Below are positions 1 to 64,000 of a DNA stretch of 64,000 nt, one piece after another. The notes beneath the pieces were generated by a model, which did not search any database, was not told the DNA's origin, and saw nothing but the letters and a program-made list of their open reading frames with translations. Source of the DNA: Bartonella sp. M0283 (lineage in GTDB: Bacteria; Pseudomonadota; Alphaproteobacteria; Rhizobiales; Rhizobiaceae); contig NZ_JACFSK010000001.1 of NCBI RefSeq assembly GCF_016100455.1, forward strand, positions 62,001 through 126,000, written 5' to 3'. A program made the translations under genes and the position numbers. Numbering within the stretch: the stretch's first letter is position 1; each line of letters opens with the position of its first letter.

Positions 1-372
1 GTCTGGGGGGCAAGAACACCCGAAGAATCGACGGTGCAAATGCAGTTTGGCGGCTGGTCGGCATCAACCGCCGATGCCGATTACGGAATGCGCCCGCTTT
101 TTTCTAGCGAAAGCTTCCCGCCCAATCTCTTCAATGTTGCCTATTATAAAAATGCCGAGGTCGACCAAGATCTTTCAGATGCGGTCAAAACGGCAGATGA
201 CACAAAACGCGCCGAACTTTACGGAAAAGCACAAAAGATCATCTTTCAGGATGCACCATGGATATTCCTTGGTCAGAAAGACGTGCTTTCCGGCAAAACA
301 AAGAACCTTGAAGGTGTTTACGCATTGCCGGATGGCGGTTTTCTTTTGAAAGATGCAAAGTTTAGCGATTGA
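1..372 (+). CDS. C-terminal part of an ABC transporter peptide/glutathione-binding protein (5' end outside window)
   Basis: The frame is open from base 1 to the TGA at 370-372, so this is the last about 123 residues of a longer protein. The residues (QFGGWSAST, the Asp-Tyr-Gly segment, 'FLGQKDVLSGKTKNLEGVY' near the end) fit the C-terminal lobe of family 5 solute-binding proteins, which bind peptides or glutathione in the periplasm and are usually about 500 residues. Two permeases of the GsiC/GsiD type follow on the same strand, which supports a periplasmic binding role for peptides. The ligand cannot be read from this fragment. An intrinsic terminator lies right after the stop and would let the binding protein be made in excess of the permeases. 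Confidence 0.85.
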   Translation, partial: VWGARTPEESTVQMQFGGWSASTADADYGMRPLFSSESFPPNLFNVAYYKNAEVDQDLSDAVKTADDTKRAELYGKAQKIIFQDAPWIFLGQKDVLSGKTKNLEGVYALPDGGFLLKDAKFSD

Positions 373-391
373 AACGGAGTTTTTTGAATTG

Positions 392-424
392 AACCCGTGG
401 TTATCCAATGGGACACGGGTTTTT
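392..424 (+). terminator. Intrinsic terminator or attenuator between binding protein and permease genes
   Basis: A perfect 8-bp stem, AACCCGTG (392-399) with CACGGGTT (414-421), has a 14-nt loop and runs into T residues at 420-424. It sits 20 bases after the binding-protein stop and 66 bases before the first permease. Partial termination here is a common way to make more binding protein than membrane subunits. Confidence 0.7.
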
Positions 425-489
425 AAACTGGATAATAACGGAGAATAGGCGCGTGTTCGCGCCGTTCACTCTAAAGTTCGGGATTTTCG

Positions 490-1410
490 ATGTTTGCTTT
501 TATTATCAAACGCCTGCTTTCCATCATACCGGTGATTTTTGTCATATCACTCATCGTATTCGGTTTTGTGCGGCTTTTGCCGGGCGATCCTGCCCGTCTT
601 GCAGCCGGTGTTGATGCCGATGCGGAAACGGTGGAAGCCATGCGCTCGCAACTTGGGCTTGATCGGCCGATATGGGCGCAATATGTGACCTTTGTGGAAA
701 ACGCCGTTCATGGTGATTTTGGCGAATCCTTGAAAACCCGTAAACCCGTTTCAACAGAAATCGGCGAACGTTTCATGCCAACCGTCTGGCTCACCGTTTT
801 TTCGATGATCTGGTCAACCATATTGGGGCTTCTCATCGGTGTTTTTTCAGCGGTCAAAAGAGGGCGTTGGCAGGATTATACCGGTATGGTTGTGGCCGTT
901 TCCGGCATTTCATTTCCGGTTTTCTGGCTTGGCCTTCTTTTAATCAATCTCTTTTCTGTGCGGCTTGGCCTTCTTCCAACCGGCGGTTATGGAACAGCAC
1001 TTCATTTTATCATGCCGTCATTTACACTCGGCGTCGGGGTTGCCGCCGTGATGGCGCGCTTTTCGCGTTCGGCCTTTATCGAAATATCGCGTGAGGATTA
1101 TATCCGCACTGCGCGCGCCAAGGGTGTTCCCGAACGTCTGGTGACATGGAAACACACATTGCGCAATGCGCTTATTCCGGTCATCACCATGGTGGGTCTG
1201 CAATTCGGCTTTTTGCTTGGTGGTTCGATCGTTGTCGAAACAGTGTTTTCGTGGCCGGGGCTTGGAAGACTGTTGATCGATTCTGTCTCCTATCGCGACT
1301 ATCCGGTTCTTCAGGCGCTGATCTTGCTCTTTTCACTAGAGTTCATCCTCATCAATCTTCTGGTCGATGTTCTCTATGCTTTTGTTAATCCGGAGATCCG
1401 TTACTCATGA
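490..1410 (+). CDS. gsiC: ABC transporter permease, GsiC/DppB type
   Basis: A 306-residue inner-membrane permease for peptides or glutathione. The N-terminus ([19 protein letters not shown], then RLLPGDPA) is typical of the DppB/GsiC family. It is followed by a periplasmic loop with [12 protein letters not shown] and five further membrane spans. The coupling loop that docks on the ATPase is visible around residues 200-225 ([17 protein letters not shown]). The length is normal for the family. The stop overlaps the start of the next permease (ATGA at 1407-1410), so the two are translationally coupled and probably form a heterodimer. No ATP-binding gene is seen here; it may lie upstream of the window. 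The choice of glutathione over dipeptides rests on general resemblance only. Confidence 0.88.
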
Positions 1411-2294
1411 GTGCGAACACTTCATCCGATACACTTGTTGCCGAGGCAACGCGCAAGCCCTTCGGCGAATTTTTGCGTCGTTTCGCGCGCCAGAAAGCCG
1501 CGATTGTGGCACTTGTTTTTCTGCTTTTGTTGATCGGCTCGGCTATTTTCGCTCCCTTGTTCATGACGCTTGATCCCAATAGTGCCGATTATAATGCCAT
1601 TTTGCAGGGGTCATCTGCCGCCCACTGGGCGGGAACCGATGAATACGGACGCGATATATTTACCCGCATCATTTATGGCGGGCGTATCTCTCTGGCTGTC
1701 GGTTTTCTGTCGGTTACACTTGGCGGTCTTGTCGGGGTGTTTCTGGGAATTCTCGCAGGCTTTTATGGCGGCTTTCTTGACTCGCTTATTATGCGCATTT
1801 CCGATGTGCTGTTTGCTTTTCCCGGCATTTTGCTTGCCATTGCCGTCATCGCCATTCTGGGACCGGGAATTGATAATGTGATTTATGCGGTAGCCGTGTT
1901 TTCCGTACCGGTTTTTGCCCGCCTTTCGCGCGGTACCACGCTTTCGATGAAAAAGGCTGTTTATATTGATGCGGCGCGTGCCATCGGTGTTTCCGATCAT
2001 ATGATTGTATTGCGCCATTTGCTGCCGGGAACCTTGCCCAACGTGATTGTCTATTTTTCCATGCGTATCGGCACATCTATTTTAACCGCAGCAAGCCTTT
2101 CCTTTATCGGCCTTGGTGCCCAACCACCAAGCTCCGAATGGGGGGCAATGCTTGCAGCAGGGCGCAGCTATATGGGCGTTGCCGACCACCTCACCCTTTA
2201 TCCGGGTATTGCAATTTTCGTTACGGTTTTGGCCTTCAATGTTTTTGGCGATGGCTTGCGTGACGCGCTTGATCCAAAAATCGACGTCAATTGA
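1407..2294 (+). CDS. gsiD: ABC transporter permease, GsiD/DppC type
   Basis: A 295-residue second membrane subunit of the same peptide transporter. It has a cytoplasmic N-terminus of about 30 residues, then the DppC-type pattern: [20 protein letters not shown] near residues 71-90 and the EAA-like docking loop [19 protein letters not shown] around residues 187-205. It overlaps gsiC by four bases. The downstream peptidase gene begins 62 bases later, after a short hairpin (2308-2326) without a strong T-run, so the three genes may share a transcript. The family assignment is secure; the substrate is inferred from the gene neighbourhood. Confidence 0.88.
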
Positions 2295-2356
2295 CCGGCG
2301 TCGAAACGCTATTTTCTTAAAATAGCCTGAAATGGTTTTTTTGAAAGGACTTTGAA

Positions 2357-3286
2357 ATGTCGTCTCCTGTAAAACCGGTTATCGCCATTCATGGTGGCGC
2401 CGGCACAATGCGCTCGAAAGATATGACGGAAGAAAAGGAAAGAGCCTATCGTCATGGGCTGACATTGGCACTTGAGGCAGGGCGCGCTGTACTGAAGGCG
2501 AATGGCTCGGCCGTTGACGCGGTCACCGCTTCCGTTATGGCACTGGAAGACGATCCGCTTTTCAATGCCGGTCGTGGTGCTGTTTATACCACCAAACGCA
2601 CGCAGGAAATGGATGCCGCCATCATGGACGGGCGCGACAGGAATGCCGGTGCCGTTGCCGGAATTTTCGGGCCGCGTCATCCGGTTCTTGCAGCCCGCGC
2701 CGTCATGGAAAAAACCGAACATGTTTTTCTTGCAGGTGAAGGGGCCAATGAATTTTGTCGCGAGATCGGGCTTGAGATCAAACCGGCCGAATGGTTTTAT
2801 ACCGAACGGCGCATGAAAGCGCTTGAACAGGAAATGGAGCGGCGTCGCAATGGTGGCGAAGAAAATGATCCCTCACGTCGCCACGGCACAGTCGGCGCGG
2901 TTGCCTGTGATGTTTTTGGCCATGTGGCTGCGGCAACATCCACCGGCGGAATGACTGCCAAGTTCCCCGGTCGTGTCGGCGATAGTCCGGTTATCGGTGC
3001 CGGAACATGGGCAGATGACAAAACCTGTGCAGTTTCGGCAACCGGACATGGCGAATATTTCATCCGCTATGCCGCAGCGCACGAAATTGACGCCCGTATC
3101 CGCTGGGGAAAAGAAACACTTGAAGAAGCCGCGCAATCGGTTGTCAAAGATCTCGCAAAAATCGGCGGCGAGGGCGGGCTTATCGCCGTTAATGCCAAGG
3201 GCGAAGTGTGCCTGCCTTTCAATAGCGAGGGAATGTATCGCGCATGGATGGGCCAAGATGGTGAAATCCATACTGGCATCTATTGA
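2357..3286 (+). CDS. iaaA: Isoaspartyl peptidase / plant-type L-asparaginase (Ntn hydrolase)
   Basis: A 309-residue precursor of an N-terminal nucleophile hydrolase that cleaves isoaspartyl dipeptides and asparagine after splitting itself into alpha and beta chains. The cleavage and catalytic site is visible as HGTVGAVA, with the nucleophile Thr178. The beta chain continues with TSTGGMTAKFPGRVGDSP and GAGTWAD, which bind the substrate carboxylate in this family. The N-terminal IHGGAG is also typical. The start is supported by GAAAGGA upstream. In E. coli iaaA stands beside the gsi glutathione/peptide transporter, so the neighbourhood here is conserved in kind. The likely role is degradation of imported or endogenous isoaspartyl peptides in the cytoplasm. 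Confidence 0.92.
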   Translation: MSSPVKPVIAIHGGAGTMRSKDMTEEKERAYRHGLTLALEAGRAVLKANGSAVDAVTASVMALEDDPLFNAGRGAVYTTKRTQEMDAAIMDGRDRNAGAVAGIFGPRHPVLAARAVMEKTEHVFLAGEGANEFCREIGLEIKPAEWFYTERRMKALEQEMERRRNGGEENDPSRRHGTVGAVACDVFGHVAAATSTGGMTAKFPGRVGDSPVIGAGTWADDKTCAVSATGHGEYFIRYAAAHEIDARIRWGKETLEEAAQSVVKDLAKIGGEGGLIAVNAKGEVCLPFNSEGMYRAWMGQDGEIHTGIY

Positions 3287-3587
3287 TTTTCCGGCAATTG
3301 GTGGTTGTTCGTTAAGTTTGTTAAGCGAAGGGAAAAATGGTTCCCATTGCTTATCATCTCTGCTTTGAAGTTGGTTTCAGAATTTCATTAAAATATCGGT
3401 TTGTCAGCTTTCTTTTCCTGAAGATTTTTAAGCCGGAAAAACCGTAAGCCCGCTTTTTTAAAGTATGCCAAGATCGGCACAGAAATTTGAAGCTTCACAC
3501 TCGAAAAGCAGGTCTTGTTTTACCATTAAAAGCCGGTCATATCCCATATTGTTTTAAATGCGAAACCGGTCGCGTCAAAAAGAAGAA
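3287..3587. other. Convergent intergenic region
   Basis: About 300 bases between the plus-strand peptidase and the minus-strand aminopeptidase. No convincing ORF or RNA was seen before the terminator at 3588. Confidence 0.5.
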
Positions 3588-3609
3588 AAAGCGGGCTAAA
3601 GCCCGCTTT
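3588..3609 (-). terminator. Bidirectional intrinsic terminator
   Basis: A perfect 9-bp stem, AAAGCGGGC (3588-3596) with GCCCGCTTT (3601-3609), has a TAAA loop. On the minus strand it is followed by a T-rich tract (complement of 3579-3590), so it ends the M55 aminopeptidase transcript. On the plus strand T residues also follow, so it may serve the gsi/iaaA side too. Confidence 0.85.
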
Positions 3610-3640
3610 CATATTTTTAAAAAAAAGTTTAAGCCTTCTC

Positions 3641-4462
3641 TCACATGACTGAAGCGGCAAGTGCAGAAACAGCGCTCATCCAACCGATTGCATCACGAAC
3701 CGAATTGCAGTCAAAGCCGATTGTTACCGCGTCAATACGCTTGGCCGGAGGTAGATGTGCAGCCTGATCGGCAAGAGCTGGCCAAAGAACCTCGAATTTC
3801 ACCATAAAAGGTGGGCGTATAATAAAGGGCTTCATTTCATGCCTGTTTTTAACAGCTTCAAAGGCGGCTGCTTTTATTTTTTCGCACGATTTTGTGGGCG
3901 AAAGAGAACGCGCAGCACGATTGGCATAAGCATGTTTGACCGTTGCAAATCTCGCTTTGGGGAAGAATTCCCTGTTTTGTTCTTCAAGGCAATTGTCGCC
4001 GGTTAAAAGCCCGACAGGGATACCAAGTTCACCCGCATAGGCGCCATAAATGCCGGGTTCACCCAATCGTTTGTCGCCAAGATAGACAGCACGGAAAGCG
4101 CGGCTATTAGTGGTGTGGGCAAGCACACCTTCAAGGCTTGCTCCGGCATGGTGGCCAACAAGAAAAACCATGTTGAAACCGCCATCGGCAAGACCGCAAG
4201 CCATATTTTGCGGTTTCGGTTTTCCCTGAATAAGTTCGGCATCGGGATGGAGGAGTTCGGGAACGAGATTGACCATTGCACCATGGGAATCGTTCACAAC
4301 AACCTCTTTTGCACCGGCTTCAAATGCACCGGTAACAGCAGCATTGACTTCGTTGGTCATCAGGCGGCGCGCCCGCTCATATTCGGCATTGCCGGATGAA
4401 CATTGCTGAGGGATAACAACACCGGCCACCCCCTCAATATCGGCTGAAATGTAAATTTTCAT
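3641..4462 (-). CDS. dppA: M55 family D-aminopeptidase (DppA-like)
   Basis: A 273-residue zinc peptidase that removes N-terminal D-amino acids such as those of D-Ala-D-Ala peptides. With the start at 4462 the N-terminus is MKIYISADIEGVAGV. The metal ligands then fall at D8, E10, H60 (in VNDSH) and H104 (in VGHHAG), with a His at 116 near the known active-site His. These positions agree closely with B. subtilis DppA. The frame is open 20 codons further upstream, but that segment has no family resemblance, and an AGGAC lies before 4462. In B. subtilis dppA heads a dipeptide transport operon, which matches the peptide transporter facing it here. A likely role is salvage of peptidoglycan-derived peptides. 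Confidence 0.9.
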   Translation of the reverse strand: MKIYISADIEGVAGVVIPQQCSSGNAEYERARRLMTNEVNAAVTGAFEAGAKEVVVNDSHGAMVNLVPELLHPDAELIQGKPKPQNMACGLADGGFNMVFLVGHHAGASLEGVLAHTTNSRAFRAVYLGDKRLGEPGIYGAYAGELGIPVGLLTGDNCLEEQNREFFPKARFATVKHAYANRAARSLSPTKSCEKIKAAAFEAVKNRHEMKPFIIRPPFMVKFEVLWPALADQAAHLPPAKRIDAVTIGFDCNSVRDAIGWMSAVSALAASVM

Positions 4463-4583
4463 AAAATTCTCATTGTCCTGTTTTTTAAAATCCGCGACCG
4501 GTCGAAAGCCGCGCCAAAACAAACAAAAGGTTAAAACCTTCTGTTATAGAGACAACGATTATGACAGAAAGTGAATTGGTGAT

Positions 4584-4669
4584 GCAAGGAATAGAAGCGG
4601 AAACTTGGATAATTTCGTTGTCGAAGACAAAAAGTTTTTCGTGAAATTTCCGCTTTGACTATTCCTTGC
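4584..4669. repeat. Long imperfect inverted repeat (about 86 bp) between cbtA and dppA
   Basis: The left arm 4584-4603 (GCAAGGAATAG then AAGCGGAAA) pairs over all 20 bases with 4647-4669, interrupted only by a 3-nt bulge (TGA at 4656-4658). The loop contains smaller self-complementary stretches (GTCGAAGAC). It lies 10 bases beyond the cbtA stop. There is no T-run directly after it on the minus strand, so it is not a textbook terminator. It could be an mRNA-stabilising hairpin or a copy of a dispersed palindromic element. Confidence 0.65.
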
Positions 4670-4678
4670 GATCCCCCG

Positions 4679-5404
4679 CTAAAGTTTTTTCATATGTCTT
4701 TCGGCGAGATAACCGAAACCGACACCGAGTATCAGCCACAATATGGCTTGAATACCGAAAGTCGCAATGCGGAAATGCCACAAAACATCAGCCGAAAAAT
4801 CGGCCGGAACTTCGTTGACAACCGGCATAATGAAATAGACTAAGCCCATGAATACGGCATAGCCGATCATGGCAATAATCGCCGCATTAAGCCCGCCGAA
4901 TTTTGCTTTAAGCCGGTTTGCCGCAACATAAACCAGAACCATGGCAAGAAGTGACACCAGAATAAGCGCGAAATAGTCTTCGGTACGCGAAACAATGGTT
5001 TCGGGTTGCCCGACCGCTGGCGGGTTGGATGGATATTTCAACTGCGGCACCAATACCACCGAGATAAAGGCAGAAGCCGAAATTATGAGACTTGTAGCCA
5101 TGATGTTCAATTTTCCCAAACGGCCGAAGGCATAGCTGCAAAAACAGGAAAAAAGCCCGCCGGCACCCGCACCAAAAACCACAAGTGCAGTCAAAAGGCC
5201 AAAACCGGCCTGTGTTTTTCTGCTAACAACTTCTTCTTCAGCTTCATGGGAATGACCGCTTTGTGCTTCCTCTGCCGCTTCATGGGATTCTTCAAAAGCA
5301 ATGGCACGATCAACATAAGGCTCGCCGTAAAGGCGGGCAAATCCGAACGCAATAAGACCGGCAACGAGGCCGACAAGCATGCCCCGATAAAGGAGTGAAC
5401 CCAT
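4679..5404 (-). CDS. cbtA: Cobalt transporter subunit CbtA
   Basis: A 241-residue inner-membrane protein of the CbtA family, a putative cobalt importer found with cobalamin genes. About five hydrophobic spans are visible, beginning with the N-terminal MLVGLVAGLIAFGFARLYGE. An acidic, His-containing loop follows the first span (residues about 39-60, with SHEAAEEAQSGHSHEAEEE) and is a likely metal-binding segment. Later spans carry the NEVPADFSADVLWHFR segment characteristic of the family. The gene lies 12 bases after cbtB and shares its cobalamin riboswitch, so transcription or translation should fall when cobalamin is plentiful. The function is assigned by family and by the riboswitch; direct transport data for the family are limited. 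Confidence 0.9.
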   Translation of the reverse strand: MGSLLYRGMLVGLVAGLIAFGFARLYGEPYVDRAIAFEESHEAAEEAQSGHSHEAEEEVVSRKTQAGFGLLTALVVFGAGAGGLFSCFCSYAFGRLGKLNIMATSLIISASAFISVVLVPQLKYPSNPPAVGQPETIVSRTEDYFALILVSLLAMVLVYVAANRLKAKFGGLNAAIIAMIGYAVFMGLVYFIMPVVNEVPADFSADVLWHFRIATFGIQAILWLILGVGFGYLAERHMKKL

Positions 5405-5416
5405 TATTCTATCTCC

Positions 5417-5638
5417 TCAGTGACATGGAAAACCGAGAAGATGGCGCCCATCATGAACGAATTCATGAATGGTGGTGCCGCTGAAAAGCGACAATGCACC
5501 TTGCTCTGTGGTGATGAAATAAAGGGCGATGAGGCAAATAAGACCGCCAAATATAGCCCATGGCAAAATGGCTTTGACCGGAATGGTTTTTTCCGGAACA
5601 AATATGGTTTGCGGCGCATGCGCCGTTTTAATAGACAT
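5417..5638 (-). CDS. cbtB: Cobalt transporter subunit CbtB
   Basis: A 73-residue small membrane protein with one hydrophobic span (ILPWAIFGGLICLIALYFIT) and a His-rich C-terminus (HEFVHDGRHLLGFPCH), the hallmark of CbtB. The frame is open for another 40 codons upstream, but that part is the riboswitch; the start at 5638 has a strong AGGAGG just before it. CbtB is thought to act with CbtA as a cobalt uptake system, with the terminal His residues binding the metal. It is the first gene of the pair. Confidence 0.9.
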   Translation of the reverse strand: MSIKTAHAPQTIFVPEKTIPVKAILPWAIFGGLICLIALYFITTEQGALSLFSGTTIHEFVHDGRHLLGFPCH

Positions 5639-5659
5639 GAAACCTCCTTCAGGATAACG

Positions 5660-5815
5660 CGTCCTTGAGTTTAAGGGAAAAGCATCCAAATCGAAGTTCT
5701 GGCTTCTGTCCCATGATTGGTAGACAGTCACAGTGGCGCGACCGCCCCGGATTGACACCGGGTTCCACGAAGTTGAATGTGAGGCTCACCATAGGCTCAA
5801 GCAAAATCCCTGTCA
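5660..5815 (-). promoter_or_regulatory. Cobalamin riboswitch upstream of cbtBA
   Basis: On the minus strand the leader of cbtB contains the conserved core of the cobalamin aptamer: a CCGGTG...AATCCGGG stem-loop, then GCGGTCGCGCCACTGTGAC (complement of 5727-5745), then a TGGGACAGAAGCCAGAACT segment corresponding to the B12-box region. Boundaries are approximate. It lies between the divergent phosphatase-like gene and the AGGAGG of cbtB, which is the usual place for a switch that lowers cobalt uptake when cobalamin is abundant. Confidence 0.85.
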
Positions 5816-5900
5816 AACTCTGTTTGAAAATACTAGATTACTGTCTGTGACAATTTAGAAATTCATCGTGTTTGAAAAACAGAAAAGATCGGGAAGCGAA

Positions 5901-6455
5901 ATGGCGGAAATTATTATTATGACTCATGGCATGACACGTGCCGAACAGCGCGGCATTTTTCCCGGTAATGAAAGTCTTGATAGCGACGTCCTTTTGCCTG
6001 AAAATTTTTCGGTTCAAAAGGGCATGAATATTGTTTGCGCCAATCTTACCTCGTCTATCCGCACGGTCGAGTTATTGGGGCTTGATTTCAAAATAGATTT
6101 CTCAATTCCTGTTATCGATTACGGGCATTGGCAAAGAAAAGCCTTGAAAGAACTCGCAAATGAAGAGGAAGACGAGCTTGAACAATGGTTGAGTGACCCT
6201 TATTCTGCCCCACATGGGGGAACCTCTTTCAAAACCCTTTATGACAAGACCGCAGAATGGCTTGAACATACGAATTATGCCGAACCGACATTGATCGTGG
6301 CCGATGCCAATTTTTTGCGAATGGTTATGATTGAAGTGTTGAAAGCACCGCTTTCATCTTTATTCAAAATTGATATTGCTCCGCTCACATCTATAAAATT
6401 TGTGAAACGTCACGATCATTCAAAGATTTCATTGTTCCCCTCAAATATCGAATGA
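5901..6455 (+). CDS. Degenerate histidine-phosphatase-fold protein beside cbtBA
   Basis: A 184-residue protein resembling the histidine phosphatase (phosphoglycerate mutase/CobC) superfamily. The N-terminal strand and loop MAEIIIMTHGMTRAEQRG aligns with the catalytic RHGET motif, but the first Arg is Thr. The region that should carry the second catalytic His (VADANFLRMVMIE) has no His. The nucleophilic His9 remains (THG). The start at 5901 has GGGAAG just upstream; a GTG at 5868 in the same frame is an alternative. The gene is divergent from cbtBA and shares its promoter region, which suggests a link to cobalamin metabolism, where CobC-type phosphatases act. With catalytic residues missing it may be a binding or regulatory protein. 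Confidence 0.65.
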   Translation: MAEIIIMTHGMTRAEQRGIFPGNESLDSDVLLPENFSVQKGMNIVCANLTSSIRTVELLGLDFKIDFSIPVIDYGHWQRKALKELANEEEDELEQWLSDPYSAPHGGTSFKTLYDKTAEWLEHTNYAEPTLIVADANFLRMVMIEVLKAPLSSLFKIDIAPLTSIKFVKRHDHSKISLFPSNIE

Positions 6456-6730
6456 CCGACAGATCAATTCCGATTGCTCGTTTTGTGCAGCCTGAGCGGG
6501 AAAACAGATTGTTCATAGAGACCCATTTGCGCCGGCGATTTCGCTTGTGCCGTTCTCCAGATTTTTCCCGTTTATGAAAACGTCACTTTCACTTTTACTA
6601 TTCATGAATATCAATCATATCTTTAACAAAAAAAGAAAACAGAACGATAAAATATTTTTTGAATTAGATTTTCGATGACTGGAAGATAGCGTTTTCTTTC
6701 CCTATCAGTTGCGGTTTTTTAGGGGGGGCG
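6456..6730. other. Intergenic region
   Basis: About 275 bases, AT-rich towards the right end, ending in a run of seven G at 6722-6728. No gene or RNA was recognised. Confidence 0.4.
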
Positions 6731-6781
6731 AACAAGAAAACAGCGATTGTTTATCATGGTGGCTTCGGGCACACGGAAAAA

Positions 6782-7288
6782 TTGGCACACTTAGTCGAAA
6801 AGGGAGCGAAAGAAGTACAAAATGCCGAAACGTTTTTGATCAGGCTTGATGACAAAACGGCCGATTGGACCCTGCTTGAAAAAGTCGATGCGATCATTTT
6901 TGGCTCGCCCACCTATAATGGTACGGTGAGTGCACGTTTCAAACAATTCATGGAAGATTCAACCGGTCCGGCTTTTGTCGAACAGAAATGGCGCAACAAG
7001 ATTGCGGCAGGTTTTACCAATTTGGGAGCCGAACATGGCGACAAGCTCAACAGTTTGATGACAATGAGCCTTTTTGCCGCTCAACATGCGATGATATGGG
7101 TCAATCTCGGTCTGCTTTCCGGTAAAACACGCAATGATCTTAATGGTATCGGAAGCTGGCTCGGCGCTATGGCGCAGTCGGATAATGCTTCACCGAATGT
7201 CACACGAAAAATAGAAGATTTAAACACAGCCAAATATCTCGGACATCATGTGGCGGAAATTACCAAACAATTTTGTAACGGCAGATAA
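6782..7288 (+). CDS. Flavodoxin/NAD(P)H-quinone-oxidoreductase-like protein with a missing or non-standard start
   Basis: The protein resembles WrbA-like flavodoxin-fold oxidoreductases: GSPTYNGTVSARFKQFME is the second flavin loop and NLGAEHGDKL the third. The first strand and phosphate loop (NKKTAIVYHGGFGHTEKLA) is encoded just before the first usable start, TTG at 6782, in the same open frame from 6731. No ATG, GTG or TTG occurs in that frame between the stop at 6665-6667 and 6782; the codon where Met would be expected is GCG at 6728-6730, right after a run of seven G. If translation starts at 6782 the FMN phosphate loop is lost. It is either a start-codon mutation, a rare start, or a frameshift at the G run (one G fewer joins an upstream TTG at 6709). 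Confidence 0.55.
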   Translation: MAHLVEKGAKEVQNAETFLIRLDDKTADWTLLEKVDAIIFGSPTYNGTVSARFKQFMEDSTGPAFVEQKWRNKIAAGFTNLGAEHGDKLNSLMTMSLFAAQHAMIWVNLGLLSGKTRNDLNGIGSWLGAMAQSDNASPNVTRKIEDLNTAKYLGHHVAEITKQFCNGR

Positions 7289-7323
7289 ACAGTTCATTGT
7301 ATAGGCGCACTTGAAACCACGCG

Positions 7324-7342
7324 AAAAGCTTGGCGCTTTTTT
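7324..7342 (+). terminator. Weak intrinsic terminator after the flavodoxin-like gene
   Basis: AAAAGC (7324-7329) pairs with GCTTTT (7335-7340) around a 5-nt loop, followed by further T residues. It lies 36 bases after the stop. The stem is short and AU-rich, so the call is tentative. Confidence 0.45.
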
Positions 7343-7679
7343 AAATAGTTTACTCGTGCTTTCGTTATGCATTTGTTTTTCAAACTTAATGGGCATGTGT
7401 TTAAATTTGAAAGACGAATGCGCTTTAAAAACAGCAAATGTGCAGAGCAGGAAAATGCGCGGCTTTAAAATGCCATTTCATGTTTGAAGCTTTTTACCGT
7501 TTATTCAATCATTCTCATCTGCTGTCAGCGCGAAGCGGTAGTTATCCGCTTTGCTTCAACTTTCACAGTCAAATCCAGTCGAATAACCAAAAAAATGAGA
7601 GATGATGCCGGATTAAGCTCTGTTTTCAACAAGCTGAACCTTTAAAAACATCCCTCCGATCTCTCCTGGTTTAAAGTTG
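7343..7679. other. Intergenic region downstream of the SIR2 gene
   Basis: About 340 bases. A small hairpin (AAGCGG with CCGCTT near 7534-7553) lacks a T-run. No ORF or RNA was recognised. Confidence 0.4.
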
Positions 7680-10600
7680 TCAAATAGAATAGCGGCGTTT
7701 TAATTCTATGTAACGCTCATCCGTTTCTAGGCTGTTATCAGATTCGACTATTTTTTGCAGTATTTCAGCTATTTTGAAAGGTCGTTGACGAGTAGCATGT
7801 TGACGAGTATCATTCGGCAAAACTTTAAATAGCAATTCCAATAATTCTTTCGGATAATCCTGAATAATTTTATTGCCAAAATAAGGCGTGGTGATGTCAC
7901 CAAAATCTAATTGGTTTATGTCATATATTTTATTCAAGTGGTTTATCACCAATTTTAGTAGAATAGGAAATTGCGCACCACTCCATAGAAGTAATTCGCA
8001 AAAAATAGCTGATACTTCAGGTGACCAGGCTTTTATCTGCTTTGGCCAAATTTTTAAAAGTTTAGCTAAGCATAATTTCGATTGATCGGAAGGATTATTA
8101 TTCCTTCGAAATTCGGACTTAAGGTGACTTGAAATGATTATTCGGAATCGATTGTTGGATTTTAATAGTAAATCATGTAATTCTTCATCTGTAATAAGTT
8201 TTTCTTCTGTGTTATCATCCGTATTGTCCCATAAATCTAGAATTATCTTAGCATAGCGATCAATATTTTTTAGGTAAAAAGCTGGGAGAGTTTTAACAAT
8301 TGTGAACAGATCGTCTTTTATGGTTTTAAATATTTCCGTACAAGGAAGCTCGCGAATTTCTAAAAAACCGGACCACGCAGCGTCGCGGTCGATAGATTTG
8401 CTGCTGTGAAAAATTGGTAACAAATGTTTTTGGGTCCAATCTTTATCGGTTTGAAAAAACCAATTAATTTCCGTAAATAAAATAACCAGAACATATTGGC
8501 GGGAAACGTCAGGCAGTTTAAGGAGGGATTCGATCAATCCAAACCATTCTTTATGAAAAGATTTATCACCAAGGTTCTGTTTAAAAGGTTCGGTTAAAAG
8601 TGCTCGCGCCATCATTCCTGCAGGCGCATTGATAGCTTCGTTAAACTTGTCAATACTTAATTTGATGCTCGATTTGCCTTTATCAGGCTGCACTTGCAAT
8701 ATTTTCACAAGTCTGTTTGCAAGACGAAAAAAAACGGGTAGATAATTTTTTTCAAGTTTACCTGCATTATCATCAAGCCAGTAACCAACAGGTTTAATAA
8801 TTATAGCGATCTGTTCATCCGAATAATTAAGAAGACGATTGGCAATTAAAAGTTTGAAGCGGTTTTGATCGGCTTTGCGAGCTTCCGAATACAAAAATTT
8901 CTGCCATGCCCATTCTCGAAAAATACCTTTTTTGCCTTCAAGGCATAATGCAGAAAAAGCACGTACCGGCTTATCTTTTACCAATTCCTCGAACGGCCTA
9001 TTAACAATGCGAAAATCATCCCATCCCTGTCGAGTTCTTTCAACTTTGGCCAACAGCTTTGAAAGCGGAATGTTTAATAAAGCAGTATAATCTGTATTGG
9101 CTACTATAAATCCGCCATTTGTGAGTTGTTCCGCGGCACGTGCTCTTTCTTCAGTCCATTCAGGTAAAATGGAATGCAGTTTTTGAGCTTTTTTTTGTGT
9201 TTCTACCGATAATTCACATCCCTCATCTATTAAGCGCTGAAAACGATTTAAGCTTAGCCAAGCGCGGCGTTTTTTTCGGATAAGTTGATCTTTTCCAGTA
9301 AAATGCGGTGTATTTTCAAGTAACCTCTTTTCAATCATAGAGCGGGTGAAACTATCCAATTTTACCCAGCGTTTTGCCAAAATTGACAATAAGTCATCTT
9401 CATGTTGGCAATTACGAATTGTTTCATCTGAAAGGGATGAGATAAACTGCCCGAATTCATCATTGGCAACGATTTCCGGCTTTCCTGCTGCCCATATTCT
9501 TAAATGGACAAAGACAATATCGTCATTTCGCGGCCATGACAAAAATTCAAATTTTGCCGCAGAAGGATCAATTTTACATAGTTGATCAAAAAGTCTCGCA
9601 AAATATATGATCATGCCGGAAAGATCAGGTGTTCTTTTAGAAGAGTTGTTATCTTCTTTGTCACAAACAATCGGTTGGAGAGGTAATTGACCATATCTGC
9701 CGATTTCCTTTTCGTACAATATTGCAATTTCCAAATTTCTCCGTAGTGCTTTCAGAAACGCATAACACCACTTATCAGGAATATCGAGTGGTTGATCGGA
9801 ATAGGGATATTCAATAGCGACTGGTGCAAATTGGTTGACATTTTTTCTGTTAATCTTGAGTTTTTGCGGAATTGGTTGGAGATATATAGTAGATTTTACA
9901 GAAAAATAAGGGCGCGTTAGTTTTTCGAATTGTTCAACAACTGTTGCATTCCACTCGCCGTTTTTCCATGGTGAAATAGATAAAGCATTACGAAAATAGG
10001 TACGTTTTTCCCACGCTGATACTATCAGTTGCCATCGTTGACGAATAAGGGGATTAATAGTTCGCGAATGATTCACTAATTCACGTGAAATTACGTTTAT
10101 GATGATTTGGTTTAACGAAAATTTAATTACAGCCCAAAATAAAGCAGCAGGCTGATCAAGTACTTTCGTAAACCATAACGTTAATTGTTCAAGACGATTG
10201 ACAAGTTGCGAAACATTGTTTTGTAATGCATTTATGTTTTGAATGTCTACAGACGCATGGTCACGTGAGTTAATATCAAAAGCATCCCAAGATTTCCAAA
10301 AGAATGTTCGCACCATCTGCTCGTTATAACCGAGATCGGAGTCTTGAGGCGATTTATCAGAATCAAGACCGTATAGAATATGTATACCCATAAAATTTTT
10401 ATTCGAAGATGATGGATTTACTTGATCGGGGATTGTATTACGACAAGAGTTGTCAAAGACATAAAGCCATTCTGCCGAAGGAACCGGTTTTGCTTCTGCA
10501 AATTTTTTTGCCCCTTCACTTGATGAAACAATATGCGCAATCTGCCCGCGTTCAAAAGGTTGTAGCGCGCGAGGGTTACTCGCAAATTTTTTGATGACCT

Positions 10601-11516
10601 GTTCATACCACTTGTCGGGATTGCGCGCTCTTTTCGCCCAGGCTTCAAGCGTTTTCCATAAAATCTTATAATCGCCCGCAGGAAAACAAATCGGCATCAC
10701 ACCTTTGAATTTCCAGCGATTGATCACTTCTTCTCCATCATCCGACTGGAAAGCATAAATTTTATAATGCGTTCCTTCCATTTTGTGTAACGCTTCAAGC
10801 AAATATTGCACCGGCGGGTCGTCAGCACTGTAGCCGACAAAGACAATTGTGTAATTATCAAGAATTTGGCGAATGAACTGCGTTGCCCAACCTTCGGCAA
10901 GATAAGCTTTCCCGAACTGGGATGTAGAAAGAATAAATCCGTCGCCTTCTGCGCCTTTATAATCTTTCGTTGCAAGCCCATGGAGATAAACAACCCCATC
11001 CATCTCGTCGACGCGTGAAGGATCAGGCAATTTTGGCGGCTGCCAGATTTTGAGCTTTTTCCGGCATTGTTCAAATAGGCGGTCAAAATTTGTCGTAACC
11101 AATCGAATTTTTCCGTGTCTATTTGTTGCCAGATCGAGCAAAATTCTGTGTGCTTTCAGGTATTCCGACTTTTTGGGAGAATCTTGTTTTTCGGGATTCA
11201 GAGCTGATGCAACAGCCTCTTCAATATCTTTTTGAAAAAAATCTCTCTCCAACAGGCCAAAAATATAGTCAGCCGATACAGAACCACCGACAACATTATT
11301 TTTTTCGTTTCCATCGCGTTGGTGGATTAGCTGATAGGCCGCGCTGTCTTTATCAGCTTCAAGATAGTCAGCCACTTTATTTGCGAGGCCAAAAAAATCG
11401 GGCAAGCCTGCATATTGTATTGATATACCGGCACCACAGAAAAAGACCACTTTGCCTTCATCTCTCTCCCACAATAATTCATCGGGAATAGATGGTCCGT
11501 TGGCAAAGAATCGCAC
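7680..11516 (-). CDS. Large SIR2-domain protein, defence-associated sirtuin (DSR-like)
   Basis: A 1278-residue protein with an N-terminal SIR2 (NADase) domain and about 950 residues of mostly helical sequence. In the SIR2 domain CGAGIS is at residues 28-32, the TTNFD motif at 141-145 (catalytic Asn143), YLHG with catalytic His179, and a GYSADDPP segment at 229-236. So the NAD-hydrolysing residues are all present. Single long proteins of this design (DSR1/DSR2) protect bacteria from phage by depleting NAD+ after infection, the C-terminal part sensing the phage. The start is GTG at 11516 with GGAGA upstream. The gene is monocistronic and visibly more AT-rich than its neighbours, which suggests acquisition by transfer. 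The defence role is inferred from architecture; no phage trigger can be predicted. Confidence 0.8.
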   Translation of the reverse strand: MRFFANGPSIPDELLWERDEGKVVFFCGAGISIQYAGLPDFFGLANKVADYLEADKDSAAYQLIHQRDGNEKNNVVGGSVSADYIFGLLERDFFQKDIEEAVASALNPEKQDSPKKSEYLKAHRILLDLATNRHGKIRLVTTNFDRLFEQCRKKLKIWQPPKLPDPSRVDEMDGVVYLHGLATKDYKGAEGDGFILSTSQFGKAYLAEGWATQFIRQILDNYTIVFVGYSADDPPVQYLLEALHKMEGTHYKIYAFQSDDGEEVINRWKFKGVMPICFPAGDYKILWKTLEAWAKRARNPDKWYEQVIKKFASNPRALQPFERGQIAHIVSSSEGAKKFAEAKPVPSAEWLYVFDNSCRNTIPDQVNPSSSNKNFMGIHILYGLDSDKSPQDSDLGYNEQMVRTFFWKSWDAFDINSRDHASVDIQNINALQNNVSQLVNRLEQLTLWFTKVLDQPAALFWAVIKFSLNQIIINVISRELVNHSRTINPLIRQRWQLIVSAWEKRTYFRNALSISPWKNGEWNATVVEQFEKLTRPYFSVKSTIYLQPIPQKLKINRKNVNQFAPVAIEYPYSDQPLDIPDKWCYAFLKALRRNLEIAILYEKEIGRYGQLPLQPIVCDKEDNNSSKRTPDLSGMIIYFARLFDQLCKIDPSAAKFEFLSWPRNDDIVFVHLRIWAAGKPEIVANDEFGQFISSLSDETIRNCQHEDDLLSILAKRWVKLDSFTRSMIEKRLLENTPHFTGKDQLIRKKRRAWLSLNRFQRLIDEGCELSVETQKKAQKLHSILPEWTEERARAAEQLTNGGFIVANTDYTALLNIPLSKLLAKVERTRQGWDDFRIVNRPFEELVKDKPVRAFSALCLEGKKGIFREWAWQKFLYSEARKADQNRFKLLIANRLLNYSDEQIAIIIKPVGYWLDDNAGKLEKNYLPVFFRLANRLVKILQVQPDKGKSSIKLSIDKFNEAINAPAGMMARALLTEPFKQNLGDKSFHKEWFGLIESLLKLPDVSRQYVLVILFTEINWFFQTDKDWTQKHLLPIFHSSKSIDRDAAWSGFLEIRELPCTEIFKTIKDDLFTIVKTLPAFYLKNIDRYAKIILDLWDNTDDNTEEKLITDEELHDLLLKSNNRFRIIISSHLKSEFRRNNNPSDQSKLCLAKLLKIWPKQIKAWSPEVSAIFCELLLWSGAQFPILLKLVINHLNKIYDINQLDFGDITTPYFGNKIIQDYPKELLELLFKVLPNDTRQHATRQRPFKIAEILQKIVESDNSLETDERYIELKRRYSI

Positions 11517-11529
11517 TGCAAGGTCTCCA

Positions 11530-11973
11530 TTTTGTTTTTTTATATATTACTATAGACAGCTTAAAGTCGTAAAGGAAAACGGATTTTCGTTAAAGTGGTG
11601 TTTTTACTTCTTCAAAGGGGGAGCGTTGCCGCGTGAGCTGCAAAACAAAATAGCGGTGGCGCATTTCGGCTTATGTTTTTAAACTTTTAATATTCAACTT
11701 CGGCAAGCGCACACGTGCCTTCCGATGATGAGTACTTAAAAACACCTGTCAATTTTGCGAAAAAATTTCAAACACGCGGCAATCAAACTTTGAAAAGGCC
11801 GATCTTCGTTGAGTTGAAGAAAGGGGGGGAAGCTGTTTAGCGTCATTCATAAACACCAGCAGTCAAAGCCCTTTTTTGCGATTTAGGACCTTGTGCTTTT
11901 TACTATAGGAAGTGTGACGAAAAAACAAAATAGGGCTGGGGAAGAAAGGAAAAGTTAACCGGCAAATTTTCGC
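11530..11973. other. Intergenic region upstream of the SIR2 gene
   Basis: About 440 bases between the divergent ends of the SIR2 gene and the cysteine synthase terminator. It must hold the SIR2 promoter, but no clear boxes were recognised and no convincing ORF is present. Confidence 0.4.
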
Positions 11974-12011
11974 ACAAAAAGGGTTGCGGGCAGAAGCTCA
12001 TCTGCCCGCAA
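11974..12011 (-). terminator. Strong intrinsic terminator of the sulfur operon
   Basis: A perfect 10-bp GC-rich stem, TTGCGGGCAG (11984-11993) with CTGCCCGCAA (12002-12011), has an 8-nt loop. On the minus strand it is followed by CCCTTTTTGTG. It lies 14 bases past the cysteine synthase stop and ends the eight-gene operon. Confidence 0.9.
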
Positions 12012-12024
12012 ATATGCAATTGTT

Positions 12025-12975
12025 TTAATTCTTTGTTGCAGCACTCAAATAACGTTCGCCACTATCAGGGAAAATTGCCACAATCATTTTGCCTTTATTT
12101 TCTTCCCGTTCGGCAAGGCGGGTTGCTGTCCATAAAATGGCAGCGGCTGAAACACCGGGGAATATTCCCTCTGTGGTTAAGAGATCACGCTGAACATTAA
12201 GAGCATCAGCAGTATCGAGTGAAAAAATTTCATCAACCACTTCTGCCGCATAGTTCTTTGGCAGAGACTCTGGCGGCACTTCACTTACCTTGTGCACGCC
12301 GTCGATTTCATCGGGATAAGGATTTTCTTCACTTGGAAGCGAGGTTTCTGCCGGTTCTGCAATAACAACTTTGATTTTCGGATTTTTCGATTTCAAATAT
12401 TTTCCGGTTCCCGACACTGTTCCGCCTGTGCCCATGGCACAGACCAGAATATCCACCTGACCATCTGTATCTTCCCAGATTTCAGGACCGGTCGAGACAA
12501 TATGAACCTTCGGATTATCGGGATTGGCCAATTGGTCGATAAAAAAGGCGTCCGGATTTTCCGAAACAATGCGGGCAGCCATTTTTTCCAATGCTTCCGG
12601 ATCCATGAAAAAAGCGTTTTCAACCGCAACCACTTCTGCACCATAAAGCTTGAGAAGTTTTATTTTGTCGGCGCTGATATTATCGCTTACATAGAATTTC
12701 GTTTTATAGCCTTTGGCCGCCGCCACAGCGGCAAGCGCAATGCCTGTATTTCCGCTTGTAACATCGACAATGGTATCGCCCTTTTTCAGCTTGCCGGATT
12801 TTTCCGCCTCATTAATCATATTCAGAGCGGCACGGTCTTTTATACTACCTGCCGGATTGAGATATTCCAGTTTGGCAATAATACGTGATTTCAAATGATG
12901 TTTTTTGCGGTAGTGATGAAGCTCGACAAGTGGGGTCTTGCCGATGAGTTCGGTGATATTGTGATGGATTTTCAT
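12025..12975 (-). CDS. cysK: Cysteine synthase (O-acetylserine sulfhydrylase) family protein
   Basis: A 316-residue PLP enzyme that makes cysteine from O-acetylserine and sulfide, or a close relative acting on another thiol. The PLP lysine is K46 in NPAGSIKDRA, the substrate loop TSGNTG is at 73-78, the phosphate-binding GTGGT at 182-186, and the late FPDSGERYL carries the Ser that contacts the PLP ring nitrogen. The length is normal. It is the last gene of a minus-strand operon with sulfur-type monooxygenases and an amino-acid transporter, and is 15 bases from the preceding gene. The context suggests that it re-uses sulfur released by those enzymes. Whether it is the main housekeeping synthase cannot be judged from this window. 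Confidence 0.88.
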   Translation of the reverse strand: MKIHHNITELIGKTPLVELHHYRKKHHLKSRIIAKLEYLNPAGSIKDRAALNMINEAEKSGKLKKGDTIVDVTSGNTGIALAAVAAAKGYKTKFYVSDNISADKIKLLKLYGAEVVAVENAFFMDPEALEKMAARIVSENPDAFFIDQLANPDNPKVHIVSTGPEIWEDTDGQVDILVCAMGTGGTVSGTGKYLKSKNPKIKVVIAEPAETSLPSEENPYPDEIDGVHKVSEVPPESLPKNYAAEVVDEIFSLDTADALNVQRDLLTTEGIFPGVSAAAILWTATRLAEREENKGKMIVAIFPDSGERYLSAATKN

Positions 12976-12990
12976 GGTGATACTCCTCCG

Positions 12991-13944
12991 CTATTCTTCT
13001 GCCATGCCTTTGGAATTGGTTTCTGAAACGTCGAGAGCTTCATCTTCCAGATGCCATCTGGAGAGAATTTTTTCATAAGCACCCGACTTTATAAGTCCGT
13101 TGATTGCAGTGGTAATCGGTTCGGCAAGACCGCTTGATTTTCTTGTTACAACCGAAACATCGGAACGATCCGGCCAGCCGGCAATAAGGGTTCCGGCTTT
13201 GCGCAAATTGTGGTCGCGCAATGCAAAATAGACCAATTGCGCATGCGGGCCGACAATGACATCTGCCCGCCCTGACTGGAGAGCAAGAAGTTTTGCGGCA
13301 CTATCGTCATAGTCTTGAAGTGCGATCGGCTTCAGCTTTTCACGGGTAACGATTTCATTCCAGCGCAGCATAATGCGTTCCTGATTGGTGCCGCCACCGA
13401 CAATGACCCGATATCCGGCGAGATCTTCCGGCTTTTCGATTTTTTTGATCGGACTGTCGCTTTTTACATAAAAGCCGTGAATGCCTTGACGATAGGTCGA
13501 GAAATCGAACTTTTTCTTGCGCGCTTCGGTGACACCGATATTGGCAAGAACGGCATCATATTTCCCCGATGACAGGCCAAGTGACCAATCAATCCACGGT
13601 ATGGGAACAAGCTCGAGCTGTTTTCCAAGACTTTCAGCTATTGCCGAAGCAAAGTCTACTTCCGAACCGATGGGCGTTATTGCGTCACTTGCGTAAAATG
13701 ATAATGGCGGATCACTCGGAGTAACAGCAACAGTCAGTTTGTCTTGATTGACGAAATGATAGTCTTGCGGAATGGCCTTGATTGCATCTTCGTTTTTTTC
13801 GACGTGGATGCGTCCATTCTGTTCGGCAGAGGTGTCAAAAAATGGCTTCTGGTCGAGCCCCCATACGGTCAACGTCATTCTGAACAGAATAACAATGACC
13901 AATAATGGCAATATAATTGTCGATTTCTTCATTATAATCATCAT
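12991..13944 (-). CDS. Amino-acid ABC transporter substrate-binding protein (first of two paralogues)
   Basis: A 317-residue periplasmic binding protein of family 3 (polar amino acids). A signal peptide covers about residues 5-30 (KKSTIILPLLVIVILF). The mature protein shows DKLTVAVTPSDPPLSFYA, GSEVDFASAIAESLGK, SSGKYDAVLANIGVTEARKK and FDFSTYRQG, the standard ligand-cleft motifs. Met5 (13932) is an equally good start. It is a clear paralogue of the next gene upstream, with the same order of motifs and the same length, so the transporter probably uses two binding proteins with different ligands. In this operon cystine or S-substituted cysteines are likely ligands, by inference. Confidence 0.85.
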   Translation of the reverse strand: MMIIMKKSTIILPLLVIVILFRMTLTVWGLDQKPFFDTSAEQNGRIHVEKNEDAIKAIPQDYHFVNQDKLTVAVTPSDPPLSFYASDAITPIGSEVDFASAIAESLGKQLELVPIPWIDWSLGLSSGKYDAVLANIGVTEARKKKFDFSTYRQGIHGFYVKSDSPIKKIEKPEDLAGYRVIVGGGTNQERIMLRWNEIVTREKLKPIALQDYDDSAAKLLALQSGRADVIVGPHAQLVYFALRDHNLRKAGTLIAGWPDRSDVSVVTRKSSGLAEPITTAINGLIKSGAYEKILSRWHLEDEALDVSETNSKGMAEE

Positions 13945-14022
13945 GCCGACATTTGAATGCTGGATTTGCCAATAGATCTTGCGGTCACCGGCAAATATTG
14001 GATTGACATTTGAACGTTAGTT

Positions 14023-14976
14023 TTACTGGGCTTTAGGTTTGGGCAAACCGGGGGGATTGATTTGCGATTGTGAAACAGCTTCTTCCCACAAATTCCAACG
14101 TTTCAGGATTTTTTCATATGTCCCGTCGGCAATCATATCATTGATTGAATCCGAAACGGGTTTGGTGAGCGGGCTGTTTTTCGGCAAACCAACGGCAATA
14201 TCGGCGGTTAATGGCCAACCACCATTGACAGTGCCAACCAGCCTTGTTTTTCCGGTTGTGGCAGAAATATAGGACTGCATGGCGTTAACGCTGAAAATTG
14301 CATCTGCGCGGTCACTGTCGAGAGCCAGTGTTTGCAGGGCACGGTCATCATAATATTGAACTTCAACCGGTTTTAAGCCGGCTTTCACATTCTGGTCGTT
14401 CCATTGCAAAAGCAGTTTTTCCTGATTTGTACCGGCATCGGTAATCACCCGCAAACCGGCAATATCTTTTGCTTCTTTGACTTCTTTTATAGGGCTCGAT
14501 TTCTTGACATAGATACCGATAATATCATGACGATAAGTGGCAAAATCGAATTTTTCTTTGCGCTCTTCGGTAACCGTCAAATTGGCGATGACAGCGTCAT
14601 ATTTGCCGCTCGATAGACCCAATGGCCAATCTGCCCAGACAATTTCGACAAATTCCAGCTTTTTGCCCAAGCGTTCGGCAAGGGCAGAAGCGAGATCGGC
14701 ATCTATTCCAATTAGAGTTTTTGTGTCGCTTGCATAATCATGCAAAGGCAAACTGCTATTGGTATTGACTGCTATCGTTAATGTATCTTTTTTGACAAAA
14801 GGGACATTGGCGACTTCATCAATACGTTGCTGGCTCGCTGCTATATGCGGGCGACCGGGTTGTTCGGGTGAAAAATCGATCGGCACTGTTTCAGACCGGG
14901 AGAGCTGTGAATAGGTGATGCCAATGACGACAAGCGCTATTTTGGCATAGGTGTTTTTACTAAAGAAACTCATCAA
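14023..14976 (-). CDS. Amino-acid ABC transporter substrate-binding protein (second paralogue)
   Basis: A 317-residue family 3 periplasmic binding protein with a signal peptide (residues about 1-30, AKIALVVIGITYSQL then SRSETVP). The matching motifs are DKLTIAVNTNSSLPLHDYAS in the first strand, GIDADLASALAERLGKKLEF and SSGKYDAVIANLTVTEERKE. It is the same length as its downstream paralogue, and the divergence in the ligand-facing segments (for example NSSLPLHDY against SDPPLSFY) suggests a different specificity. It lies 46 bases after the permease-ATPase gene and 78 bases before the paralogue. Confidence 0.85.
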   Translation of the reverse strand: MMSFFSKNTYAKIALVVIGITYSQLSRSETVPIDFSPEQPGRPHIAASQQRIDEVANVPFVKKDTLTIAVNTNSSLPLHDYASDTKTLIGIDADLASALAERLGKKLEFVEIVWADWPLGLSSGKYDAVIANLTVTEERKEKFDFATYRHDIIGIYVKKSSPIKEVKEAKDIAGLRVITDAGTNQEKLLLQWNDQNVKAGLKPVEVQYYDDRALQTLALDSDRADAIFSVNAMQSYISATTGKTRLVGTVNGGWPLTADIAVGLPKNSPLTKPVSDSINDMIADGTYEKILKRWNLWEEAVSQSQINPPGLPKPKAQ

Positions 14977-15022
14977 GAAACCTCTCGGTGTTGGGCAAAT
15001 AGCCTCATCTGGAATTGTTGGA

Positions 15023-16882
15023 TTATTTGAAAACCTTGTTCAGAAAAGCTTTGGTTCTCTGTTGTTTTGTTTGATTGAAGACCTCTTCGGGACTTCCTGT
15101 TTCAACTATTTTTCCGCTTTCCATGAATATGATCGTATCAGCGACTTCGCGGGCAAACCCGATTTCATGGGTGACGACGATAAGTGTCGAACCGGTACGG
15201 GCCAATTCCTTGATGACATCGAGCACTTCTCCGACAAGTTCCGGATCAAGGGCAGAAGTCGGTTCATCAAAAAGCAGAACTTTGGGGCGTAGCGCCAATG
15301 CACGGGCAATGGCGACACGTTGTTGTTGCCCACCGGAAAGCTGGCGTGGATAAACATTGGCTTTGTCTTTCAAACCGACACGGGACAACAGATCAAGCGC
15401 TTCTTCAACCGCCTTTTTATGGGGAAGTTTTTTAACTTGTGTTGGGGCTTCGATAATGTTTTCAAGAACAGTCAAATGCGGAAACAGATTGAAGTTCTGG
15501 AACACCATGGCAATATCGGCCCGTTGTTTCAAAATGTCTTTTTCTTTCAGTTCATAAAGCGTATTTGCTTCTCTGCGATAGCCGATCAATTCGCCATCAA
15601 CATCAATAAAGCCGCTATCGACACGTTCAAGGTGGTTGATTGTTCTAAGCAATGTGGATTTACCCGAGCCGGATGGCCCAAGAATAACGGTTACACTGCC
15701 TGCCGGCACTGTGAGACTGACATTGTCCAACACCTTATTAGCGCCGAAATATTTCGACACATTGTGAACATTGACTTCGGCACCATCACCCGAATAGAGA
15801 TTGCCGAACCCCTGATGTTGGCATTCGTCAAGTGAAAAGGCCGCGTCATCGGTTAATGCCTCGACTTCTTCCTTGAAGGTCAATTTGTCGTTCGATTCTG
15901 CGGTTGACGGCGTTTTGAAAAATGACAAATGTCCCGCAAGATTGCCCAGTCGGCGGCCAATGCGTGAGAAGGCGAGTTCCGAAGGGTTGCGTACTGCTCC
16001 TTTTGCATAGATGCTTTCGATATAATATTGGGCAATCGAAAGCACTGTCATAATGACAAGATACCAGACGGTTGCAACCATCAAGAGCGGTATCACTTCG
16101 AGATTGCGCCGATAGATAACCTGAACAGTGTAAAACAATTCAGGCAATGCCAAAACGTAAACCATAGAGGTACCTTTGGCCAAACCGATAATTTCGTTAA
16201 AGCCGGTGGGAAGAATAGTGCGCATGGCTTGCGGCAAGACGATGCGCAAGACTTGCCGTTTTTTCGATAAACCGAGCGAAGCGGCAGCTTCATGCTGACC
16301 GTTATCGACAGACAAAATGCCACCGCGAACAATTTCGGCAAAAAATGCCGATTGGTTGAGGGTCAATCCGATGAAAGCGGCAAGAAAAGGTGTCAGCAAA
16401 GATACCATCGGGTAATTGACGAGTATTTCGCCATTCAACGGATTGGTGAGGCGGATACTCTCATAAAGATAACCCAGATTGTTGAGAATGAGCAAAAGCA
16501 CAATGAGCGGCACGGAGCGCAATAACCAGATATAGCTCCATGACAGGCCTGAAAGCAGTGGTGATTTTGAAACACGGGCCAATGCCAGACATGTTCCAAG
16601 TAACGAGCCGGATATCGTTGCAAGGATGGTCAGCAAAATCGTGCGTCCAAGGCCTGCAAGAACCGGTTCGGAGAGAAACCATGTCGCGAAAACCGACCAA
16701 CCCCATTTTTCATTCGTTAAAACCGAATATAGAATGGCCCCGATGACAAGAACAGAAAAAACCGTGCCGAACATTCGCAGCGGATAACGCGCGGGAACAA
16801 CCTTGCAATCCGAGAAATGCTTTGTTTCGGAATCGAATTTTGCGGACAATTCGGGAGTTTGAATATCTGTTAATGACGACAT
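15023..16882 (-). CDS. Amino-acid ABC transporter, permease fused to ATP-binding subunit
   Basis: A 619-residue fusion of two subunits that are normally separate. Residues about 35-295 form a HisM-type permease with about five spans and the docking loop [18 protein letters not shown] at 183-200. A linker of about 70 residues follows. From about 369 there is a complete GlnQ/HisP-type ATPase: Walker [10 protein letters not shown] at 402-410, Q-loop FQNFNLFP, signature LSGGQQQR at 515-522 and Walker B VLLFDEP at 535-541, then the switch His in VVTHEIG. Fusion forces equal numbers of the two domains, so the working unit is probably a homodimer. It serves the two binding proteins downstream. Substrate assignment (cystine-like or S-modified cysteine) comes only from operon context. 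Confidence 0.88.
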
Positions 16883-16894
16883 GGGGGCTCCTTC

Positions 16895-17479
16895 TCAAAG
16901 GCTTGTTGGCGGCAATGCGCTTTCAGCTTTGACAGGTGAAAATGGCTGCAAATGACTATCGAGATCATTATCCCGATTACGATCGAGTTCGTGATTTTTG
17001 TTGCGGATGTCTTTTTCAAATGGCAAATGGCGATAAGCTTCCCAATCGCCATTCAAATCAAAAAGATTGGTATAGCCATTTTTCAGATAGAGATTGACAG
17101 CCTCTGGTTGGCGAAAACCTGTGGTGAGATAAACGCGCTTGTAACCTTGCAATTGCGCTTGTCGTTCAAGTTTGTCGAGAATGAGTGCCGCAAGGCCCTG
17201 ACGGCGATAACCATTATCAATCCAGATACGTTTGAATTCGGCTGTTGTGTCATCATAAAATTTGAAAGCACCGCCACCGATCGTCTCTTCCCCGTCAATC
17301 AGGAGAAGGAAATTTCCCCTTGGCGGGGCGAAATCTTCAGCCGGATAGCGGTCGAGCTCGGCTTTAGCACCTTCTTCATCATAAAAATTGCCGTAGCGGC
17401 TATCATATTCTTCTATCAAGGCGGCGCGCAGCCGCGCGGCTCGCGGATCCTTGAGACTGGTGAAAACAAATTGTTTCAT
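16895..17479 (-). CDS. GNAT family N-acetyltransferase in sulfur operon
   Basis: A 194-residue acyl-CoA transferase. The start at 17479 is set by GGGAGGAAAC four bases upstream. The GNAT core is visible: FKRIWIDNGYRRQGLAALIL carries the acetyl-CoA-binding R/Q-x-x-G-x-G/A turn, followed by YLTTGFRQPEAVNLYLKNGY, the usual C-terminal strand and helix. The last 40 residues are charged and low in complexity and look like an added tail. In B. subtilis, acetyltransferases next to monooxygenases and amino-acid transporters (the yxe and ytm operons) N-acetylate S-substituted cysteines before C-S cleavage. The same pairing here suggests the same step, by inference. Confidence 0.8.
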   Translation of the reverse strand: MKQFVFTSLKDPRAARLRAALIEEYDSRYGNFYDEEGAKAELDRYPAEDFAPPRGNFLLLIDGEETIGGGAFKFYDDTTAEFKRIWIDNGYRRQGLAALILDKLERQAQLQGYKRVYLTTGFRQPEAVNLYLKNGYTNLFDLNGDWEAYRHLPFEKDIRNKNHELDRNRDNDLDSHLQPFSPVKAESALPPTSL

Positions 17480-17493
17480 GGGCGTTTCCTCCC

Positions 17494-18108
17494 TCAAGAA
17501 TTGGCCGCAAGGGGAAGAACATCGTTATTTTCCCTTGTCAGTTGAATGGTCGTTTTTTGATTGGCACCATCGTCCAGTTGGCTTTTGAGGAAGGGGGCGA
17601 ATTGGTCGACAGCCTTATCAATGCGGGAAACGAGATCTTGCGACTGGATTTCATTATCCGGCCCGAAATCACGTGACGAAGCGTAGATAGCGGTTGGCAG
17701 GCTGTGCGCCATGAAGAAACCGAAAAGCGGGCGTAACTGGTGTTCAACCATCAAAGCATGACGATCACCGCCACCTGTTGCCGAAAGCAGAACGGGTTTG
17801 CCGTAAAGTCTTTCAGGTTCGATGAGATCGATAAAATGTTTGAACAGTCCGGGATAACTGCCTTTATAGACCGGACTGCCGATGATGACAGCGTCTGCCA
17901 ATGTCAATTCGTCAATAATTTGTTTCCCTTTCGGCTCAAGCTTGTCGGCACGCTGGGCAAGCCCCAGCGTGGTTCCGACATCCAGAAGGTCATAGGTTAC
18001 AACCTCTGTGCCGAATTTTTTCGCCACTTTTTTGCCAATATAATCGACGAGAGCGGTGGTTTTTGATGGCCGGTTGAAGCTGCCGGAAAAAGCAATTACT
18101 TTGCTCAT
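17494..18108 (-). CDS. NAD(P)H-dependent FMN reductase (MsuE/SsuE-like)
   Basis: A 204-residue flavodoxin-fold reductase that supplies reduced FMN to two-component monooxygenases. The first loop is IAFSGSFNRPSKTTALVDYI and the second IIGSPVYKGSYPGLFKHFID, both matching SsuE/MsuE-type FMN reductases. The start at 18108 has AAAGGAC six bases upstream; the frame extends seven codons further without support. It lies 17 bases after the NtaA-type monooxygenase and just before the acetyltransferase, which makes it the natural FMNH2 donor for both luciferase-like enzymes of the operon. Confidence 0.85.
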   Translation of the reverse strand: MSKVIAFSGSFNRPSKTTALVDYIGKKVAKKFGTEVVTYDLLDVGTTLGLAQRADKLEPKGKQIIDELTLADAVIIGSPVYKGSYPGLFKHFIDLIEPERLYGKPVLLSATGGGDRHALMVEHQLRPLFGFFMAHSLPTAIYASSRDFGPDNEIQSQDLVSRIDKAVDQFAPFLKSQLDDGANQKTTIQLTRENNDVLPLAANS

Positions 18109-18125
18109 GTTTTGTCCTTTCGCTT

Positions 18126-19457
18126 TCAAGCAGCAACAATTTGCTGTTTTTCGGCATAACGGTTTGATGGAATGGCAAGACCGAGATTTTCACGCAATGT
18201 TTTGTGATGGAGCTTGCGATCGAAATAGCCGCGTTCTTCAAGGCGGGGCAGGATTTCTGAAGAAAAGTCGTCAAAGCCCTGACCGCTCACCTGCATAGTG
18301 AGGATGAAGCCATCGGCCGCACCTTTATCAAACCATTCGATGATGCGATTTGTAACGTCGTCATAACTGCCGATAAAATCGCCATGTTGTGTGGTTTCAT
18401 TCAATGCAACTTCGCGCAAAGTCAGGCCTTTTTCTTTTGCCTCGCGTTTGATGCGGTCGCTTGTCGAGCGGAAACTGTTTTTCCCAATATCGCCAATTTC
18501 AGGGAAAGGTTTGTCGAGATCATATTGCGCAAAATCATGATGGTCGAAATAGCGGCCAAGATAGGCAAGCGCATCTTCAATATTGACGAGATTGCGGATT
18601 TCGCGAAATTTTTCTTCCGCCTCTTCTTTGGTGCGGCCGACAATCGGGTTGATACCCGGAAAAATCTTCACATCATTGAGCGAGCGACCATGTGCAACCG
18701 CTCCATCCCTGATGCGCTTGGCATAGTTTTTAGCCTCTTCAATTTCTTTGATATGGGTAAAGACCGCCTCGGCATATTTGGAGGCGAAATGAATGCCGGA
18801 TTCGGATGCGCCAGCCTGAAAAATGACCGGTTCGCCTTGCGGGGAACGCTGGATGTTGAGCGGCCCTTCAACCGAGAAAAACTTGCCGTGATGGTTGACG
18901 CGGTGCATTTTCTTCGGGTCAAAAAACTGGCCGGTTTCGCGGTTACGGATAAACGCATCTTCTTCCCATGAAGACCATAACCCTTTCACCACGTCGATAT
19001 ATTCGCTGGCGATTTCATAACGCAATGTATGATCGGGATGAGGACGGCCATAATTTTTGGCGGTCCCTTCAAGCGGGGTTGTTACAATGTTCCATGCAGC
19101 CCGCCCGCCACTTAAAAGGTCAAGGGACGCAAATTGGCGAGCAACCGTGAACGGGTCGCTATAAGAGGTTGAAACCGTGCCACCAAGACCGATTTTAGAG
19201 GTATGCGCCGCAAGAAACGATAGCAGAGTGAGCGGTTCGAAACGGTTCAGAAAATGCGGAATTGATTTTTCATTGATATAAAGCCCGTCGGCAACAAAAA
19301 CGAAAGCGAGCCCCTCGGCTTCGGCGCGTTTGGCAAGATTGACATTGTAAGCAATATTGACACTTGCATCTGCGGGAACGGAAGGGTGGCGCCATGAATT
19401 CATATGGCCGCCTGCACCATGAAGCATGATGCCGAAATTGATTTTTTTATGCGTCAT
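18126..19457 (-). CDS. FMN-dependent monooxygenase of the NtaA/SnaA/DmoA family
   Basis: A 443-residue luciferase-like flavin monooxygenase. Family marks are NFGIMLHGAGGHMNSWRHP at the N-terminus, VFVADGLY, the LGGTVSTSYSDPFTVARQFA strand, SGGRAAWNIVTTP and the later QAGASESGIHFASKYAEAVF. Members act on chelators, dimethyl sulfide, dibenzothiophene sulfone, or (YxeK type) S-modified cysteines, using FMNH2 from a partner reductase. Such a reductase gene lies directly downstream. With the acetyltransferase, amino-acid transporter and cysteine synthase in the same operon, a C-S-cleaving role on an N-acetylated S-substituted cysteine is the best guess. The exact substrate cannot be read from the sequence. 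Confidence 0.87.
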   Translation of the reverse strand: MTHKKINFGIMLHGAGGHMNSWRHPSVPADASVNIAYNVNLAKRAEAEGLAFVFVADGLYINEKSIPHFLNRFEPLTLLSFLAAHTSKIGLGGTVSTSYSDPFTVARQFASLDLLSGGRAAWNIVTTPLEGTAKNYGRPHPDHTLRYEIASEYIDVVKGLWSSWEEDAFIRNRETGQFFDPKKMHRVNHHGKFFSVEGPLNIQRSPQGEPVIFQAGASESGIHFASKYAEAVFTHIKEIEEAKNYAKRIRDGAVAHGRSLNDVKIFPGINPIVGRTKEEAEEKFREIRNLVNIEDALAYLGRYFDHHDFAQYDLDKPFPEIGDIGKNSFRSTSDRIKREAKEKGLTLREVALNETTQHGDFIGSYDDVTNRIIEWFDKGAADGFILTMQVSGQGFDDFSSEILPRLEERGYFDRKLHHKTLRENLGLAIPSNRYAEKQQIVAA

Positions 19458-19478
19458 CTTAAATCTCCTTGATATGGG

Positions 19479-20483
19479 TCAGGCGGCGAGTTTTTCTTGC
19501 TCGAAAGCAAGAGCGCCAATTGCATTGATACGTTCTTCGACACTGCTTGCAGGCAATTCCAACATGAATTCACCAATTCCGAACTGGTGATGGAGGGCTT
19601 GCAACTCCTTGTTGACCGTTGCAGCAGTGCCGGCAATAATCTGTGTGCGATGTTCTTCGATGGTATAGTCGGAACGACCGGAAAGACGGCCAAAATCTTC
19701 TGCCGCTTCTAAAGTGGTTAGTGAAAAAGTTTTGCCATCGGAAAAATGGATTTTATAAATGGCAATTGCATCGGCGCGCTCTTTTGCCCGCTTGTCGGAT
19801 TTATCAATGACGGCGGCAAGTGCCAATTGCGGAACGCCACCGGAAGTCGCCCGACGAAAAGTGGAAACAGTATTTTTCAACTTCTCTTCGCTGCCATTCA
19901 AATGTCCGGCATAGCTGAATTGCCAGCCAAGACGTGCAGCGAGTTTTGCACTCTCGGCACTTGCTCCAAGCAGGAAGGTACTGGCACGGACTTCCGGCTT
20001 GGGCGTTGCGGCCAACCCTTTGAAGCGCCCGTCCTTGATTTCCTCTCCGCCGAGGAGCTTATCGAGAAGTTCCAGTTTCTCTTCGAAACCGATGCGGTTT
20101 TCATCCGAAAATTCCGCCTGAAGTGCTGCTGTTGTATGTGGCAAACCACCCGGTGTTTTGCCGATGCCGAGGTCTACGCGTCCCGGTTCGATAGCCGAGA
20201 GCACATTGAAGACTTCAGCTATTTTATACGGACTATAATGTTGCAACATGACGCCACCCGAACCGATGCGGATTTTGCGCGTTGCTGCCAACAGATAGGC
20301 AACAAGTATTTCCGGTGCGCTCGACGCAAATTCTTTGGAATGATGATGTTCGGCTACCCAAAAACGACGAAAACCAGCCGCTTCTGCTGCACGAGCTGTT
20401 TCTACTGCATTCCGTAACGCTTGCCCGGCATTGCGGTTGATATCAAGCGGGCATTTATCCAAAAGGCTCAAGTCATAGACCAT
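19479..20483 (-). CDS. LLM class flavin-dependent oxidoreductase (MsnO8-like)
   Basis: A 334-residue luciferase-like oxidoreductase and the first gene of the operon. It shows the short-form LLM pattern: LSLLDKCPLDINRNAGQALR at the N-terminus, FRRFWVAEHHH with the active-site His cluster, IRIGSGGVMLQHYSPYKIAE and DLGIGKTPGG. This agrees with the MsnO8 type. It lies 21 bases before the NtaA-type gene, so the two flavin enzymes are co-expressed. It may oxidise a different sulfur compound or a product of the other enzyme. The promoter should lie in 20484-20682, shared with the divergent DUF3088 gene. Confidence 0.86.
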   Translation of the reverse strand: MVYDLSLLDKCPLDINRNAGQALRNAVETARAAEAAGFRRFWVAEHHHSKEFASSAPEILVAYLLAATRKIRIGSGGVMLQHYSPYKIAEVFNVLSAIEPGRVDLGIGKTPGGLPHTTAALQAEFSDENRIGFEEKLELLDKLLGGEEIKDGRFKGLAATPKPEVRASTFLLGASAESAKLAARLGWQFSYAGHLNGSEEKLKNTVSTFRRATSGGVPQLALAAVIDKSDKRAKERADAIAIYKIHFSDGKTFSLTTLEAAEDFGRLSGRSDYTIEEHRTQIIAGTAATVNKELQALHHQFGIGEFMLELPASSVEERINAIGALAFEQEKLAA

Positions 20484-20682
20484 TACAAAATCTCCTGCCG
20501 GTTAAACGGTTGTTCTGTCCTTATTCCTTCCGGACACCGTCTCGTTTTTTATAATCGGCGGAGAATTTGGATTTTGATAGCCTATCCATTCTATAGTTTT
20601 TCGAAATGTTAAAAAACATTTCCTGCTTTTCTCGGGTTTTTAAATTGGGATAATGGTCAATGCGCGTCAGAAAGGCGTATAA

Positions 20683-20732
20683 AATTCCAAACCAATATTA
20701 TTTAGAGAATTTCAAACCAGTATCATTCAGAA
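20683..20732 (+). repeat. Two 25-bp tandem repeats in front of the DUF3088 gene
   Basis: 20683-20707 and 20708-20732 are imperfect direct copies; both read AATT(C/T)CAAACCA(A/G)TAT(T/C)ATT with a few further differences. They end 11 bases before the start codon at 20744, within the probable leader. A transcription-factor or RNA-based control site is possible. Confidence 0.55.
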
Positions 20733-20743
20733 AAGAGGTAACG

Positions 20744-21088
20744 ATGGCCAAAGATATTCTTTTTCTATTGCCGAAGGCTTTTAAAGACCCCAACCAGCCT
20801 GATAAATTGTTTTATTGTCCCCACTGCTTGCCGATCGAAGGGGCACTTGCCTCCTTTAAAGACAAGCTTAAAGATCTTGATGTGCGCTACGCCGAATTCA
20901 CCCGTCCGCGCCAAAACGTCATTGCGCTTGCCGGAGAAGACAATCAGTCTCTGCCACTTCTAATACTTGGTGAAGGGCGTAAAACAGAGCATAAAACCGG
21001 TGACTATAACGGCCATCAGCTCGTGGCGGGAGCAAAACCCATATTGGCGGCCCTGGCGGAGCTTTACGGAATTCCGGTCAGTCATTGA
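20744..21088 (+). CDS. DUF3088 family protein, thioredoxin-like with CPHC motif
   Basis: A 114-residue small cytoplasmic protein. The start at 20744 has AAAAGAGGT upstream; the frame is open 28 codons further through the tandem repeats but without family resemblance. The N-terminal strand MAKDILFLLPKAF is followed by FYCPHCLPIEGALASF, which places a CPxC pair at the head of a helix as in thioredoxin and glutaredoxin folds. This matches the DUF3088 family. A role in thiol chemistry is possible and would fit the divergent sulfur operon, but no function is established. Confidence 0.75.
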   Translation: MAKDILFLLPKAFKDPNQPDKLFYCPHCLPIEGALASFKDKLKDLDVRYAEFTRPRQNVIALAGEDNQSLPLLILGEGRKTEHKTGDYNGHQLVAGAKPILAALAELYGIPVSH

Positions 21089-21399
21089 TTGGGGATTCGA
21101 GAATTTAGTAGTCGATAGTGTGCAATCGGAATTGTTTAGCAAATAACGTCCGATTGCGTTCCAAGCCAAGGCTCGACAATTCTGTCATCGCACTATTTTT
21201 CGCCGAAAATTTTTGCAAAAAGAAATGTGCCAAACAATAATGGCGTCAAACAATAAAGGCATCGCCTTGGGCAAATGCGCCAAGAGAGATATGGAAAATT
21301 GCTTAACTTCTGCGGCAATCAAATAATGTTTGGTTCTTCGAAGGAATTTTGCCATTACCTTTTTAACAGAATTGATTGAAAAATAGGTGCAATGTTTAA

Positions 21400-21436
21400 A
21401 AAAACCGGACGCGGCATAACAGCTTTTCCGGTTTTT
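21400..21436 (+). terminator. Intrinsic terminator, possibly bidirectional
   Basis: AAAAACCGGA (21400-21409) pairs perfectly with TCCGGTTTTT (21427-21436) around a 17-nt loop, with T residues following on the plus strand and A residues preceding. It is about 310 bases after the DUF3088 gene. Confidence 0.7.
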
Positions 21437-21510
21437 ATTTTCTTGCCGATGGGATTATGAAATCCGCATTCATTTGTGTTTCCACTCATAAAAATTAAAA
21501 ATCTGACAAT

Positions 21511-21549
21511 AGAAAAGCTGAAAATAGAAAAGCTGAAAATAGAAAAGCG
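21511..21549 (+). repeat. 15-bp tandem repeat, 2.6 copies
   Basis: The unit AGAAAAGCTGAAAAT occurs at 21511-21525 and 21526-21540 without change, and its first eight bases recur at 21541. It is non-coding in all likelihood. Confidence 0.7.
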
Positions 21550-22195
21550 GGTAATTCAAGAGCCATTAAGGATATTTTTTTGAGCGCTTTTTTGTCACGA
21601 AAGGCTATGTGTAACACCAAACGCTGTTTACCATTTGACGCTGCGGCGCTGCCAGAATGTTTGGAGACTGCGATAGCAATTCAATCGGGTATAGTTAGAT
21701 AATCGGATATAGCCCTGCAATTGGATATTGCAGCCGCAAGGGAAAAACTTGATCAAAAATCGGCAAGGTCAGGCTTTGGTGACGATCGGCCATCAGGAAC
21801 GCAAAACTTCAATTTCGGGAATGGGAAGTTTAAAAAACACCGCGATAAAATGGAGTTTGTTTTTGGCTTTCTTTTTAGCTCGTTGTAGAAAATGACCTTT
21901 TCTTCATAAAAATGGTGTTTTAAACGGATAAAAGAGTAAAACAAATTATGTTACAGCTTTGCTTTTGAAGCGAATTATGATAGGAATATTGATGTTCAAA
22001 TTATTTGAACGGATTAAATGAAATTTATTTTATGAACTTGCAATGGTACTTCTTTGGCAAGCATGTAATTTATTGAATAAAAACACTCTTATAACAAAAA
22101 TATTGTTTTTTTTACTGCGTCATTTTTGCCTCTTGTTTTGTTTCATTGTAAACACTAACTCAAAAAAACACCTCTGTTGAAAAGGGAGAATTTTC

Positions 22196-22969
22196 ATGAC
22201 GAATAAAGTAGCTGTAGTCACGGGTTCAGGTCAGGGAATTGGTCGCGCTATTGCTTTGCATCTGGCAAAAGACGGCTTCAATATTGGTCTTGTCGATGTC
22301 AAGAAAGACAAGATTGCCGCAGTTAAAAAAGAAATCGAAGCTTTAGGGCAAAAAGCCACAACAATTACCGGTGATATTTCTGTGCGTGAAGAGGTTTATG
22401 GTGCGATTGAGCAAGCCGAAAAAGACCTCGGTGGTTTTGATGTGATGGTCAATAATGCCGGCATTGCACAGGTTAACGCTTTGGCCGATGTAACACCTGA
22501 AGAAGTTGATAAAATTTTCAAGATCAATGTTCAGGGTGTCTTGTGGGGTATTCAGGCTGCCGCCAAGAAATTCATTGCCAGAAAACAAAAAGGCAAGATT
22601 GTCAGTGCTTGTTCTATCGCCGGACAGGAAGGTTATGCAATGCTTGGCATTTATTCGGCAACAAAATTTGCTGTGCGCGGTTTGACACAAGCTGCTGCCA
22701 AGGAATACGCTTCTCACGGTATTACGGTTAATGCCTATTGCCCGGGTGTTGTGGGAACAGATATGTGGGTGGAAATTGACAAACGCTTCCACGAGACCAC
22801 AGGTGCACCTCTCGGTGAAACCTATAAGAAATTTGTTGGCGGCATTGCGCTTGGTCGTGCCGAAACACCCGATGATGTGGCAAATCTCGTTTCGTTCCTT
22901 GCAAGTCCGGCTTCCGATTACATAACCGGTCAATCCATTTTGACAGATGGCGGTATGGTTTACCGTTGA
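22196..22969 (+). CDS. butA: Acetoin/diacetyl reductase, short-chain dehydrogenase
   Basis: A 257-residue NAD(H)-dependent SDR enzyme that interconverts diacetyl, acetoin and 2,3-butanediol. The cofactor motif TGSGQGIG is at residues 9-16, NNAG at 85-88, and the catalytic set is Ser139, Tyr152 and Lys156. The C-terminal [12 protein letters not shown] and the [19 protein letters not shown] segment are typical of (S)-acetoin-forming diacetyl reductases. The start has AAGGGAGAA upstream and follows a long AT-rich leader. The gene stands alone and ends in a strong terminator. A role in redox balance or carbon overflow during growth on sugars is likely. Confidence 0.88.
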
Positions 22970-23003
22970 TAAAAAAGAACTTTTTATATTATTTCCCAGC
23001 ATT

Positions 23004-23029
23004 AAGGCCGTTTTTAAAACGGCCTTTTT
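23004..23029 (+). terminator. Intrinsic terminator of butA
   Basis: AAGGCCGTTTT (23004-23014) pairs with AAAACGGCCTT (23016-23026), followed by TTT. It lies 35 bases after the stop. Confidence 0.88.
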
Positions 23030-23648
23030 GGTTTCCGGAACAAACCGGTTATGAATAGCGAGAATTTAATTTTTATTATGAATGTTGTTTAATTAAATAT
23101 ACTTTACGAGATTTATTTATAGGAAACAAAGTATATGTATAAAATGACAATTAATTAAAAATTAACCATATTATAATTCGTAATAATAATAAATATATAT
23201 TTAAAAAACTGAACTATGAGATTTTTTACAGCCCTTTTCGATTAGGGTTTTTTCAAAAAACTGTCGGTTATTCAATATATTTAGGAAATATTAATTGGCA
23301 GAATATTGACGGTCAAAAACAAAAAAATACACTCGTAAAAGCCGTTATAAATGTATTTTGATAAAAAATTTTTTCCATATTTTGTTTTATTGAAAATTAA
23401 AATCCGTTTTTGATCATGAATGGCTCTAATCCGCATTGTGAAACTATATTTTTAAGTTGCAAAAAATATAGAAAACAACTATAAGTAGTATTGTCTATTG
23501 TCTTTCCCGCGTTAGGTAAAAGGCAATGTGTCGTTCGAAAGCACATGCTGCGGTGAGTGTCTTTGGGGGAAATCGCGACTATTGGGTACTGAGCATGTGG
23601 TGATTGAAACCACAGCGATATTTCTATGAGTGATCCAGGTAGCGAGAT
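23030..23648. other. Upstream region of the giant adhesin gene
   Basis: About 620 bases. The left two thirds are very AT-rich and hold a perfect CtrA-type box (23151-23166). The right third (about 23500-23648) is of normal composition and contains a small hairpin (TGTGGT with ACCACA near 23598-23613). It probably combines promoter and long leader. Confidence 0.5.
23151..23166 (+). promoter_or_regulatory. CtrA-type box upstream of the giant adhesin
   Basis: The sequence matches TTAA-N7-TTAAC without mismatch: TTAA at 23151-23154 and TTAAC at 23162-23166. This is the full binding consensus of CtrA, the cell-cycle regulator of alphaproteobacteria. It lies 480 bases before the start codon. In such AT-rich DNA a chance match is possible. 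Confidence 0.5.
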
Positions 23649-26600
23649 ATGACGAAGTCGGATATTATAAAACAGCATCCCGTAGTACAATTGACGGAAA
23701 AGAGCGGCTCGGTAGACAGTGGTGGCAAGCCGCTGAATTTCGTTCTTACGGCAGACAAGGAAAGCATTTCCAATTATAGCCGTGCCGGCAATGATCTGGT
23801 TATCAATTTTGCGGATGGGAAAACTGTTCGCATCAAGAATTTCTTCAATGCGGGTCATCCGATTTGTAATCTCATTTTTATTGATGACGGCGCAACCTGG
23901 CTGACCGACTTCAGTCAGGCTTTGAGCGCCAATGGTGACGGTGTTGTTGATAGCAATGTGCTCTATGAAGAGATAACCGACAAGAGCGGTTATTCGAACG
24001 GTGTACTTCTCGGAATTCTGGGAGCTGCTGGCGGCATTAGCGGTGCTGCGGCAGAAGCTTCTAATGATGATAACAATCATCATGATGATGGTATCAGTAC
24101 ACCGCCGGCTGCACCTTTATATTCGGTGATAAACAACAATGATCCGAAAAATCTTCTCGCGGTCAAAAATGGCGGTTATCTCAATGATACCACGCCGCTA
24201 TTGTCGGGTAAGGGCACGCCTGGCAACACAATCAGGATTCACATTGACGGTTTTCCGGATATGACCACAAAGGTCAATCCCGATGGCACATGGAGTTTCG
24301 AATTACCGAAGCTTACCGACGGACATTACATTGCCAAAGTAACCCAGATTGACGCCAACGGTCAGGTCAGTAAAGAGGCAAATTACGAGTTCAATGTGGA
24401 TACGCACGCCCCCGATGCGCCGACTATTGCCCATGGTTTCGATGATGTCTCGCCTAATCCGGTTGGTTCCGACGGAACGTTGAAGGATGGCGATTATACC
24501 AATGACAAAACGCCCACTTTGACAGGTAAGGGAGAGCCTGGAAGCACGGTTAAAATTTATGATACCGACGACAAAGGCAACAAAACACTTGTGGGAACCG
24601 GCACTGTCGGTAAAGATGGCAACTGGTCGGTTGAAACGAACAAAGCTTTAAGTGAAGGTCACCATAAACTCAACACGACTTTGACCGATGCTGCCGGTAA
24701 TGAAAGTGCGGGAACCGATTTCAATATCAATATCGATTCAAGCAAACCGGCAAAAATAGAAAATTTCCGCGTCGAGGATAATTATCCCGAAATAACCGGT
24801 GCGCTGCCATTGACGGGCGGTACGACCGATGACGAAACACCGGTTTTTGCCGGTAAAATCGGCAAGGATGTTACACAGATCATCATCAAGTTGAACGGCC
24901 ATGAATTTGTGATTGACCGCAACACTTTGAACGAAGCCGGTCCTCAAAGAGGGGCGGGAGAAAAAGTCATCCGTGATGATGGCACATTCGCCTTCCGTTT
25001 GCCTCAGGCCTATAAACTCACCAATGGCAACTATAATTATGAAGTTTATGCCAAAAACAAAGTCGGTAATGAAAGCGATCATATAAACGGCAATTTCGCT
25101 TTTGATCGGACAATACCGCCAGCTATCGATAGTCAAAATCTTGATGTTATTGATAATGTCGGGGCGTTAACCGGTTCCTACAAGAATTGGCCCAAGCACC
25201 AATCGGACAATGCCAAGGTAACCGACGATAACCATGCTACATTCAAGGGAAAGGTTCCTGCCGGATATGATATCGGCAAGATCAGCCATATCAATATTTA
25301 TGATGGCGACACGAAAATCGGTGAAGCCAAAGTCAATGCGGATGGAACGTTCGAATATAGTCAGGAATGGACCAAAGGGCAGCACCGTTTGAGTGCGGCG
25401 ATTGTCAATAAGGCAGGCACCATCGGTTCACACAGCAATCCCGATGATTTCAACTTTTTTATCGATAGCGATATTGCACCGGCGCCGACAATCGAGGGAG
25501 TTGACGACAGCAAGGGTGCCCCGCATATTGACGGGCACGCAACCAATTCCAACAGTTTCGCGCTTAACGGCAACGGGCCGGCAAACGGCAAAGTAACCGT
25601 TAAACTCTATGATCATAACGGAAAACAGGTTCTCGATTCCACAGGTCATCCGGTAGAATGGACAACCGATGTTTCGGCAGGCGGCAAGTGGTCGGTCGAT
25701 ACCGGCGATCTTTCCCATCTCAATCCACCTTTAGGCGATGGCCAATATAGCTTCAAAGCCGATGCTGTAGATGCAAAAGGGACGGCAACAAATCCATCCA
25801 ATGTCCATAATCTCGAGCGTGATACTTTGGCACCGGATGCGCCGAAGATCAGTCAGGGTACGGATAATGTTGCGCCGGACCCCGAGGGAAAAGATGGTAC
25901 ACTTCATGACGGAGATTACACGAACGACAAGACGCCCACTTTGACAGGCAAGGGAGAACCGGGTGGAACTGTCAATATTTATGACACAGACGAAACTGGA
26001 AATCGCACGCTTGTTGGAACCGGTACTGTCGGCAATGACGGGAACTGGTCGGTTGAAACGACGAAGCCGTTAAGTGATGGCCACCATAAGCTTGTTACAA
26101 CTGTCACCGATGCGGCCGGTAACGAAGGCGCCGGCAGTGAATTCAATGTCAATATCGATACGAGCAATCCGGGTAAAATTGAAGATTTCCGCGTTCAAGA
26201 CAATTATCCGGAGATTACCGGAGATTTACCGCTTGTCGGTGGCAAGACCGATGATGATACGCCGGTATTTGCCGGCAAGATCAGCAAGGACGCAACCCAC
26301 CTTATCATCAAGCTCAATGGCCATGAATTTGTCATTGACCGCAATACGGTAAATGAAACGGGGTCTCAAAGAGGGGCTGGAGAGAAAGTTATCCGTGATG
26401 ATGGCACATTTGCGTTCCGCTTGCCTCAAGCCTATAAGCTCGTCAACGGGCATTATGATGTTGAAGCTTATGCGAAAAACAGTGTCGGCAACGAGAGCGA
26501 GCACATCAAAGGCGATTTCGATTTCGAACGTGGTGTGCCGCCAACAATCAATAAAGAAGGCCTCGACCTTGTTGATAATGTCGGGTCGGTTACCGGTTCT

Positions 26601-29600
26601 TACAAAGACTGGGCAATACGTGACAGCGACCATAAGAAGGTTACCGACGATAACCATGCTGTTTTCAAAGGCAAAATTCCTTCAGGCTACGATATTTCGA
26701 ATGTCGACCATGTCAATATTTATGACAATGGCAAGAAAATTGGCGAAGCCAAGGTCAAGAATGACGGGAGCTTCGAATATAGTCAGGAATGGTTGCAAGG
26801 TGACCATCGTTTAAGTGCTGCTATTGTCAATAAATTCGGCACAGTTGGCGAACAATCGAACCCCGATGATTATGATTTCTGGGTTGATCTTAACCGTGCG
26901 GGGCCGCCTTCTATCCAGCAGGTACAGGATGATCAGGGGCACTATCATGAATCCGGTTACCCGACCGGTTCGAACAGCTTCTTTGTGACAGGTGGCGGAC
27001 CGTCTTCGGGTAAAGTAACGCTGAGACTTTATGACAAGGATGGCAATCCGGTCAAAAATTTCAAAGGCGAGCCATTGGAATGGACGGCCGATGTTTCGAA
27101 AGAAGGGTCATGGTCGGTCAATACAGGTGATTTGTCACATCTTAATCCGCCTTTGAAGGACGGGGACTATAGTTTCAAAGCAAGTGCAGTCGATAGTAAA
27201 GGCACTCCAACCGACCCCTCAGGCCCGCATTGGCTGGACCGTGACACGACAGCGCCCGATACGCCGGATGCGCCGAAGGCGATGGATAATGTTGGCGACA
27301 AACAGGGTGAAATTACTGCCGGCGCGACAACGGATGATGATACACCGACTTTATCGGGCAAAGGCAAAAAGGGCGAAGTTGTCAAGATTTATGACAATGA
27401 CGGGAAAACGCCGATTGGCGAGACGGTTGTGGGTGATGATGGAACATGGAGTTTCACGCCCAATCCGCCGCTAAAAGGTGGCGACCATAATCTCACGACG
27501 ACATTGACGGATGCGGCCGGAAATGAAAGTGAACGGAGTGGCGCTGTCAAAATCACTGTCGACAAATCGGGTGTCGAGATTTTTGCCGATGGCGCTCATG
27601 ATGATGAAGGGGATATCCGCAAGGACGTCCATGATCATGGTGTCACAGATGATCGCACGCCGACCCTTTACGGGCGTGGCACGCCTAATCAGACAGTCGT
27701 GATCACCGACGAGAATGGCACGGAAATTGGCAGAACGAAAGTCGACGGCGAGGGAAATTGGCAGCTTGAACTTCCAAGTCAGGCAGGCGACAATCAGGAA
27801 GTCACCCATACTTATCACGCAAAAATCACCAATGCAGCGGGTAATAGCCAGTCTGTCGATTTCCATTTGACGATTGATACCAAAGCGCCGGATGCACCGG
27901 CCATTGATAAAGTCATCGACAATGTTGGCAATAAAGACAATGCCACCAGTAATACGAATGGCAACAAAGAACTTCATAGTGGTGATACGACAGACGATAC
28001 AACGCCGACATTTTCCGGCAAAGGCACTGTCGGAGATATTATCAAATTATATGATGGCAATAAGCTTGTTGGCCAAACGACGGTAAAAGAGGATGGTACA
28101 TGGAGTGTTTCGCCGACAAGTCCGATTACCGATCTCAAAGGAACGCACGAATTTACAACGACCGCAACCGATCCGGCAGGTAACGAAAGTAACCATTCCG
28201 GCAAGTTCCTGCTAGGGTTTGACACCGAGCCGGTTCCATCTATCGGAAGTGGCAAAGATGAAGTCGATCTTATTGATGATGCCGGTTCGATTGTCGGCTC
28301 CTACCGTGACGGCGAGTGGGCAACGCGGCAAGGCCAGCATGGCGAGAAAATTGTTATCACCGACGATACAACGCCCACCCTTAAAGGCCAATTGCCGACA
28401 GATTTGTTGAATTCCGGCCGGATTTCGACAATCAACATATATGATAACGGCCAATTATTGACCCGAATTCCGGTAAGTGGGGATGGACGTTGGGAATATA
28501 CCCCGACATTGAAAGCCGGTAATAATCATAATTTCGAAGTTGCTTACGAGAACAAGGCTGGCGTTGAAGGGCCGCACACATCATTTCCGTTTGTTCTTGA
28601 TATGGCAACTGTTGGTCAGACGTCGATCGATTCGGCAACAACAGGCGACGATAATGCACCCTATACATGGGGCAATTCGACCAAGGAAAATATATTCCAT
28701 CTTCAGGGAAGTGCACCGGCTAATTCGACCATTACTGTTTATCTGAAAGATGATAGCGGCAACGTCATCCATACATTTGAAACCACGACAAGCGATGGCT
28801 CCGGTAGCTGGTCAGAAACCGTGGATTTGAGCACAGTTTCAGTGGAGACACGCAAAGCCATTGCCGATGGACGTTACAGTTTTGTAGCCGATGCCAGAAA
28901 CGACGCGGGGGCGGTAGGGGCACCATCGGGTGATAGCTGGATCAATCGTGATACGACAGCACCGGAAAAGCCCGATATTGTCAAAGCGGAAGATAATTCC
29001 GGCGACAAGCACGGAAGTATTGAAGAAGGCGGGACTTATGACGAGGATAGCCCGCATCTTTCCGGAAAAGGTGAAAAGAATTCCATTGTCACCATTTATG
29101 ATAACGACAAGGTTATAGGAGAGACGACCGTCCATGAGGATGGCACATGGTCATGGATTCCCACCACACCGCTTAAGGCCGGTGCACACAGTATAACAAC
29201 CACTTTGACAGATGCGGCCGGTAATGTGAGCGATAAAAGTGACCCGTTGGGGTTCAATCTTGATCTCACATCTCCGGAAGTTAAAATCGATCATGCTGTT
29301 GACGACTATAACAAAACGGCGAAAGACATCGCCAATGGTGGTTCTACCAATGATGCAACGCCGAAGCTTGTCGGGCGTGGAACACCCGGACAAACGGTGA
29401 CGATTTTTGATAAGACAACAGGTTCAACCTATACGACCATTGTCAAGAGCGATGGCACATGGGAATGCCAGTTGTCGGCACAACAAAATGCCGGTGAAGA
29501 CAAAATCCATGAATATATTGCCTCTCTGACAAATAATGCCGGCAATAAAGTCGAACATCAATTCAGTCTGCATATTGATACAACGGCACCGGCGACGCCT

Positions 29601-32600
29601 CAGCTTGTCGAGGTTATCGATAATGTCGGCAACGATCCGGCAACTTATCCGGATGGCAACCGTTCACTGAAAAACAATGATATTACCGACGACACCACGC
29701 CGACCTTTAATGGTAAAGGTGTCGCGGGAGACATTATCAAGCTTTATACGGTTAATGATAAGGGTGAGCGCACGCTTATCGGCCAGACAGTGGTTCATGA
29801 GGATGGAACATGGTCGGTTACGCCAACGGTCGCTTTGACCGATGATCCAAATCATAGTCCGACAAAATACACATTTATTGTGACAGAGACGGATAGTGTC
29901 GGCAATGAAAGTAATCCGACAGATGGCTATGATCTTTTCATTGATCGCACGGCGCCGGTTCTCGACGACAGCACCATCAAGCTTGTCGACAACAAGGAAA
30001 CAAATGTCGGTGACTTCCCGAGCTGGCTCGAGAAGGATGACGGTAAGGGTGGAAAGATCAAGCTTACCAATGATGATACGCCGACAATGAGCGGACGCGC
30101 GATTTCAAGCGACACCCAATCGGTCAATATTTATGACAATGGCAAGCTGATCGGTTCTGCAAAAGTTGACGGAAATGGCGACTGGAGTTTCACACCTCCA
30201 ACAGGACACGGGCTTGGCGATGGCGTGCACGAATGGATAGCGCGTCCGGTTGACAAAGGAGGTAACGAAGGTCAGCCAACACCGGCCTATAAATTCGAGG
30301 TTGATACAAAGGGACCAACAGGGACACTTGGTAGTGACATTGGTTTGTGGGATGACGAGGGGCCGCAGACTGGCGAATTTGACGGCGCCAATGGCACCAC
30401 AGCATGGAATACCAATGATCAGAACCATAAAGTAACCGACGATAAAACACCGGAGATCAAAGGCAAACTTCCGGCAGGAAGCGATGTCACGAAAGTACAT
30501 ATCTATGTTGATGGTGCGCTTGCCGGTATTGTTGATGTTGCGGCCGACGGCACATGGTCCTATACGCCGCATTTAAGTTCGGGCACACATAAAATCGACG
30601 CCCGTCCGGCAGATGATGCGGGCAATGAAGGTGAGGGCAAAACCTGGAATTTCGACATTGCGGGGGCAGCTCCGGGAATGCCAGCCATTACCGGTATTTA
30701 CAACAATGATGGAAAACAGATTGATGCATCCCATCCGGATGGCAAGTTCATTGATAAAAACCAGTTTACCAATGATGCCACACCGCTCATCAAAGGAACC
30801 GGTGATACCGGTTCGTTTATCAATATTTATATTGGCGATAAACTTGTCGCCAAGGGTGTTAAGGTCGGCGGTGACGGCCATTGGGCGGTCGAGATTGATC
30901 CTTCATTGGCAGGTATTTTGCCAAATGGCGAGAGCTGGCAAATTCGCGCTTCTGCAAGTGACAGCGCCGGACAGGAATCTGACAAGACAGGGTTCTGGCC
31001 GATCAATGTCGATACGTTGAAGCCGCTCACACCGGATCTGCCGAAATTGGACGACCATGTTGGTGATAAACAGGGAGATGTAGCTCAAAACACGACAATT
31101 GACGACAAAGCCCCCACGATTCACGGAAAAGCTGCCGAGGGCAGTGTTGTTGTCAATATTTATGATACAGTTGATGGCAAGACAAAACTTGTTCAGACTG
31201 TTATGTCCGATGCCGAAGGAAACTGGAGCTATACGCCAACCGATCTCGGTCAGGGCAACCATTCGATTACCACAACTTACACCGATAAGGCTGGCAATAT
31301 CAGTGACAAGAGTCCGGCATTCGACTTTAACATTGATAGTTCGGCAATTCTCGTTTCGATCAATTATGCCGCCGATAATGCAGGCCACATTGTCAAAGAC
31401 CTTGCAAATGGTGAGACGACAGATGACACAACACCGACGCTTGTCGGTTCAACCAGCCGCAACACAGTTGTAACCATTAAAGAAGGCGAAAAGGTCATCG
31501 GCACGGTTACCTCCGACGAGCATGGCAACTGGTCGTTCGAACTTCCAAAACAAACAAACGGGCACCATGTTTATACGGCTGTTGTGACGGCTCAAAACGG
31601 CAACAATGCCCATTCCGATTTTGCTCTTGATATTGATAATACGCCACCTGAAGCACCGGACATTACGCGTGTTCAGGATGACGTACCGTTAAAAACGGAT
31701 GATCTAGTTTCGGGTGACAAAACCAATGATACCAAGCCGACATTCTATGGCGAAGGCAATCCCGGCGATACAATAACCATTTATGACGAGATTGATGGAA
31801 AACTGGTCAAGATCGGCACGGCCACTATCGGTAATGATCATCAATGGGTATGCACGGTTGACGAGCTTCTTCCCGGTGCCCATCATTTCAAGCTCCAGAC
31901 AACCAACAAGCTTGGCGTCGACAGCGAAAAATATACCGAATACGATCTGACGGTGAAGACAGATGTACCGACCGAGACGACAAGACTTGTTTCGATTAAT
32001 GAAGATCGGGGTTTGAGCGATAGCGATTTCAAGACCGGCGATGACAGTCTTGTTTTCAAATTCGGTGTTAATGAGAAATTGCCTGCCGGCTACAAGGTTC
32101 AGGTCAATATTGACGGCACATGGTATGATGCCACCTATGACGAGACTGACGGTTATTGGTATTATGACCATTCGAACACTCATCTTGCTGAAGGTGTCCA
32201 CAAGGTTTACGGGCGCGTTGTCGACGACGCGGGCAATGTCAAAGAAGGTCCGGCTCAGGATGTTGCAATCGACAAGACTGCGCCGATCGGTGGCGACTAT
32301 ACGATCGTGATTGACAGCTACACTGATAATGTCAATGAGGAGGGCGGGTCGAAGAGCCGTGGCAATGGTGAAGCAACCAATGATAATACGCCGACTTTGA
32401 ACGGTCATACGTCCGGTATGAAGGCCGGTGATTATGTCACTGTGCAGGTCAAAATCGGTAATGACTGGGTAACAATCGGCACGGCAACAGTTGATGAGTC
32501 AGGCAATTGGAAGTTCGACGTCAAGGGAATACCCGGAGGCACGGCAAAAGATCATCTCGATGATGGCTATCACGAGTTCAGAGGCGTGATCACAGACGAA

Positions 32601-35600
32601 GCGGGTAATCTCGGACAAGCTTCTTCAGGCTTTGGCCTCGACGTTGCAACAACACCGCCACCTGCAATCAACGAAAGCGGCCTTGATCTTTTTGACGACC
32701 AGTTGCCGACAACCGGCACAATTAAAAAGGGTACAACCACTGATGACAGCCGTCCGACATTGAAGGGGGCTGCCCATTCGGTTGACCCGACAAAAGTTGG
32801 TTCAATCAACCTTTATGACAATGGCACACTGATCGGAACGGGTAAGGTCAATAGTGACGGGTCATGGAGTGTCGAGCCGACAGTACCATTGCGTCAGGGT
32901 AATCACAGTTTTGTTGCAAAACCGGTTGATCATGCCGGAAACGAGCAATCGCAAGGTACAACAGCATGGGATTTCAACTTTGTCGGCCATGCACCGGCAA
33001 CACCTTCTATCATCAATGTTCTTGATGATAAGGGCGAAACAATCCAGAAAAATGCTGTTACAAACGATTCCACGCCGCTTATCAAGGGGACAGGCACAAC
33101 CGGTTCGACTGTTCATATTTATGTTGACGATGTGGAAGTGGCGACAGCCAAAGTGAAGGATGATGGAACCTGGGAAACCACACTTCCGACGCTTTCCAAT
33201 CCGGCAACAGACCGTAATGGTACCAGTCACAACATTAAAGCCCAAGCAGTGGATCCGGCCGGTAACTGGAGTCATGAAACGGGCGAGTATCCGATCATTG
33301 TCGACAGACAAGCGCCGGATGCACCCGATGCACCGACAGCCAAAGATGATCAGGGCAATACAATTACCGGAACAACGGCCGATTCAACACCAACTTTAAG
33401 CGGCAAGGTCAACGGTAATCAACCCGGTGACAAGGTCAACATCTATCAGGATGGTGTGAAAGTCGGAGAGGCAAAGGTGAACGATCAGGGAGAATGGTCG
33501 TGGACACCGAAGAATCCGTTAGGAAAAGGCAATCACCAGTTCCAGACATCTTTAAGTGATGCGGCCGGTAATGAAAGCGGCAAGGGGACGGCGACCAATA
33601 TCACGGTTGATACCAGTACGGTCAAGGTGAGCATTGACTATCTTGTTGATGATCAGGCACCGCTTGAATCACACGTTACAAACAATAACAAGACCAATGA
33701 CAGAACGCCGCTTATTGTCGGTAAAGCAACACCGAATTCTGATGTTATTCTGACATATACCGACGCCAATAATCAGGTTCATCAGCTTGCAAAGGTTAGG
33801 ACCGATGGTGAAGGCAATTGGTCCTATCAGGTCAAAGACAGTGAAAAACTCGACGCGGGGCATTATGTCATTCATGCTGAAACCACGGATGCTTCAGGAG
33901 GCAAATCGACAGCCGATTTCAATTTCGATATTGATATAACGAACAATCAAAAGCCGTCGATTGATAGAGTAACCGATGATGTCGGCGCTGTTCAGAATGA
34001 TGTTGGAAGTGGTGAGAGCACCGATGATACAACTCCGACAATTATCGGTAGTGGTGCAAAGCCATATCAGACGGTCAATATCTATGACCAGGAAGAAAAT
34101 AGTAACGGCGAAAAAGGCGAAAGCAAGCTGATCGGTTCAGCCATAGCCGATGGTGAAGGAAAATGGAGTTTCACACCGCCTTCTCCACTTGGAGGAGACA
34201 CAACACATCATTTAAGCGCGACCACTGTCGACGAGGTTGGTAACGAGAGTGAGCATTCGTCCAATTATGATGTGATTGTCGATATCAAGTCACCCGAACC
34301 GATCGCCAATGATACAGTTTCGGTGACTGATGATGTCAAAAACGATGCCAATGATTTTACCGGTAAACTTGAAAAAGACCAGTATACCAATGACAATCGG
34401 CCCGAATATTCAGGAAAAGCACCTTCGGACGCAAAAACTGTCAATATTTACGACAATGGCAAGCTGATCGGTTCAACAAAAGTCAAGGAAGACGGGACAT
34501 GGTCATTTACGCCTGACGAAACTCACAAGCTTTCCGAAGGTAAACATACATTGACTGCTCGTCCGGTAGATAATGCCGGTAATGAAGGCACAGATTGCCA
34601 GGGTTCGGAATTTATTGTCGATACAATTGCACCAGGTGCAGTGCCGACAATCAGCGGCGTGTCGAACGATACCGGACCAAAAGACGACGACCTTATAACG
34701 CAGGACAGAAATCCGACGATTTTTGTAACTGTCAATCAGCCACTTGCCGATAACGAGCATGTCGAAATTTCGCTTGATGACGGGCTGACATGGGTTACAG
34801 CAAGCTATAATAAGGACACCGGAAAATATTATTATGCGGTGGGGCATGAACTGACCGATCAGGTCTATCACGTCAAAGCGCGTGTGGTCGATGCGGCAGG
34901 CAATGTCGGCCAGAACACGACGCGGGATTTGACAGTTGACAATACCCCGCCTTTAGACGGTTATACGGTCACGATCGACAAATTCCATGACGATGTCGAA
35001 AACAATGTTGGCGATTATCCGTCAGGAACGGCAACCAATGACAAGACGCCACTTCTTAAAGGCACTGTGAAAGGTGCACATGAGGGCGATGTTGTTCATC
35101 TCTATTATCGTGATTCGCAAGGCAATCTCCATAGTGTTGCCGACAATATTCACCTCACATCAAACGGCGATGGCACTTATAGCTGGCAGTACCAGTTTTC
35201 CGAACTTGCCGAAGGCAATTACCAATATGTTGCAGTGGTCAAGGATGCTGCCGGAAATGAAGGCGCTTCAAGCAACGACTTCCTTTTGACTGTCGATGTG
35301 ACAGGCCCTCTATGGGGTAATGCCAATTCTATAAAACTGGTGGACGACCAGCAACCGGATATCGGCGATATACCGCATTCGGGTGGCGTCACCGATGACA
35401 ATTATCCGGAAGTTCAGGCGGGAGCGGGGACGGTTACGGGGGCAGCCGGTGGAATCGTAGAACTTTACGACGGAAACACCAAAATCGGTGAGGGGCTTAT
35501 CGAGGCGGATGGATCATTCAAAATCGTTCCGAATAAAGCCATTACCCCCGGCCAACACCGTTTCCATCTGGTTGCTGTTGATCCGGCAGGCAACCGCACA

Positions 35601-38600
35601 CCGCTTCAAGATGTCGAATGGAACTTCAATTTTGCCGGACATGCTCCGGGTACACCATCGATCACCAATATTATTGATGATTATAACAATCCGGAAGGCA
35701 AATCCGTTTACCTGCAAAAAGGCCAGTCGACAGACGATGCGACGCCGACCCTTCATGGTATGGGAACCAAAGGCACACGCATTCACATTTTTAAAAACGG
35801 CCAGGAAATCAATACCGATGACAATCCGGTTATTGTCGGCGATGATGGCACATGGACTTTCAAACTTCCGGCTGCTTATGCCTTGAAAGATACTTCGACC
35901 GATGGTCTTGGAACGCATTATAACTTTGCCGTTCAAGCGGTTGACCAGACGGGTGTGCCGAGTTCAAAAACCGGCGAATATCCGATTGTTTATGATAATC
36001 ATGCGCCAAACCAGCCGGATGTTCCTTCCCTTCAATCCGATCAGGAACCCGGTATCGGTACGATTGAAAATAATGGCACGACACCCGATCAAACCCCGAC
36101 ATTCAGCGGTACTGTTCAAAACCCGCAAGTGGGCGACAAGGTTACTATTTACAACAAAGTCGACGGTCAATATGTCAAAATTGGCGAGACAACGGTCGAC
36201 CCGTCCTCGGGCAAATGGTCATGGACACCGGAAAATCCGCTTGCTAAAGGTGATTACGAATTTGCAACATCGGTTACCGATGCGGCAGGAAATGAAAGTG
36301 CAAAAAGCCAATCAACAACAGTCACTGTTGATCCGACAAATGTCGATGTCAGCATCCTTTACGCTGTTGATGACCAAAAGAAATCCACCGAAGATTACAC
36401 CGGAAGGATTTCCGACGGAGGGCTCACCAATGACGCAACGCCGGATTTGCATGGACGTGCAACGCCCAACTCGACGGTCACTATCTATACCGATGTTGGC
36501 GGAGTGAGAACAGAATTCGGCAAAGTCTATGCCGATTCCAATGGCGACTGGGCATTTGTCTGGCCGCAAGACAAGCAACTTCCCGATGGTAGTTACACGA
36601 TTGTTGCCGAGGCAACGCTTCCGAATAATTCGACGAAGTCTGACAGCTTCAAGCTTGTTGTCGACACGCAAAATGACCACGTTCCAGAGATTGCCAGCGC
36701 CAGCGATGATGTCGGTGCGAACCAGTCGGATGATCTAGCCTCCGGTGCGGCAAGCGACGACACCACGCCGACTTTGAAAGGCCATGGTGCCGAACCGAAC
36801 GGCATAGTCAATATTTATGATACGGTGAATGGCGAGACGCATCTGGTTGATAGCGTGAAAGCCGATTCCAACGGCGACTGGGAATATTCGGTTCAAAGCC
36901 CGTTACCGGAAGGAGAACATCACTTTCAGGCAACATCTGTTGATGCAGCCGGCAATGAAAGTGCCAAATCACCCGTTTTCGATTATACGATCGATTTGAC
37001 TGCGCCGGATGCTTTGCAGTCTGTCAACTTGACCGACGACGTACCGGAAACAACCGGTACGATCAGCAATAATGGCATGACAAATGACGACAGGCCGACC
37101 TATAGCGGTTCGGCCACAGCCGACATCGACAAGGTCTTTATCTATGACCATGGCGTCAAAATCGGGGAAGCCAAGGTTGTCAACAATAACGGGCAATATA
37201 CATGGAGCTATACACCCGATACTGCCTTGGCAAATGGCGACCATTCGTTTCAGGCCAAGCCCGTTGATGCTGTTGGCAATATCGGTATTCCAACCGGTGC
37301 ATGGAATTTTAAGGTTCTCACCGGAACGATTGCCACCAAACCGACAATTGTCGGTATTTCACAGGATACCGGTTTTGATGCGAACGACTATATTACCAGT
37401 GATACACAGCCGACAATCTACATCACGACCTCGGCCAAGCTCAATGCCGCAAATGGTGAAAAAGTCCAGATCAATATTGGCGGGCAGTGGTACGACACAG
37501 AATTTGATGAAGCAAGCGGCCGTTATTTCTTCCGTCCGGTAACAGCTTTGCCGGCGAGTGCCAATGGCACAAATTATATCATCCAGACCCGCATTATCGA
37601 CAATGCCGGCCGGACATCGGATATCGATGAAAAAACAATGACGCTTGATAATCAAGGTCCGGATGGCACGATAACGCTTGATAAATTCGTTGATAATGTC
37701 GGCGTTGAACAAGATTTCAGCAGCCATACCGAAAAAAATTATACCGATGATCGCACACCCGAATTGCATGGAACAGTCTCGGGTGCGAAGTCCGGCGACT
37801 ATGTTGTCATTTATCTTGCCGATAAAGACGGCAATATTCTAAAAGACGAGAATGGCAAGCCGATCAAGCTTGGTTCTATCCATCCTGATGGCACCAATTG
37901 GAAATTTACCCCTAATCTTGATGAAGCCCATTATCCGGATAATAAGGATTATTATTTTGTAGCTGTGCTTGAGGATAAGGCCGGTAATCAGGGACCGAAA
38001 TCACCACCTTTGGGCTTGTCTCTGACGACTGAAGGTCCTGATTGGTCCGGCTCGAAGGATTTTGATGTCTATGACGATCAGGCTCCCGATATCGGCATTA
38101 TCGGGGAAAATAATAAACCGCACGTCACCGATGACAATCGTCCGACAGTCAAAGGCAAAGCCGGTTCGCTCGATCCTGCCGAGGTCGATTCTGTGCTTCT
38201 TTATGATAGCGACCCTTCAGACCCGAACGCCAAGCCGATTGGCAAGAAAACTATCAATAGTGACGGTTCGTGGGAGGTTGAACCGGATAGTCCGTTGATG
38301 CCGGGACATCACCGTTTCTGGGTGGTTCCGGTCAACCATGCCGGCGTGGTGGGCAAAACAAAATCCGATGTTTTCGAGTTCGATCTTATCGGGCATGCGC
38401 CCGGTACTCCGTCGGTTACCCAGATTGGCCATGATGATGATCCGAATGTTGTTTTTCCGGACAACCAGATTCAGCAAAACGGGATCACGCGCGACAATAC
38501 GCCGTTTATCAAAGGAACCGGTACAAAAGGCTCTTATGTTAAAATTTACGACCAGTTCAATGGCGAAGACAGGTTGCTCGAGACCGTAAAAGTCGATAAT

Positions 38601-41600
38601 GACGGCCATTGGGAAACGAGTTTGCAGGGACTTGACGACGGGACCCATAAAATCTGGGTTCAGGCAACAGATGCCGGCGGCAACAAGAGTGCGGCAACTG
38701 CACCTTATCCGTTCGTGGTGGATACAACTCCACCGGATAGTCCCGGACGTGCGACAATTACAAGCGATGTTGCCCCTAATAAGTCGGTGATCTCCGATGA
38801 CAGCACCGATCACGGAACAACAAACGACACAACGCCCACCTTCTCGGGAAAGATAGATAAATCGCAACCGGGTGATGTCGTGACCATTTATGATGGTGAC
38901 AAAGCAATCGGCGAGACGAAAGTTAATCCGGATGGTTCGTGGTCGTTCACACCGACAACGCCGCTTGATAAAGGCGAACATCATTTTACCACCTCGGTAA
39001 AAGATGCGGCCGGCAATGAAAGCAATCGCGGCTTTGGAACCGATATAACAATAGCCGATAACGGAAATACCGTAACGGTTGATTATGCCGTTGACAATGT
39101 GGATCCGATTAAAGGCCCGATTGCCAATGGCGGTCATACCGATGATACAACGCCCGAACTTCACGGCACGGCACCGGCAGGCTCGACTGTCACCGTTTAT
39201 AGCGATGCTACAAAACAAACGCGCATTGGCGACCCGTGCATTGTTGGTTCGGAGGGCAAATGGTCTATCGGTTTGACGGAACAGGCCGCCGGCGAACATA
39301 ATTATTATGTCGAGGCAACAGGCACCGATGGCACTGTTCTTGCCGGACAGGATTTCAAACTGAATATTGATAATGGTGAACCTGACCGGCCGACAATTAC
39401 CGAGGTTACTGATGATGTCGGCCTTATTCAGGGTGCAGTTGCAAATGGTGGCTCCCGTGTTGACAATGGCACGACCGACGATACCAATCCGACGATTAAA
39501 GGCACCGCACCGAAGAACAGCCTTGTTATCATCTATGATAATGGCAAGGAAATCGGCCGCGTTTATGCCGATGGCGAGGGCAAATGGTCTTATACAACCG
39601 GAGCAATGCTCACCGAAGATGACCACAAGTTTACGGCCGTTTCGCAAAATGCCGAGGGAAAGACCAGCGGCGTTTCAAACGAATATGTTGTTACGGTCGA
39701 CATTACCGCGCCCAAGCAGATAACCGGCGAGACTGTTCAGGATAATGTTTTGCCGAATAGTGCCAATGGTGAAGATGGCCCGGCCATTATCAAGGTCAAT
39801 CAAAATGATCACACCAATGATGATAGCCCGATCTTTAGCGGAACGGCACCAAGCGATGCCAAGAAAGTGCGCATCTATGACAATAATAAATTAATTGCCG
39901 AAGTGGATGTGGATAGCGATCATACTTGGTTCTGGGAAGCGGGTAACAGAAACTCCGATGCCAAGCTTGCCAATGGTTCACACTCGCTGACCGCCCGTCC
40001 GGTGGACGCTGCCGGCAACGAAGGACCGGCATCCGAAGCGCATGCATTTATTGTTGATAAAACGGTTCCTGGCGCCAAGGCAACACTCGACAGCATTACC
40101 GACGATACGGGCTTCGAGAGCAGCGACTTCACCACACAGGATAAAACACTCCTCTTCAGCTTCAAAGTGGATGGAACGCTAAAAGATACCGACAAGGTAC
40201 AAGCCCTCATCAATAATGAATGGTATGACCTTACCTATAATTCCGCCAATGGAAAGTGGGAACTTGACTGGCGAAATAAGCCTGCCCTTGCAGACGGAAG
40301 TTATGTCATCAAGACGCGCGTTATTTCGAGTACCGGCGTTTATGATCATGATGCAACCGACAAGTCGGCAAAAACTGTTGTTATTGATAGTGATGGTTCG
40401 GCTCAACATTCCGAATTTATCGGCTTTACCGGTAAAACCGGTAAAGTCTTCCAGAATGGTGAATATGTCGATGTTACAAATCCTGTTTTGCAGGGTAAAA
40501 TCAGTGGCAATCTTGCCGACCTTGAAGATGGCGCGAAAATCGGCATTTATCGCGATCACGTGCTGTTGGGCTATGTTGAAAAAAGCCAGATCAAACCGGA
40601 TGGTACATTCAGTTTCAAACTGCCCGATGGCAGCTTGACCGACCATCACAGCTATATCTTCACAACGGCGATTGTGTCGAATTCCGGCTATGTCGGAGAG
40701 ATGCACAATGTCGAAGTGCGCGTTGACACAACCGGCGCTGCAAATGTTCCCGATTATGGCAAATCGAACAGGAATAAACCTACAGATACGGATGGTGATC
40801 TAAGTTATACCCAGGCCGTCGCTCTCAATAATAATGGCGAGTGGCAGGTTATTTCCAATTCGAATGTCTGGGTATTCCGTAACAATAGCAACGGCAAGGC
40901 TGACGGTTATTATCTTGATTACAGTCCGGGTGTTGCCGCAAAAACAGTTGACCAGTTCTGGTGGTCGGGCGAGAAAGCACTTTTCGGTTCCTATACAATG
41001 GCCGATTATAACCACGACGGTTATATCGACGTGTGGACAACGAAAGCCTGTTACGCCTATTACACGACAGCCGCCTATGTCGGGACGGGAGATAATCAAT
41101 GGAATTATGTCGATGTGAAATATATCGACATGTTCAATGGTACCGCTATTGAAAACCACCTTGGTGGTATTGCCACGTTCGATATGAATGGCGACGGCTA
41201 TCTTGATGTCATTCAGGGTGATTCCGGTATTGATTCAGGATCTGTCTTCTTGAACAAGGGAGCGACTTCGTCAAGCCTGAACGGCAGCCAGTTTATCGGC
41301 ATGGGGCGGCAATTCGGTGGTAACCAATCCCCACTCACGACCAATTTTATGACCGATCACCATGTGTCGGCAATCGACCTTGACAATAACGGGACGATTG
41401 ATTTTGCAGGTAACGGGCTGATTAATGATACGACAGGCGTTTCCGGTTATGGCAACAACTGGTATCAATTGATGACGCTCATGAACAGTGGCGTTTCTGC
41501 CCCTAACGGAGTTTATGGCGCCAACTGGTCTGTCAACCAGCATTTTGACGATTCATTGCCGAGTTTCGGTAATGGCTATGATGATTTTATTGGTCAGGAT

Positions 41601-43292
41601 ACTTATAAGAATACCATTTCCATGACATGGGCCGATTATAATGGTGATGGTTATATGGATTTATTCCTTGCCAAAAATCATCACGGTTGGCATTCCAACA
41701 GGGAAAGCCAGATCTTTTATAATAAAGGTGACGGGACCGGACAATTGCGTAATGCTGTCGGCTTGGGAGACGACCTTGACGGTCGCTGGTCGGTTGCAAT
41801 CGACTGGGATCACGATGGCAAAATGGATATTCTGGAGGTTCCAGGCTACGGCCAGAGTGCTGCGGGAACGAAGCTCTGGCATAATGGCGGCGTTGGTCTT
41901 GATGGTGCGGTCAAATGGGATAATTGGGATATTTTCGGTGCACAGGGTGGCCGTCTTTCCAGTGCCAATGGCGATGTCGATCCAAAGAGTATCACTGGCA
42001 GTGGTTATAACTACATTTATGGTATCGGGCTTGTAGACTATGATTGGGATGGTGCACTTGATGTCACCATGCAGCGTGACAACACCCAATCATCGCTCAT
42101 TTTGTCAAACAAAAACAAGGTCGGTTATGGAACGTCATTGCATCTTCGCATCACCGACAAGGATGGCGCCAATGTGTTCTATAACAATACCGTCCAACTT
42201 TTTGACTCTTCGGGAAAACTCGTCGCCGTGCAGGTTATCAATGCACAAGGTGGCATGGGTGTTTCCGACAATACAGGCCTTGTCCATTTCTATGGCTTGA
42301 AAGAAAATGAAACCTATTCGGTTGTTGTCTTGCGCAATACCGAGGGGCAATCGAATGATGTTGGCGGCATTGCCCACACCCGTACAACAGATACAAACGG
42401 TTATGGCAAAGAAAATACGATAGAAAACGTCAACACCTCGTGGACAGGTCTTAAAGCTGTTGAAGCCGACCATGCCTATATCCTGAACGCCAATAAAGAT
42501 GGCGACACGGTGACAACCGGTGCGGGAAACAATGATCCGGCAACCCAGGGCTATCGTCCGGGACTTGTCGGCACCGGTTATAATGATGTTTTCACTGCCG
42601 AAGCCGGTAGCCAGAGTTATTCCGGTGGCGGTGGCTGGAGAAATGATGCCGGTGAAAAATATTGGCAGGCGAGCGGTGGTGAAGACATTGTCGACTTTGG
42701 AAAATCGACTGTCGGTGTCACTGTCGATTTGAGTAACAGCGGCTATCAGTCGACGGGCTTCAACAACGCCAAGTTCAATGACATTGAAGGTATTTACGGC
42801 AGTAAATTCGACGATACTTTCACCGGTAACAAAGGCGACAATTTCTTTGACGGTCGCGCTGGTGACGACACCTATCACCTTGAAGCCGGTGGTCATGATC
42901 TTCTGCTTTATCGCCTGATCCAGCAGGATGACGCAACCGGTGGCAACGGCCATGATACAGCCTATGGCTTCACGGTTGGCACCTATATCGACGCCGACAA
43001 ATCCAAGATTGATGCCAATGCCGACCGCATTGATGTCAAGGACTTGTTGCAAGGCTACCGTGCCGATGCCGATGGTGCTGCCCATTACGACGACAAAGGC
43101 AAAGCCCAGATCGACTGGGGTGATAATATTAAGGACTTCCTTTCAACCCGTGTCGAAAACGGCAATACGATTTTGAGTATTGACCGTGATGGCAAGGGGG
43201 ATGCCTTCCAGTCAGCGGATATCCTCACCTTGAATGGAGTGAATACCGATCTCGAAACATTGTTGGCCAACCACCAGATCATCATCGGATGA
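23649..43292 (+). CDS. Giant Ig-repeat adhesin with beta-propeller head and RTX/type I secretion end
   Basis: A 6547-residue secreted surface protein. Residues 1-120 resemble the BapA prefix domain (NDLVINFADGKTVRIKNFF), followed by a Gly/Ala stretch and an Asp/His linker. Residues about 158-5694 hold about 49 bacterial Ig-like domains of roughly 95-120 residues, each with a 'DDTTPTLSGKG...VKIYD' strand and an 'AGN.S' end. Residues about 5697-6155 carry six DxNxDGxxD calcium loops (DYNHDGYID, DMNGDGYLD, DYNGDGYMD and others), as in FG-GAP/VCBS propellers, then an ASPIC/UnbV-like domain (about 6158-6225). RTX-type repeats follow near 6309 and 6384 (DDTFTGNKGDNFFDGRAGDD), and the last about 100 residues look like the T1SS target of the VCA0849 class. 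There is no Sec signal. The secretion genes follow directly. The function is most likely attachment or biofilm formation. Confidence 0.93.
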   Translation: MTKSDIIKQHPVVQLTEKSGSVDSGGKPLNFVLTADKESISNYSRAGNDLVINFADGKTVRIKNFFNAGHPICNLIFIDDGATWLTDFSQALSANGDGVVDSNVLYEEITDKSGYSNGVLLGILGAAGGISGAAAEASNDDNNHHDDGISTPPAAPLYSVINNNDPKNLLAVKNGGYLNDTTPLLSGKGTPGNTIRIHIDGFPDMTTKVNPDGTWSFELPKLTDGHYIAKVTQIDANGQVSKEANYEFNVDTHAPDAPTIAHGFDDVSPNPVGSDGTLKDGDYTNDKTPTLTGKGEPGSTVKIYDTDDKGNKTLVGTGTVGKDGNWSVETNKALSEGHHKLNTTLTDAAGNESAGTDFNINIDSSKPAKIENFRVEDNYPEITGALPLTGGTTDDETPVFAGKIGKDVTQIIIKLNGHEFVIDRNTLNEAGPQRGAGEKVIRDDGTFAFRLPQAYKLTNGNYNYEVYAKNKVGNESDHINGNFAFDRTIPPAIDSQNLDVIDNVGALTGSYKNWPKHQSDNAKVTDDNHATFKGKVPAGYDIGKISHINIYDGDTKIGEAKVNADGTFEYSQEWTKGQHRLSAAIVNKAGTIGSHSNPDDFNFFIDSDIAPAPTIEGVDDSKGAPHIDGHATNSNSFALNGNGPANGKVTVKLYDHNGKQVLDSTGHPVEWTTDVSAGGKWSVDTGDLSHLNPPLGDGQYSFKADAVDAKGTATNPSNVHNLERDTLAPDAPKISQGTDNVAPDPEGKDGTLHDGDYTNDKTPTLTGKGEPGGTVNIYDTDETGNRTLVGTGTVGNDGNWSVETTKPLSDGHHKLVTTVTDAAGNEGAGSEFNVNIDTSNPGKIEDFRVQDNYPEITGDLPLVGGKTDDDTPVFAGKISKDATHLIIKLNGHEFVIDRNTVNETGSQRGAGEKVIRDDGTFAFRLPQAYKLVNGHYDVEAYAKNSVGNESEHIKGDFDFERGVPPTINKEGLDLVDNVGSVTGSYKDWAIRDSDHKKVTDDNHAVFKGKIPSGYDISNVDHVNIYDNGKKIGEAKVKNDGSFEYSQEWLQGDHRLSAAIVNKFGTVGEQSNPDDYDFWVDLNRAGPPSIQQVQDDQGHYHESGYPTGSNSFFVTGGGPSSGKVTLRLYDKDGNPVKNFKGEPLEWTADVSKEGSWSVNTGDLSHLNPPLKDGDYSFKASAVDSKGTPTDPSGPHWLDRDTTAPDTPDAPKAMDNVGDKQGEITAGATTDDDTPTLSGKGKKGEVVKIYDNDGKTPIGETVVGDDGTWSFTPNPPLKGGDHNLTTTLTDAAGNESERSGAVKITVDKSGVEIFADGAHDDEGDIRKDVHDHGVTDDRTPTLYGRGTPNQTVVITDENGTEIGRTKVDGEGNWQLELPSQAGDNQEVTHTYHAKITNAAGNSQSVDFHLTIDTKAPDAPAIDKVIDNVGNKDNATSNTNGNKELHSGDTTDDTTPTFSGKGTVGDIIKLYDGNKLVGQTTVKEDGTWSVSPTSPITDLKGTHEFTTTATDPAGNESNHSGKFLLGFDTEPVPSIGSGKDEVDLIDDAGSIVGSYRDGEWATRQGQHGEKIVITDDTTPTLKGQLPTDLLNSGRISTINIYDNGQLLTRIPVSGDGRWEYTPTLKAGNNHNFEVAYENKAGVEGPHTSFPFVLDMATVGQTSIDSATTGDDNAPYTWGNSTKENIFHLQGSAPANSTITVYLKDDSGNVIHTFETTTSDGSGSWSETVDLSTVSVETRKAIADGRYSFVADARNDAGAVGAPSGDSWINRDTTAPEKPDIVKAEDNSGDKHGSIEEGGTYDEDSPHLSGKGEKNSIVTIYDNDKVIGETTVHEDGTWSWIPTTPLKAGAHSITTTLTDAAGNVSDKSDPLGFNLDLTSPEVKIDHAVDDYNKTAKDIANGGSTNDATPKLVGRGTPGQTVTIFDKTTGSTYTTIVKSDGTWECQLSAQQNAGEDKIHEYIASLTNNAGNKVEHQFSLHIDTTAPATPQLVEVIDNVGNDPATYPDGNRSLKNNDITDDTTPTFNGKGVAGDIIKLYTVNDKGERTLIGQTVVHEDGTWSVTPTVALTDDPNHSPTKYTFIVTETDSVGNESNPTDGYDLFIDRTAPVLDDSTIKLVDNKETNVGDFPSWLEKDDGKGGKIKLTNDDTPTMSGRAISSDTQSVNIYDNGKLIGSAKVDGNGDWSFTPPTGHGLGDGVHEWIARPVDKGGNEGQPTPAYKFEVDTKGPTGTLGSDIGLWDDEGPQTGEFDGANGTTAWNTNDQNHKVTDDKTPEIKGKLPAGSDVTKVHIYVDGALAGIVDVAADGTWSYTPHLSSGTHKIDARPADDAGNEGEGKTWNFDIAGAAPGMPAITGIYNNDGKQIDASHPDGKFIDKNQFTNDATPLIKGTGDTGSFINIYIGDKLVAKGVKVGGDGHWAVEIDPSLAGILPNGESWQIRASASDSAGQESDKTGFWPINVDTLKPLTPDLPKLDDHVGDKQGDVAQNTTIDDKAPTIHGKAAEGSVVVNIYDTVDGKTKLVQTVMSDAEGNWSYTPTDLGQGNHSITTTYTDKAGNISDKSPAFDFNIDSSAILVSINYAADNAGHIVKDLANGETTDDTTPTLVGSTSRNTVVTIKEGEKVIGTVTSDEHGNWSFELPKQTNGHHVYTAVVTAQNGNNAHSDFALDIDNTPPEAPDITRVQDDVPLKTDDLVSGDKTNDTKPTFYGEGNPGDTITIYDEIDGKLVKIGTATIGNDHQWVCTVDELLPGAHHFKLQTTNKLGVDSEKYTEYDLTVKTDVPTETTRLVSINEDRGLSDSDFKTGDDSLVFKFGVNEKLPAGYKVQVNIDGTWYDATYDETDGYWYYDHSNTHLAEGVHKVYGRVVDDAGNVKEGPAQDVAIDKTAPIGGDYTIVIDSYTDNVNEEGGSKSRGNGEATNDNTPTLNGHTSGMKAGDYVTVQVKIGNDWVTIGTATVDESGNWKFDVKGIPGGTAKDHLDDGYHEFRGVITDEAGNLGQASSGFGLDVATTPPPAINESGLDLFDDQLPTTGTIKKGTTTDDSRPTLKGAAHSVDPTKVGSINLYDNGTLIGTGKVNSDGSWSVEPTVPLRQGNHSFVAKPVDHAGNEQSQGTTAWDFNFVGHAPATPSIINVLDDKGETIQKNAVTNDSTPLIKGTGTTGSTVHIYVDDVEVATAKVKDDGTWETTLPTLSNPATDRNGTSHNIKAQAVDPAGNWSHETGEYPIIVDRQAPDAPDAPTAKDDQGNTITGTTADSTPTLSGKVNGNQPGDKVNIYQDGVKVGEAKVNDQGEWSWTPKNPLGKGNHQFQTSLSDAAGNESGKGTATNITVDTSTVKVSIDYLVDDQAPLESHVTNNNKTNDRTPLIVGKATPNSDVILTYTDANNQVHQLAKVRTDGEGNWSYQVKDSEKLDAGHYVIHAETTDASGGKSTADFNFDIDITNNQKPSIDRVTDDVGAVQNDVGSGESTDDTTPTIIGSGAKPYQTVNIYDQEENSNGEKGESKLIGSAIADGEGKWSFTPPSPLGGDTTHHLSATTVDEVGNESEHSSNYDVIVDIKSPEPIANDTVSVTDDVKNDANDFTGKLEKDQYTNDNRPEYSGKAPSDAKTVNIYDNGKLIGSTKVKEDGTWSFTPDETHKLSEGKHTLTARPVDNAGNEGTDCQGSEFIVDTIAPGAVPTISGVSNDTGPKDDDLITQDRNPTIFVTVNQPLADNEHVEISLDDGLTWVTASYNKDTGKYYYAVGHELTDQVYHVKARVVDAAGNVGQNTTRDLTVDNTPPLDGYTVTIDKFHDDVENNVGDYPSGTATNDKTPLLKGTVKGAHEGDVVHLYYRDSQGNLHSVADNIHLTSNGDGTYSWQYQFSELAEGNYQYVAVVKDAAGNEGASSNDFLLTVDVTGPLWGNANSIKLVDDQQPDIGDIPHSGGVTDDNYPEVQAGAGTVTGAAGGIVELYDGNTKIGEGLIEADGSFKIVPNKAITPGQHRFHLVAVDPAGNRTPLQDVEWNFNFAGHAPGTPSITNIIDDYNNPEGKSVYLQKGQSTDDATPTLHGMGTKGTRIHIFKNGQEINTDDNPVIVGDDGTWTFKLPAAYALKDTSTDGLGTHYNFAVQAVDQTGVPSSKTGEYPIVYDNHAPNQPDVPSLQSDQEPGIGTIENNGTTPDQTPTFSGTVQNPQVGDKVTIYNKVDGQYVKIGETTVDPSSGKWSWTPENPLAKGDYEFATSVTDAAGNESAKSQSTTVTVDPTNVDVSILYAVDDQKKSTEDYTGRISDGGLTNDATPDLHGRATPNSTVTIYTDVGGVRTEFGKVYADSNGDWAFVWPQDKQLPDGSYTIVAEATLPNNSTKSDSFKLVVDTQNDHVPEIASASDDVGANQSDDLASGAASDDTTPTLKGHGAEPNGIVNIYDTVNGETHLVDSVKADSNGDWEYSVQSPLPEGEHHFQATSVDAAGNESAKSPVFDYTIDLTAPDALQSVNLTDDVPETTGTISNNGMTNDDRPTYSGSATADIDKVFIYDHGVKIGEAKVVNNNGQYTWSYTPDTALANGDHSFQAKPVDAVGNIGIPTGAWNFKVLTGTIATKPTIVGISQDTGFDANDYITSDTQPTIYITTSAKLNAANGEKVQINIGGQWYDTEFDEASGRYFFRPVTALPASANGTNYIIQTRIIDNAGRTSDIDEKTMTLDNQGPDGTITLDKFVDNVGVEQDFSSHTEKNYTDDRTPELHGTVSGAKSGDYVVIYLADKDGNILKDENGKPIKLGSIHPDGTNWKFTPNLDEAHYPDNKDYYFVAVLEDKAGNQGPKSPPLGLSLTTEGPDWSGSKDFDVYDDQAPDIGIIGENNKPHVTDDNRPTVKGKAGSLDPAEVDSVLLYDSDPSDPNAKPIGKKTINSDGSWEVEPDSPLMPGHHRFWVVPVNHAGVVGKTKSDVFEFDLIGHAPGTPSVTQIGHDDDPNVVFPDNQIQQNGITRDNTPFIKGTGTKGSYVKIYDQFNGEDRLLETVKVDNDGHWETSLQGLDDGTHKIWVQATDAGGNKSAATAPYPFVVDTTPPDSPGRATITSDVAPNKSVISDDSTDHGTTNDTTPTFSGKIDKSQPGDVVTIYDGDKAIGETKVNPDGSWSFTPTTPLDKGEHHFTTSVKDAAGNESNRGFGTDITIADNGNTVTVDYAVDNVDPIKGPIANGGHTDDTTPELHGTAPAGSTVTVYSDATKQTRIGDPCIVGSEGKWSIGLTEQAAGEHNYYVEATGTDGTVLAGQDFKLNIDNGEPDRPTITEVTDDVGLIQGAVANGGSRVDNGTTDDTNPTIKGTAPKNSLVIIYDNGKEIGRVYADGEGKWSYTTGAMLTEDDHKFTAVSQNAEGKTSGVSNEYVVTVDITAPKQITGETVQDNVLPNSANGEDGPAIIKVNQNDHTNDDSPIFSGTAPSDAKKVRIYDNNKLIAEVDVDSDHTWFWEAGNRNSDAKLANGSHSLTARPVDAAGNEGPASEAHAFIVDKTVPGAKATLDSITDDTGFESSDFTTQDKTLLFSFKVDGTLKDTDKVQALINNEWYDLTYNSANGKWELDWRNKPALADGSYVIKTRVISSTGVYDHDATDKSAKTVVIDSDGSAQHSEFIGFTGKTGKVFQNGEYVDVTNPVLQGKISGNLADLEDGAKIGIYRDHVLLGYVEKSQIKPDGTFSFKLPDGSLTDHHSYIFTTAIVSNSGYVGEMHNVEVRVDTTGAANVPDYGKSNRNKPTDTDGDLSYTQAVALNNNGEWQVISNSNVWVFRNNSNGKADGYYLDYSPGVAAKTVDQFWWSGEKALFGSYTMADYNHDGYIDVWTTKACYAYYTTAAYVGTGDNQWNYVDVKYIDMFNGTAIENHLGGIATFDMNGDGYLDVIQGDSGIDSGSVFLNKGATSSSLNGSQFIGMGRQFGGNQSPLTTNFMTDHHVSAIDLDNNGTIDFAGNGLINDTTGVSGYGNNWYQLMTLMNSGVSAPNGVYGANWSVNQHFDDSLPSFGNGYDDFIGQDTYKNTISMTWADYNGDGYMDLFLAKNHHGWHSNRESQIFYNKGDGTGQLRNAVGLGDDLDGRWSVAIDWDHDGKMDILEVPGYGQSAAGTKLWHNGGVGLDGAVKWDNWDIFGAQGGRLSSANGDVDPKSITGSGYNYIYGIGLVDYDWDGALDVTMQRDNTQSSLILSNKNKVGYGTSLHLRITDKDGANVFYNNTVQLFDSSGKLVAVQVINAQGGMGVSDNTGLVHFYGLKENETYSVVVLRNTEGQSNDVGGIAHTRTTDTNGYGKENTIENVNTSWTGLKAVEADHAYILNANKDGDTVTTGAGNNDPATQGYRPGLVGTGYNDVFTAEAGSQSYSGGGGWRNDAGEKYWQASGGEDIVDFGKSTVGVTVDLSNSGYQSTGFNNAKFNDIEGIYGSKFDDTFTGNKGDNFFDGRAGDDTYHLEAGGHDLLLYRLIQQDDATGGNGHDTAYGFTVGTYIDADKSKIDANADRIDVKDLLQGYRADADGAAHYDDKGKAQIDWGDNIKDFLSTRVENGNTILSIDRDGKGDAFQSADILTLNGVNTDLETLLANHQIIIG
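24414..27260 (+). repeat. Tandem 1,422-bp duplication (four-Ig block) within the adhesin gene
   Basis: The block starting at 24414 (GATGCGCCG...) recurs from 25836, an offset of 1,422 bases or exactly 474 codons. Both copies encode the same four Ig domains in the same order, with matching unusual segments such as IKLNGHEFVIDRNT, RGAGEKVIRDDGTFAFRLPQ and DTGDLSHLNPPL. Many silent and some coding differences show that the duplication is not very recent. Confidence 0.85.
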
Positions 43293-43300
43293 TCCCCATT

Positions 43301-43327
43301 GATGGCGGATCAACTTCGCCATCTTTT
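43301..43327 (+). terminator. Hairpin with T-run just after the adhesin stop
   Basis: GATGGCG (43301-43307) pairs with CGCCATC (43317-43323) around a 9-nt loop, followed by TTTT. It sits 9 bases after the adhesin stop. It may reduce read-through into the secretion genes, and it argues against the ATG at 43302, inside the stem, as start of the next gene. Confidence 0.6.
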
Positions 43328-43379
43328 CCGAAACCAAGCTCGGGTCTTCAAAAATCGCTTTATAGCGTGGAGAAAAAAA

Positions 43380-45185
43380 GTGCTGGATGTCAGACGCGTG
43401 AAAAAAATTGCAATTATCGGTGGGGGGCTGTCCGGCTGGCTCTCCGCTCTGATGTTGCGGCGCGTATTCAGTGCCAATGTCGATATTGCCGTTTTCGAGG
43501 ACCCGAATTTCCCTTGTTTCAAAGGGGGCGAAGGTGGGCTTCATCATTTTATCGCAATGGTTCGTCGTCTGAACATTGATCTTCAGCATTTTGTCCACAC
43601 GACAAAGCCGACATTCAAGATGGGCAATGTCTTTCGCGGTTTCCGCAATGGCAGTGCGCGCGACATTTTCTACAATCTTCATCCGGGCATGAACGATCAT
43701 CTTGAAGAACTTGATTTTTCCCTTTACGGCTTTTGGCCTTATCTTGCCACTGCCATTGCTTCGGGCGTTCCGCTCGAAACAATTTTTCCGGCTTTCGCAT
43801 TGATTGAACAGAAGGCTTCCCAGATCGAAGCCACTGCCGTTTTCAATACACATAGAAGCGGTGTGGAACCGACTTTGCATTTTGATTGTCGTCTGGTGGT
43901 CGATTATCTCAAAAAAATCGGCATAGAGCGGCAGATCCGTACATTCGCGAGAAAAGTCGTCGACTTCGAGATTTCACCGGATGGTCATGTAGACGCCCTT
44001 AAACTCTCTGGTGGAGATATTTTCAACGTCGATTTCGTTATCGACGCTTCAGGTCTCAGACATTTGCTCGTCGGGCAAAAATTGAATGGTAAATGGCATT
44101 CTTTTTCCGATAGTCTGCTCACCAATTGCGCAATCGATTTCAGGCTTGCAAATAACGGGGCTAGAATTGACCTCGTTAGCGAATATTCTGCAACCCCGGC
44201 CGGATATATCTGCCGGATACCGTTAAGCGACCATTATAGCGGCATGCATGTTTTTTCAAATAATCATACCGACTGGTTACGCGCTAAAAGAGAAGTGGAA
44301 TTGCTTTTCGGGTCACCCGTCGCAGCGCGGCCGGTTATTACATTCGATCCGGGAAATTTTGAAAAAGCATGGCTAGGAAATGCCATAGCAATCGGTGTTT
44401 CCTCGGGATATCTCGGACCTTTGCAAGCAAGTGCTACGGAAACCACAATCCATCAAATTGCACGATTGGAACGCATATTATTGGAAAGTAACGGCGTTAT
44501 TGGCGAGCATATTATTGAAGATTACAATAAATCCAATGACGGGGCTTTCAAAGCCAATGCCGATTTTTTAAGGATGCATTTTGATGGCGGGCGACGCGAT
44601 ACAGAGTTCTGGCGCGATGCCGCATCGGCAGGGCGTTCTTCACACTATCAGGAAAGGCTTGCCTGTTTTGCCGAACGCTTGCCGCGCTTCATCGATTTTG
44701 AAAATTACGGCGCCGGTTTCCCTCCTTTATATCATTTACTTGATTGGCTTTTTATTGCTTCTTCACTTGGAATTGTGAGCAAGCTTGCGGCTTTGAACGA
44801 GCTTGAGGGACTTCCCCTCAATATCCGCGATAAAATGGAACGCTATGGACGCAATATTTTGGCGCGCGGCAATGCACAAAATGAATTGGGGGCAAAAAGC
44901 GAATTACCTCTGCAAAACGGGTTAAGTGCAGAAGGCGAATTAAGTGCACAAAATAAATTAAGCGCGGAAAACGGATTAAACGCGCAAAGTAAATTCAACG
45001 CACAGAAAAATGTGCCACTTGTTTCCGGACACTCTTTCGGGCAGGAGCCGCTTCATGAGGAGGGAAAAATCAAGAGAGCCGGACAAAATTGGCAACCGGT
45101 TGGTTACCAGTTCCAATTTGTCAATCATGCGCGGTTTTCCCAAACGGGAACGGAACAGGAAAAAGGGGGTATTCATGCGGGTTAG
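43380..45185 (+). CDS. Flavin-dependent halogenase-like FAD protein inside the secretion operon
   Basis: A 601-residue protein of the tryptophan-halogenase family. The FAD-binding GGGLSG is at residues 14-19, KGGEGGLHHF at 48-57 matches the GEAT.P loop, PTFKMG at 77-82 places Lys80 where the catalytic lysine (K79 of PrnA) is expected, and GPLQASATETTIHQ resembles the PLESTSIH flavin segment. GGRRDTEFWRDA is also family-like. The diagnostic WxWxIP is changed to YICRIP (276-281), so halogenation is uncertain. The start GTG at 43380 is chosen for GTGGAG seven bases upstream; ATG 43302 is an alternative. The last about 75 residues are a hexapeptide-repeat tail. The 3' end overlaps the tolC-type gene by 11 bases, so it is coupled to the secretion system. 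It may modify the adhesin or a small molecule. Confidence 0.75.
   Translation: MLDVRRVKKIAIIGGGLSGWLSALMLRRVFSANVDIAVFEDPNFPCFKGGEGGLHHFIAMVRRLNIDLQHFVHTTKPTFKMGNVFRGFRNGSARDIFYNLHPGMNDHLEELDFSLYGFWPYLATAIASGVPLETIFPAFALIEQKASQIEATAVFNTHRSGVEPTLHFDCRLVVDYLKKIGIERQIRTFARKVVDFEISPDGHVDALKLSGGDIFNVDFVIDASGLRHLLVGQKLNGKWHSFSDSLLTNCAIDFRLANNGARIDLVSEYSATPAGYICRIPLSDHYSGMHVFSNNHTDWLRAKREVELLFGSPVAARPVITFDPGNFEKAWLGNAIAIGVSSGYLGPLQASATETTIHQIARLERILLESNGVIGEHIIEDYNKSNDGAFKANADFLRMHFDGGRRDTEFWRDAASAGRSSHYQERLACFAERLPRFIDFENYGAGFPPLYHLLDWLFIASSLGIVSKLAALNELEGLPLNIRDKMERYGRNILARGNAQNELGAKSELPLQNGLSAEGELSAQNKLSAENGLNAQSKFNAQKNVPLVSGHSFGQEPLHEEGKIKRAGQNWQPVGYQFQFVNHARFSQTGTEQEKGGIHAG
44874..45017 (+). 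repeat. 18-bp coding repeat, eight hexapeptides A-x-x-x-L-x
   Basis: Eight consecutive six-residue units near the end of the halogenase-like protein: AQNELG, AKSELP, LQNGLS, AEGELS, AQNKLS, AENGLN, AQSKFN, AQKNVP. The period is exactly 18 bases. The spacing does not match the left-handed beta-helix consensus; a helical or disordered tail is likelier. Confidence 0.85.
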
Positions 45186-46668
45186 CCTCTATCGCAATCG
45201 TCAGTCCGCTGTGCAGCAGAAAATGGCTTTATGGGCAAGCAGTGCGCTTTTGTGTTTTGTGTTGGTCGGGGTTACCGGTTGCACGACACCACGCTCGAAC
45301 CAATCCCGTATTGTGCGTCATCAACAAGCAAAAACAGCACCTCTCCCCGATGGTCAAAAGGCAAAAACTCTAAGCTATAAGGAATCGGGTTCCGAAAATC
45401 GGAAATTGACACATGCGCCATCATCGACAAAACCCGATGATGCTGTGACAACAATTTCGACTGACCGGATAGGCTTGAAAGATGCTGTCGGTATTGCTTT
45501 GGCCCGCCATCCGGATATCGGAAGGGCAAATGCAATTGTTGCGCAAAGCAAAGCGCAGATTGCGATTGAAAAGGCAGCCTGGTACCCGACATTCCAATAT
45601 AGCCTCAATCCCGGTTATAACCGTTATTATAATTCCGGTAACAATAATAATGATGCCGGCAATGTGCGCGGTACGGTTGGCGCTTCGCAACTCATCTATG
45701 ATTTTGGCAGAACGTCAAGTCGCATAGGTGCAGCCCGGGCCACAAACGAAAAACAGACCCATCAATTGAATAGCACAATGGAAGATGTGGCTGAGAATAT
45801 TGCCAATATTTTCGTTGAACTTTCCGCTGCACAGGAATTGATTGGCGCGGCAGAACGTGAAACCCGGCTTTTGAGTGATACCCATAACAAGATCAGCCAA
45901 CGCGTGCGTGCAGGTCTTTCCGACGCCTCCGATCTCAATCAGGCCGAGGTCGGGATGCAACGGGCAAAATCCGATCTTTTACAAGCAACAACGCGCTTTG
46001 ATGTAGCAGCCGGAAAATTTTCGCAAATTACCGGTTTTCGCCCGCAAAAAGTGAAAACTCTCGCTGAAACAACACGCTTTATGGACAGTTTGAGCAATGG
46101 CGAAAACGACATTGACAATACGCCGGCAGTTCTTGCCGCAGAAGCGGAAGTCAAAGCATCCCAACAGCGGCTACGTTTGGCCAAAGCCGAACGGTTTCCC
46201 GCCGTCAGTCTCGGCGTGAGCCAGTCCGGTGCTACCGGACAGCGCAATGCAACCAATGATAGCACTTTTGTCGGTCTGCAATTGAGCGGACAATTTTCTT
46301 CCGGAAAGCGCGAAAAATACCAGATAGAAGCAGCAGAAGCAGAATTGAATGCTGCCCGTCAGGCGGCCGAAAACGAAAAGCTTGTATCGCGCACAACCAG
46401 AGGTGCGGCTGAAACGGAAGAAAGGGGCGCCACCGAGCGTATGGATAATGCCCGCCAGATGATGAATTTGTCGCTTTCTTCGCGCGATCTCTATTGGCAG
46501 CAATATACATTGAACAAGCGTCCATTAACCGATGTCATCAATGCCGAACGCGACGCGTTCGTTGCTGAAAGTGACCAGATTACAGCTTTATCCGATCGCC
46601 TCTATGCAAAAATCAAAGCCTATTATGCAGGTGGGCAATTGGTCAGTCGTTTGCGTGAGCGTAGTTGA
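45175..46668 (+). CDS. TolC family outer-membrane lipoprotein of type I secretion system 1
   Basis: A 497-residue outer-membrane channel. The start at 45175 has AAAAGGGGG upstream; the frame runs open another 55 codons into the preceding gene without family features. The signal sequence ends in a lipobox (VGVTGC, Cys at about 36), followed by a long Ser/Lys-rich linker. The TolC repeats follow: LKDAVGIALARHPDIGRANA at the first helix, and YPTFQYSLNPGYN and QLIYDFGRTSSRI in the first barrel segment, with the second half repeating the pattern (AEAEVKASQQRLRLAKAERFPA). It overlaps the halogenase-like gene by 11 bases and is followed after 10 bases by the ABC exporter. It forms the exit duct for the giant adhesin. 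Confidence 0.88.
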   Translation: MRVSLYRNRQSAVQQKMALWASSALLCFVLVGVTGCTTPRSNQSRIVRHQQAKTAPLPDGQKAKTLSYKESGSENRKLTHAPSSTKPDDAVTTISTDRIGLKDAVGIALARHPDIGRANAIVAQSKAQIAIEKAAWYPTFQYSLNPGYNRYYNSGNNNNDAGNVRGTVGASQLIYDFGRTSSRIGAARATNEKQTHQLNSTMEDVAENIANIFVELSAAQELIGAAERETRLLSDTHNKISQRVRAGLSDASDLNQAEVGMQRAKSDLLQATTRFDVAAGKFSQITGFRPQKVKTLAETTRFMDSLSNGENDIDNTPAVLAAEAEVKASQQRLRLAKAERFPAVSLGVSQSGATGQRNATNDSTFVGLQLSGQFSSGKREKYQIEAAEAELNAARQAAENEKLVSRTTRGAAETEERGATERMDNARQMMNLSLSSRDLYWQQYTLNKRPLTDVINAERDAFVAESDQITALSDRLYAKIKAYYAGGQLVSRLRERS

Positions 46669-46678
46669 GAGTTTTGTC

Positions 46679-49198
46679 ATGACAAGTTTTGATCATTTTA
46701 CCGGTAAATTTGCTTTTCCCCAGAATGGAACAAATGCGTTTTCGCCTGAAAAAAAAGAAAATTACGAAGAGAAAAACACAATTGAACCTGGAAGGCCGGT
46801 TCAATCTGCAATCAATGATGAACTTAAAAACGGAAGCCGCGAACCCCATAGGACATTGCCCGAAAATGGCGGAGAAATGTCGGGTAAAAGCGCCGGAAAA
46901 CAGCAAAAATTGAATGGTGTTGTCGAACCCTTCGGAGCAAAAGATAAGCGCGAAAAAACAGGCCCGAAAACATCTGACGGGAATGGCGATATATCGCAAA
47001 AACAAAGAAAAACCGCACATTCTGCAAGCGAAGATAATGAAAACACAAACAGCTCCTTGTTAACGGGAAAATGGGTTGATGTGCTGCTGCTTGCCGCCCG
47101 TCAGCTCAATATACCGGTTTCAAACGAACTTGTGCGTAATGCTGCAAAATGGAGCAACGGAGCACAAAAAGACGAAACAATTGTCGATATTGCCCTTAGC
47201 TGCGGTTTGGCTGCAACATTTGTCGAAGTCGAACCAACAGCAATTTCTTCAGTTATGATGCCGGCTATTCTTCAGATTGATGGCGAGCTCGGTTTGCTCA
47301 CGGCCAAAGACAGGGCAGTCGGCATTGTCGATTTTGTTATCGACAACAATGTTTTCAGAAAACGCATTGCTTTTGATACGTTCACACATGGCAAACAAAA
47401 GATTCATCTTCTCGTTCTCGAACGCCATTTGAGTGTCCATGACGACCGGCTTGATGAATATCTGCAAAAAAAACCAAAATCATGGTTCAAAGGGTTATTT
47501 GTATCCAATTGGCCGATATTTTTGCAACTGGGTCTCGGTTCGCTCGTCGGTAATTTGCTCGCAATCGGAACATCCTTGTTTGCTATGCAGGTTTGGGACC
47601 GCGTTGTACCTGGAAGATCGACCAATACATTATGGGTTCTGGCTTCCGGTGTGGCCTTGGCATTGCTTCTCGAATTCATTTTGAAGACAACACGTGTCGC
47701 CGTGACCGACCATTTCGGCAAACAGGCCGATCTCAAATTATCGGCAATGTTTTACGCGCGCGTTTTGAATATTCGAAATGATGCAAGACCGCGTTCTCCC
47801 GGAACATTGATTTCGCAATTGCGCGATCTCGACCAGATGCGGGAACTTTTAACGTCGACAACGCTGGGTGTGCTCATCGACCTTCCCTTCGTCGTATCAT
47901 TTCTCTTTATTATCTGGCTCATTGGCGGCTATGTCGTGTTGGTTCCCATTGCGGCTATTCCTTTCATCGTGCTTCCCGGAATTTTTGCCCAAATCCCGCT
48001 TGCGAAACTTTCCAATCAGGGGTTGGAAGAATCCGCCATGCGCAATGCTATTTTGATGGAGTCGATTTATCGTGCCGAAGATATCAAATTGCTTCAGGCC
48101 GAACCGCGTTTTCGCCGTTTATGGGGCGAGGTCAATAAAGTAAGCGGCAATATCAGCCTGAAACAGCGTGAAATTGCTTCCATGCTGATGAATTTTTCCC
48201 AAACGATGCAGCAAATTGCCTATGTCGGCGTGGTGATTGCCGGTGTTTACGGCATACTCGATGCCAAATTGTCTTTTGGTGCTGTTCTTGCCTGTTCCAT
48301 TCTCACAAGCCGCACAATTGCGCCCCTTTCACAGATACCGGCAATCTTGAGCAAATTACAAAATGCCCGTGTGGGGAAAAAAGGGCTTGATGGTTTACTC
48401 ACTTTGCCGGTCGATCACGACAGTGACAAAGATTATTATCATAAACCCGTCTTGCGGGGAAAATACGACTTGCAGGATTTGGTCTATCTCTACGGGCCTC
48501 AGGAAAAGCCGGCTCTGATCATACCGCGTCTTCATATAAAACCGGGAGAAAAAATTGCGATCCTCGGGCGTGTGGGGGCTGGAAAATCAACACTGCTGCG
48601 TTTGTTTGCCGGCCTTTCTGCACCTGTTCAGGGGCGTGTTCTCCTTGATGATACGCCGGTCGGGATGATCGACATTGCCGATATAAGGCGGGATGTCGGG
48701 GCAATGTTTCAAGAATCCAGCCTGTTTTATGGCACTTTGCGGGATAATCTTCTGGCGGCCAATCCTTTGGCAACAGACGAAGATATTTTGAAAGCCATGC
48801 ATCTTTCCTGTGCCGACCAGTTGTTGCTCAACCAGCCGCACGGGCTTGATCTCAAATTACGCGAAAGCGGGGTTGGTCTTTCGGGTGGGCAAAAACAGAC
48901 ATTGATGCTTGCCCGTTTATTTTTACGCTCGCCACATATTATGTTGCTTGACGAGCCGACTGCTTCGCTTGATGAAGCAACAGAGGTTGCAGTCCTTGAA
49001 CGGATGAAATCCTGGATCGGCAATAGGACATTTATCGTGGCAACCCACCGCTATCCGGTCCTGAAGCTGGTTGACCGTATCATTGTTGTCGATAATGGCC
49101 GCATCGTCAGAGACGGTTCGAAAAACGAAATGCTCGGTCTTAACCGCGCCGCTTTTGCGACCGCAAGTGCTCCCAATGATAATCAGGCGAGGGGCTGA
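46679..49198 (+). CDS. Type I secretion ABC transporter (permease/ATPase, LapB-like)
   Basis: An 839-residue inner-membrane exporter. The first about 120 residues are a polar, Lys/Glu/Asn-rich extension not usual for the family. A degenerate C39-like peptidase domain follows from about residue 128 (WVDVLLLAARQLNIPVSNEL) without the catalytic Cys, as in other adhesin exporters. Six membrane spans lie between about 270 and 560. The nucleotide-binding domain has Walker A GRVGAGKST at 630-638, signature LSGGQKQT at 734-741 and Walker B MLLDEPT at 755-761, then the switch His in ATHRYP. The start at 46679 is 10 bases after the TolC stop; the frame is open further upstream inside tolC. It powers export of the adhesin directly from the cytoplasm. 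Confidence 0.92.
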   Translation: MTSFDHFTGKFAFPQNGTNAFSPEKKENYEEKNTIEPGRPVQSAINDELKNGSREPHRTLPENGGEMSGKSAGKQQKLNGVVEPFGAKDKREKTGPKTSDGNGDISQKQRKTAHSASEDNENTNSSLLTGKWVDVLLLAARQLNIPVSNELVRNAAKWSNGAQKDETIVDIALSCGLAATFVEVEPTAISSVMMPAILQIDGELGLLTAKDRAVGIVDFVIDNNVFRKRIAFDTFTHGKQKIHLLVLERHLSVHDDRLDEYLQKKPKSWFKGLFVSNWPIFLQLGLGSLVGNLLAIGTSLFAMQVWDRVVPGRSTNTLWVLASGVALALLLEFILKTTRVAVTDHFGKQADLKLSAMFYARVLNIRNDARPRSPGTLISQLRDLDQMRELLTSTTLGVLIDLPFVVSFLFIIWLIGGYVVLVPIAAIPFIVLPGIFAQIPLAKLSNQGLEESAMRNAILMESIYRAEDIKLLQAEPRFRRLWGEVNKVSGNISLKQREIASMLMNFSQTMQQIAYVGVVIAGVYGILDAKLSFGAVLACSILTSRTIAPLSQIPAILSKLQNARVGKKGLDGLLTLPVDHDSDKDYYHKPVLRGKYDLQDLVYLYGPQEKPALIIPRLHIKPGEKIAILGRVGAGKSTLLRLFAGLSAPVQGRVLLDDTPVGMIDIADIRRDVGAMFQESSLFYGTLRDNLLAANPLATDEDILKAMHLSCADQLLLNQPHGLDLKLRESGVGLSGGQKQTLMLARLFLRSPHIMLLDEPTASLDEATEVAVLERMKSWIGNRTFIVATHRYPVLKLVDRIIVVDNGRIVRDGSKNEMLGLNRAAFATASAPNDNQARG

Positions 49199-49200
49199 CT

Positions 49201-50370
49201 ATGAATGTCGATTCACTGGTAAAAGTCCATGGTATCAATGAGAGAGCAAGATTGATCCTTTGGATCATTATCGCGATGATTGTCATTTTCATGATCTGGT
49301 CCTATTTCGCCGTTTTGAACGAAGTAGCCATTGGCGAGGGCAAAGTGATGCCCGCTTCCAAAGGCCAGATTATCCAGAATCTCGAAGGCGGCATTCTTGC
49401 AGAACTTTCGGTAAGAGAGGGCGACGAGGTCCGCGAAGGGCAGGTTCTTGCCGCTCTTGATCCGGCAAAGGCAAAGTCCAATGTCGATGAAACTCTGGCC
49501 AAGATCGTTGCCCTTCAGGCGCGGGCGGCACGTCTTTTTGCCGAAATGAATTATCAGAACGATGTCAATTATCCTGAAGAAATTCGGGATAAAAAAGATG
49601 TCATTGACCGCGAAACAGAGCTTTTTTTCACCAATCGTCAGGCTTTCAGGGAAAATGTGCTTAATCTGACGGAACAGTTGAAACTTGCGCAAGACGAGGT
49701 AGAAATTGCCAAACCTTTGCTGAAAACAGGTGCCGCAAGCGAGGTCGAGGTGTTGAAATTGCAGCAGAATGCGGCCGAATTGTCATCAAAACTTGCTGCG
49801 ACGAAAAATGAATATTTTGTCGCTCTGCGCGGTGATTATACCAAAACAATGGCCGATCTCGAGCCGCTATTGAAAACCAGAGAAGGATTGGCCGACCAGT
49901 TGACGCGCACGGTCATTCGTTCTCCGACAAATGGGATTGTCAAAGATATCCGCGTTACAACGATTGGCGGGGTTGTTGCCCCTGGCGGAACATTGATGGA
50001 AATTGTGCCTTTGGGTGACCAGCTTCTCATCGAGGCAAAATTGAACCCGCGCGATATCGCCTTCATTCACAAAGACCAGCCGGCAAATGTCAAAATCACT
50101 GCTTATGATTCAGCAATTTACGGTTCGCTTCCCGGCCATGTGCAGATGGTTTCGCCCGATTCAATCGAAGATGATGTCGACAAGCGGATTTATTATTATC
50201 GGGCCTATATTCTGACCGATCACAGCTATCTTGAAACCAAAGACGGAAAACGTCACCAGATTATTCCGGGAATGGTTGCGACCGCAGAAATCAGTACCGG
50301 TCAAAAAACCGTAATGGATTATTTGATAAAACCGCTCAATCGGGCAAAAGAAGCGTTGCGAGAACGGTAA
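49201..50370 (+). CDS. HlyD family periplasmic adaptor of type I secretion system 1
   Basis: A 389-residue membrane fusion protein joining the ABC exporter to the TolC channel. It has an N-terminal cytoplasmic segment, one membrane span (about residues 19-42, ILWIIIAMIVIFMIWSYFAV), a lipoyl half (GQIIQNLEGGILAELSVREG), a long helical hairpin (about 90-230), the second lipoyl half (VIRSPTNGIVKDIRVTTIGG) and a beta-barrel domain. The Gly-Gly-Ile pattern agrees with LapC/AprE-type adaptors. It starts two bases after the ABC gene and is the last gene of this operon. Confidence 0.92.
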   Translation: MNVDSLVKVHGINERARLILWIIIAMIVIFMIWSYFAVLNEVAIGEGKVMPASKGQIIQNLEGGILAELSVREGDEVREGQVLAALDPAKAKSNVDETLAKIVALQARAARLFAEMNYQNDVNYPEEIRDKKDVIDRETELFFTNRQAFRENVLNLTEQLKLAQDEVEIAKPLLKTGAASEVEVLKLQQNAAELSSKLAATKNEYFVALRGDYTKTMADLEPLLKTREGLADQLTRTVIRSPTNGIVKDIRVTTIGGVVAPGGTLMEIVPLGDQLLIEAKLNPRDIAFIHKDQPANVKITAYDSAIYGSLPGHVQMVSPDSIEDDVDKRIYYYRAYILTDHSYLETKDGKRHQIIPGMVATAEISTGQKTVMDYLIKPLNRAKEALRER

Positions 50371-50614
50371 AGAGTGAATTATAGAGTCAATATAAATAGT
50401 AAGTCGGCTAAATATTTTTATGAAAATATTGATTCATTATCTTGAAATAAAACGGAATAATAGGATTATATGGAATTTTTCATGATTTTCTAGTTTAAAA
50501 ATAGAGGATAGACATTGGTTTTAGTTTACATTATTAAAAAATGGGGTAATCGCAAAAGTTATAGTACAAATTATTCGGCTTCTATTGTTTTCTAGATGGA
50601 AATAGCGCGCTACG

Positions 50615-53600
50615 ATGATCAACATTCCAAAGCTGCTCAGGCACTCGATTGAACGACAAAAATCTCGTCCGAATTCAGAGCTACGCCAGCTTATCTATGA
50701 AAAGACACGTTTGGCTATCAAATCGAAGCTGAATGAGATGAATGCGCCCGATTTCGTCCAGCGTTCCTATATGTTGAGGTTGGAGGCTGCAATATGCGAG
50801 GTGGAGGCTTCTTATCTTTTACGGCCAGAATATTTTGTATTGGAGGAAAATCGGGTTCCCTGTCATTTTGCCTATCGGGCATATTTACCGGATTATTTCG
50901 GTACAAGGCGCAATGTGGCGGTTGACCCCGGCCGGTTGCGGCAATTGGCTTCCGGCCATAATATGTCCAGATATTTGTCGTTTGAAAACAATGAACCGTC
51001 AATGCTTGACGCCGGGCTTTTCGATTTCGGAGAACGTAAAGCTGCGCCAAATCGTGCACAAGGCTTAACCGATAATCCGCATTTTATCGATTTTGCCGCC
51101 CGAAGAGCTTCGCGGCAAGGCGAAGGTAACCAATCGCCGGTCATCAACAATCGTGATTTGTCCCGCGAACGGAATTTATATGTTGAAGATGATAATGAAA
51201 TCGAAGCCTTTATCGAAGGCAGACAAAGTAGATTGAACCCGGCTTCCGGACGGCAAACAAATTTACAATCGGTCAATGCCCGCAACCTGTTTTCAGAAGC
51301 CGGAGAACAGCAAATTTCTCATGGGCAAACATGGCAAATTTCGCAAGGCGAAACACTGCAAAATATGCCACGCCAGCAAAATTTCCAGCGGGGAAATACG
51401 TCTTATAATGGTCTATCCGGTTCGGCCACCAATGGTTCGCGACAGTCTTCATTCAACACCGGCAACGCTCCTTCCTTAAACCGTCAGGCCACAATAGAAG
51501 GTGGACAATCTTCTCCATTGAATGGCGAGCGTGGTGAGAGACCGTCGGTCAATAATATAAACCGGTTTCGTGAAGCCGGTGTCCAAGCAGGTAGAGACGG
51601 GCCTCCCCGATCAATGGAAAAGCCTATGGGGAACCCTCAGACGTCAATAAACGCTACAAAATCGTCTTTACCGAATGCTGAAATTTCAAAAAGACAGCCC
51701 AAAAAGCCGTCGGCAAATGCTCTCCGCTCACAGCCCAATCAGGCAATATCCGGCGCAGGAATGAATGATGGCAAGCGCGCGCCATCGGCTCAACAGGCGC
51801 AACAATCTCCGAATGCCGTCGGCTATGGTAACGCCTTCGGTTACGCTGCCGCCCCCAATGTTTATTTTTTTGATAAAACTGTAGCAGCAGCACAATTTAG
51901 CGTGTCCAATCAGCCCAATCCTGTGGCAAGTCGTAAAATGCCGGTCGATGAACAAATCAAGGAATTGGAACGGCGGTTGTTCAAAAGAGAAACCGTGGTT
52001 AACGCCTCGCCGTTGCCGCGCCCGATAATATCGGCTTCGTCAGGGGGCGGATTATCAAACGGTGGTGCCTCGGCTACCGGCATGAATGGCAGATCTCCGG
52101 AACAGAAAATATTTATCGCGCCTTTTTCCGACAAAGCCGATAACTCTTTTATCAAATCACCATTTTCCTATCCGTCAGTTGAGGGGCGGGCAAGTGTCGG
52201 TACACCGTCAGGGTCGCTTTTCTCCAATGTGCCAGATGATGCGGGTTTTATAAGCACACCACCGGTTCAAATACAGGCTGTCGGGAAAGAGGTAAAAACA
52301 GGCGCAAATCCGGCATCGGAAATCAAAGAGCCTTTGTCGCGTTTCGATAGCAATAATAGCGATATTGGTTATAAAGCTCCTTTGAATAATGAGGCTAAAA
52401 AAGCGTCCTCCAACATTGTCGAAGAAAACACCAATCGCAATCAAACAACACGTCCACAAACCCATTCCGATAACGGAAATCTGTTTACGTTCAATGATAT
52501 AGAACTTGAGAGCGAAATTCCGGACGAGGAGGCAATACAGAGTTTCCTTGGAAATAACAGCGATGTTCTGGAAGATGAACCACCAATTCCGGATTTCATT
52601 GTCAAATATGACAAGCAAGAAGCCGATCAAGATGCCGATCTCTTCGGCCAACGGACAAATAATAAAGCCGCGTCCGACGAAAACGCGAACCGCAACTCTC
52701 GGCTAGAAACTCGGTCGCAATCGAAGTTAGCCGATCAAACGCAGCCCAAGCAATTGGAGCAAGATCTTTTTCCGAAGATTTTGTCTTTTGATGCCCGCCG
52801 CCAAAAAAGGTTCAAGAGACAATCGGCTTATAAAGCTTTGTCACTTGCGATACATGAAAATTTCAAGGGTAAAGGGAGCTTGGCTGCCGGTATTCTGGCT
52901 GCATGTGTATTGTCGAGCGGGGTCTATTATTTCTGGCGCGGTAATGTACCGGTTTTCTCCTCCATCAATATTGGGGATAGCAAGAAATTCGATTTGTCCC
53001 ATACTTCAGCGATTAGCCCTTCGGCTTCAGCTAATCAAGTGACAGAAGCCAATAGCTTAACTAATGCAAATCATGACAGCGCAAATTCTGAAGCGGGAAA
53101 AACACTTTCGAAAGCTTCAAGTTCCGCTATGTCATCCCGGCCGCTCGAGGAAAGACAAAAAGACACCGGTTTGCCGTCGGTGGTTGTCAATCCAAATGGT
53201 GTTCAAAGCTCTTACCAACAAGCAATGTTGGAGCCGTCGAAAACAAACGGTTTGGATGGTGTCAATCCGCAAAATGCACAAATCCAGACAAGGCCGCGTG
53301 CCGATGCCAATATTTTGCTGAAAGAGAAAAATGGACAACAGCGCAAATTACCCGGTTCGGTGGCATGGACGCTCCGGCCGCCCCATAGTGCGGAAAATCC
53401 TTATGACGAAACCGCTCTCGTAGCAGATTTCACAACACAGGATGGTTTGTTCGGCGTTCGCATGAGCATTCGTAAAAATTATCACGAAAACCTCGACGCG
53501 ACGCACTTGATCGATTTATCTTTTTCCAAAACCGGAGGGGGGAATGCCGGTTCGGTTGCCGACGTTCGCGGCATTTATTTTGGCGACAAAACCAATGTTC

Positions 53601-53830
53601 TCAATAATCAGGCGTCAACAACTATCGCCAATCTTTACGAGGATAATTTCGTAGCATCTTTACGGCTCACCCCCAACGATAAAGACTATAACGAAAAATT
53701 CCTCGGACATGCGGCGGTGTTCGGTTTTCCAGCCACTTTCAATGATGGAAAAACAGCTTTGTTTGTGCTGAATAAAGGTCCGCAAGACCAGGAACTCTTT
53801 GACAAATTCAACGAAAAAAATACCCACTAA
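50615..53830 (+). CDS. Large single-span protein of unknown function with disordered middle
   Basis: 1071 residues in three parts. Residues 1-110 form a compact helical domain (LRQLIYEKTRLAIKSKL then LRLEAAICEVEASY), the kind of N-terminus I recall from hypothetical proteins of Rhizobiales. Residues about 130-740 are Asn/Ser/Gln/Pro-rich, low in complexity and probably disordered. One hydrophobic span lies at about 753-775 (GSLAAGILAACVLSSGVYYF), and the last about 175 residues look globular (RKLPGSVAWTLRPP, TTQDGLFGVRMSIRKNYHEN, GHAAVFGFPATFNDGKTALF). The topology would put the C-terminal domain outside the cytoplasm. It lies between the two adhesin systems behind its own AT-rich promoter region, so a role at the envelope is possible. 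I do not recognise a function. Confidence 0.75.
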   Translation: MINIPKLLRHSIERQKSRPNSELRQLIYEKTRLAIKSKLNEMNAPDFVQRSYMLRLEAAICEVEASYLLRPEYFVLEENRVPCHFAYRAYLPDYFGTRRNVAVDPGRLRQLASGHNMSRYLSFENNEPSMLDAGLFDFGERKAAPNRAQGLTDNPHFIDFAARRASRQGEGNQSPVINNRDLSRERNLYVEDDNEIEAFIEGRQSRLNPASGRQTNLQSVNARNLFSEAGEQQISHGQTWQISQGETLQNMPRQQNFQRGNTSYNGLSGSATNGSRQSSFNTGNAPSLNRQATIEGGQSSPLNGERGERPSVNNINRFREAGVQAGRDGPPRSMEKPMGNPQTSINATKSSLPNAEISKRQPKKPSANALRSQPNQAISGAGMNDGKRAPSAQQAQQSPNAVGYGNAFGYAAAPNVYFFDKTVAAAQFSVSNQPNPVASRKMPVDEQIKELERRLFKRETVVNASPLPRPIISASSGGGLSNGGASATGMNGRSPEQKIFIAPFSDKADNSFIKSPFSYPSVEGRASVGTPSGSLFSNVPDDAGFISTPPVQIQAVGKEVKTGANPASEIKEPLSRFDSNNSDIGYKAPLNNEAKKASSNIVEENTNRNQTTRPQTHSDNGNLFTFNDIELESEIPDEEAIQSFLGNNSDVLEDEPPIPDFIVKYDKQEADQDADLFGQRTNNKAASDENANRNSRLETRSQSKLADQTQPKQLEQDLFPKILSFDARRQKRFKRQSAYKALSLAIHENFKGKGSLAAGILAACVLSSGVYYFWRGNVPVFSSINIGDSKKFDLSHTSAISPSASANQVTEANSLTNANHDSANSEAGKTLSKASSSAMSSRPLEERQKDTGLPSVVVNPNGVQSSYQQAMLEPSKTNGLDGVNPQNAQIQTRPRADANILLKEKNGQQRKLPGSVAWTLRPPHSAENPYDETALVADFTTQDGLFGVRMSIRKNYHENLDATHLIDLSFSKTGGGNAGSVADVRGIYFGDKTNVLNNQASTTIANLYEDNFVASLRLTPNDKDYNEKFLGHAAVFGFPATFNDGKTALFVLNKGPQDQELFDKFNEKNTH

Positions 53831-53960
53831 ATACCGGCTTTTTTCACAATTTGTGTTTCAGTAATTTTCTATTTTGTAATCGAGTAATATTTCCCGTTTT
53901 GTTTTGAATAAATCGTCTCTTCCGGTTGGTTCGATTTAAAAAATCCAGCGGTTCTGTTTT

Positions 53961-54060
53961 AAAAAGCCCAGTGTCCTATGTAAAACCCAGTGTCCTATGT
54001 AAAAACCCAGTGTCTTATGTAAAAACCAACTGTCCCGCCTAAAACCAAGTGTCCCGATCG
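53961..54060 (+). repeat. About 20-bp tandem repeat, five copies
   Basis: Five units of 19-21 bases follow each other, ranging from AAAACCCAGTGTCCTATGT to AAAACCAAGTGTCCCGATCG. The first three are nearly identical and the last two diverge. Confidence 0.85.
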
Positions 54061-54195
54061 TGAATAGGTCTTGCCTGTCGGTGAAATTTTCTGAATTGAG
54101 TTTTCTTGTCTTTAGGGGCAAGAAAAAATATCTGTTCATTCAGGACAAAGCTGTTTCGCCTTATTGTTCTTTATATTGCCTTTGGGGTGACATAT

Positions 54196-54252
54196 AATTC
54201 GAGCGGTCAAAATGAATTCGGCCAGTGAAAATTAATTCAAACAGTCAAAATT
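54196..54252 (+). repeat. 19-bp tandem repeat, three copies, ending at the ribosome-binding site
   Basis: Units at 54196-54214, 54215-54233 and 54234-54252 share AATTC at the start and (A/G)GT(C/G)AAAAT near the end. The array stops directly before the AGGGGAG of the octapeptide gene, so it forms its leader. Confidence 0.8.
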
Positions 54253-54262
54253 CAGGGGAGAC

Positions 54263-54679
54263 ATGACTTTGGATCAGCAGCTCAAACGGGACTTGGTGCA
54301 AGTGCTGAAAAAGGAGTTGGCACAGGAGCTCAAGAAGGATCTGGCGCAGCAGATCGAACGGGATTTGTCCGAGCAATTGAAGAGGGATTTGGCGCAACAC
54401 CTCAGACGCGACTTGGCGCATGACCTCAAATGGGACGTGAGCCAACAGCTCAAAAAAGATTTGGCAGATGAACTCAAGCGGGATTTGGTGGAGCCGCTGG
54501 AACGCGGTTTGTCTGATAAGCTGAAACGGGACCTTGCACAACAGTTGAAAAGAGATTTGGCAGAGCAACTGAAAAGGGACTTGGCACAGCAAATCGAACG
54601 GGATTTGTCTCAGCAGTTGAAGCGGGACTTCGAACAGGAACTGAAAAAGGATCTCGAACTTGCGCTGAAACGCAGGTAG
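54263..54679 (+). CDS. Octapeptide-repeat protein, 17 exact octads (consensus LAQQLKRD)
   Basis: A 138-residue protein in which residues 3-138 are 17 consecutive eight-residue units with no insertion, from LDQQLKRD to LELALKRR; typical units are LAQQLKRD, LAQELKKD, LSEQLKRD and LAQQIERD. Positions 1 and 5 are Leu/Ile/Val/Phe, position 6-7 basic and position 8 Asp. The DNA period is 24 bases, but neighbouring units use different codons, which points to selection on the protein. GGGGAG lies just before the ATG. The protein should be almost wholly helical; a steady octad shifts the Leu stripe by about 80 degrees per unit, so it is not a classical heptad coiled coil. No signal peptide is seen. 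I do not recognise the family, and the function is unknown. It may also be a young gene born from a minisatellite. Confidence 0.7.
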   Translation: MTLDQQLKRDLVQVLKKELAQELKKDLAQQIERDLSEQLKRDLAQHLRRDLAHDLKWDVSQQLKKDLADELKRDLVEPLERGLSDKLKRDLAQQLKRDLAEQLKRDLAQQIERDLSQQLKRDFEQELKKDLELALKRR

Positions 54680-55404
54680 TGGAACCGGAGCGAACTATAA
54701 GTTTCATTTGTCCGGCTTGAAGGTGATTATATCGCATTGGTTCACGGGAGCGAACTGATGCGGCTCTTTTATTCTATTGTCTTCTTTTCCATTGAAGGGC
54801 GGGGGTCATCAATCAGGATAAAAGATGACTCTAGGGGCGACACATAGAGACGTGAAAACGCAGTTGCACATCGGTTATAGCATGTTGCAATAGACAGCCA
54901 GCCTTTAAGCACCGCCGGCCTTTGAACGCTGCTGGTCTTTGCGCGCCACAAGTCTTTAAGCACCGCCGGCCTTTGACTGCTGCCGGTCTTTAAGTGCCGC
55001 AAGTCTTTACGCACAGCCAATCTTTATAGGCACTATTCTTTGAAAAGCTGCGCCACCGGTCATTATGCGCCACCGATCTTTAAGCACCGCCGGCCTTTGA
55101 CTGCTGCTGGTCTTTGCGCGCCACAAGTCTTTAAGCACCGCCGGCCTTTGACTGCTGCCGGTCTTTAAGTGCCACAAGTCTTTACGCACAGCCAGTCTTT
55201 ATAGGCACTATTCTTTGAAAAGCATCAGACCTTATGCGCCACCGGTCATTATGCGCCACCGATCTTTAAGCACCGCCAATCTTTGAACGCTGCTGGTCTT
55301 TGCGCGCCACAAGTCTTTAAGCGCGGCCAATCTTTGAACGCTGATGGTCCTAAAGCTTAGCAAACTGATATTTGGTCTATTCCGCAGCCGACAGGCTTGC
55401 CAGT
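54680..55404. other. Non-coding region dominated by a 17-bp minisatellite
   Basis: Between the octapeptide gene and the transposase remnant. Apart from the repeat array (54889-55350) no feature is seen. Minus-strand ORFs at 54769-55020 and 55007-55189 consist largely of translated repeat. Confidence 0.5.
54889..55350. repeat. 17-bp minisatellite with a higher-order period of about 180 bp
   Basis: About 25 units based on TCTTTAAGCACCGCCGG follow one another (variants TCTTTGCGCGCCACAAG, CCTTTGACTGCTGCCGG, TCTTTAAGTGCCGCAAG and others); a few are 16 or 23 bases long. The order of variants is itself repeated, starting near 54902, 55080 and 55264, giving about 2.5 copies of a block of about 180 bases. 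Because 17 is not a multiple of three, translation of the minus strand gives a 17-residue period (KDLWRAKTSSSQRPAVL). No spacer/repeat pattern of a CRISPR array is present. Confidence 0.85.
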
Positions 55405-55641
55405 TCAAAAGGAATTGCGCGCTTCTACCCTTGTCTTGATGGAATACCGGCCTTGATCAACCTTGATATTCAAGGACAGACGGAGCCAATTAGCATCAAG
55501 GCAAGCCTTAGCCCTGAGGCAACAACGCCAGCGGAGCCAGTCGTCATCAAGCCGCTGATCTGTGATAAGTTCGCTGATATCAGCTATTACGGGCAAAAGG
55601 AAAGCGGCATTCTTATCGTCCCCCATCCGGCCTTCTGGCAA
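55405..55641 (-). pseudogene. Remnant of an IS5-type transposase
   Basis: The 78 translated residues include GRMGDDKNAAFLLPVIADI, LITDQRLDDDWLRW, and near the end RYSIKTRVEARNSF. These line up with the central part of IS5-family transposases (GQMSDYKGA..., GDRGYDADWFR, RY..RHKIEN.F), but the intervening segment is scrambled and the catalytic context incomplete. No terminal inverted repeats were found. It is an old fragment, not a functional gene. Confidence 0.5.
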
Positions 55642-55722
55642 TAACAGGCAAATGGGGTTGTCTGTTTTATCAAGCTCCCGATAAAAGAGGGATTTTAATT
55701 AGTTTTTGCTATTTCATAAGGG

Positions 55723-56037
55723 GTGACTTTTGAAAAAAGCGCAATAAAGGAGAGGAAGATTGGAAGAGTTCGGAGGTTGAGCGCTGCGTCGAAAGGGTTC
55801 GGAGGTCGTGCTTCAGGTCGAAAGAGTTCGGAAGTTCAGCTCAATAAAGCCGGACTTCAGAGATTTTTCGTGTTCCTAAAGCCGCAGTGTGAAACATTCG
55901 AGGCGATTTCAAAAACGCTACCATTTATATTTCATGGTTCGGGCTCTCATAGTTTGGAAGCGCATAGTTCGGATATTGGTTCGGATATTGGTTCGGATAT
56001 TGTAACCTCGGGCGAGTTAGCCACTTTGATGGTGTGA
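55723..56037 (+). CDS. Doubtful 104-codon ORF containing two short tandem repeats
   Basis: Opens with GTG at 55723 and ends at 56037. Its first part (basic, KERKIGRVRRLS) overlaps the 29-bp repeats and its end (SSDIGSDIGSDIV) the 12-bp repeats. No family resemblance and no clear ribosome-binding site. It is listed because no other gene occupies this stretch; it may well not be expressed. Confidence 0.2.
   Translation: MTFEKSAIKERKIGRVRRLSAASKGFGGRASGRKSSEVQLNKAGLQRFFVFLKPQCETFEAISKTLPFIFHGSGSHSLEAHSSDIGSDIGSDIVTSGELATLMV
55768..55853 (+). repeat. 29-bp tandem repeat, about three copies
   Basis: Units beginning GTTCGGAGGT at 55768 and 55797 and GTTCGGAAGT at 55826; the first two end in GTCGAAAG. 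The third copy decays after about 12 bases. Confidence 0.75.
55967..56002 (+). repeat. 12-bp tandem repeat, three perfect copies
   Basis: GTTCGGATATTG occurs three times without change at 55967-55978, 55979-55990 and 55991-56002. The unit begins with the same GTTCGGA as the 29-bp repeat nearby. Confidence 0.9.
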
Positions 56038-56539
56038 AACGGGAAGCATTATGAAAACTGTTTTAATGACCTCTTCGAGCGGGCGATGGAACTTCGTTTC
56101 GAAGATGCTGTTTAAGGAGTGCGCAACCACATAACCCTGTGCTATAGCGAAATGACATAATCGTCTTTTTGGCGGGGGAAGGACCATTGCATTTTGCTAC
56201 TGATGCTCCTTCCGACACGCCTCATGAACAGCAAGAAGCAAAGTTTGCAAGAGCGATGTTCTCCGGTGATGTCTTTATGTTTTTCGATAATTAATCGACT
56301 GTAAAATAATTTAATATTGTAAAAACAAGTAAAAATAATAACAAATAAGTTCATAACTGATCATATCGTTATGTAGTTTATGACAAACGAATAAAGAACG
56401 TTAAAAAAATGAAATTATATTGAAATATATTTTCATTAAAGATTTTGTCTATCGACTAAAGTTTCCATTTTTTATAGAAAAATCATAAAAAACAAGAGTA
56501 AAATAAATTAAATCAATGTCATTAAATTTATCAATTCAA

Positions 56540-56555
56540 TTAATATATTTTTAAC
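56540..56555 (+). promoter_or_regulatory. CtrA-type box, distal
   Basis: TTAA (56540-56543), seven bases, TTAAC (56551-56555): a perfect TTAA-N7-TTAAC match, about 800 bases before the first gene of the second secretion operon. The surrounding DNA is so AT-rich that a chance match is quite possible. Confidence 0.3.
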
Positions 56556-57144
56556 TAATTGATAAGCAAATATATTTTTTTCGTTAAAGCAAAAAATAAA
56601 AATGACTTTTTTAGAAAAATATGCCATAAACATTGCATATTTTCGGAAATAATGAGTCATATATTGCAAAGATCATGTATAAAAAACAAAAAAAATCTTT
56701 TATATATAGATATATGTATTTTACTTCAAATAAAAAACGAATTGATGTTAATATATAAAGAAAAACAAGTTTTTTATTTATAAAAATCGTATTAAATAAA
56801 ATACAATATCCATATTTAGTATTTTAAAAAAATAAATATAAATAATATAATATTAAATCGATAATTGAAATACAAAATATATTTATAAAAACGTAAAGAA
56901 TTATTTATATTATAAAAAATAAATTACATATATTCGAAAATTTGCAAATATCCGACCTTGAAAAGGGATAAATAACTGATTAAGTGTTTAAAGAAAAAAT
57001 TTCCGTTACATATTTTCGTGTATGAGTTCACACGGTTTAGGATATGAGTTTTGTAACAGAAAGTGAAACAGAATTTTATTGCAGGGTGAATGGAAATAAA
57101 ACAAAAACGGAATAACCTATTGATATTGCTGGTGAATTTTGTAA

Positions 57145-57160
57145 TTAACAAAAAATTAAC
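57145..57160 (+). promoter_or_regulatory. CtrA-type box upstream of the second secretion operon
   Basis: TTAA (57145-57148), seven bases, TTAAC (57156-57160): a perfect match to the CtrA consensus, 180 bases before the start at 57340. It closely resembles the box at 23151-23166 (both have an A-rich N7), which supports shared control of the two adhesin loci. Confidence 0.5.
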
Positions 57161-57339
57161 TATGTCTTGCAAAAATTTGCCAACTCATTAAAAGGGGCTA
57201 TGATTCTCGTATTGGGAAATTTTGGCGTGCAGATGGGAAAAATTTTTCGCCAATTTAGTTGGTTGACGGAAGAGCCGTTTTTGGCGGTGGGGGTTAGAAT
57301 GGTTTTTCGGTGCAAGCACTGCATCAAAAGAGGTTGTTT

Positions 57340-58707
57340 ATGAGATCTACTCGTTCTGTACTGTATTTATCATTGTTGCTTGCACTTCTGTCGCTCTTTG
57401 CGCTTGTTTACACTTTGGTGTTTCACGGTGATTTTGTTGCACATAATATCGTTTTTAATAGCATTATTGCCGTTTTTGACGTTATCGTCCTTGCTTATGC
57501 AATTTATACGATGTTTTACCTCAAGGCAGGGGTAAAACAGTGGGTCGAATTCAAAAGAAATTTTCCGAGAGATAGCGACGAACCACCATTAAAAGGTTGC
57601 ATGCGTTTGTTGCGGGGACGCTTGCGCGATCTTATCAGTTTCAATGAAGATGAAAGAAATTCTGCAATTTCGCTGGTCTCGTCGGCATTGGACTGGCGTG
57701 TGGATTTTCTTTTTTATGCTGCCGGTGCGGTTATTTCCATGGGCTTGCTCGGCACGTTCTTCGGCCTGACATTTACTATGGAAGGTATTCGCGGGTCTAT
57801 TGACGTTTTGTCATCGGCAGATGAGATTCAAGCGAAGTCGCTAGTCAATTCGCTGGCAGCACCTCTTGGTGGTATGGCAACCGCGTTTTCGTCATCCATG
57901 TTCGGTCTGGGGTCATCTATTTGTACCGGTTTGATTGCCCACTTCATGGGGCGCACAACCGAAGGTATTGTTTACGATATCGAAAAATGGTCGTTTGTTG
58001 CAAGCGGTGAAGAAGCTTCCAAAATGGCCGGTGAAACCGGTACAATCGATGCGACAACACGCGCGATCAACAGATTGGCAGCAGTTCTTTCCCGCCATGT
58101 CGAGTTTTCGCATGAAGATACCGGAAAATTCATTGAAATATCCAGTAGCTTTGTCGAAGGGCAGGCTGCCCAGCAGCAAACCATGGACAAGATGCTCGCT
58201 GTTGTGTCCGAACAATCGGAAAACAACAAACGGTCTGTCGAAGCGATGTTGTCGACTGTTGCGGCAAATGGTGAAGCGACAAGACAAATTGTCGAGGTGA
58301 TCCAGAATAGCTACGAGATGCTGTCCGGTTTGAGTGACGCGGTCAAAACCAATAGTGCTTATATTGCACGGGGAACCGAAGCACAGGAAAACAACAGTCA
58401 GACTGTTGCGCAAGGAATTGCCGGTTTGAACCAGATGCGGATCGAAATCATGAGCGGCATCGAGTCAGTGCTTGAGAAGTTGAAACAGATACAGGGTTAT
58501 GCAGGGTCAATCGAGCAGTCGTCCAGTCGACTGGTTGCTCATAATGATGAACAAAAAGAGGCTTTGGAGAGCGCAACGCAGGTTATGCGCGCACAACAAA
58601 AAGCTGTGATGGAAGGGATGCGTGATTTGACTGAAGCACGTGTTTCTATCGTTTCGGCCGTGCGGGCAGCGCAAAAGGTTAGCGAAGTTCCACCCACGAA
58701 AGGCTGA
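57340..58707 (+). CDS. MotA/TolQ/ExbB-like proton-channel protein (SiiB-like) of secretion system 2
   Basis: A 455-residue inner-membrane protein. The start at 57340 has AGAGG seven bases upstream; a GTG ten codons earlier is possible. Two spans lie in the first 70 residues and two more at about 125-150 and 180-205. The third span and its loop (GLLGTFFGLTFTMEGIRGS) and the fourth (NSLAAPLGGMATAFSSSMFG) carry the motifs of MotA/ExbB channel proteins. The last about 230 residues are a long helical cytoplasmic tail. It begins an operon with TolC, a MotB-like protein, HlyD and an adhesin. In Salmonella SPI-4 the SiiA/SiiB pair is MotB/MotA-like and is needed for adhesin function, so SiiB is the closest functional model. 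Channel activity is inferred. Confidence 0.8.
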   Translation: MRSTRSVLYLSLLLALLSLFALVYTLVFHGDFVAHNIVFNSIIAVFDVIVLAYAIYTMFYLKAGVKQWVEFKRNFPRDSDEPPLKGCMRLLRGRLRDLISFNEDERNSAISLVSSALDWRVDFLFYAAGAVISMGLLGTFFGLTFTMEGIRGSIDVLSSADEIQAKSLVNSLAAPLGGMATAFSSSMFGLGSSICTGLIAHFMGRTTEGIVYDIEKWSFVASGEEASKMAGETGTIDATTRAINRLAAVLSRHVEFSHEDTGKFIEISSSFVEGQAAQQQTMDKMLAVVSEQSENNKRSVEAMLSTVAANGEATRQIVEVIQNSYEMLSGLSDAVKTNSAYIARGTEAQENNSQTVAQGIAGLNQMRIEIMSGIESVLEKLKQIQGYAGSIEQSSSRLVAHNDEQKEALESATQVMRAQQKAVMEGMRDLTEARVSIVSAVRAAQKVSEVPPTKG

Positions 58708-58712
58708 TTCGA

Positions 58713-60230
58713 ATGAATTTCTCAATCAATCTGAAACGTGTGGTGTCTACGTTAGTGGTAAGTTGTAGCGTCATTTCAACGGGCTGTGCATCGGATAAAA
58801 AACCTGCAGTTCGTGCCGGTGTCGATACAATGACAACGCAGGCAATAAACGAGAACACAACTCAGACGGGAAAAGACAAAGCAACGCAGGCGGTAAAAGA
58901 AAACAGCCAGCCTGTCATCAGCAAAGACTCCAAACTAGCAAACACCAACAACCCGGTCACTGCGAAATCGAAAGAGTTTTTCAAGCGCGAAAAGCAAAAG
59001 CTGACGCTGGATGAAGCTTTGAAGAAGGCTGCAAACTATTCGTGGACAATCAAAGTTGCACAAAGCCAGCTTGATATTGCTGAAAGTCGGCTCGATCAGG
59101 CAAAAGCGAAATATTATCCGACGGTTGGAGCCGAATTGACCGCTCCGAATTTGCGCTATGATGGTGGTATTACCAGTCGCGATAGGGATTTTGACGATAC
59201 AGCTTTTGCCGGACTTGACGTTCGCTACAGCATTTATGATTTCGGGCGGCGTGATGCCGACAAAGAGGCTGCAAGTTATAATTTGCGGGCGAGCGGCCAC
59301 GCAAAACATGCCGAAGATTTGACAGTGATGTTTAATACGGCCAATGCCTATATGGCTGTTCAGTCCTATACAGAACAGCTTCACACGGCAATCGCCTATG
59401 TTGACAAGATTACATCTCTTAATAAAACAATCGCCGAAAGTGTTGCTGGCGGTATTTCGCCGCAATCGGATGCTGTGCGCGGGCGTCTTGCTTTAAGCAA
59501 TGCGATTAACCGCCGCAAGGACATCGAGCTCAAATTGTCGCGTGCCCAGCAGAAATTGAATGCTCTCGTGGGAATAGATGTCGAGGCATTGCCGGCCAAG
59601 CGTATGGCTCTTCCCAAGGTCAGAGATCTTGATGCTGTTGCTGTCAATGCGGCTGATCAGAACCCGGCAGTGCTGGCACGTGGAGCAGCGCTGGAAGGAA
59701 GCCGGAAAAATGTTGTCGGCGCCAAAGCAAGCTTGAAGCCAAGGCTGGATTTGACAATCGATTATAAGCGCACACTTGAAAACGTAGACAATCTTTATAA
59801 CGTATCGGATACCGATGGCGGGGTTCAACTCAAACTGACATTCGATATTTTTGACCTTTCAAAAAAGGCTAAAATTCGTGAAGCCTATGCGCAACTGAAT
59901 GTGAACGAGGCTCAACTTGGCAAGGAGCGCTCGACAGTGAATGACGAGGTGCGTGCTTTGCTTGGTGATATTGATATTACTTCGCAGCAATGGACAATCA
60001 GTGAAGAGGCGTCCAGAGAGGCTGATAAGACACGTGGTCTTTATCTTGAAGAATTCCGCCTTGGTGACCGGAAACTTTCCGATCTGATCACTGCCGAAAC
60101 CGAGTATTTTACATCCCGTACAGATGCTATCGACGCCCGTTATGGCTTTATGCACGCTGTGTTTAGTATCTATTATCTTGCTGGTAAGCCGCATGACGGA
60201 CTTGCGGCTCTTCAGCTGGTGGAGCGCTGA
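58713..60230 (+). CDS. TolC family outer-membrane lipoprotein of secretion system 2 (SiiC-like)
   Basis: A 505-residue outer-membrane duct protein. The signal sequence ends in a lipobox (VISTGC, Cys at about 25), then a Thr/Lys/Asn-rich linker to about residue 90. The TolC halves follow: LTLDEALKKAANYSWTIKVA and YPTVGAELTAPNLRYDGG, RYSIYDFGRRDADK in the first, and LEGSRKNVVGAKASLKPRLD with LTFDIFDLSKKAKIREAY in the second. It starts five bases after the MotA-like gene and ends two bases before the MotB-like gene, so it is embedded between the two channel-type genes. It is only distantly related to the TolC protein of secretion system 1. Confidence 0.88.
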   Translation: MNFSINLKRVVSTLVVSCSVISTGCASDKKPAVRAGVDTMTTQAINENTTQTGKDKATQAVKENSQPVISKDSKLANTNNPVTAKSKEFFKREKQKLTLDEALKKAANYSWTIKVAQSQLDIAESRLDQAKAKYYPTVGAELTAPNLRYDGGITSRDRDFDDTAFAGLDVRYSIYDFGRRDADKEAASYNLRASGHAKHAEDLTVMFNTANAYMAVQSYTEQLHTAIAYVDKITSLNKTIAESVAGGISPQSDAVRGRLALSNAINRRKDIELKLSRAQQKLNALVGIDVEALPAKRMALPKVRDLDAVAVNAADQNPAVLARGAALEGSRKNVVGAKASLKPRLDLTIDYKRTLENVDNLYNVSDTDGGVQLKLTFDIFDLSKKAKIREAYAQLNVNEAQLGKERSTVNDEVRALLGDIDITSQQWTISEEASREADKTRGLYLEEFRLGDRKLSDLITAETEYFTSRTDAIDARYGFMHAVFSIYYLAGKPHDGLAALQLVER

Positions 60231-60232
60231 TA

Positions 60233-60886
60233 ATGTCGGAAAAACGTGGTGGCGAAAATATCTGGATTGCATATGCCGATATGCTGACCGTTTTGTTGAT
60301 GGTCTTCCTTCTGCTGGCTATGCTGTTTCAGGTGATTGTGGCAACGTCGAAAATATCCGGACCGGAAGATGCGGCCGGCAACCGGAAGGCTGAAGCCGAG
60401 CAGGCGAGCGCACAAGATAAGTCGAAATTCGGTGTTTCGTTGGAAAAACAACCGGATAAAAAGGCGATGTCCGGAAATACTGACGACGGCATGCAGCAGG
60501 TTGCAGTCAAACTGCCGCTTGTGATGGTTGATACGGCAGCCTTGCAACCGCGCGATGGGGACTTGCGTATCAATGTCGAATTGAACAGAACCTATTTGAC
60601 AGGTGTTCAACAAAACGAAGTGCGCGCATGGGCATTAAGAAATAAAAGTATTCTGACAACCGAAAAATTACGCATTTATTCGGTTGGACGTAGTATAAAT
60701 GTTTCAACAGGTGATACATTATTGATGCAGGTCAATCGTGCAGTGGCAACGATGGCAGTATTGCAGAAAGAAGGCGCCATCATCAAAAACATCAGATTTG
60801 ATAATCTGATTGTCCCCAATAATGCAGATGACTTTATTATATTACGTGTTGAAGATACCGATGCAAATAACCGCAAAACCCAGTAA
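60233..60886 (+). CDS. MotB-like inner-membrane protein (SiiA-like) of secretion system 2
   Basis: A 217-residue protein with one N-terminal membrane span (about residues 10-35, IWIAYADMLTVLLMVFLLLA). Asp16 in YADM stands where MotB and SiiA carry the proton-binding Asp. A charged linker leads to a periplasmic domain (about 90-210) with VMVDTAALQPRDGDLRINVE and RAVATMAVLQKEGAIIKNIR, which resembles the OmpA/MotB-type fold only loosely. No clear peptidoglycan-binding motif could be picked out. The pairing with the MotA-like protein two genes upstream and the TolC, HlyD and adhesin genes makes a SiiA-type role likely: using proton motive force to control adhesin export or retention. Confidence 0.75.
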   Translation: MSEKRGGENIWIAYADMLTVLLMVFLLLAMLFQVIVATSKISGPEDAAGNRKAEAEQASAQDKSKFGVSLEKQPDKKAMSGNTDDGMQQVAVKLPLVMVDTAALQPRDGDLRINVELNRTYLTGVQQNEVRAWALRNKSILTTEKLRIYSVGRSINVSTGDTLLMQVNRAVATMAVLQKEGAIIKNIRFDNLIVPNNADDFIILRVEDTDANNRKTQ

Positions 60887-62150
60887 ATGGCAAAAGTTAA
60901 TAGGCAGGCTTAAGCTTGTCCCGAAAGGGAAGTGGGCTTTGGCTTTGTGTATCCTGGCTGCATTTTTGTGGGCGGCATTCTGGCCATTCGATATTCTGGT
61001 GCGCGGGCACGGAATTATTCGTGTCGAAGGCCATAATATCGAGATACAACATCCCGAAGGCGGGGTGTTGAAGCAACTGCTCGTGACCAATGGTGAAACA
61101 GTCAAAGCAGGGCAGGTTCTGGCAAATGTTGAAAATTTGACAGTGGCGGAAGATAATGAAAGCAATTTCATCGCCCTTCGTGCCTATGAATTACGTGAAC
61201 AACGGCTGCGTGCGGAACTTGCCGGCAAGGACTTCAACCCGCCCCAACCGAACAACCCGAAATTGGCCGAAATCTACCAGAATGAGACCGATTTATATAA
61301 TGCCCGCCGCCGCGCGCTCGACGAGTCAATTGCGATAGCCAAAACCCAATATGAACAAAAAGAAGCCCAGCTTGCGTCGAATTCGATTGCAATTGAAAAT
61401 CTCGGCGCCGAAATGCAATTGTCGAATGAACATATCAAGCTTCTCGAGCCACTGGTAGCAAGAGGCGCGGCACCGGAAGCAACGCTTGTCCAGCGGCGTC
61501 TCGAATATCAGAAAGTTTTGAGCACACTTGCCGATGCCCGCTCCAAAGTGCCGGGAATGACTGCCGCGCGTGACGAGGCAAAACTCAAAATATCGATGTA
61601 TCGAACAGAATTCAACGAGGATGCCAACAAGCAACTTGCCGAAGTTCAGGTGAAACTCGAGACAGCAAAAGCACAATGGGAAGCAAGCCGGCAGAGAGCA
61701 AAAAATTCGGAAGTTGTGTCGCCTGTGGATGGTATTATCCAACAGGTTGTCATGCCCCATGTGGGGGCGGTTTTGCGACCGGGTGAAAAACTGTTCGAAA
61801 TTGCGCCGAGCGAAGTGCCACTGGTTGCAGATGTCAAGGTTAATCCGCAAGACCGTGACCGTTTGTGGGTAGGGCAGGATGTGCGTGTGCGTGTGCTTGC
61901 TATTTCCAATTATAGTAGCCCGACCTTGAAAGGGAAAGTTTCGGTCATCAGCGCGGATGCTGTTGGCGAGGAAGACAAGGGCGGGCGCTATTATGAAGTG
62001 ACCGTGACAATGGATCCCAAACAAAACGAAAATTTGAAGATATTTCCGGGCATGACAGTCGAGACCTTTGCACTCGCAGGACAAAGAACATTTCTGCAAT
62101 ATCTTTTCAAACCGTTTATTGATGGAATGTCGGTCGTCTTCAGCGAGTAA
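60861..62150 (+). CDS. HlyD family periplasmic adaptor of secretion system 2 (SiiD-like)
   Basis: A 429-residue membrane fusion protein. The start at 60861 overlaps the MotB-like gene by 26 bases; the frame is open 17 codons further upstream. One membrane span lies at about residues 23-45 (WALALCILAAFLWAAFWPFD), followed by the lipoyl half IEIQHPEGGVLKQLLVTNGE, a long helical hairpin (about 100-280), the second lipoyl half VVSPVDGIIQQVVMPHVGAV and a beta-barrel with FPGMTVETFALAGQRT at the end. The overlap implies translational coupling to the proton-channel-like pair. An adaptor needs an ABC partner, but none is found in this operon within the window; it is probably downstream, or the exporter of system 1 is shared. 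Confidence 0.9.
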   Translation: MQITAKPSKWQKLIGRLKLVPKGKWALALCILAAFLWAAFWPFDILVRGHGIIRVEGHNIEIQHPEGGVLKQLLVTNGETVKAGQVLANVENLTVAEDNESNFIALRAYELREQRLRAELAGKDFNPPQPNNPKLAEIYQNETDLYNARRRALDESIAIAKTQYEQKEAQLASNSIAIENLGAEMQLSNEHIKLLEPLVARGAAPEATLVQRRLEYQKVLSTLADARSKVPGMTAARDEAKLKISMYRTEFNEDANKQLAEVQVKLETAKAQWEASRQRAKNSEVVSPVDGIIQQVVMPHVGAVLRPGEKLFEIAPSEVPLVADVKVNPQDRDRLWVGQDVRVRVLAISNYSSPTLKGKVSVISADAVGEEDKGGRYYEVTVTMDPKQNENLKIFPGMTVETFALAGQRTFLQYLFKPFIDGMSVVFSE

Positions 62151-62264
62151 GAGAGGCACTGTGTCGCAATTGAACTTGTTAAACTACTCCATTATAACTA
62201 TATTTTGGGGTGAGGGGCTTGTTTAAATGTCGGGGTATAGGATTATCTTAGGGGTTATATCGAA

Positions 62265-64000
62265 ATGAAACTACCTTTTCCGCAGAAGGACGGCGTGTCC
62301 GTTCTGGTTGATACTTATTCGGATAACGATGTACCGCTAGCTATTTCCCAAGTCGAAATTATTATTCGCGGGAGTGACGTTGTCATTCGTACGCAGGATG
62401 GTTCCGAACTGACATTGGTTCAGGCGGCGCAAATGTCGTCTATGCATGAAAATTTGTTCAATCTGACTTTTACAGATGGGACTGTCGTCTCGTCGAATGA
62501 ATTGTTCCAGCGTGCCGATTTGATTGAACCGGGCCCCGAACTTAGTGAAATTCGTGAAAACAATATCAAGAGCGAAAGCAATGTCGATCCTCTGGTCGCC
62601 GTTGTCCAATCGGCACCGGTAAGTGAAAGCACAGATTTTGATTCCGATGATATAACAGGTGGCATGAGTGGCGGGAAAGGCAACAGTGATGACCGTCTGT
62701 CTGTGGCCGATTTTCTGGGTAATCCGCCGTCTGCGCTTGATGATACGGTAAGTTTTATCCCGTCAACGACATCGGGAGGCGGCGCTCAGTTGCCATCAAA
62801 CAGCTCGTCCGAGCCAATGCCCGCACCGGTATTTCCAACCGCGCCATCGGAACCGTCAACGCCAACAACGCCAACAACGCCTACCAACCCTGATCATGGC
62901 AGTGATCATAACGGTGGTGGCAATAACGATAACAACAATGATCATAATGGTGGCAATAACGATAACAACAATGATCATAATGGCGGTAATAACGATAACA
63001 ATAACGACAATGATCACGGGAACGGAGATAATGACAACCCGGCCGGATTACCATTTGTCGACAAGGCTAACCTTTATCAGGTAACAAACACCAAAACGGT
63101 TGTTGAAAATGCAGACGGAACCGAAACGTCCGTTTGGCATATGGGCGGCGGTTCGCCTGCTGCACGTACAAATCCTGATCTTGGCGTTCAATATGGCGAA
63201 CCTGCTATTCTCGATTTGCGCAATGAAGCTGATCAGGAAAAAGGTTTTACAGTCCATGCCGATAACGAGGCCTTCAAATATGGTCAGGTCAATACAGAAA
63301 ACAACCCGAACAATCTGGATCGTCGTTTAGGGCGTATTGTCAGCTTCGACCAATTGGTAGGTGGAGAATCTGTTGCCGGTAAAAGTATCAAGAACGTAAC
63401 CGGCATTCCGGACGGCATGACCATCATCTGGAAGGGAGGCCCCGGATACGATGATTTTGTTGCCAAATACGGTATCGAACTTAAAGACAACGAGATATTC
63501 GTCAGTTATAAGGGTAATGTCGATTATAACGGCAACAACATCAATATAACCTGGGTCGATGCTCAAGGCAGGATAACCAAAGCCAAATCCGAATTTACCA
63601 ACCAGTATAACGGAGATCATCCGGATACGATTATCAATGGTAACCATGCGATTGTTTTGCCGAAGACGCCGAATGCACGCGAAATTTATGGCGGCAGCGG
63701 AAACGATACGATTTATGCTTCCCAGTTCAATAACAACATCAAATATGATGGCGAAGGTGGTACAAACCGCCTGATCTTCGGTGATGATTATCCGATTACC
63801 ACCGACGAGGGGTCAAACGCACTGCCAGGACTGGTATACGATGTTGCCAATAACAAGATAACCGATACCGGTAATGGCGATATTGCCGAAATGCATAATT
63901 TTACCGAAATTGTCGGCACTAAAGGTGATGACAAGTTTTTGATCGGTGATGCAGCGACCTCTTATTATTTTGACGGGCGCGATGGCAATAACATCTTCAA
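62265..64000 (+). CDS. N-terminal part of a second RTX-type giant adhesin (3' end outside window)
   Basis: An open frame from ATG at 62265 to the end of the window (578 codons, no stop). The N-terminal about 90 residues form a beta-rich prefix (VEIIIRGSDVVIRTQDGSEL), as in other long type I secreted adhesins, with no Sec signal. A Ser/Pro/Thr segment then leads to an Asn/Asp/His/Gly linker at about residues 205-255, coded by 33-bp repeats. From about 470 there are RTX-like calcium repeats (YGGSGNDTIYASQFNNN, GTKGDDKFLIGD, DGRDGNNIF). It follows TolC, MotB-like and HlyD genes and takes the place of siiE in the SPI-4 arrangement, so it is probably the substrate of secretion system 2. The full length is unknown. 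Confidence 0.8.
   Translation, partial: MKLPFPQKDGVSVLVDTYSDNDVPLAISQVEIIIRGSDVVIRTQDGSELTLVQAAQMSSMHENLFNLTFTDGTVVSSNELFQRADLIEPGPELSEIRENNIKSESNVDPLVAVVQSAPVSESTDFDSDDITGGMSGGKGNSDDRLSVADFLGNPPSALDDTVSFIPSTTSGGGAQLPSNSSSEPMPAPVFPTAPSEPSTPTTPTTPTNPDHGSDHNGGGNNDNNNDHNGGNNDNNNDHNGGNNDNNNDNDHGNGDNDNPAGLPFVDKANLYQVTNTKTVVENADGTETSVWHMGGGSPAARTNPDLGVQYGEPAILDLRNEADQEKGFTVHADNEAFKYGQVNTENNPNNLDRRLGRIVSFDQLVGGESVAGKSIKNVTGIPDGMTIIWKGGPGYDDFVAKYGIELKDNEIFVSYKGNVDYNGNNINITWVDAQGRITKAKSEFTNQYNGDHPDTIINGNHAIVLPKTPNAREIYGGSGNDTIYASQFNNNIKYDGEGGTNRLIFGDDYPITTDEGSNALPGLVYDVANNKITDTGNGDIAEMHNFTEIVGTKGDDKFLIGDAATSYYFDGRDGNNIF
62896..63011 (+). repeat. 33-bp coding repeat, about three copies (Gly-Asn-Asp-His linker)
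   Basis: Units of 11 residues (GGNNDNNNDHN) repeat about three times and then decay into DNDHGNGDND. The stretch is rich in Asp, Asn and His and could bind metal or act as a flexible spacer. Confidence 0.8.

Follow-up and report, generated by a model that had tools for sequence, protein, structure and literature searches.

In Bartonella sp. M0283 a tryptophan halogenase-like gene, here called HAL, lies within the type I secretion operon of a giant BapA/SiiE-like adhesin, and the pairing recurs elsewhere in Bartonella and in Enterobacteriaceae. We give an even chance to the explanation that HAL encodes an accessory protein of the flavin-dependent halogenase (FDH) fold, functionally coupled to the adhesin of this type I secretion system (T1SS), which ancestrally modified aromatic groups and is now altered.

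The window, the whole stretch of 64,000 nucleotides that was analysed, carries on its forward (+) strand, in this order, genes for the adhesin, HAL, TolC, an LssB-type ABC protein and HlyD. The adhesin (23649..43292, 6547 aa) has a BapA_N domain (41 bits, cut-off 27), Ig-like repeats (Big_13, 186 bits on 24129-26300, cut-off 27) and a T1SS C-terminal target (T1SS_VCA0849, 21.0 bits, cut-off 17.6); its C-terminal 780-aa module (40950..43289; FG-GAP, RTX-like and T1SS target) served as the query for co-occurrence. HAL (43380..45185) is followed by genes for a TolC-type outer membrane channel (45175..46668; OEP 148 bits, above the Pfam cut-off; type_I_sec_TolC, TIGR01844, 176 bits, below the cut-off of 225), a T1SS ABC permease/ATPase of the LssB subfamily (46679..49198, ATG 46679; TIGR03375, 734 bits, cut-off 693) and a HlyD-family membrane fusion protein (49201..50370; TIGR01843, 336 bits, cut-off 209). 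The adhesin domains and the adjacent ABC, HlyD and TolC genes are those of a BapA/SiiE-like system. A sequence-only reading of this DNA had placed HAL between the giant adhesin and the secretion genes, with which gene order and profile matches agree; it had also described an 11-base overlap with the tolC-type gene, and indeed the tolC ATG is at 45175 and HAL ends at 45185. In several Bartonella loci of this kind, though not in every one, hlyD is followed by the gene for a 1071-aa protein without a Pfam or NCBIfam match (50615..53830, +, in the window). The window also encodes a second TolC besides the one overlapping HAL.

In a profile search the HAL open reading frame (43299-45185, +) matched PF04820 (Trp_halogenase) with 246-247 bits (cut-off 21); no other PF04820 match was found in the genome at E<=0.001. 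GTG 43380, the start taken in the sequence-only reading and giving 601 aa, is well supported; GGAG lies seven bases upstream, the equivalent MLD(L/V)RR is the start of most HAL relatives, and the main-frame match in genome G020 begins at the equivalent residue. The alternative, TTG 43299, would give 628 aa. An FDH fold is predicted from comparison of the AF2 core with PrnA, PyrH, SttH and Xcc4156; MibH was also among the structural matches to the model, and the best PDB sequence match is Xcc4156. Residues 506-601 (44895..45182) form a low-complexity C-terminal tail, predicted to be disordered, which is seen in the clade of the window. The possibility that HAL is a pseudogene was rejected, given a frame open from the GTG position in the window, G017, G020 and M0177, and omega below 1.

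Alignment bears out the earlier statement that the FAD motif and the catalytic lysine are kept: GxGxxG is present as GGGLSG, and Lys80 (43617..43619) aligns with PrnA Lys79. The diagnostic WxWxIP is, as had been read, replaced by YICRIP (residues 276-281, 44205..44222). Two further changes had been overlooked: PLQASA (44418..44435) stands in place of PrnA PLESTG, with Gln349 at the position of Glu346, and Asn occupies the position of PrnA His101. We take E346 to be the glutamate of PrnA PLES because L345 and S347 flank it. Gln at this catalytic position is found in all three other genomes of the window clade as well. Because the catalytic Glu and WxWxIP are lost, ordinary halogenation by the window HAL is unlikely, and the candidate reading of it as an ordinary halogenase was rejected. 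The Trp4 motif that binds free tryptophan (groups A/B), in the form given by PMC8269204, is absent from the window HAL translation. All 16 HAL copies of Enterobacteriaceae keep the halogenase motifs (Lys, Glu, WxWxIP). In G502 the catalytic Lys is Arg, and GxGxxG is broken in G003 and in the operon copies of G460 and G554; in the latter two genomes a motif-poor copy stands in tandem with a near-canonical one. The alphaproteobacterial operon copies of HAL are eroding independently.

The sequence-only reading had proposed searching other adhesin loci for the same adjacency, and it does recur. In drawn samples of genomes, which are not phylogenetically independent, HAL adjoins all nine copies of the adhesin module in Bartonella (borne by 8 of the 28 genomes of the genus), and is present in 16 of 343 Enterobacteriaceae, in six of them inside an adhesin operon. 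Family names were inferred, Enterobacteriaceae (the family of G157) from 90% RpoB identity to E. coli. The module is present somewhere in 16/16 Enterobacteriaceae with HAL, as against 27/327 without it; adhesin contexts in these 43 genomes were taken from the six operon genomes and from 20 chosen regions of 14 others. Contig C177 of G1065, which carries the same adhesin (100%) and was matched to the contig of L027, named as Enterobacteriaceae, also supports the family name. The HAL-adhesin linkage falls in separate parts of a tree with long branches, G502 among them; the group count for operon copies, made against four outgroup rows only, is not evidence of one origin. Given this recurrence, the reading of the adjacency as a one-genome curiosity was rejected.

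Counting against functional coupling, ten of the 16 HAL-bearing Enterobacteriaceae have no adhesin match within ~8.5-10 kb of HAL, and operons exist free of it: G876 has a complete adhesin-OmpA-ABC-HlyD-TolC operon, G889 has adhesin-OmpA, and neither genome contains a HAL match at E<=1e-75. The module search in 70 genomes covered 67 consecutive ones plus G554, G565 and G681, added as HAL carriers. One of five module copies adjoins HAL in G460 and one of three in G554, with no TolC or HlyD match after the pair; in G502, where the adhesin frame is 6202 aa, a 794-aa BapA_N+Big protein lies between HAL and tolC, and an ABC/HlyD match does not follow directly. Among the 80 nearest HAL loci in named genomes, a giant adhesin is directly upstream in L026 and L027 only. 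The family of G141 has HAL in 0/120 genomes, and blastn with enterobacterial HAL DNA found no match in E. coli genomes. At L099 (Microbulbifer), a halogenase pair is followed, a few kb on, by ABC and HlyD matches, with no giant ORF.

Relatives without an adhesin count against coupling too. HAL-subfamily members in Sinorhizobium lie on plasmids beside nif/nod genes, and the module was absent from all four such genomes tested (the frame is split in two of the four copies); in 3/3 Burkholderiaceae-like genomes the stretch examined gave no match to a T1SS or to the adhesin. Because of these relatives we keep open a small-molecule role, in which the enzyme would halogenate or oxidise a free aromatic metabolite such as indole or tryptophan, as an antibiotic or signal, and share regulation with the adhesin for host colonisation. 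An antibiotic-type role was suggested for the ant symbiont Ca. Tokpelaia hoelldoblerii in the available text of Neuvonen et al. 2016 (PMC5156944), and, in the part of PMC8269204 at hand, FDHs without Trp4 are said not to interact with tryptophan, and enzymes of this kind were assayed with indole. The intact motifs of the 16 enterobacterial copies also fit. However, the window HAL is directly flanked, as annotated, by genes for the adhesin and its secretion rather than for biosynthesis, HAL co-occurs with the module in Bartonella and Enterobacteriaceae, and the window clade has lost the catalytic Glu and WxWxIP; we hold this role to be rather improbable.

The window HAL is under purifying selection; omega of HAL was below 1 wherever measurable, both in the window clade and in G460/G554 (0.05 and 0.09 for the two tandem copies). 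Whole-gene omega in the window clade was 0.20-0.42 for HAL, as compared with 0.12-0.22 for tolC and 0.14-0.16 for the adhesin module, relatives' frames being taken stop-to-stop so that pairs without the window include a few pre-start codons; the weaker constraint on HAL is a further point against coupling. Key residues were lost separately in G502, G003, G460/G554 and the window clade, yet omega stays below 1, and the constrained tandem of G460/G554 retains a motif-poor copy; this would suit a catalytically dead pseudo-halogenase that binds to the adhesin or T1SS or acts as their export chaperone, or that is the remnant of a heterodimer. The retained GxGxxG and catalytic Lys of the window HAL speak against it, as do the six motif-complete enterobacterial operon copies, which suggest that chemistry was ancestrally important, and we regard it as unlikely. 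Its higher omega and its variable, predicted disordered tail might suggest that HAL is a captured bystander, retained in the operon by accident and gradually degenerating. This is very improbable, since the linkage is seen in separate regions of the tree and none of the eight module-bearing Bartonella genomes examined lacks HAL next to the module.

In the alignment of the adhesin module, which leaves the repeat region outside and has several short rows, no aromatic residue showed conservation that convincingly tracks HAL; aromatic columns were about equally conserved with and without it, again a point against coupling. Only two columns differed: W5960 (among rows with a letter, aromatic in 10/13 operon-linked, 1/3 unlinked and 1/7 HAL-free ones) and Y6470 (12/13, 6/9 and 1/8 rows, respectively), of which the latter seems to vary with the type of operon.

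Under the preferred explanation, an accessory protein coupled to the adhesin, HAL derives from an ancestor of the type still present in enterobacterial genomes. That ancestor was most likely an FAD-binding enzyme that oxidised or halogenated an aromatic group; the group plausibly belonged to the adhesin, still unfolded in the cytosol and awaiting export. Halogenase catalysis would have eroded in the window clade (general base Glu, WxWxIP, PrnA His101), and because of this erosion the present protein may perform an altered flavin chemistry or mainly bind. Action of HAL on the adhesin, the cytosol as the place of that action and the loss of halogenation are our inferences; modification of the adhesin by it is possible. 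Of the earlier interpretation, the coupling to a T1SS operon is real and recurrent, while halogenation by the window copy is unlikely. Only tentatively would we extend this to a whole halogenase-fold lineage of dedicated maturases of giant T1SS adhesins, oxidising or halogenating aromatic side chains of the unfolded protein in the cytosol; in gut-type Bartonella the enzyme would have shifted away from halogenation to another flavin reaction or a chaperone role.

If such maturases exist, a BIg/FG-GAP adhesin would be post-translationally modified by an enzyme of the halogenase family, and if the pairing means adhesin modification, a step of aromatic oxidation or halogenation would be added to type I secretion, where the best-known cytosolic modification is the acylation of lysines in RTX toxins by HlyC-type enzymes. 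If the adhesin is not modified, HAL would still be a halogenase-fold protein under selection after loss of catalytic residues, for which the enterobacterial relatives that retain all motifs at comparable loci offer a natural comparison. Under either outcome the adhesin provides a well-defined candidate as substrate.

BapA and SiiE systems share with the window BapA_N, Ig-like repeats, a C-terminal target and a dedicated TolC-ABC-HlyD set; to our knowledge, the described Salmonella systems have no halogenase. The two-component Trp halogenases PrnA, RebH and PyrH have the catalytic Glu, WxWxIP, His101 (PrnA) and Trp4 that the window HAL is without. FDHs such as BrvH likewise do without Trp4; Xcc4156 keeps WMWRIP and PIEST, whereas the window HAL has neither WxWxIP nor a PLEST-type Glu, and we know of no link of BrvH- and Xcc4156-type FDHs to adhesins. 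ChlH and MibH act on Trp within peptides, those of small RiPPs, and both, unlike the window HAL, have intact catalysis. QhpG, a halogenase-like flavoprotein monooxygenase of tryptophylquinone biogenesis, acts on peptidyl Trp and, like HAL, shares its operon with a protein (its substrate) and an ABC exporter; the available text places its structure closest to CmlS (PMC7876137). The QhpG model did not match the window HAL at E<=0.001; only the relative P0070 gave a match, a weak one (26 bits, cut-off 240). Among the papers found on halogenases with T1SS, adhesins or Bartonella, Neuvonen et al. 2016 alone was relevant; PMC11340318, in the part available, names a tryptophan halogenase in a transposon list only. 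The sequence-only reading knew of no described type I system with such an enzyme, but the accessible text of Neuvonen et al. 2016 (PMC5156944) describes one, and novelty of the adjacency is rejected: in Ca. Tokpelaia hoelldoblerii a giant BIg-domain T1SS protein of 6177 aa is followed immediately downstream by a tryptophan halogenase, the order also seen in the window, and this organisation is conserved in B. tamiae. That text, as far as available, discusses neither active-site residues nor Enterobacteriaceae; new here are the recurrence at all module copies in Bartonella and in Enterobacteriaceae, the independent motif erosion and the purifying selection on the window HAL.

In the window, the gene of a giant adhesin (6547 aa, 23649-43292), a gene of the halogenase family (HAL; GTG at 43380, stop at 45185), a TolC-type gene whose ATG at 45175 gives an 11-base overlap with HAL, an LssB-type ABC permease/ATPase gene (46679-49198) and hlyD (49201-50370) follow one another, all on the forward strand; the coordinates agree with the sequence-only reading, which had placed HAL between the adhesin and its secretion genes. 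HAL is the only PF04820 match in the 2.68-Mb genome, which also has two flavin-reductase-family genes, both outside the HAL locus; a source of reduced flavin is therefore conceivable. The gene at 50615-53830 encodes a protein of 1071 aa that matched nothing in Pfam or NCBIfam; several of the Bartonella loci have it 3' of hlyD. A MotA/ExbB-like gene, a second TolC gene, a MotB-plug/ZorB-like gene and a second HlyD gene stand in a row at 57310-62150; with the MotA/ExbB-like and MotB-plug/ZorB-like matches both below the Pfam cut-off, these may be proton-channel-like genes together with type I secretion (T1SS) parts, an arrangement resembling SiiA/SiiB of the Salmonella SiiE system.

The adjacency is not limited to one genome; it is present in further Bartonella and in Enterobacteriaceae. 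HAL matched in eight genomes of a first set of 41, seven of them of the same genus (the window's own counted). Nine copies of the C-terminal adhesin module were found in 8 of 28 same-genus genomes, and all nine adjoin HAL; TolC, ABC and HlyD genes stand behind the pair in eight, while the contig of the ninth (G017) stops after the ABC gene. Bartonella sp. M0177, the closest named relative among the genomes compared, has the complete locus order. On 18.7-kb plasmids of Bartonella sp. HY761 (L211) and HY038 (L243) we saw two short adhesin-module proteins with fimbrial usher/chaperone genes adjacent.

In the window's family, HAL-subfamily matches (E<=1e-75) occur in 10 of 346 genomes, the carriers of the genus at this threshold being G000, G013 and G744. 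One HAL each adjoins an adhesin in G502, G460 and G554, with the complete TolC-ABC-HlyD set absent behind the pair in the stretches read; in G502 a 794-aa protein and TolC follow HAL. These three were the only genomes with the module among 70 family genomes tested, and the copies beside HAL number one of five (G460), one of three (G554) and one of one (G502). No adhesin was found near HAL in G478, G501, G565 and G681. The 794-aa protein of G502, probably a Tokpelaia genome, is at L150 (6795-9176), between halogenase and tolC, and has BapA_N and Big domains.

Of 343 Enterobacteriaceae genomes, 43 carry the adhesin module: every one of the 16 with HAL, and 27 of the 327 without it (Fisher p 2e-16 by genome; 7/7 vs 18/147, p 1e-6, by genus; shared ancestry uncorrected in both). 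HAL is within the adhesin operon in 6 of the 16, in the orders adhesin-HAL-OmpA-ABC-HlyD-TolC (G916, G779, G998, G947), adhesin-OmpA-HAL-ABC-HlyD-TolC (G827) and, in G1065, adhesin-HAL-OmpA, after which the contig ends; in the other 10 no adhesin match lay within about 8.5-10 kb of HAL. Two operon types occur among the remaining adhesin regions read: type A is adhesin-ABC-HlyD, and type B adhesin-OmpA-ABC-HlyD-TolC; HAL is absent at E<=1e-75 from G876 (type B) and G889 (adhesin-OmpA). The best match of the enterobacterial HAL among 398 phylum genomes is the window HAL (297 bits; next 222).

The sequence-only reading knew of no type I system with such an enzyme; the adjacency itself is already known, being in print for two relatives (Neuvonen et al. 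2016). For its wider spread, the active-site erosion and a role of the enzyme on the adhesin we found no publication in a search covering subscription journals thinly, and the spread and the motif erosion appear to be new here.

In a tree of 56 proteins (support as paired values), one set of 19 rows (100/100) holds the alphaproteobacterial operon copies, two protein-search proteins and the tandem halogenase pairs of G460 and G554. The enterobacterial operon copies fall outside it, five together (100/98) and that of G827 with four non-operon copies (100/100). Adhesin linkage is thus scattered over two or three parts of the tree, amid relatives that lack it, and may go back to repeated gain or to repeated loss. 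The tandem pairs (L146 8508-11568, L149 9174-12247) each combine a motif-poor and a near-canonical halogenase, with TolQ/TolR-looking ORFs close by; omega values of 0.05 and 0.09 show strong constraint on the two genes, and they are possibly active/inactive partners.

Elsewhere, HAL was found in 3 of 240 Burkholderiaceae-like genomes, with no T1SS match near it in the three stretches read, one of which begins at a contig edge. On three Sinorhizobium plasmids HAL adjoins nif and nod genes; relatives in such a setting are those of L106, L107, L108 and L152, that of L108 (S. alkalisoli) being annotated in pieces and that of L152 (G565) broken into several frames. A giant adhesin is directly upstream in 2 of the 80 nearest named-genome loci (L026, L027), most of the 80 being distant halogenases. 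Such unlinked relatives would suit a small-molecule enzyme; set beside the nine of nine linked copies in Bartonella, this reading seems to us rather unlikely.

As first read, the window HAL retains GxGxxG and Lys80 (PrnA Lys79) and has YICRIP at the WxWxIP position; residue comparison with PrnA gave the same, and adds PLQASA at the PLESTG position, with Gln in place of Glu346, and Asn at the His101 position. In PrnA, K79A abolished the reaction and E346Q made it ~100-fold slower (PMC5727139). Glu and both WxWxIP Trp are gone in all four window-clade copies (window, G017, G020, M0177). Lys, Glu and WxWxIP are present in 16/16 enterobacterial copies by motif comparison, the six in adhesin operons having GWMWQIP and FVEPLEATSIGQ. 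Among alphaproteobacterial operon copies, G006b has canonical motifs; G007, G006a, G744 and G013 combine intact Lys and Glu with YLWQV(P/T); G003 has GSDIGG and WMSQIP, G460 and G554 have GGDIAA and IWQSP, and in G502 the catalytic Lys is Arg. The form of the erosion thus differs from lineage to lineage. Because the general base and WxWxIP are lost, normal halogenation is, on sequence grounds, unlikely chemistry for the window HAL; the coupling of such an enzyme to a type I operon does recur. These losses could point to a pseudoenzyme or chaperone, which we hold to be unlikely, given the FAD motif and Lys80 kept here and the intact motifs of enterobacterial copies.

Pairwise omega (Nei-Gojobori) for the whole HAL gene among the four window-clade genomes was 0.20-0.42 (core 0.14-0.39, tail 0.33-0.62). 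The corresponding ranges were 0.12-0.22 (tolC), 0.14-0.23 (ABC gene) and 0.14-0.16 (adhesin module); the window HAL is constrained, though less than its neighbours. HAL values were 0.09-0.12 in the sister trio G007/G006/G744, about 0.07 in three pairs of enterobacterial operon copies and 0.18 between the G460 and G554 operon copies. The window-clade HAL is on a long branch (0.98) of the protein tree, and the HAL proteins of the window and G013 are only 46% identical, against 82% for their adhesin modules. The window-clade tail (44895-45182; ~95 residues) is low-complexity and repeat-like; it is predicted to be disordered, and selection on it is weaker than on the core. A mere bystander might diverge in this way, yet with the linkage recurring in separate parts of the tree we regard that as very improbable.

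Most likely, HAL would work on or with the adhesin ahead of export. In a direct search for target residues, aromatic columns of the C-terminal module (long repeat region excluded) did not track HAL, with conservation about alike across 13 operon-linked rows, 9 with HAL elsewhere and 9 HAL-free, two weak exceptions apart. Enzymes of this kind can act on polypeptides: ChlH halogenates Trp within peptides and some proteins (PMC12518702). A precedent for HAL is QhpG, a halogenase-like flavoprotein with the genes of its protein substrate and of an ABC exporter alongside, which dihydroxylates a peptidyl residue, a Trp of the CTQ precursor (PMC7876137).
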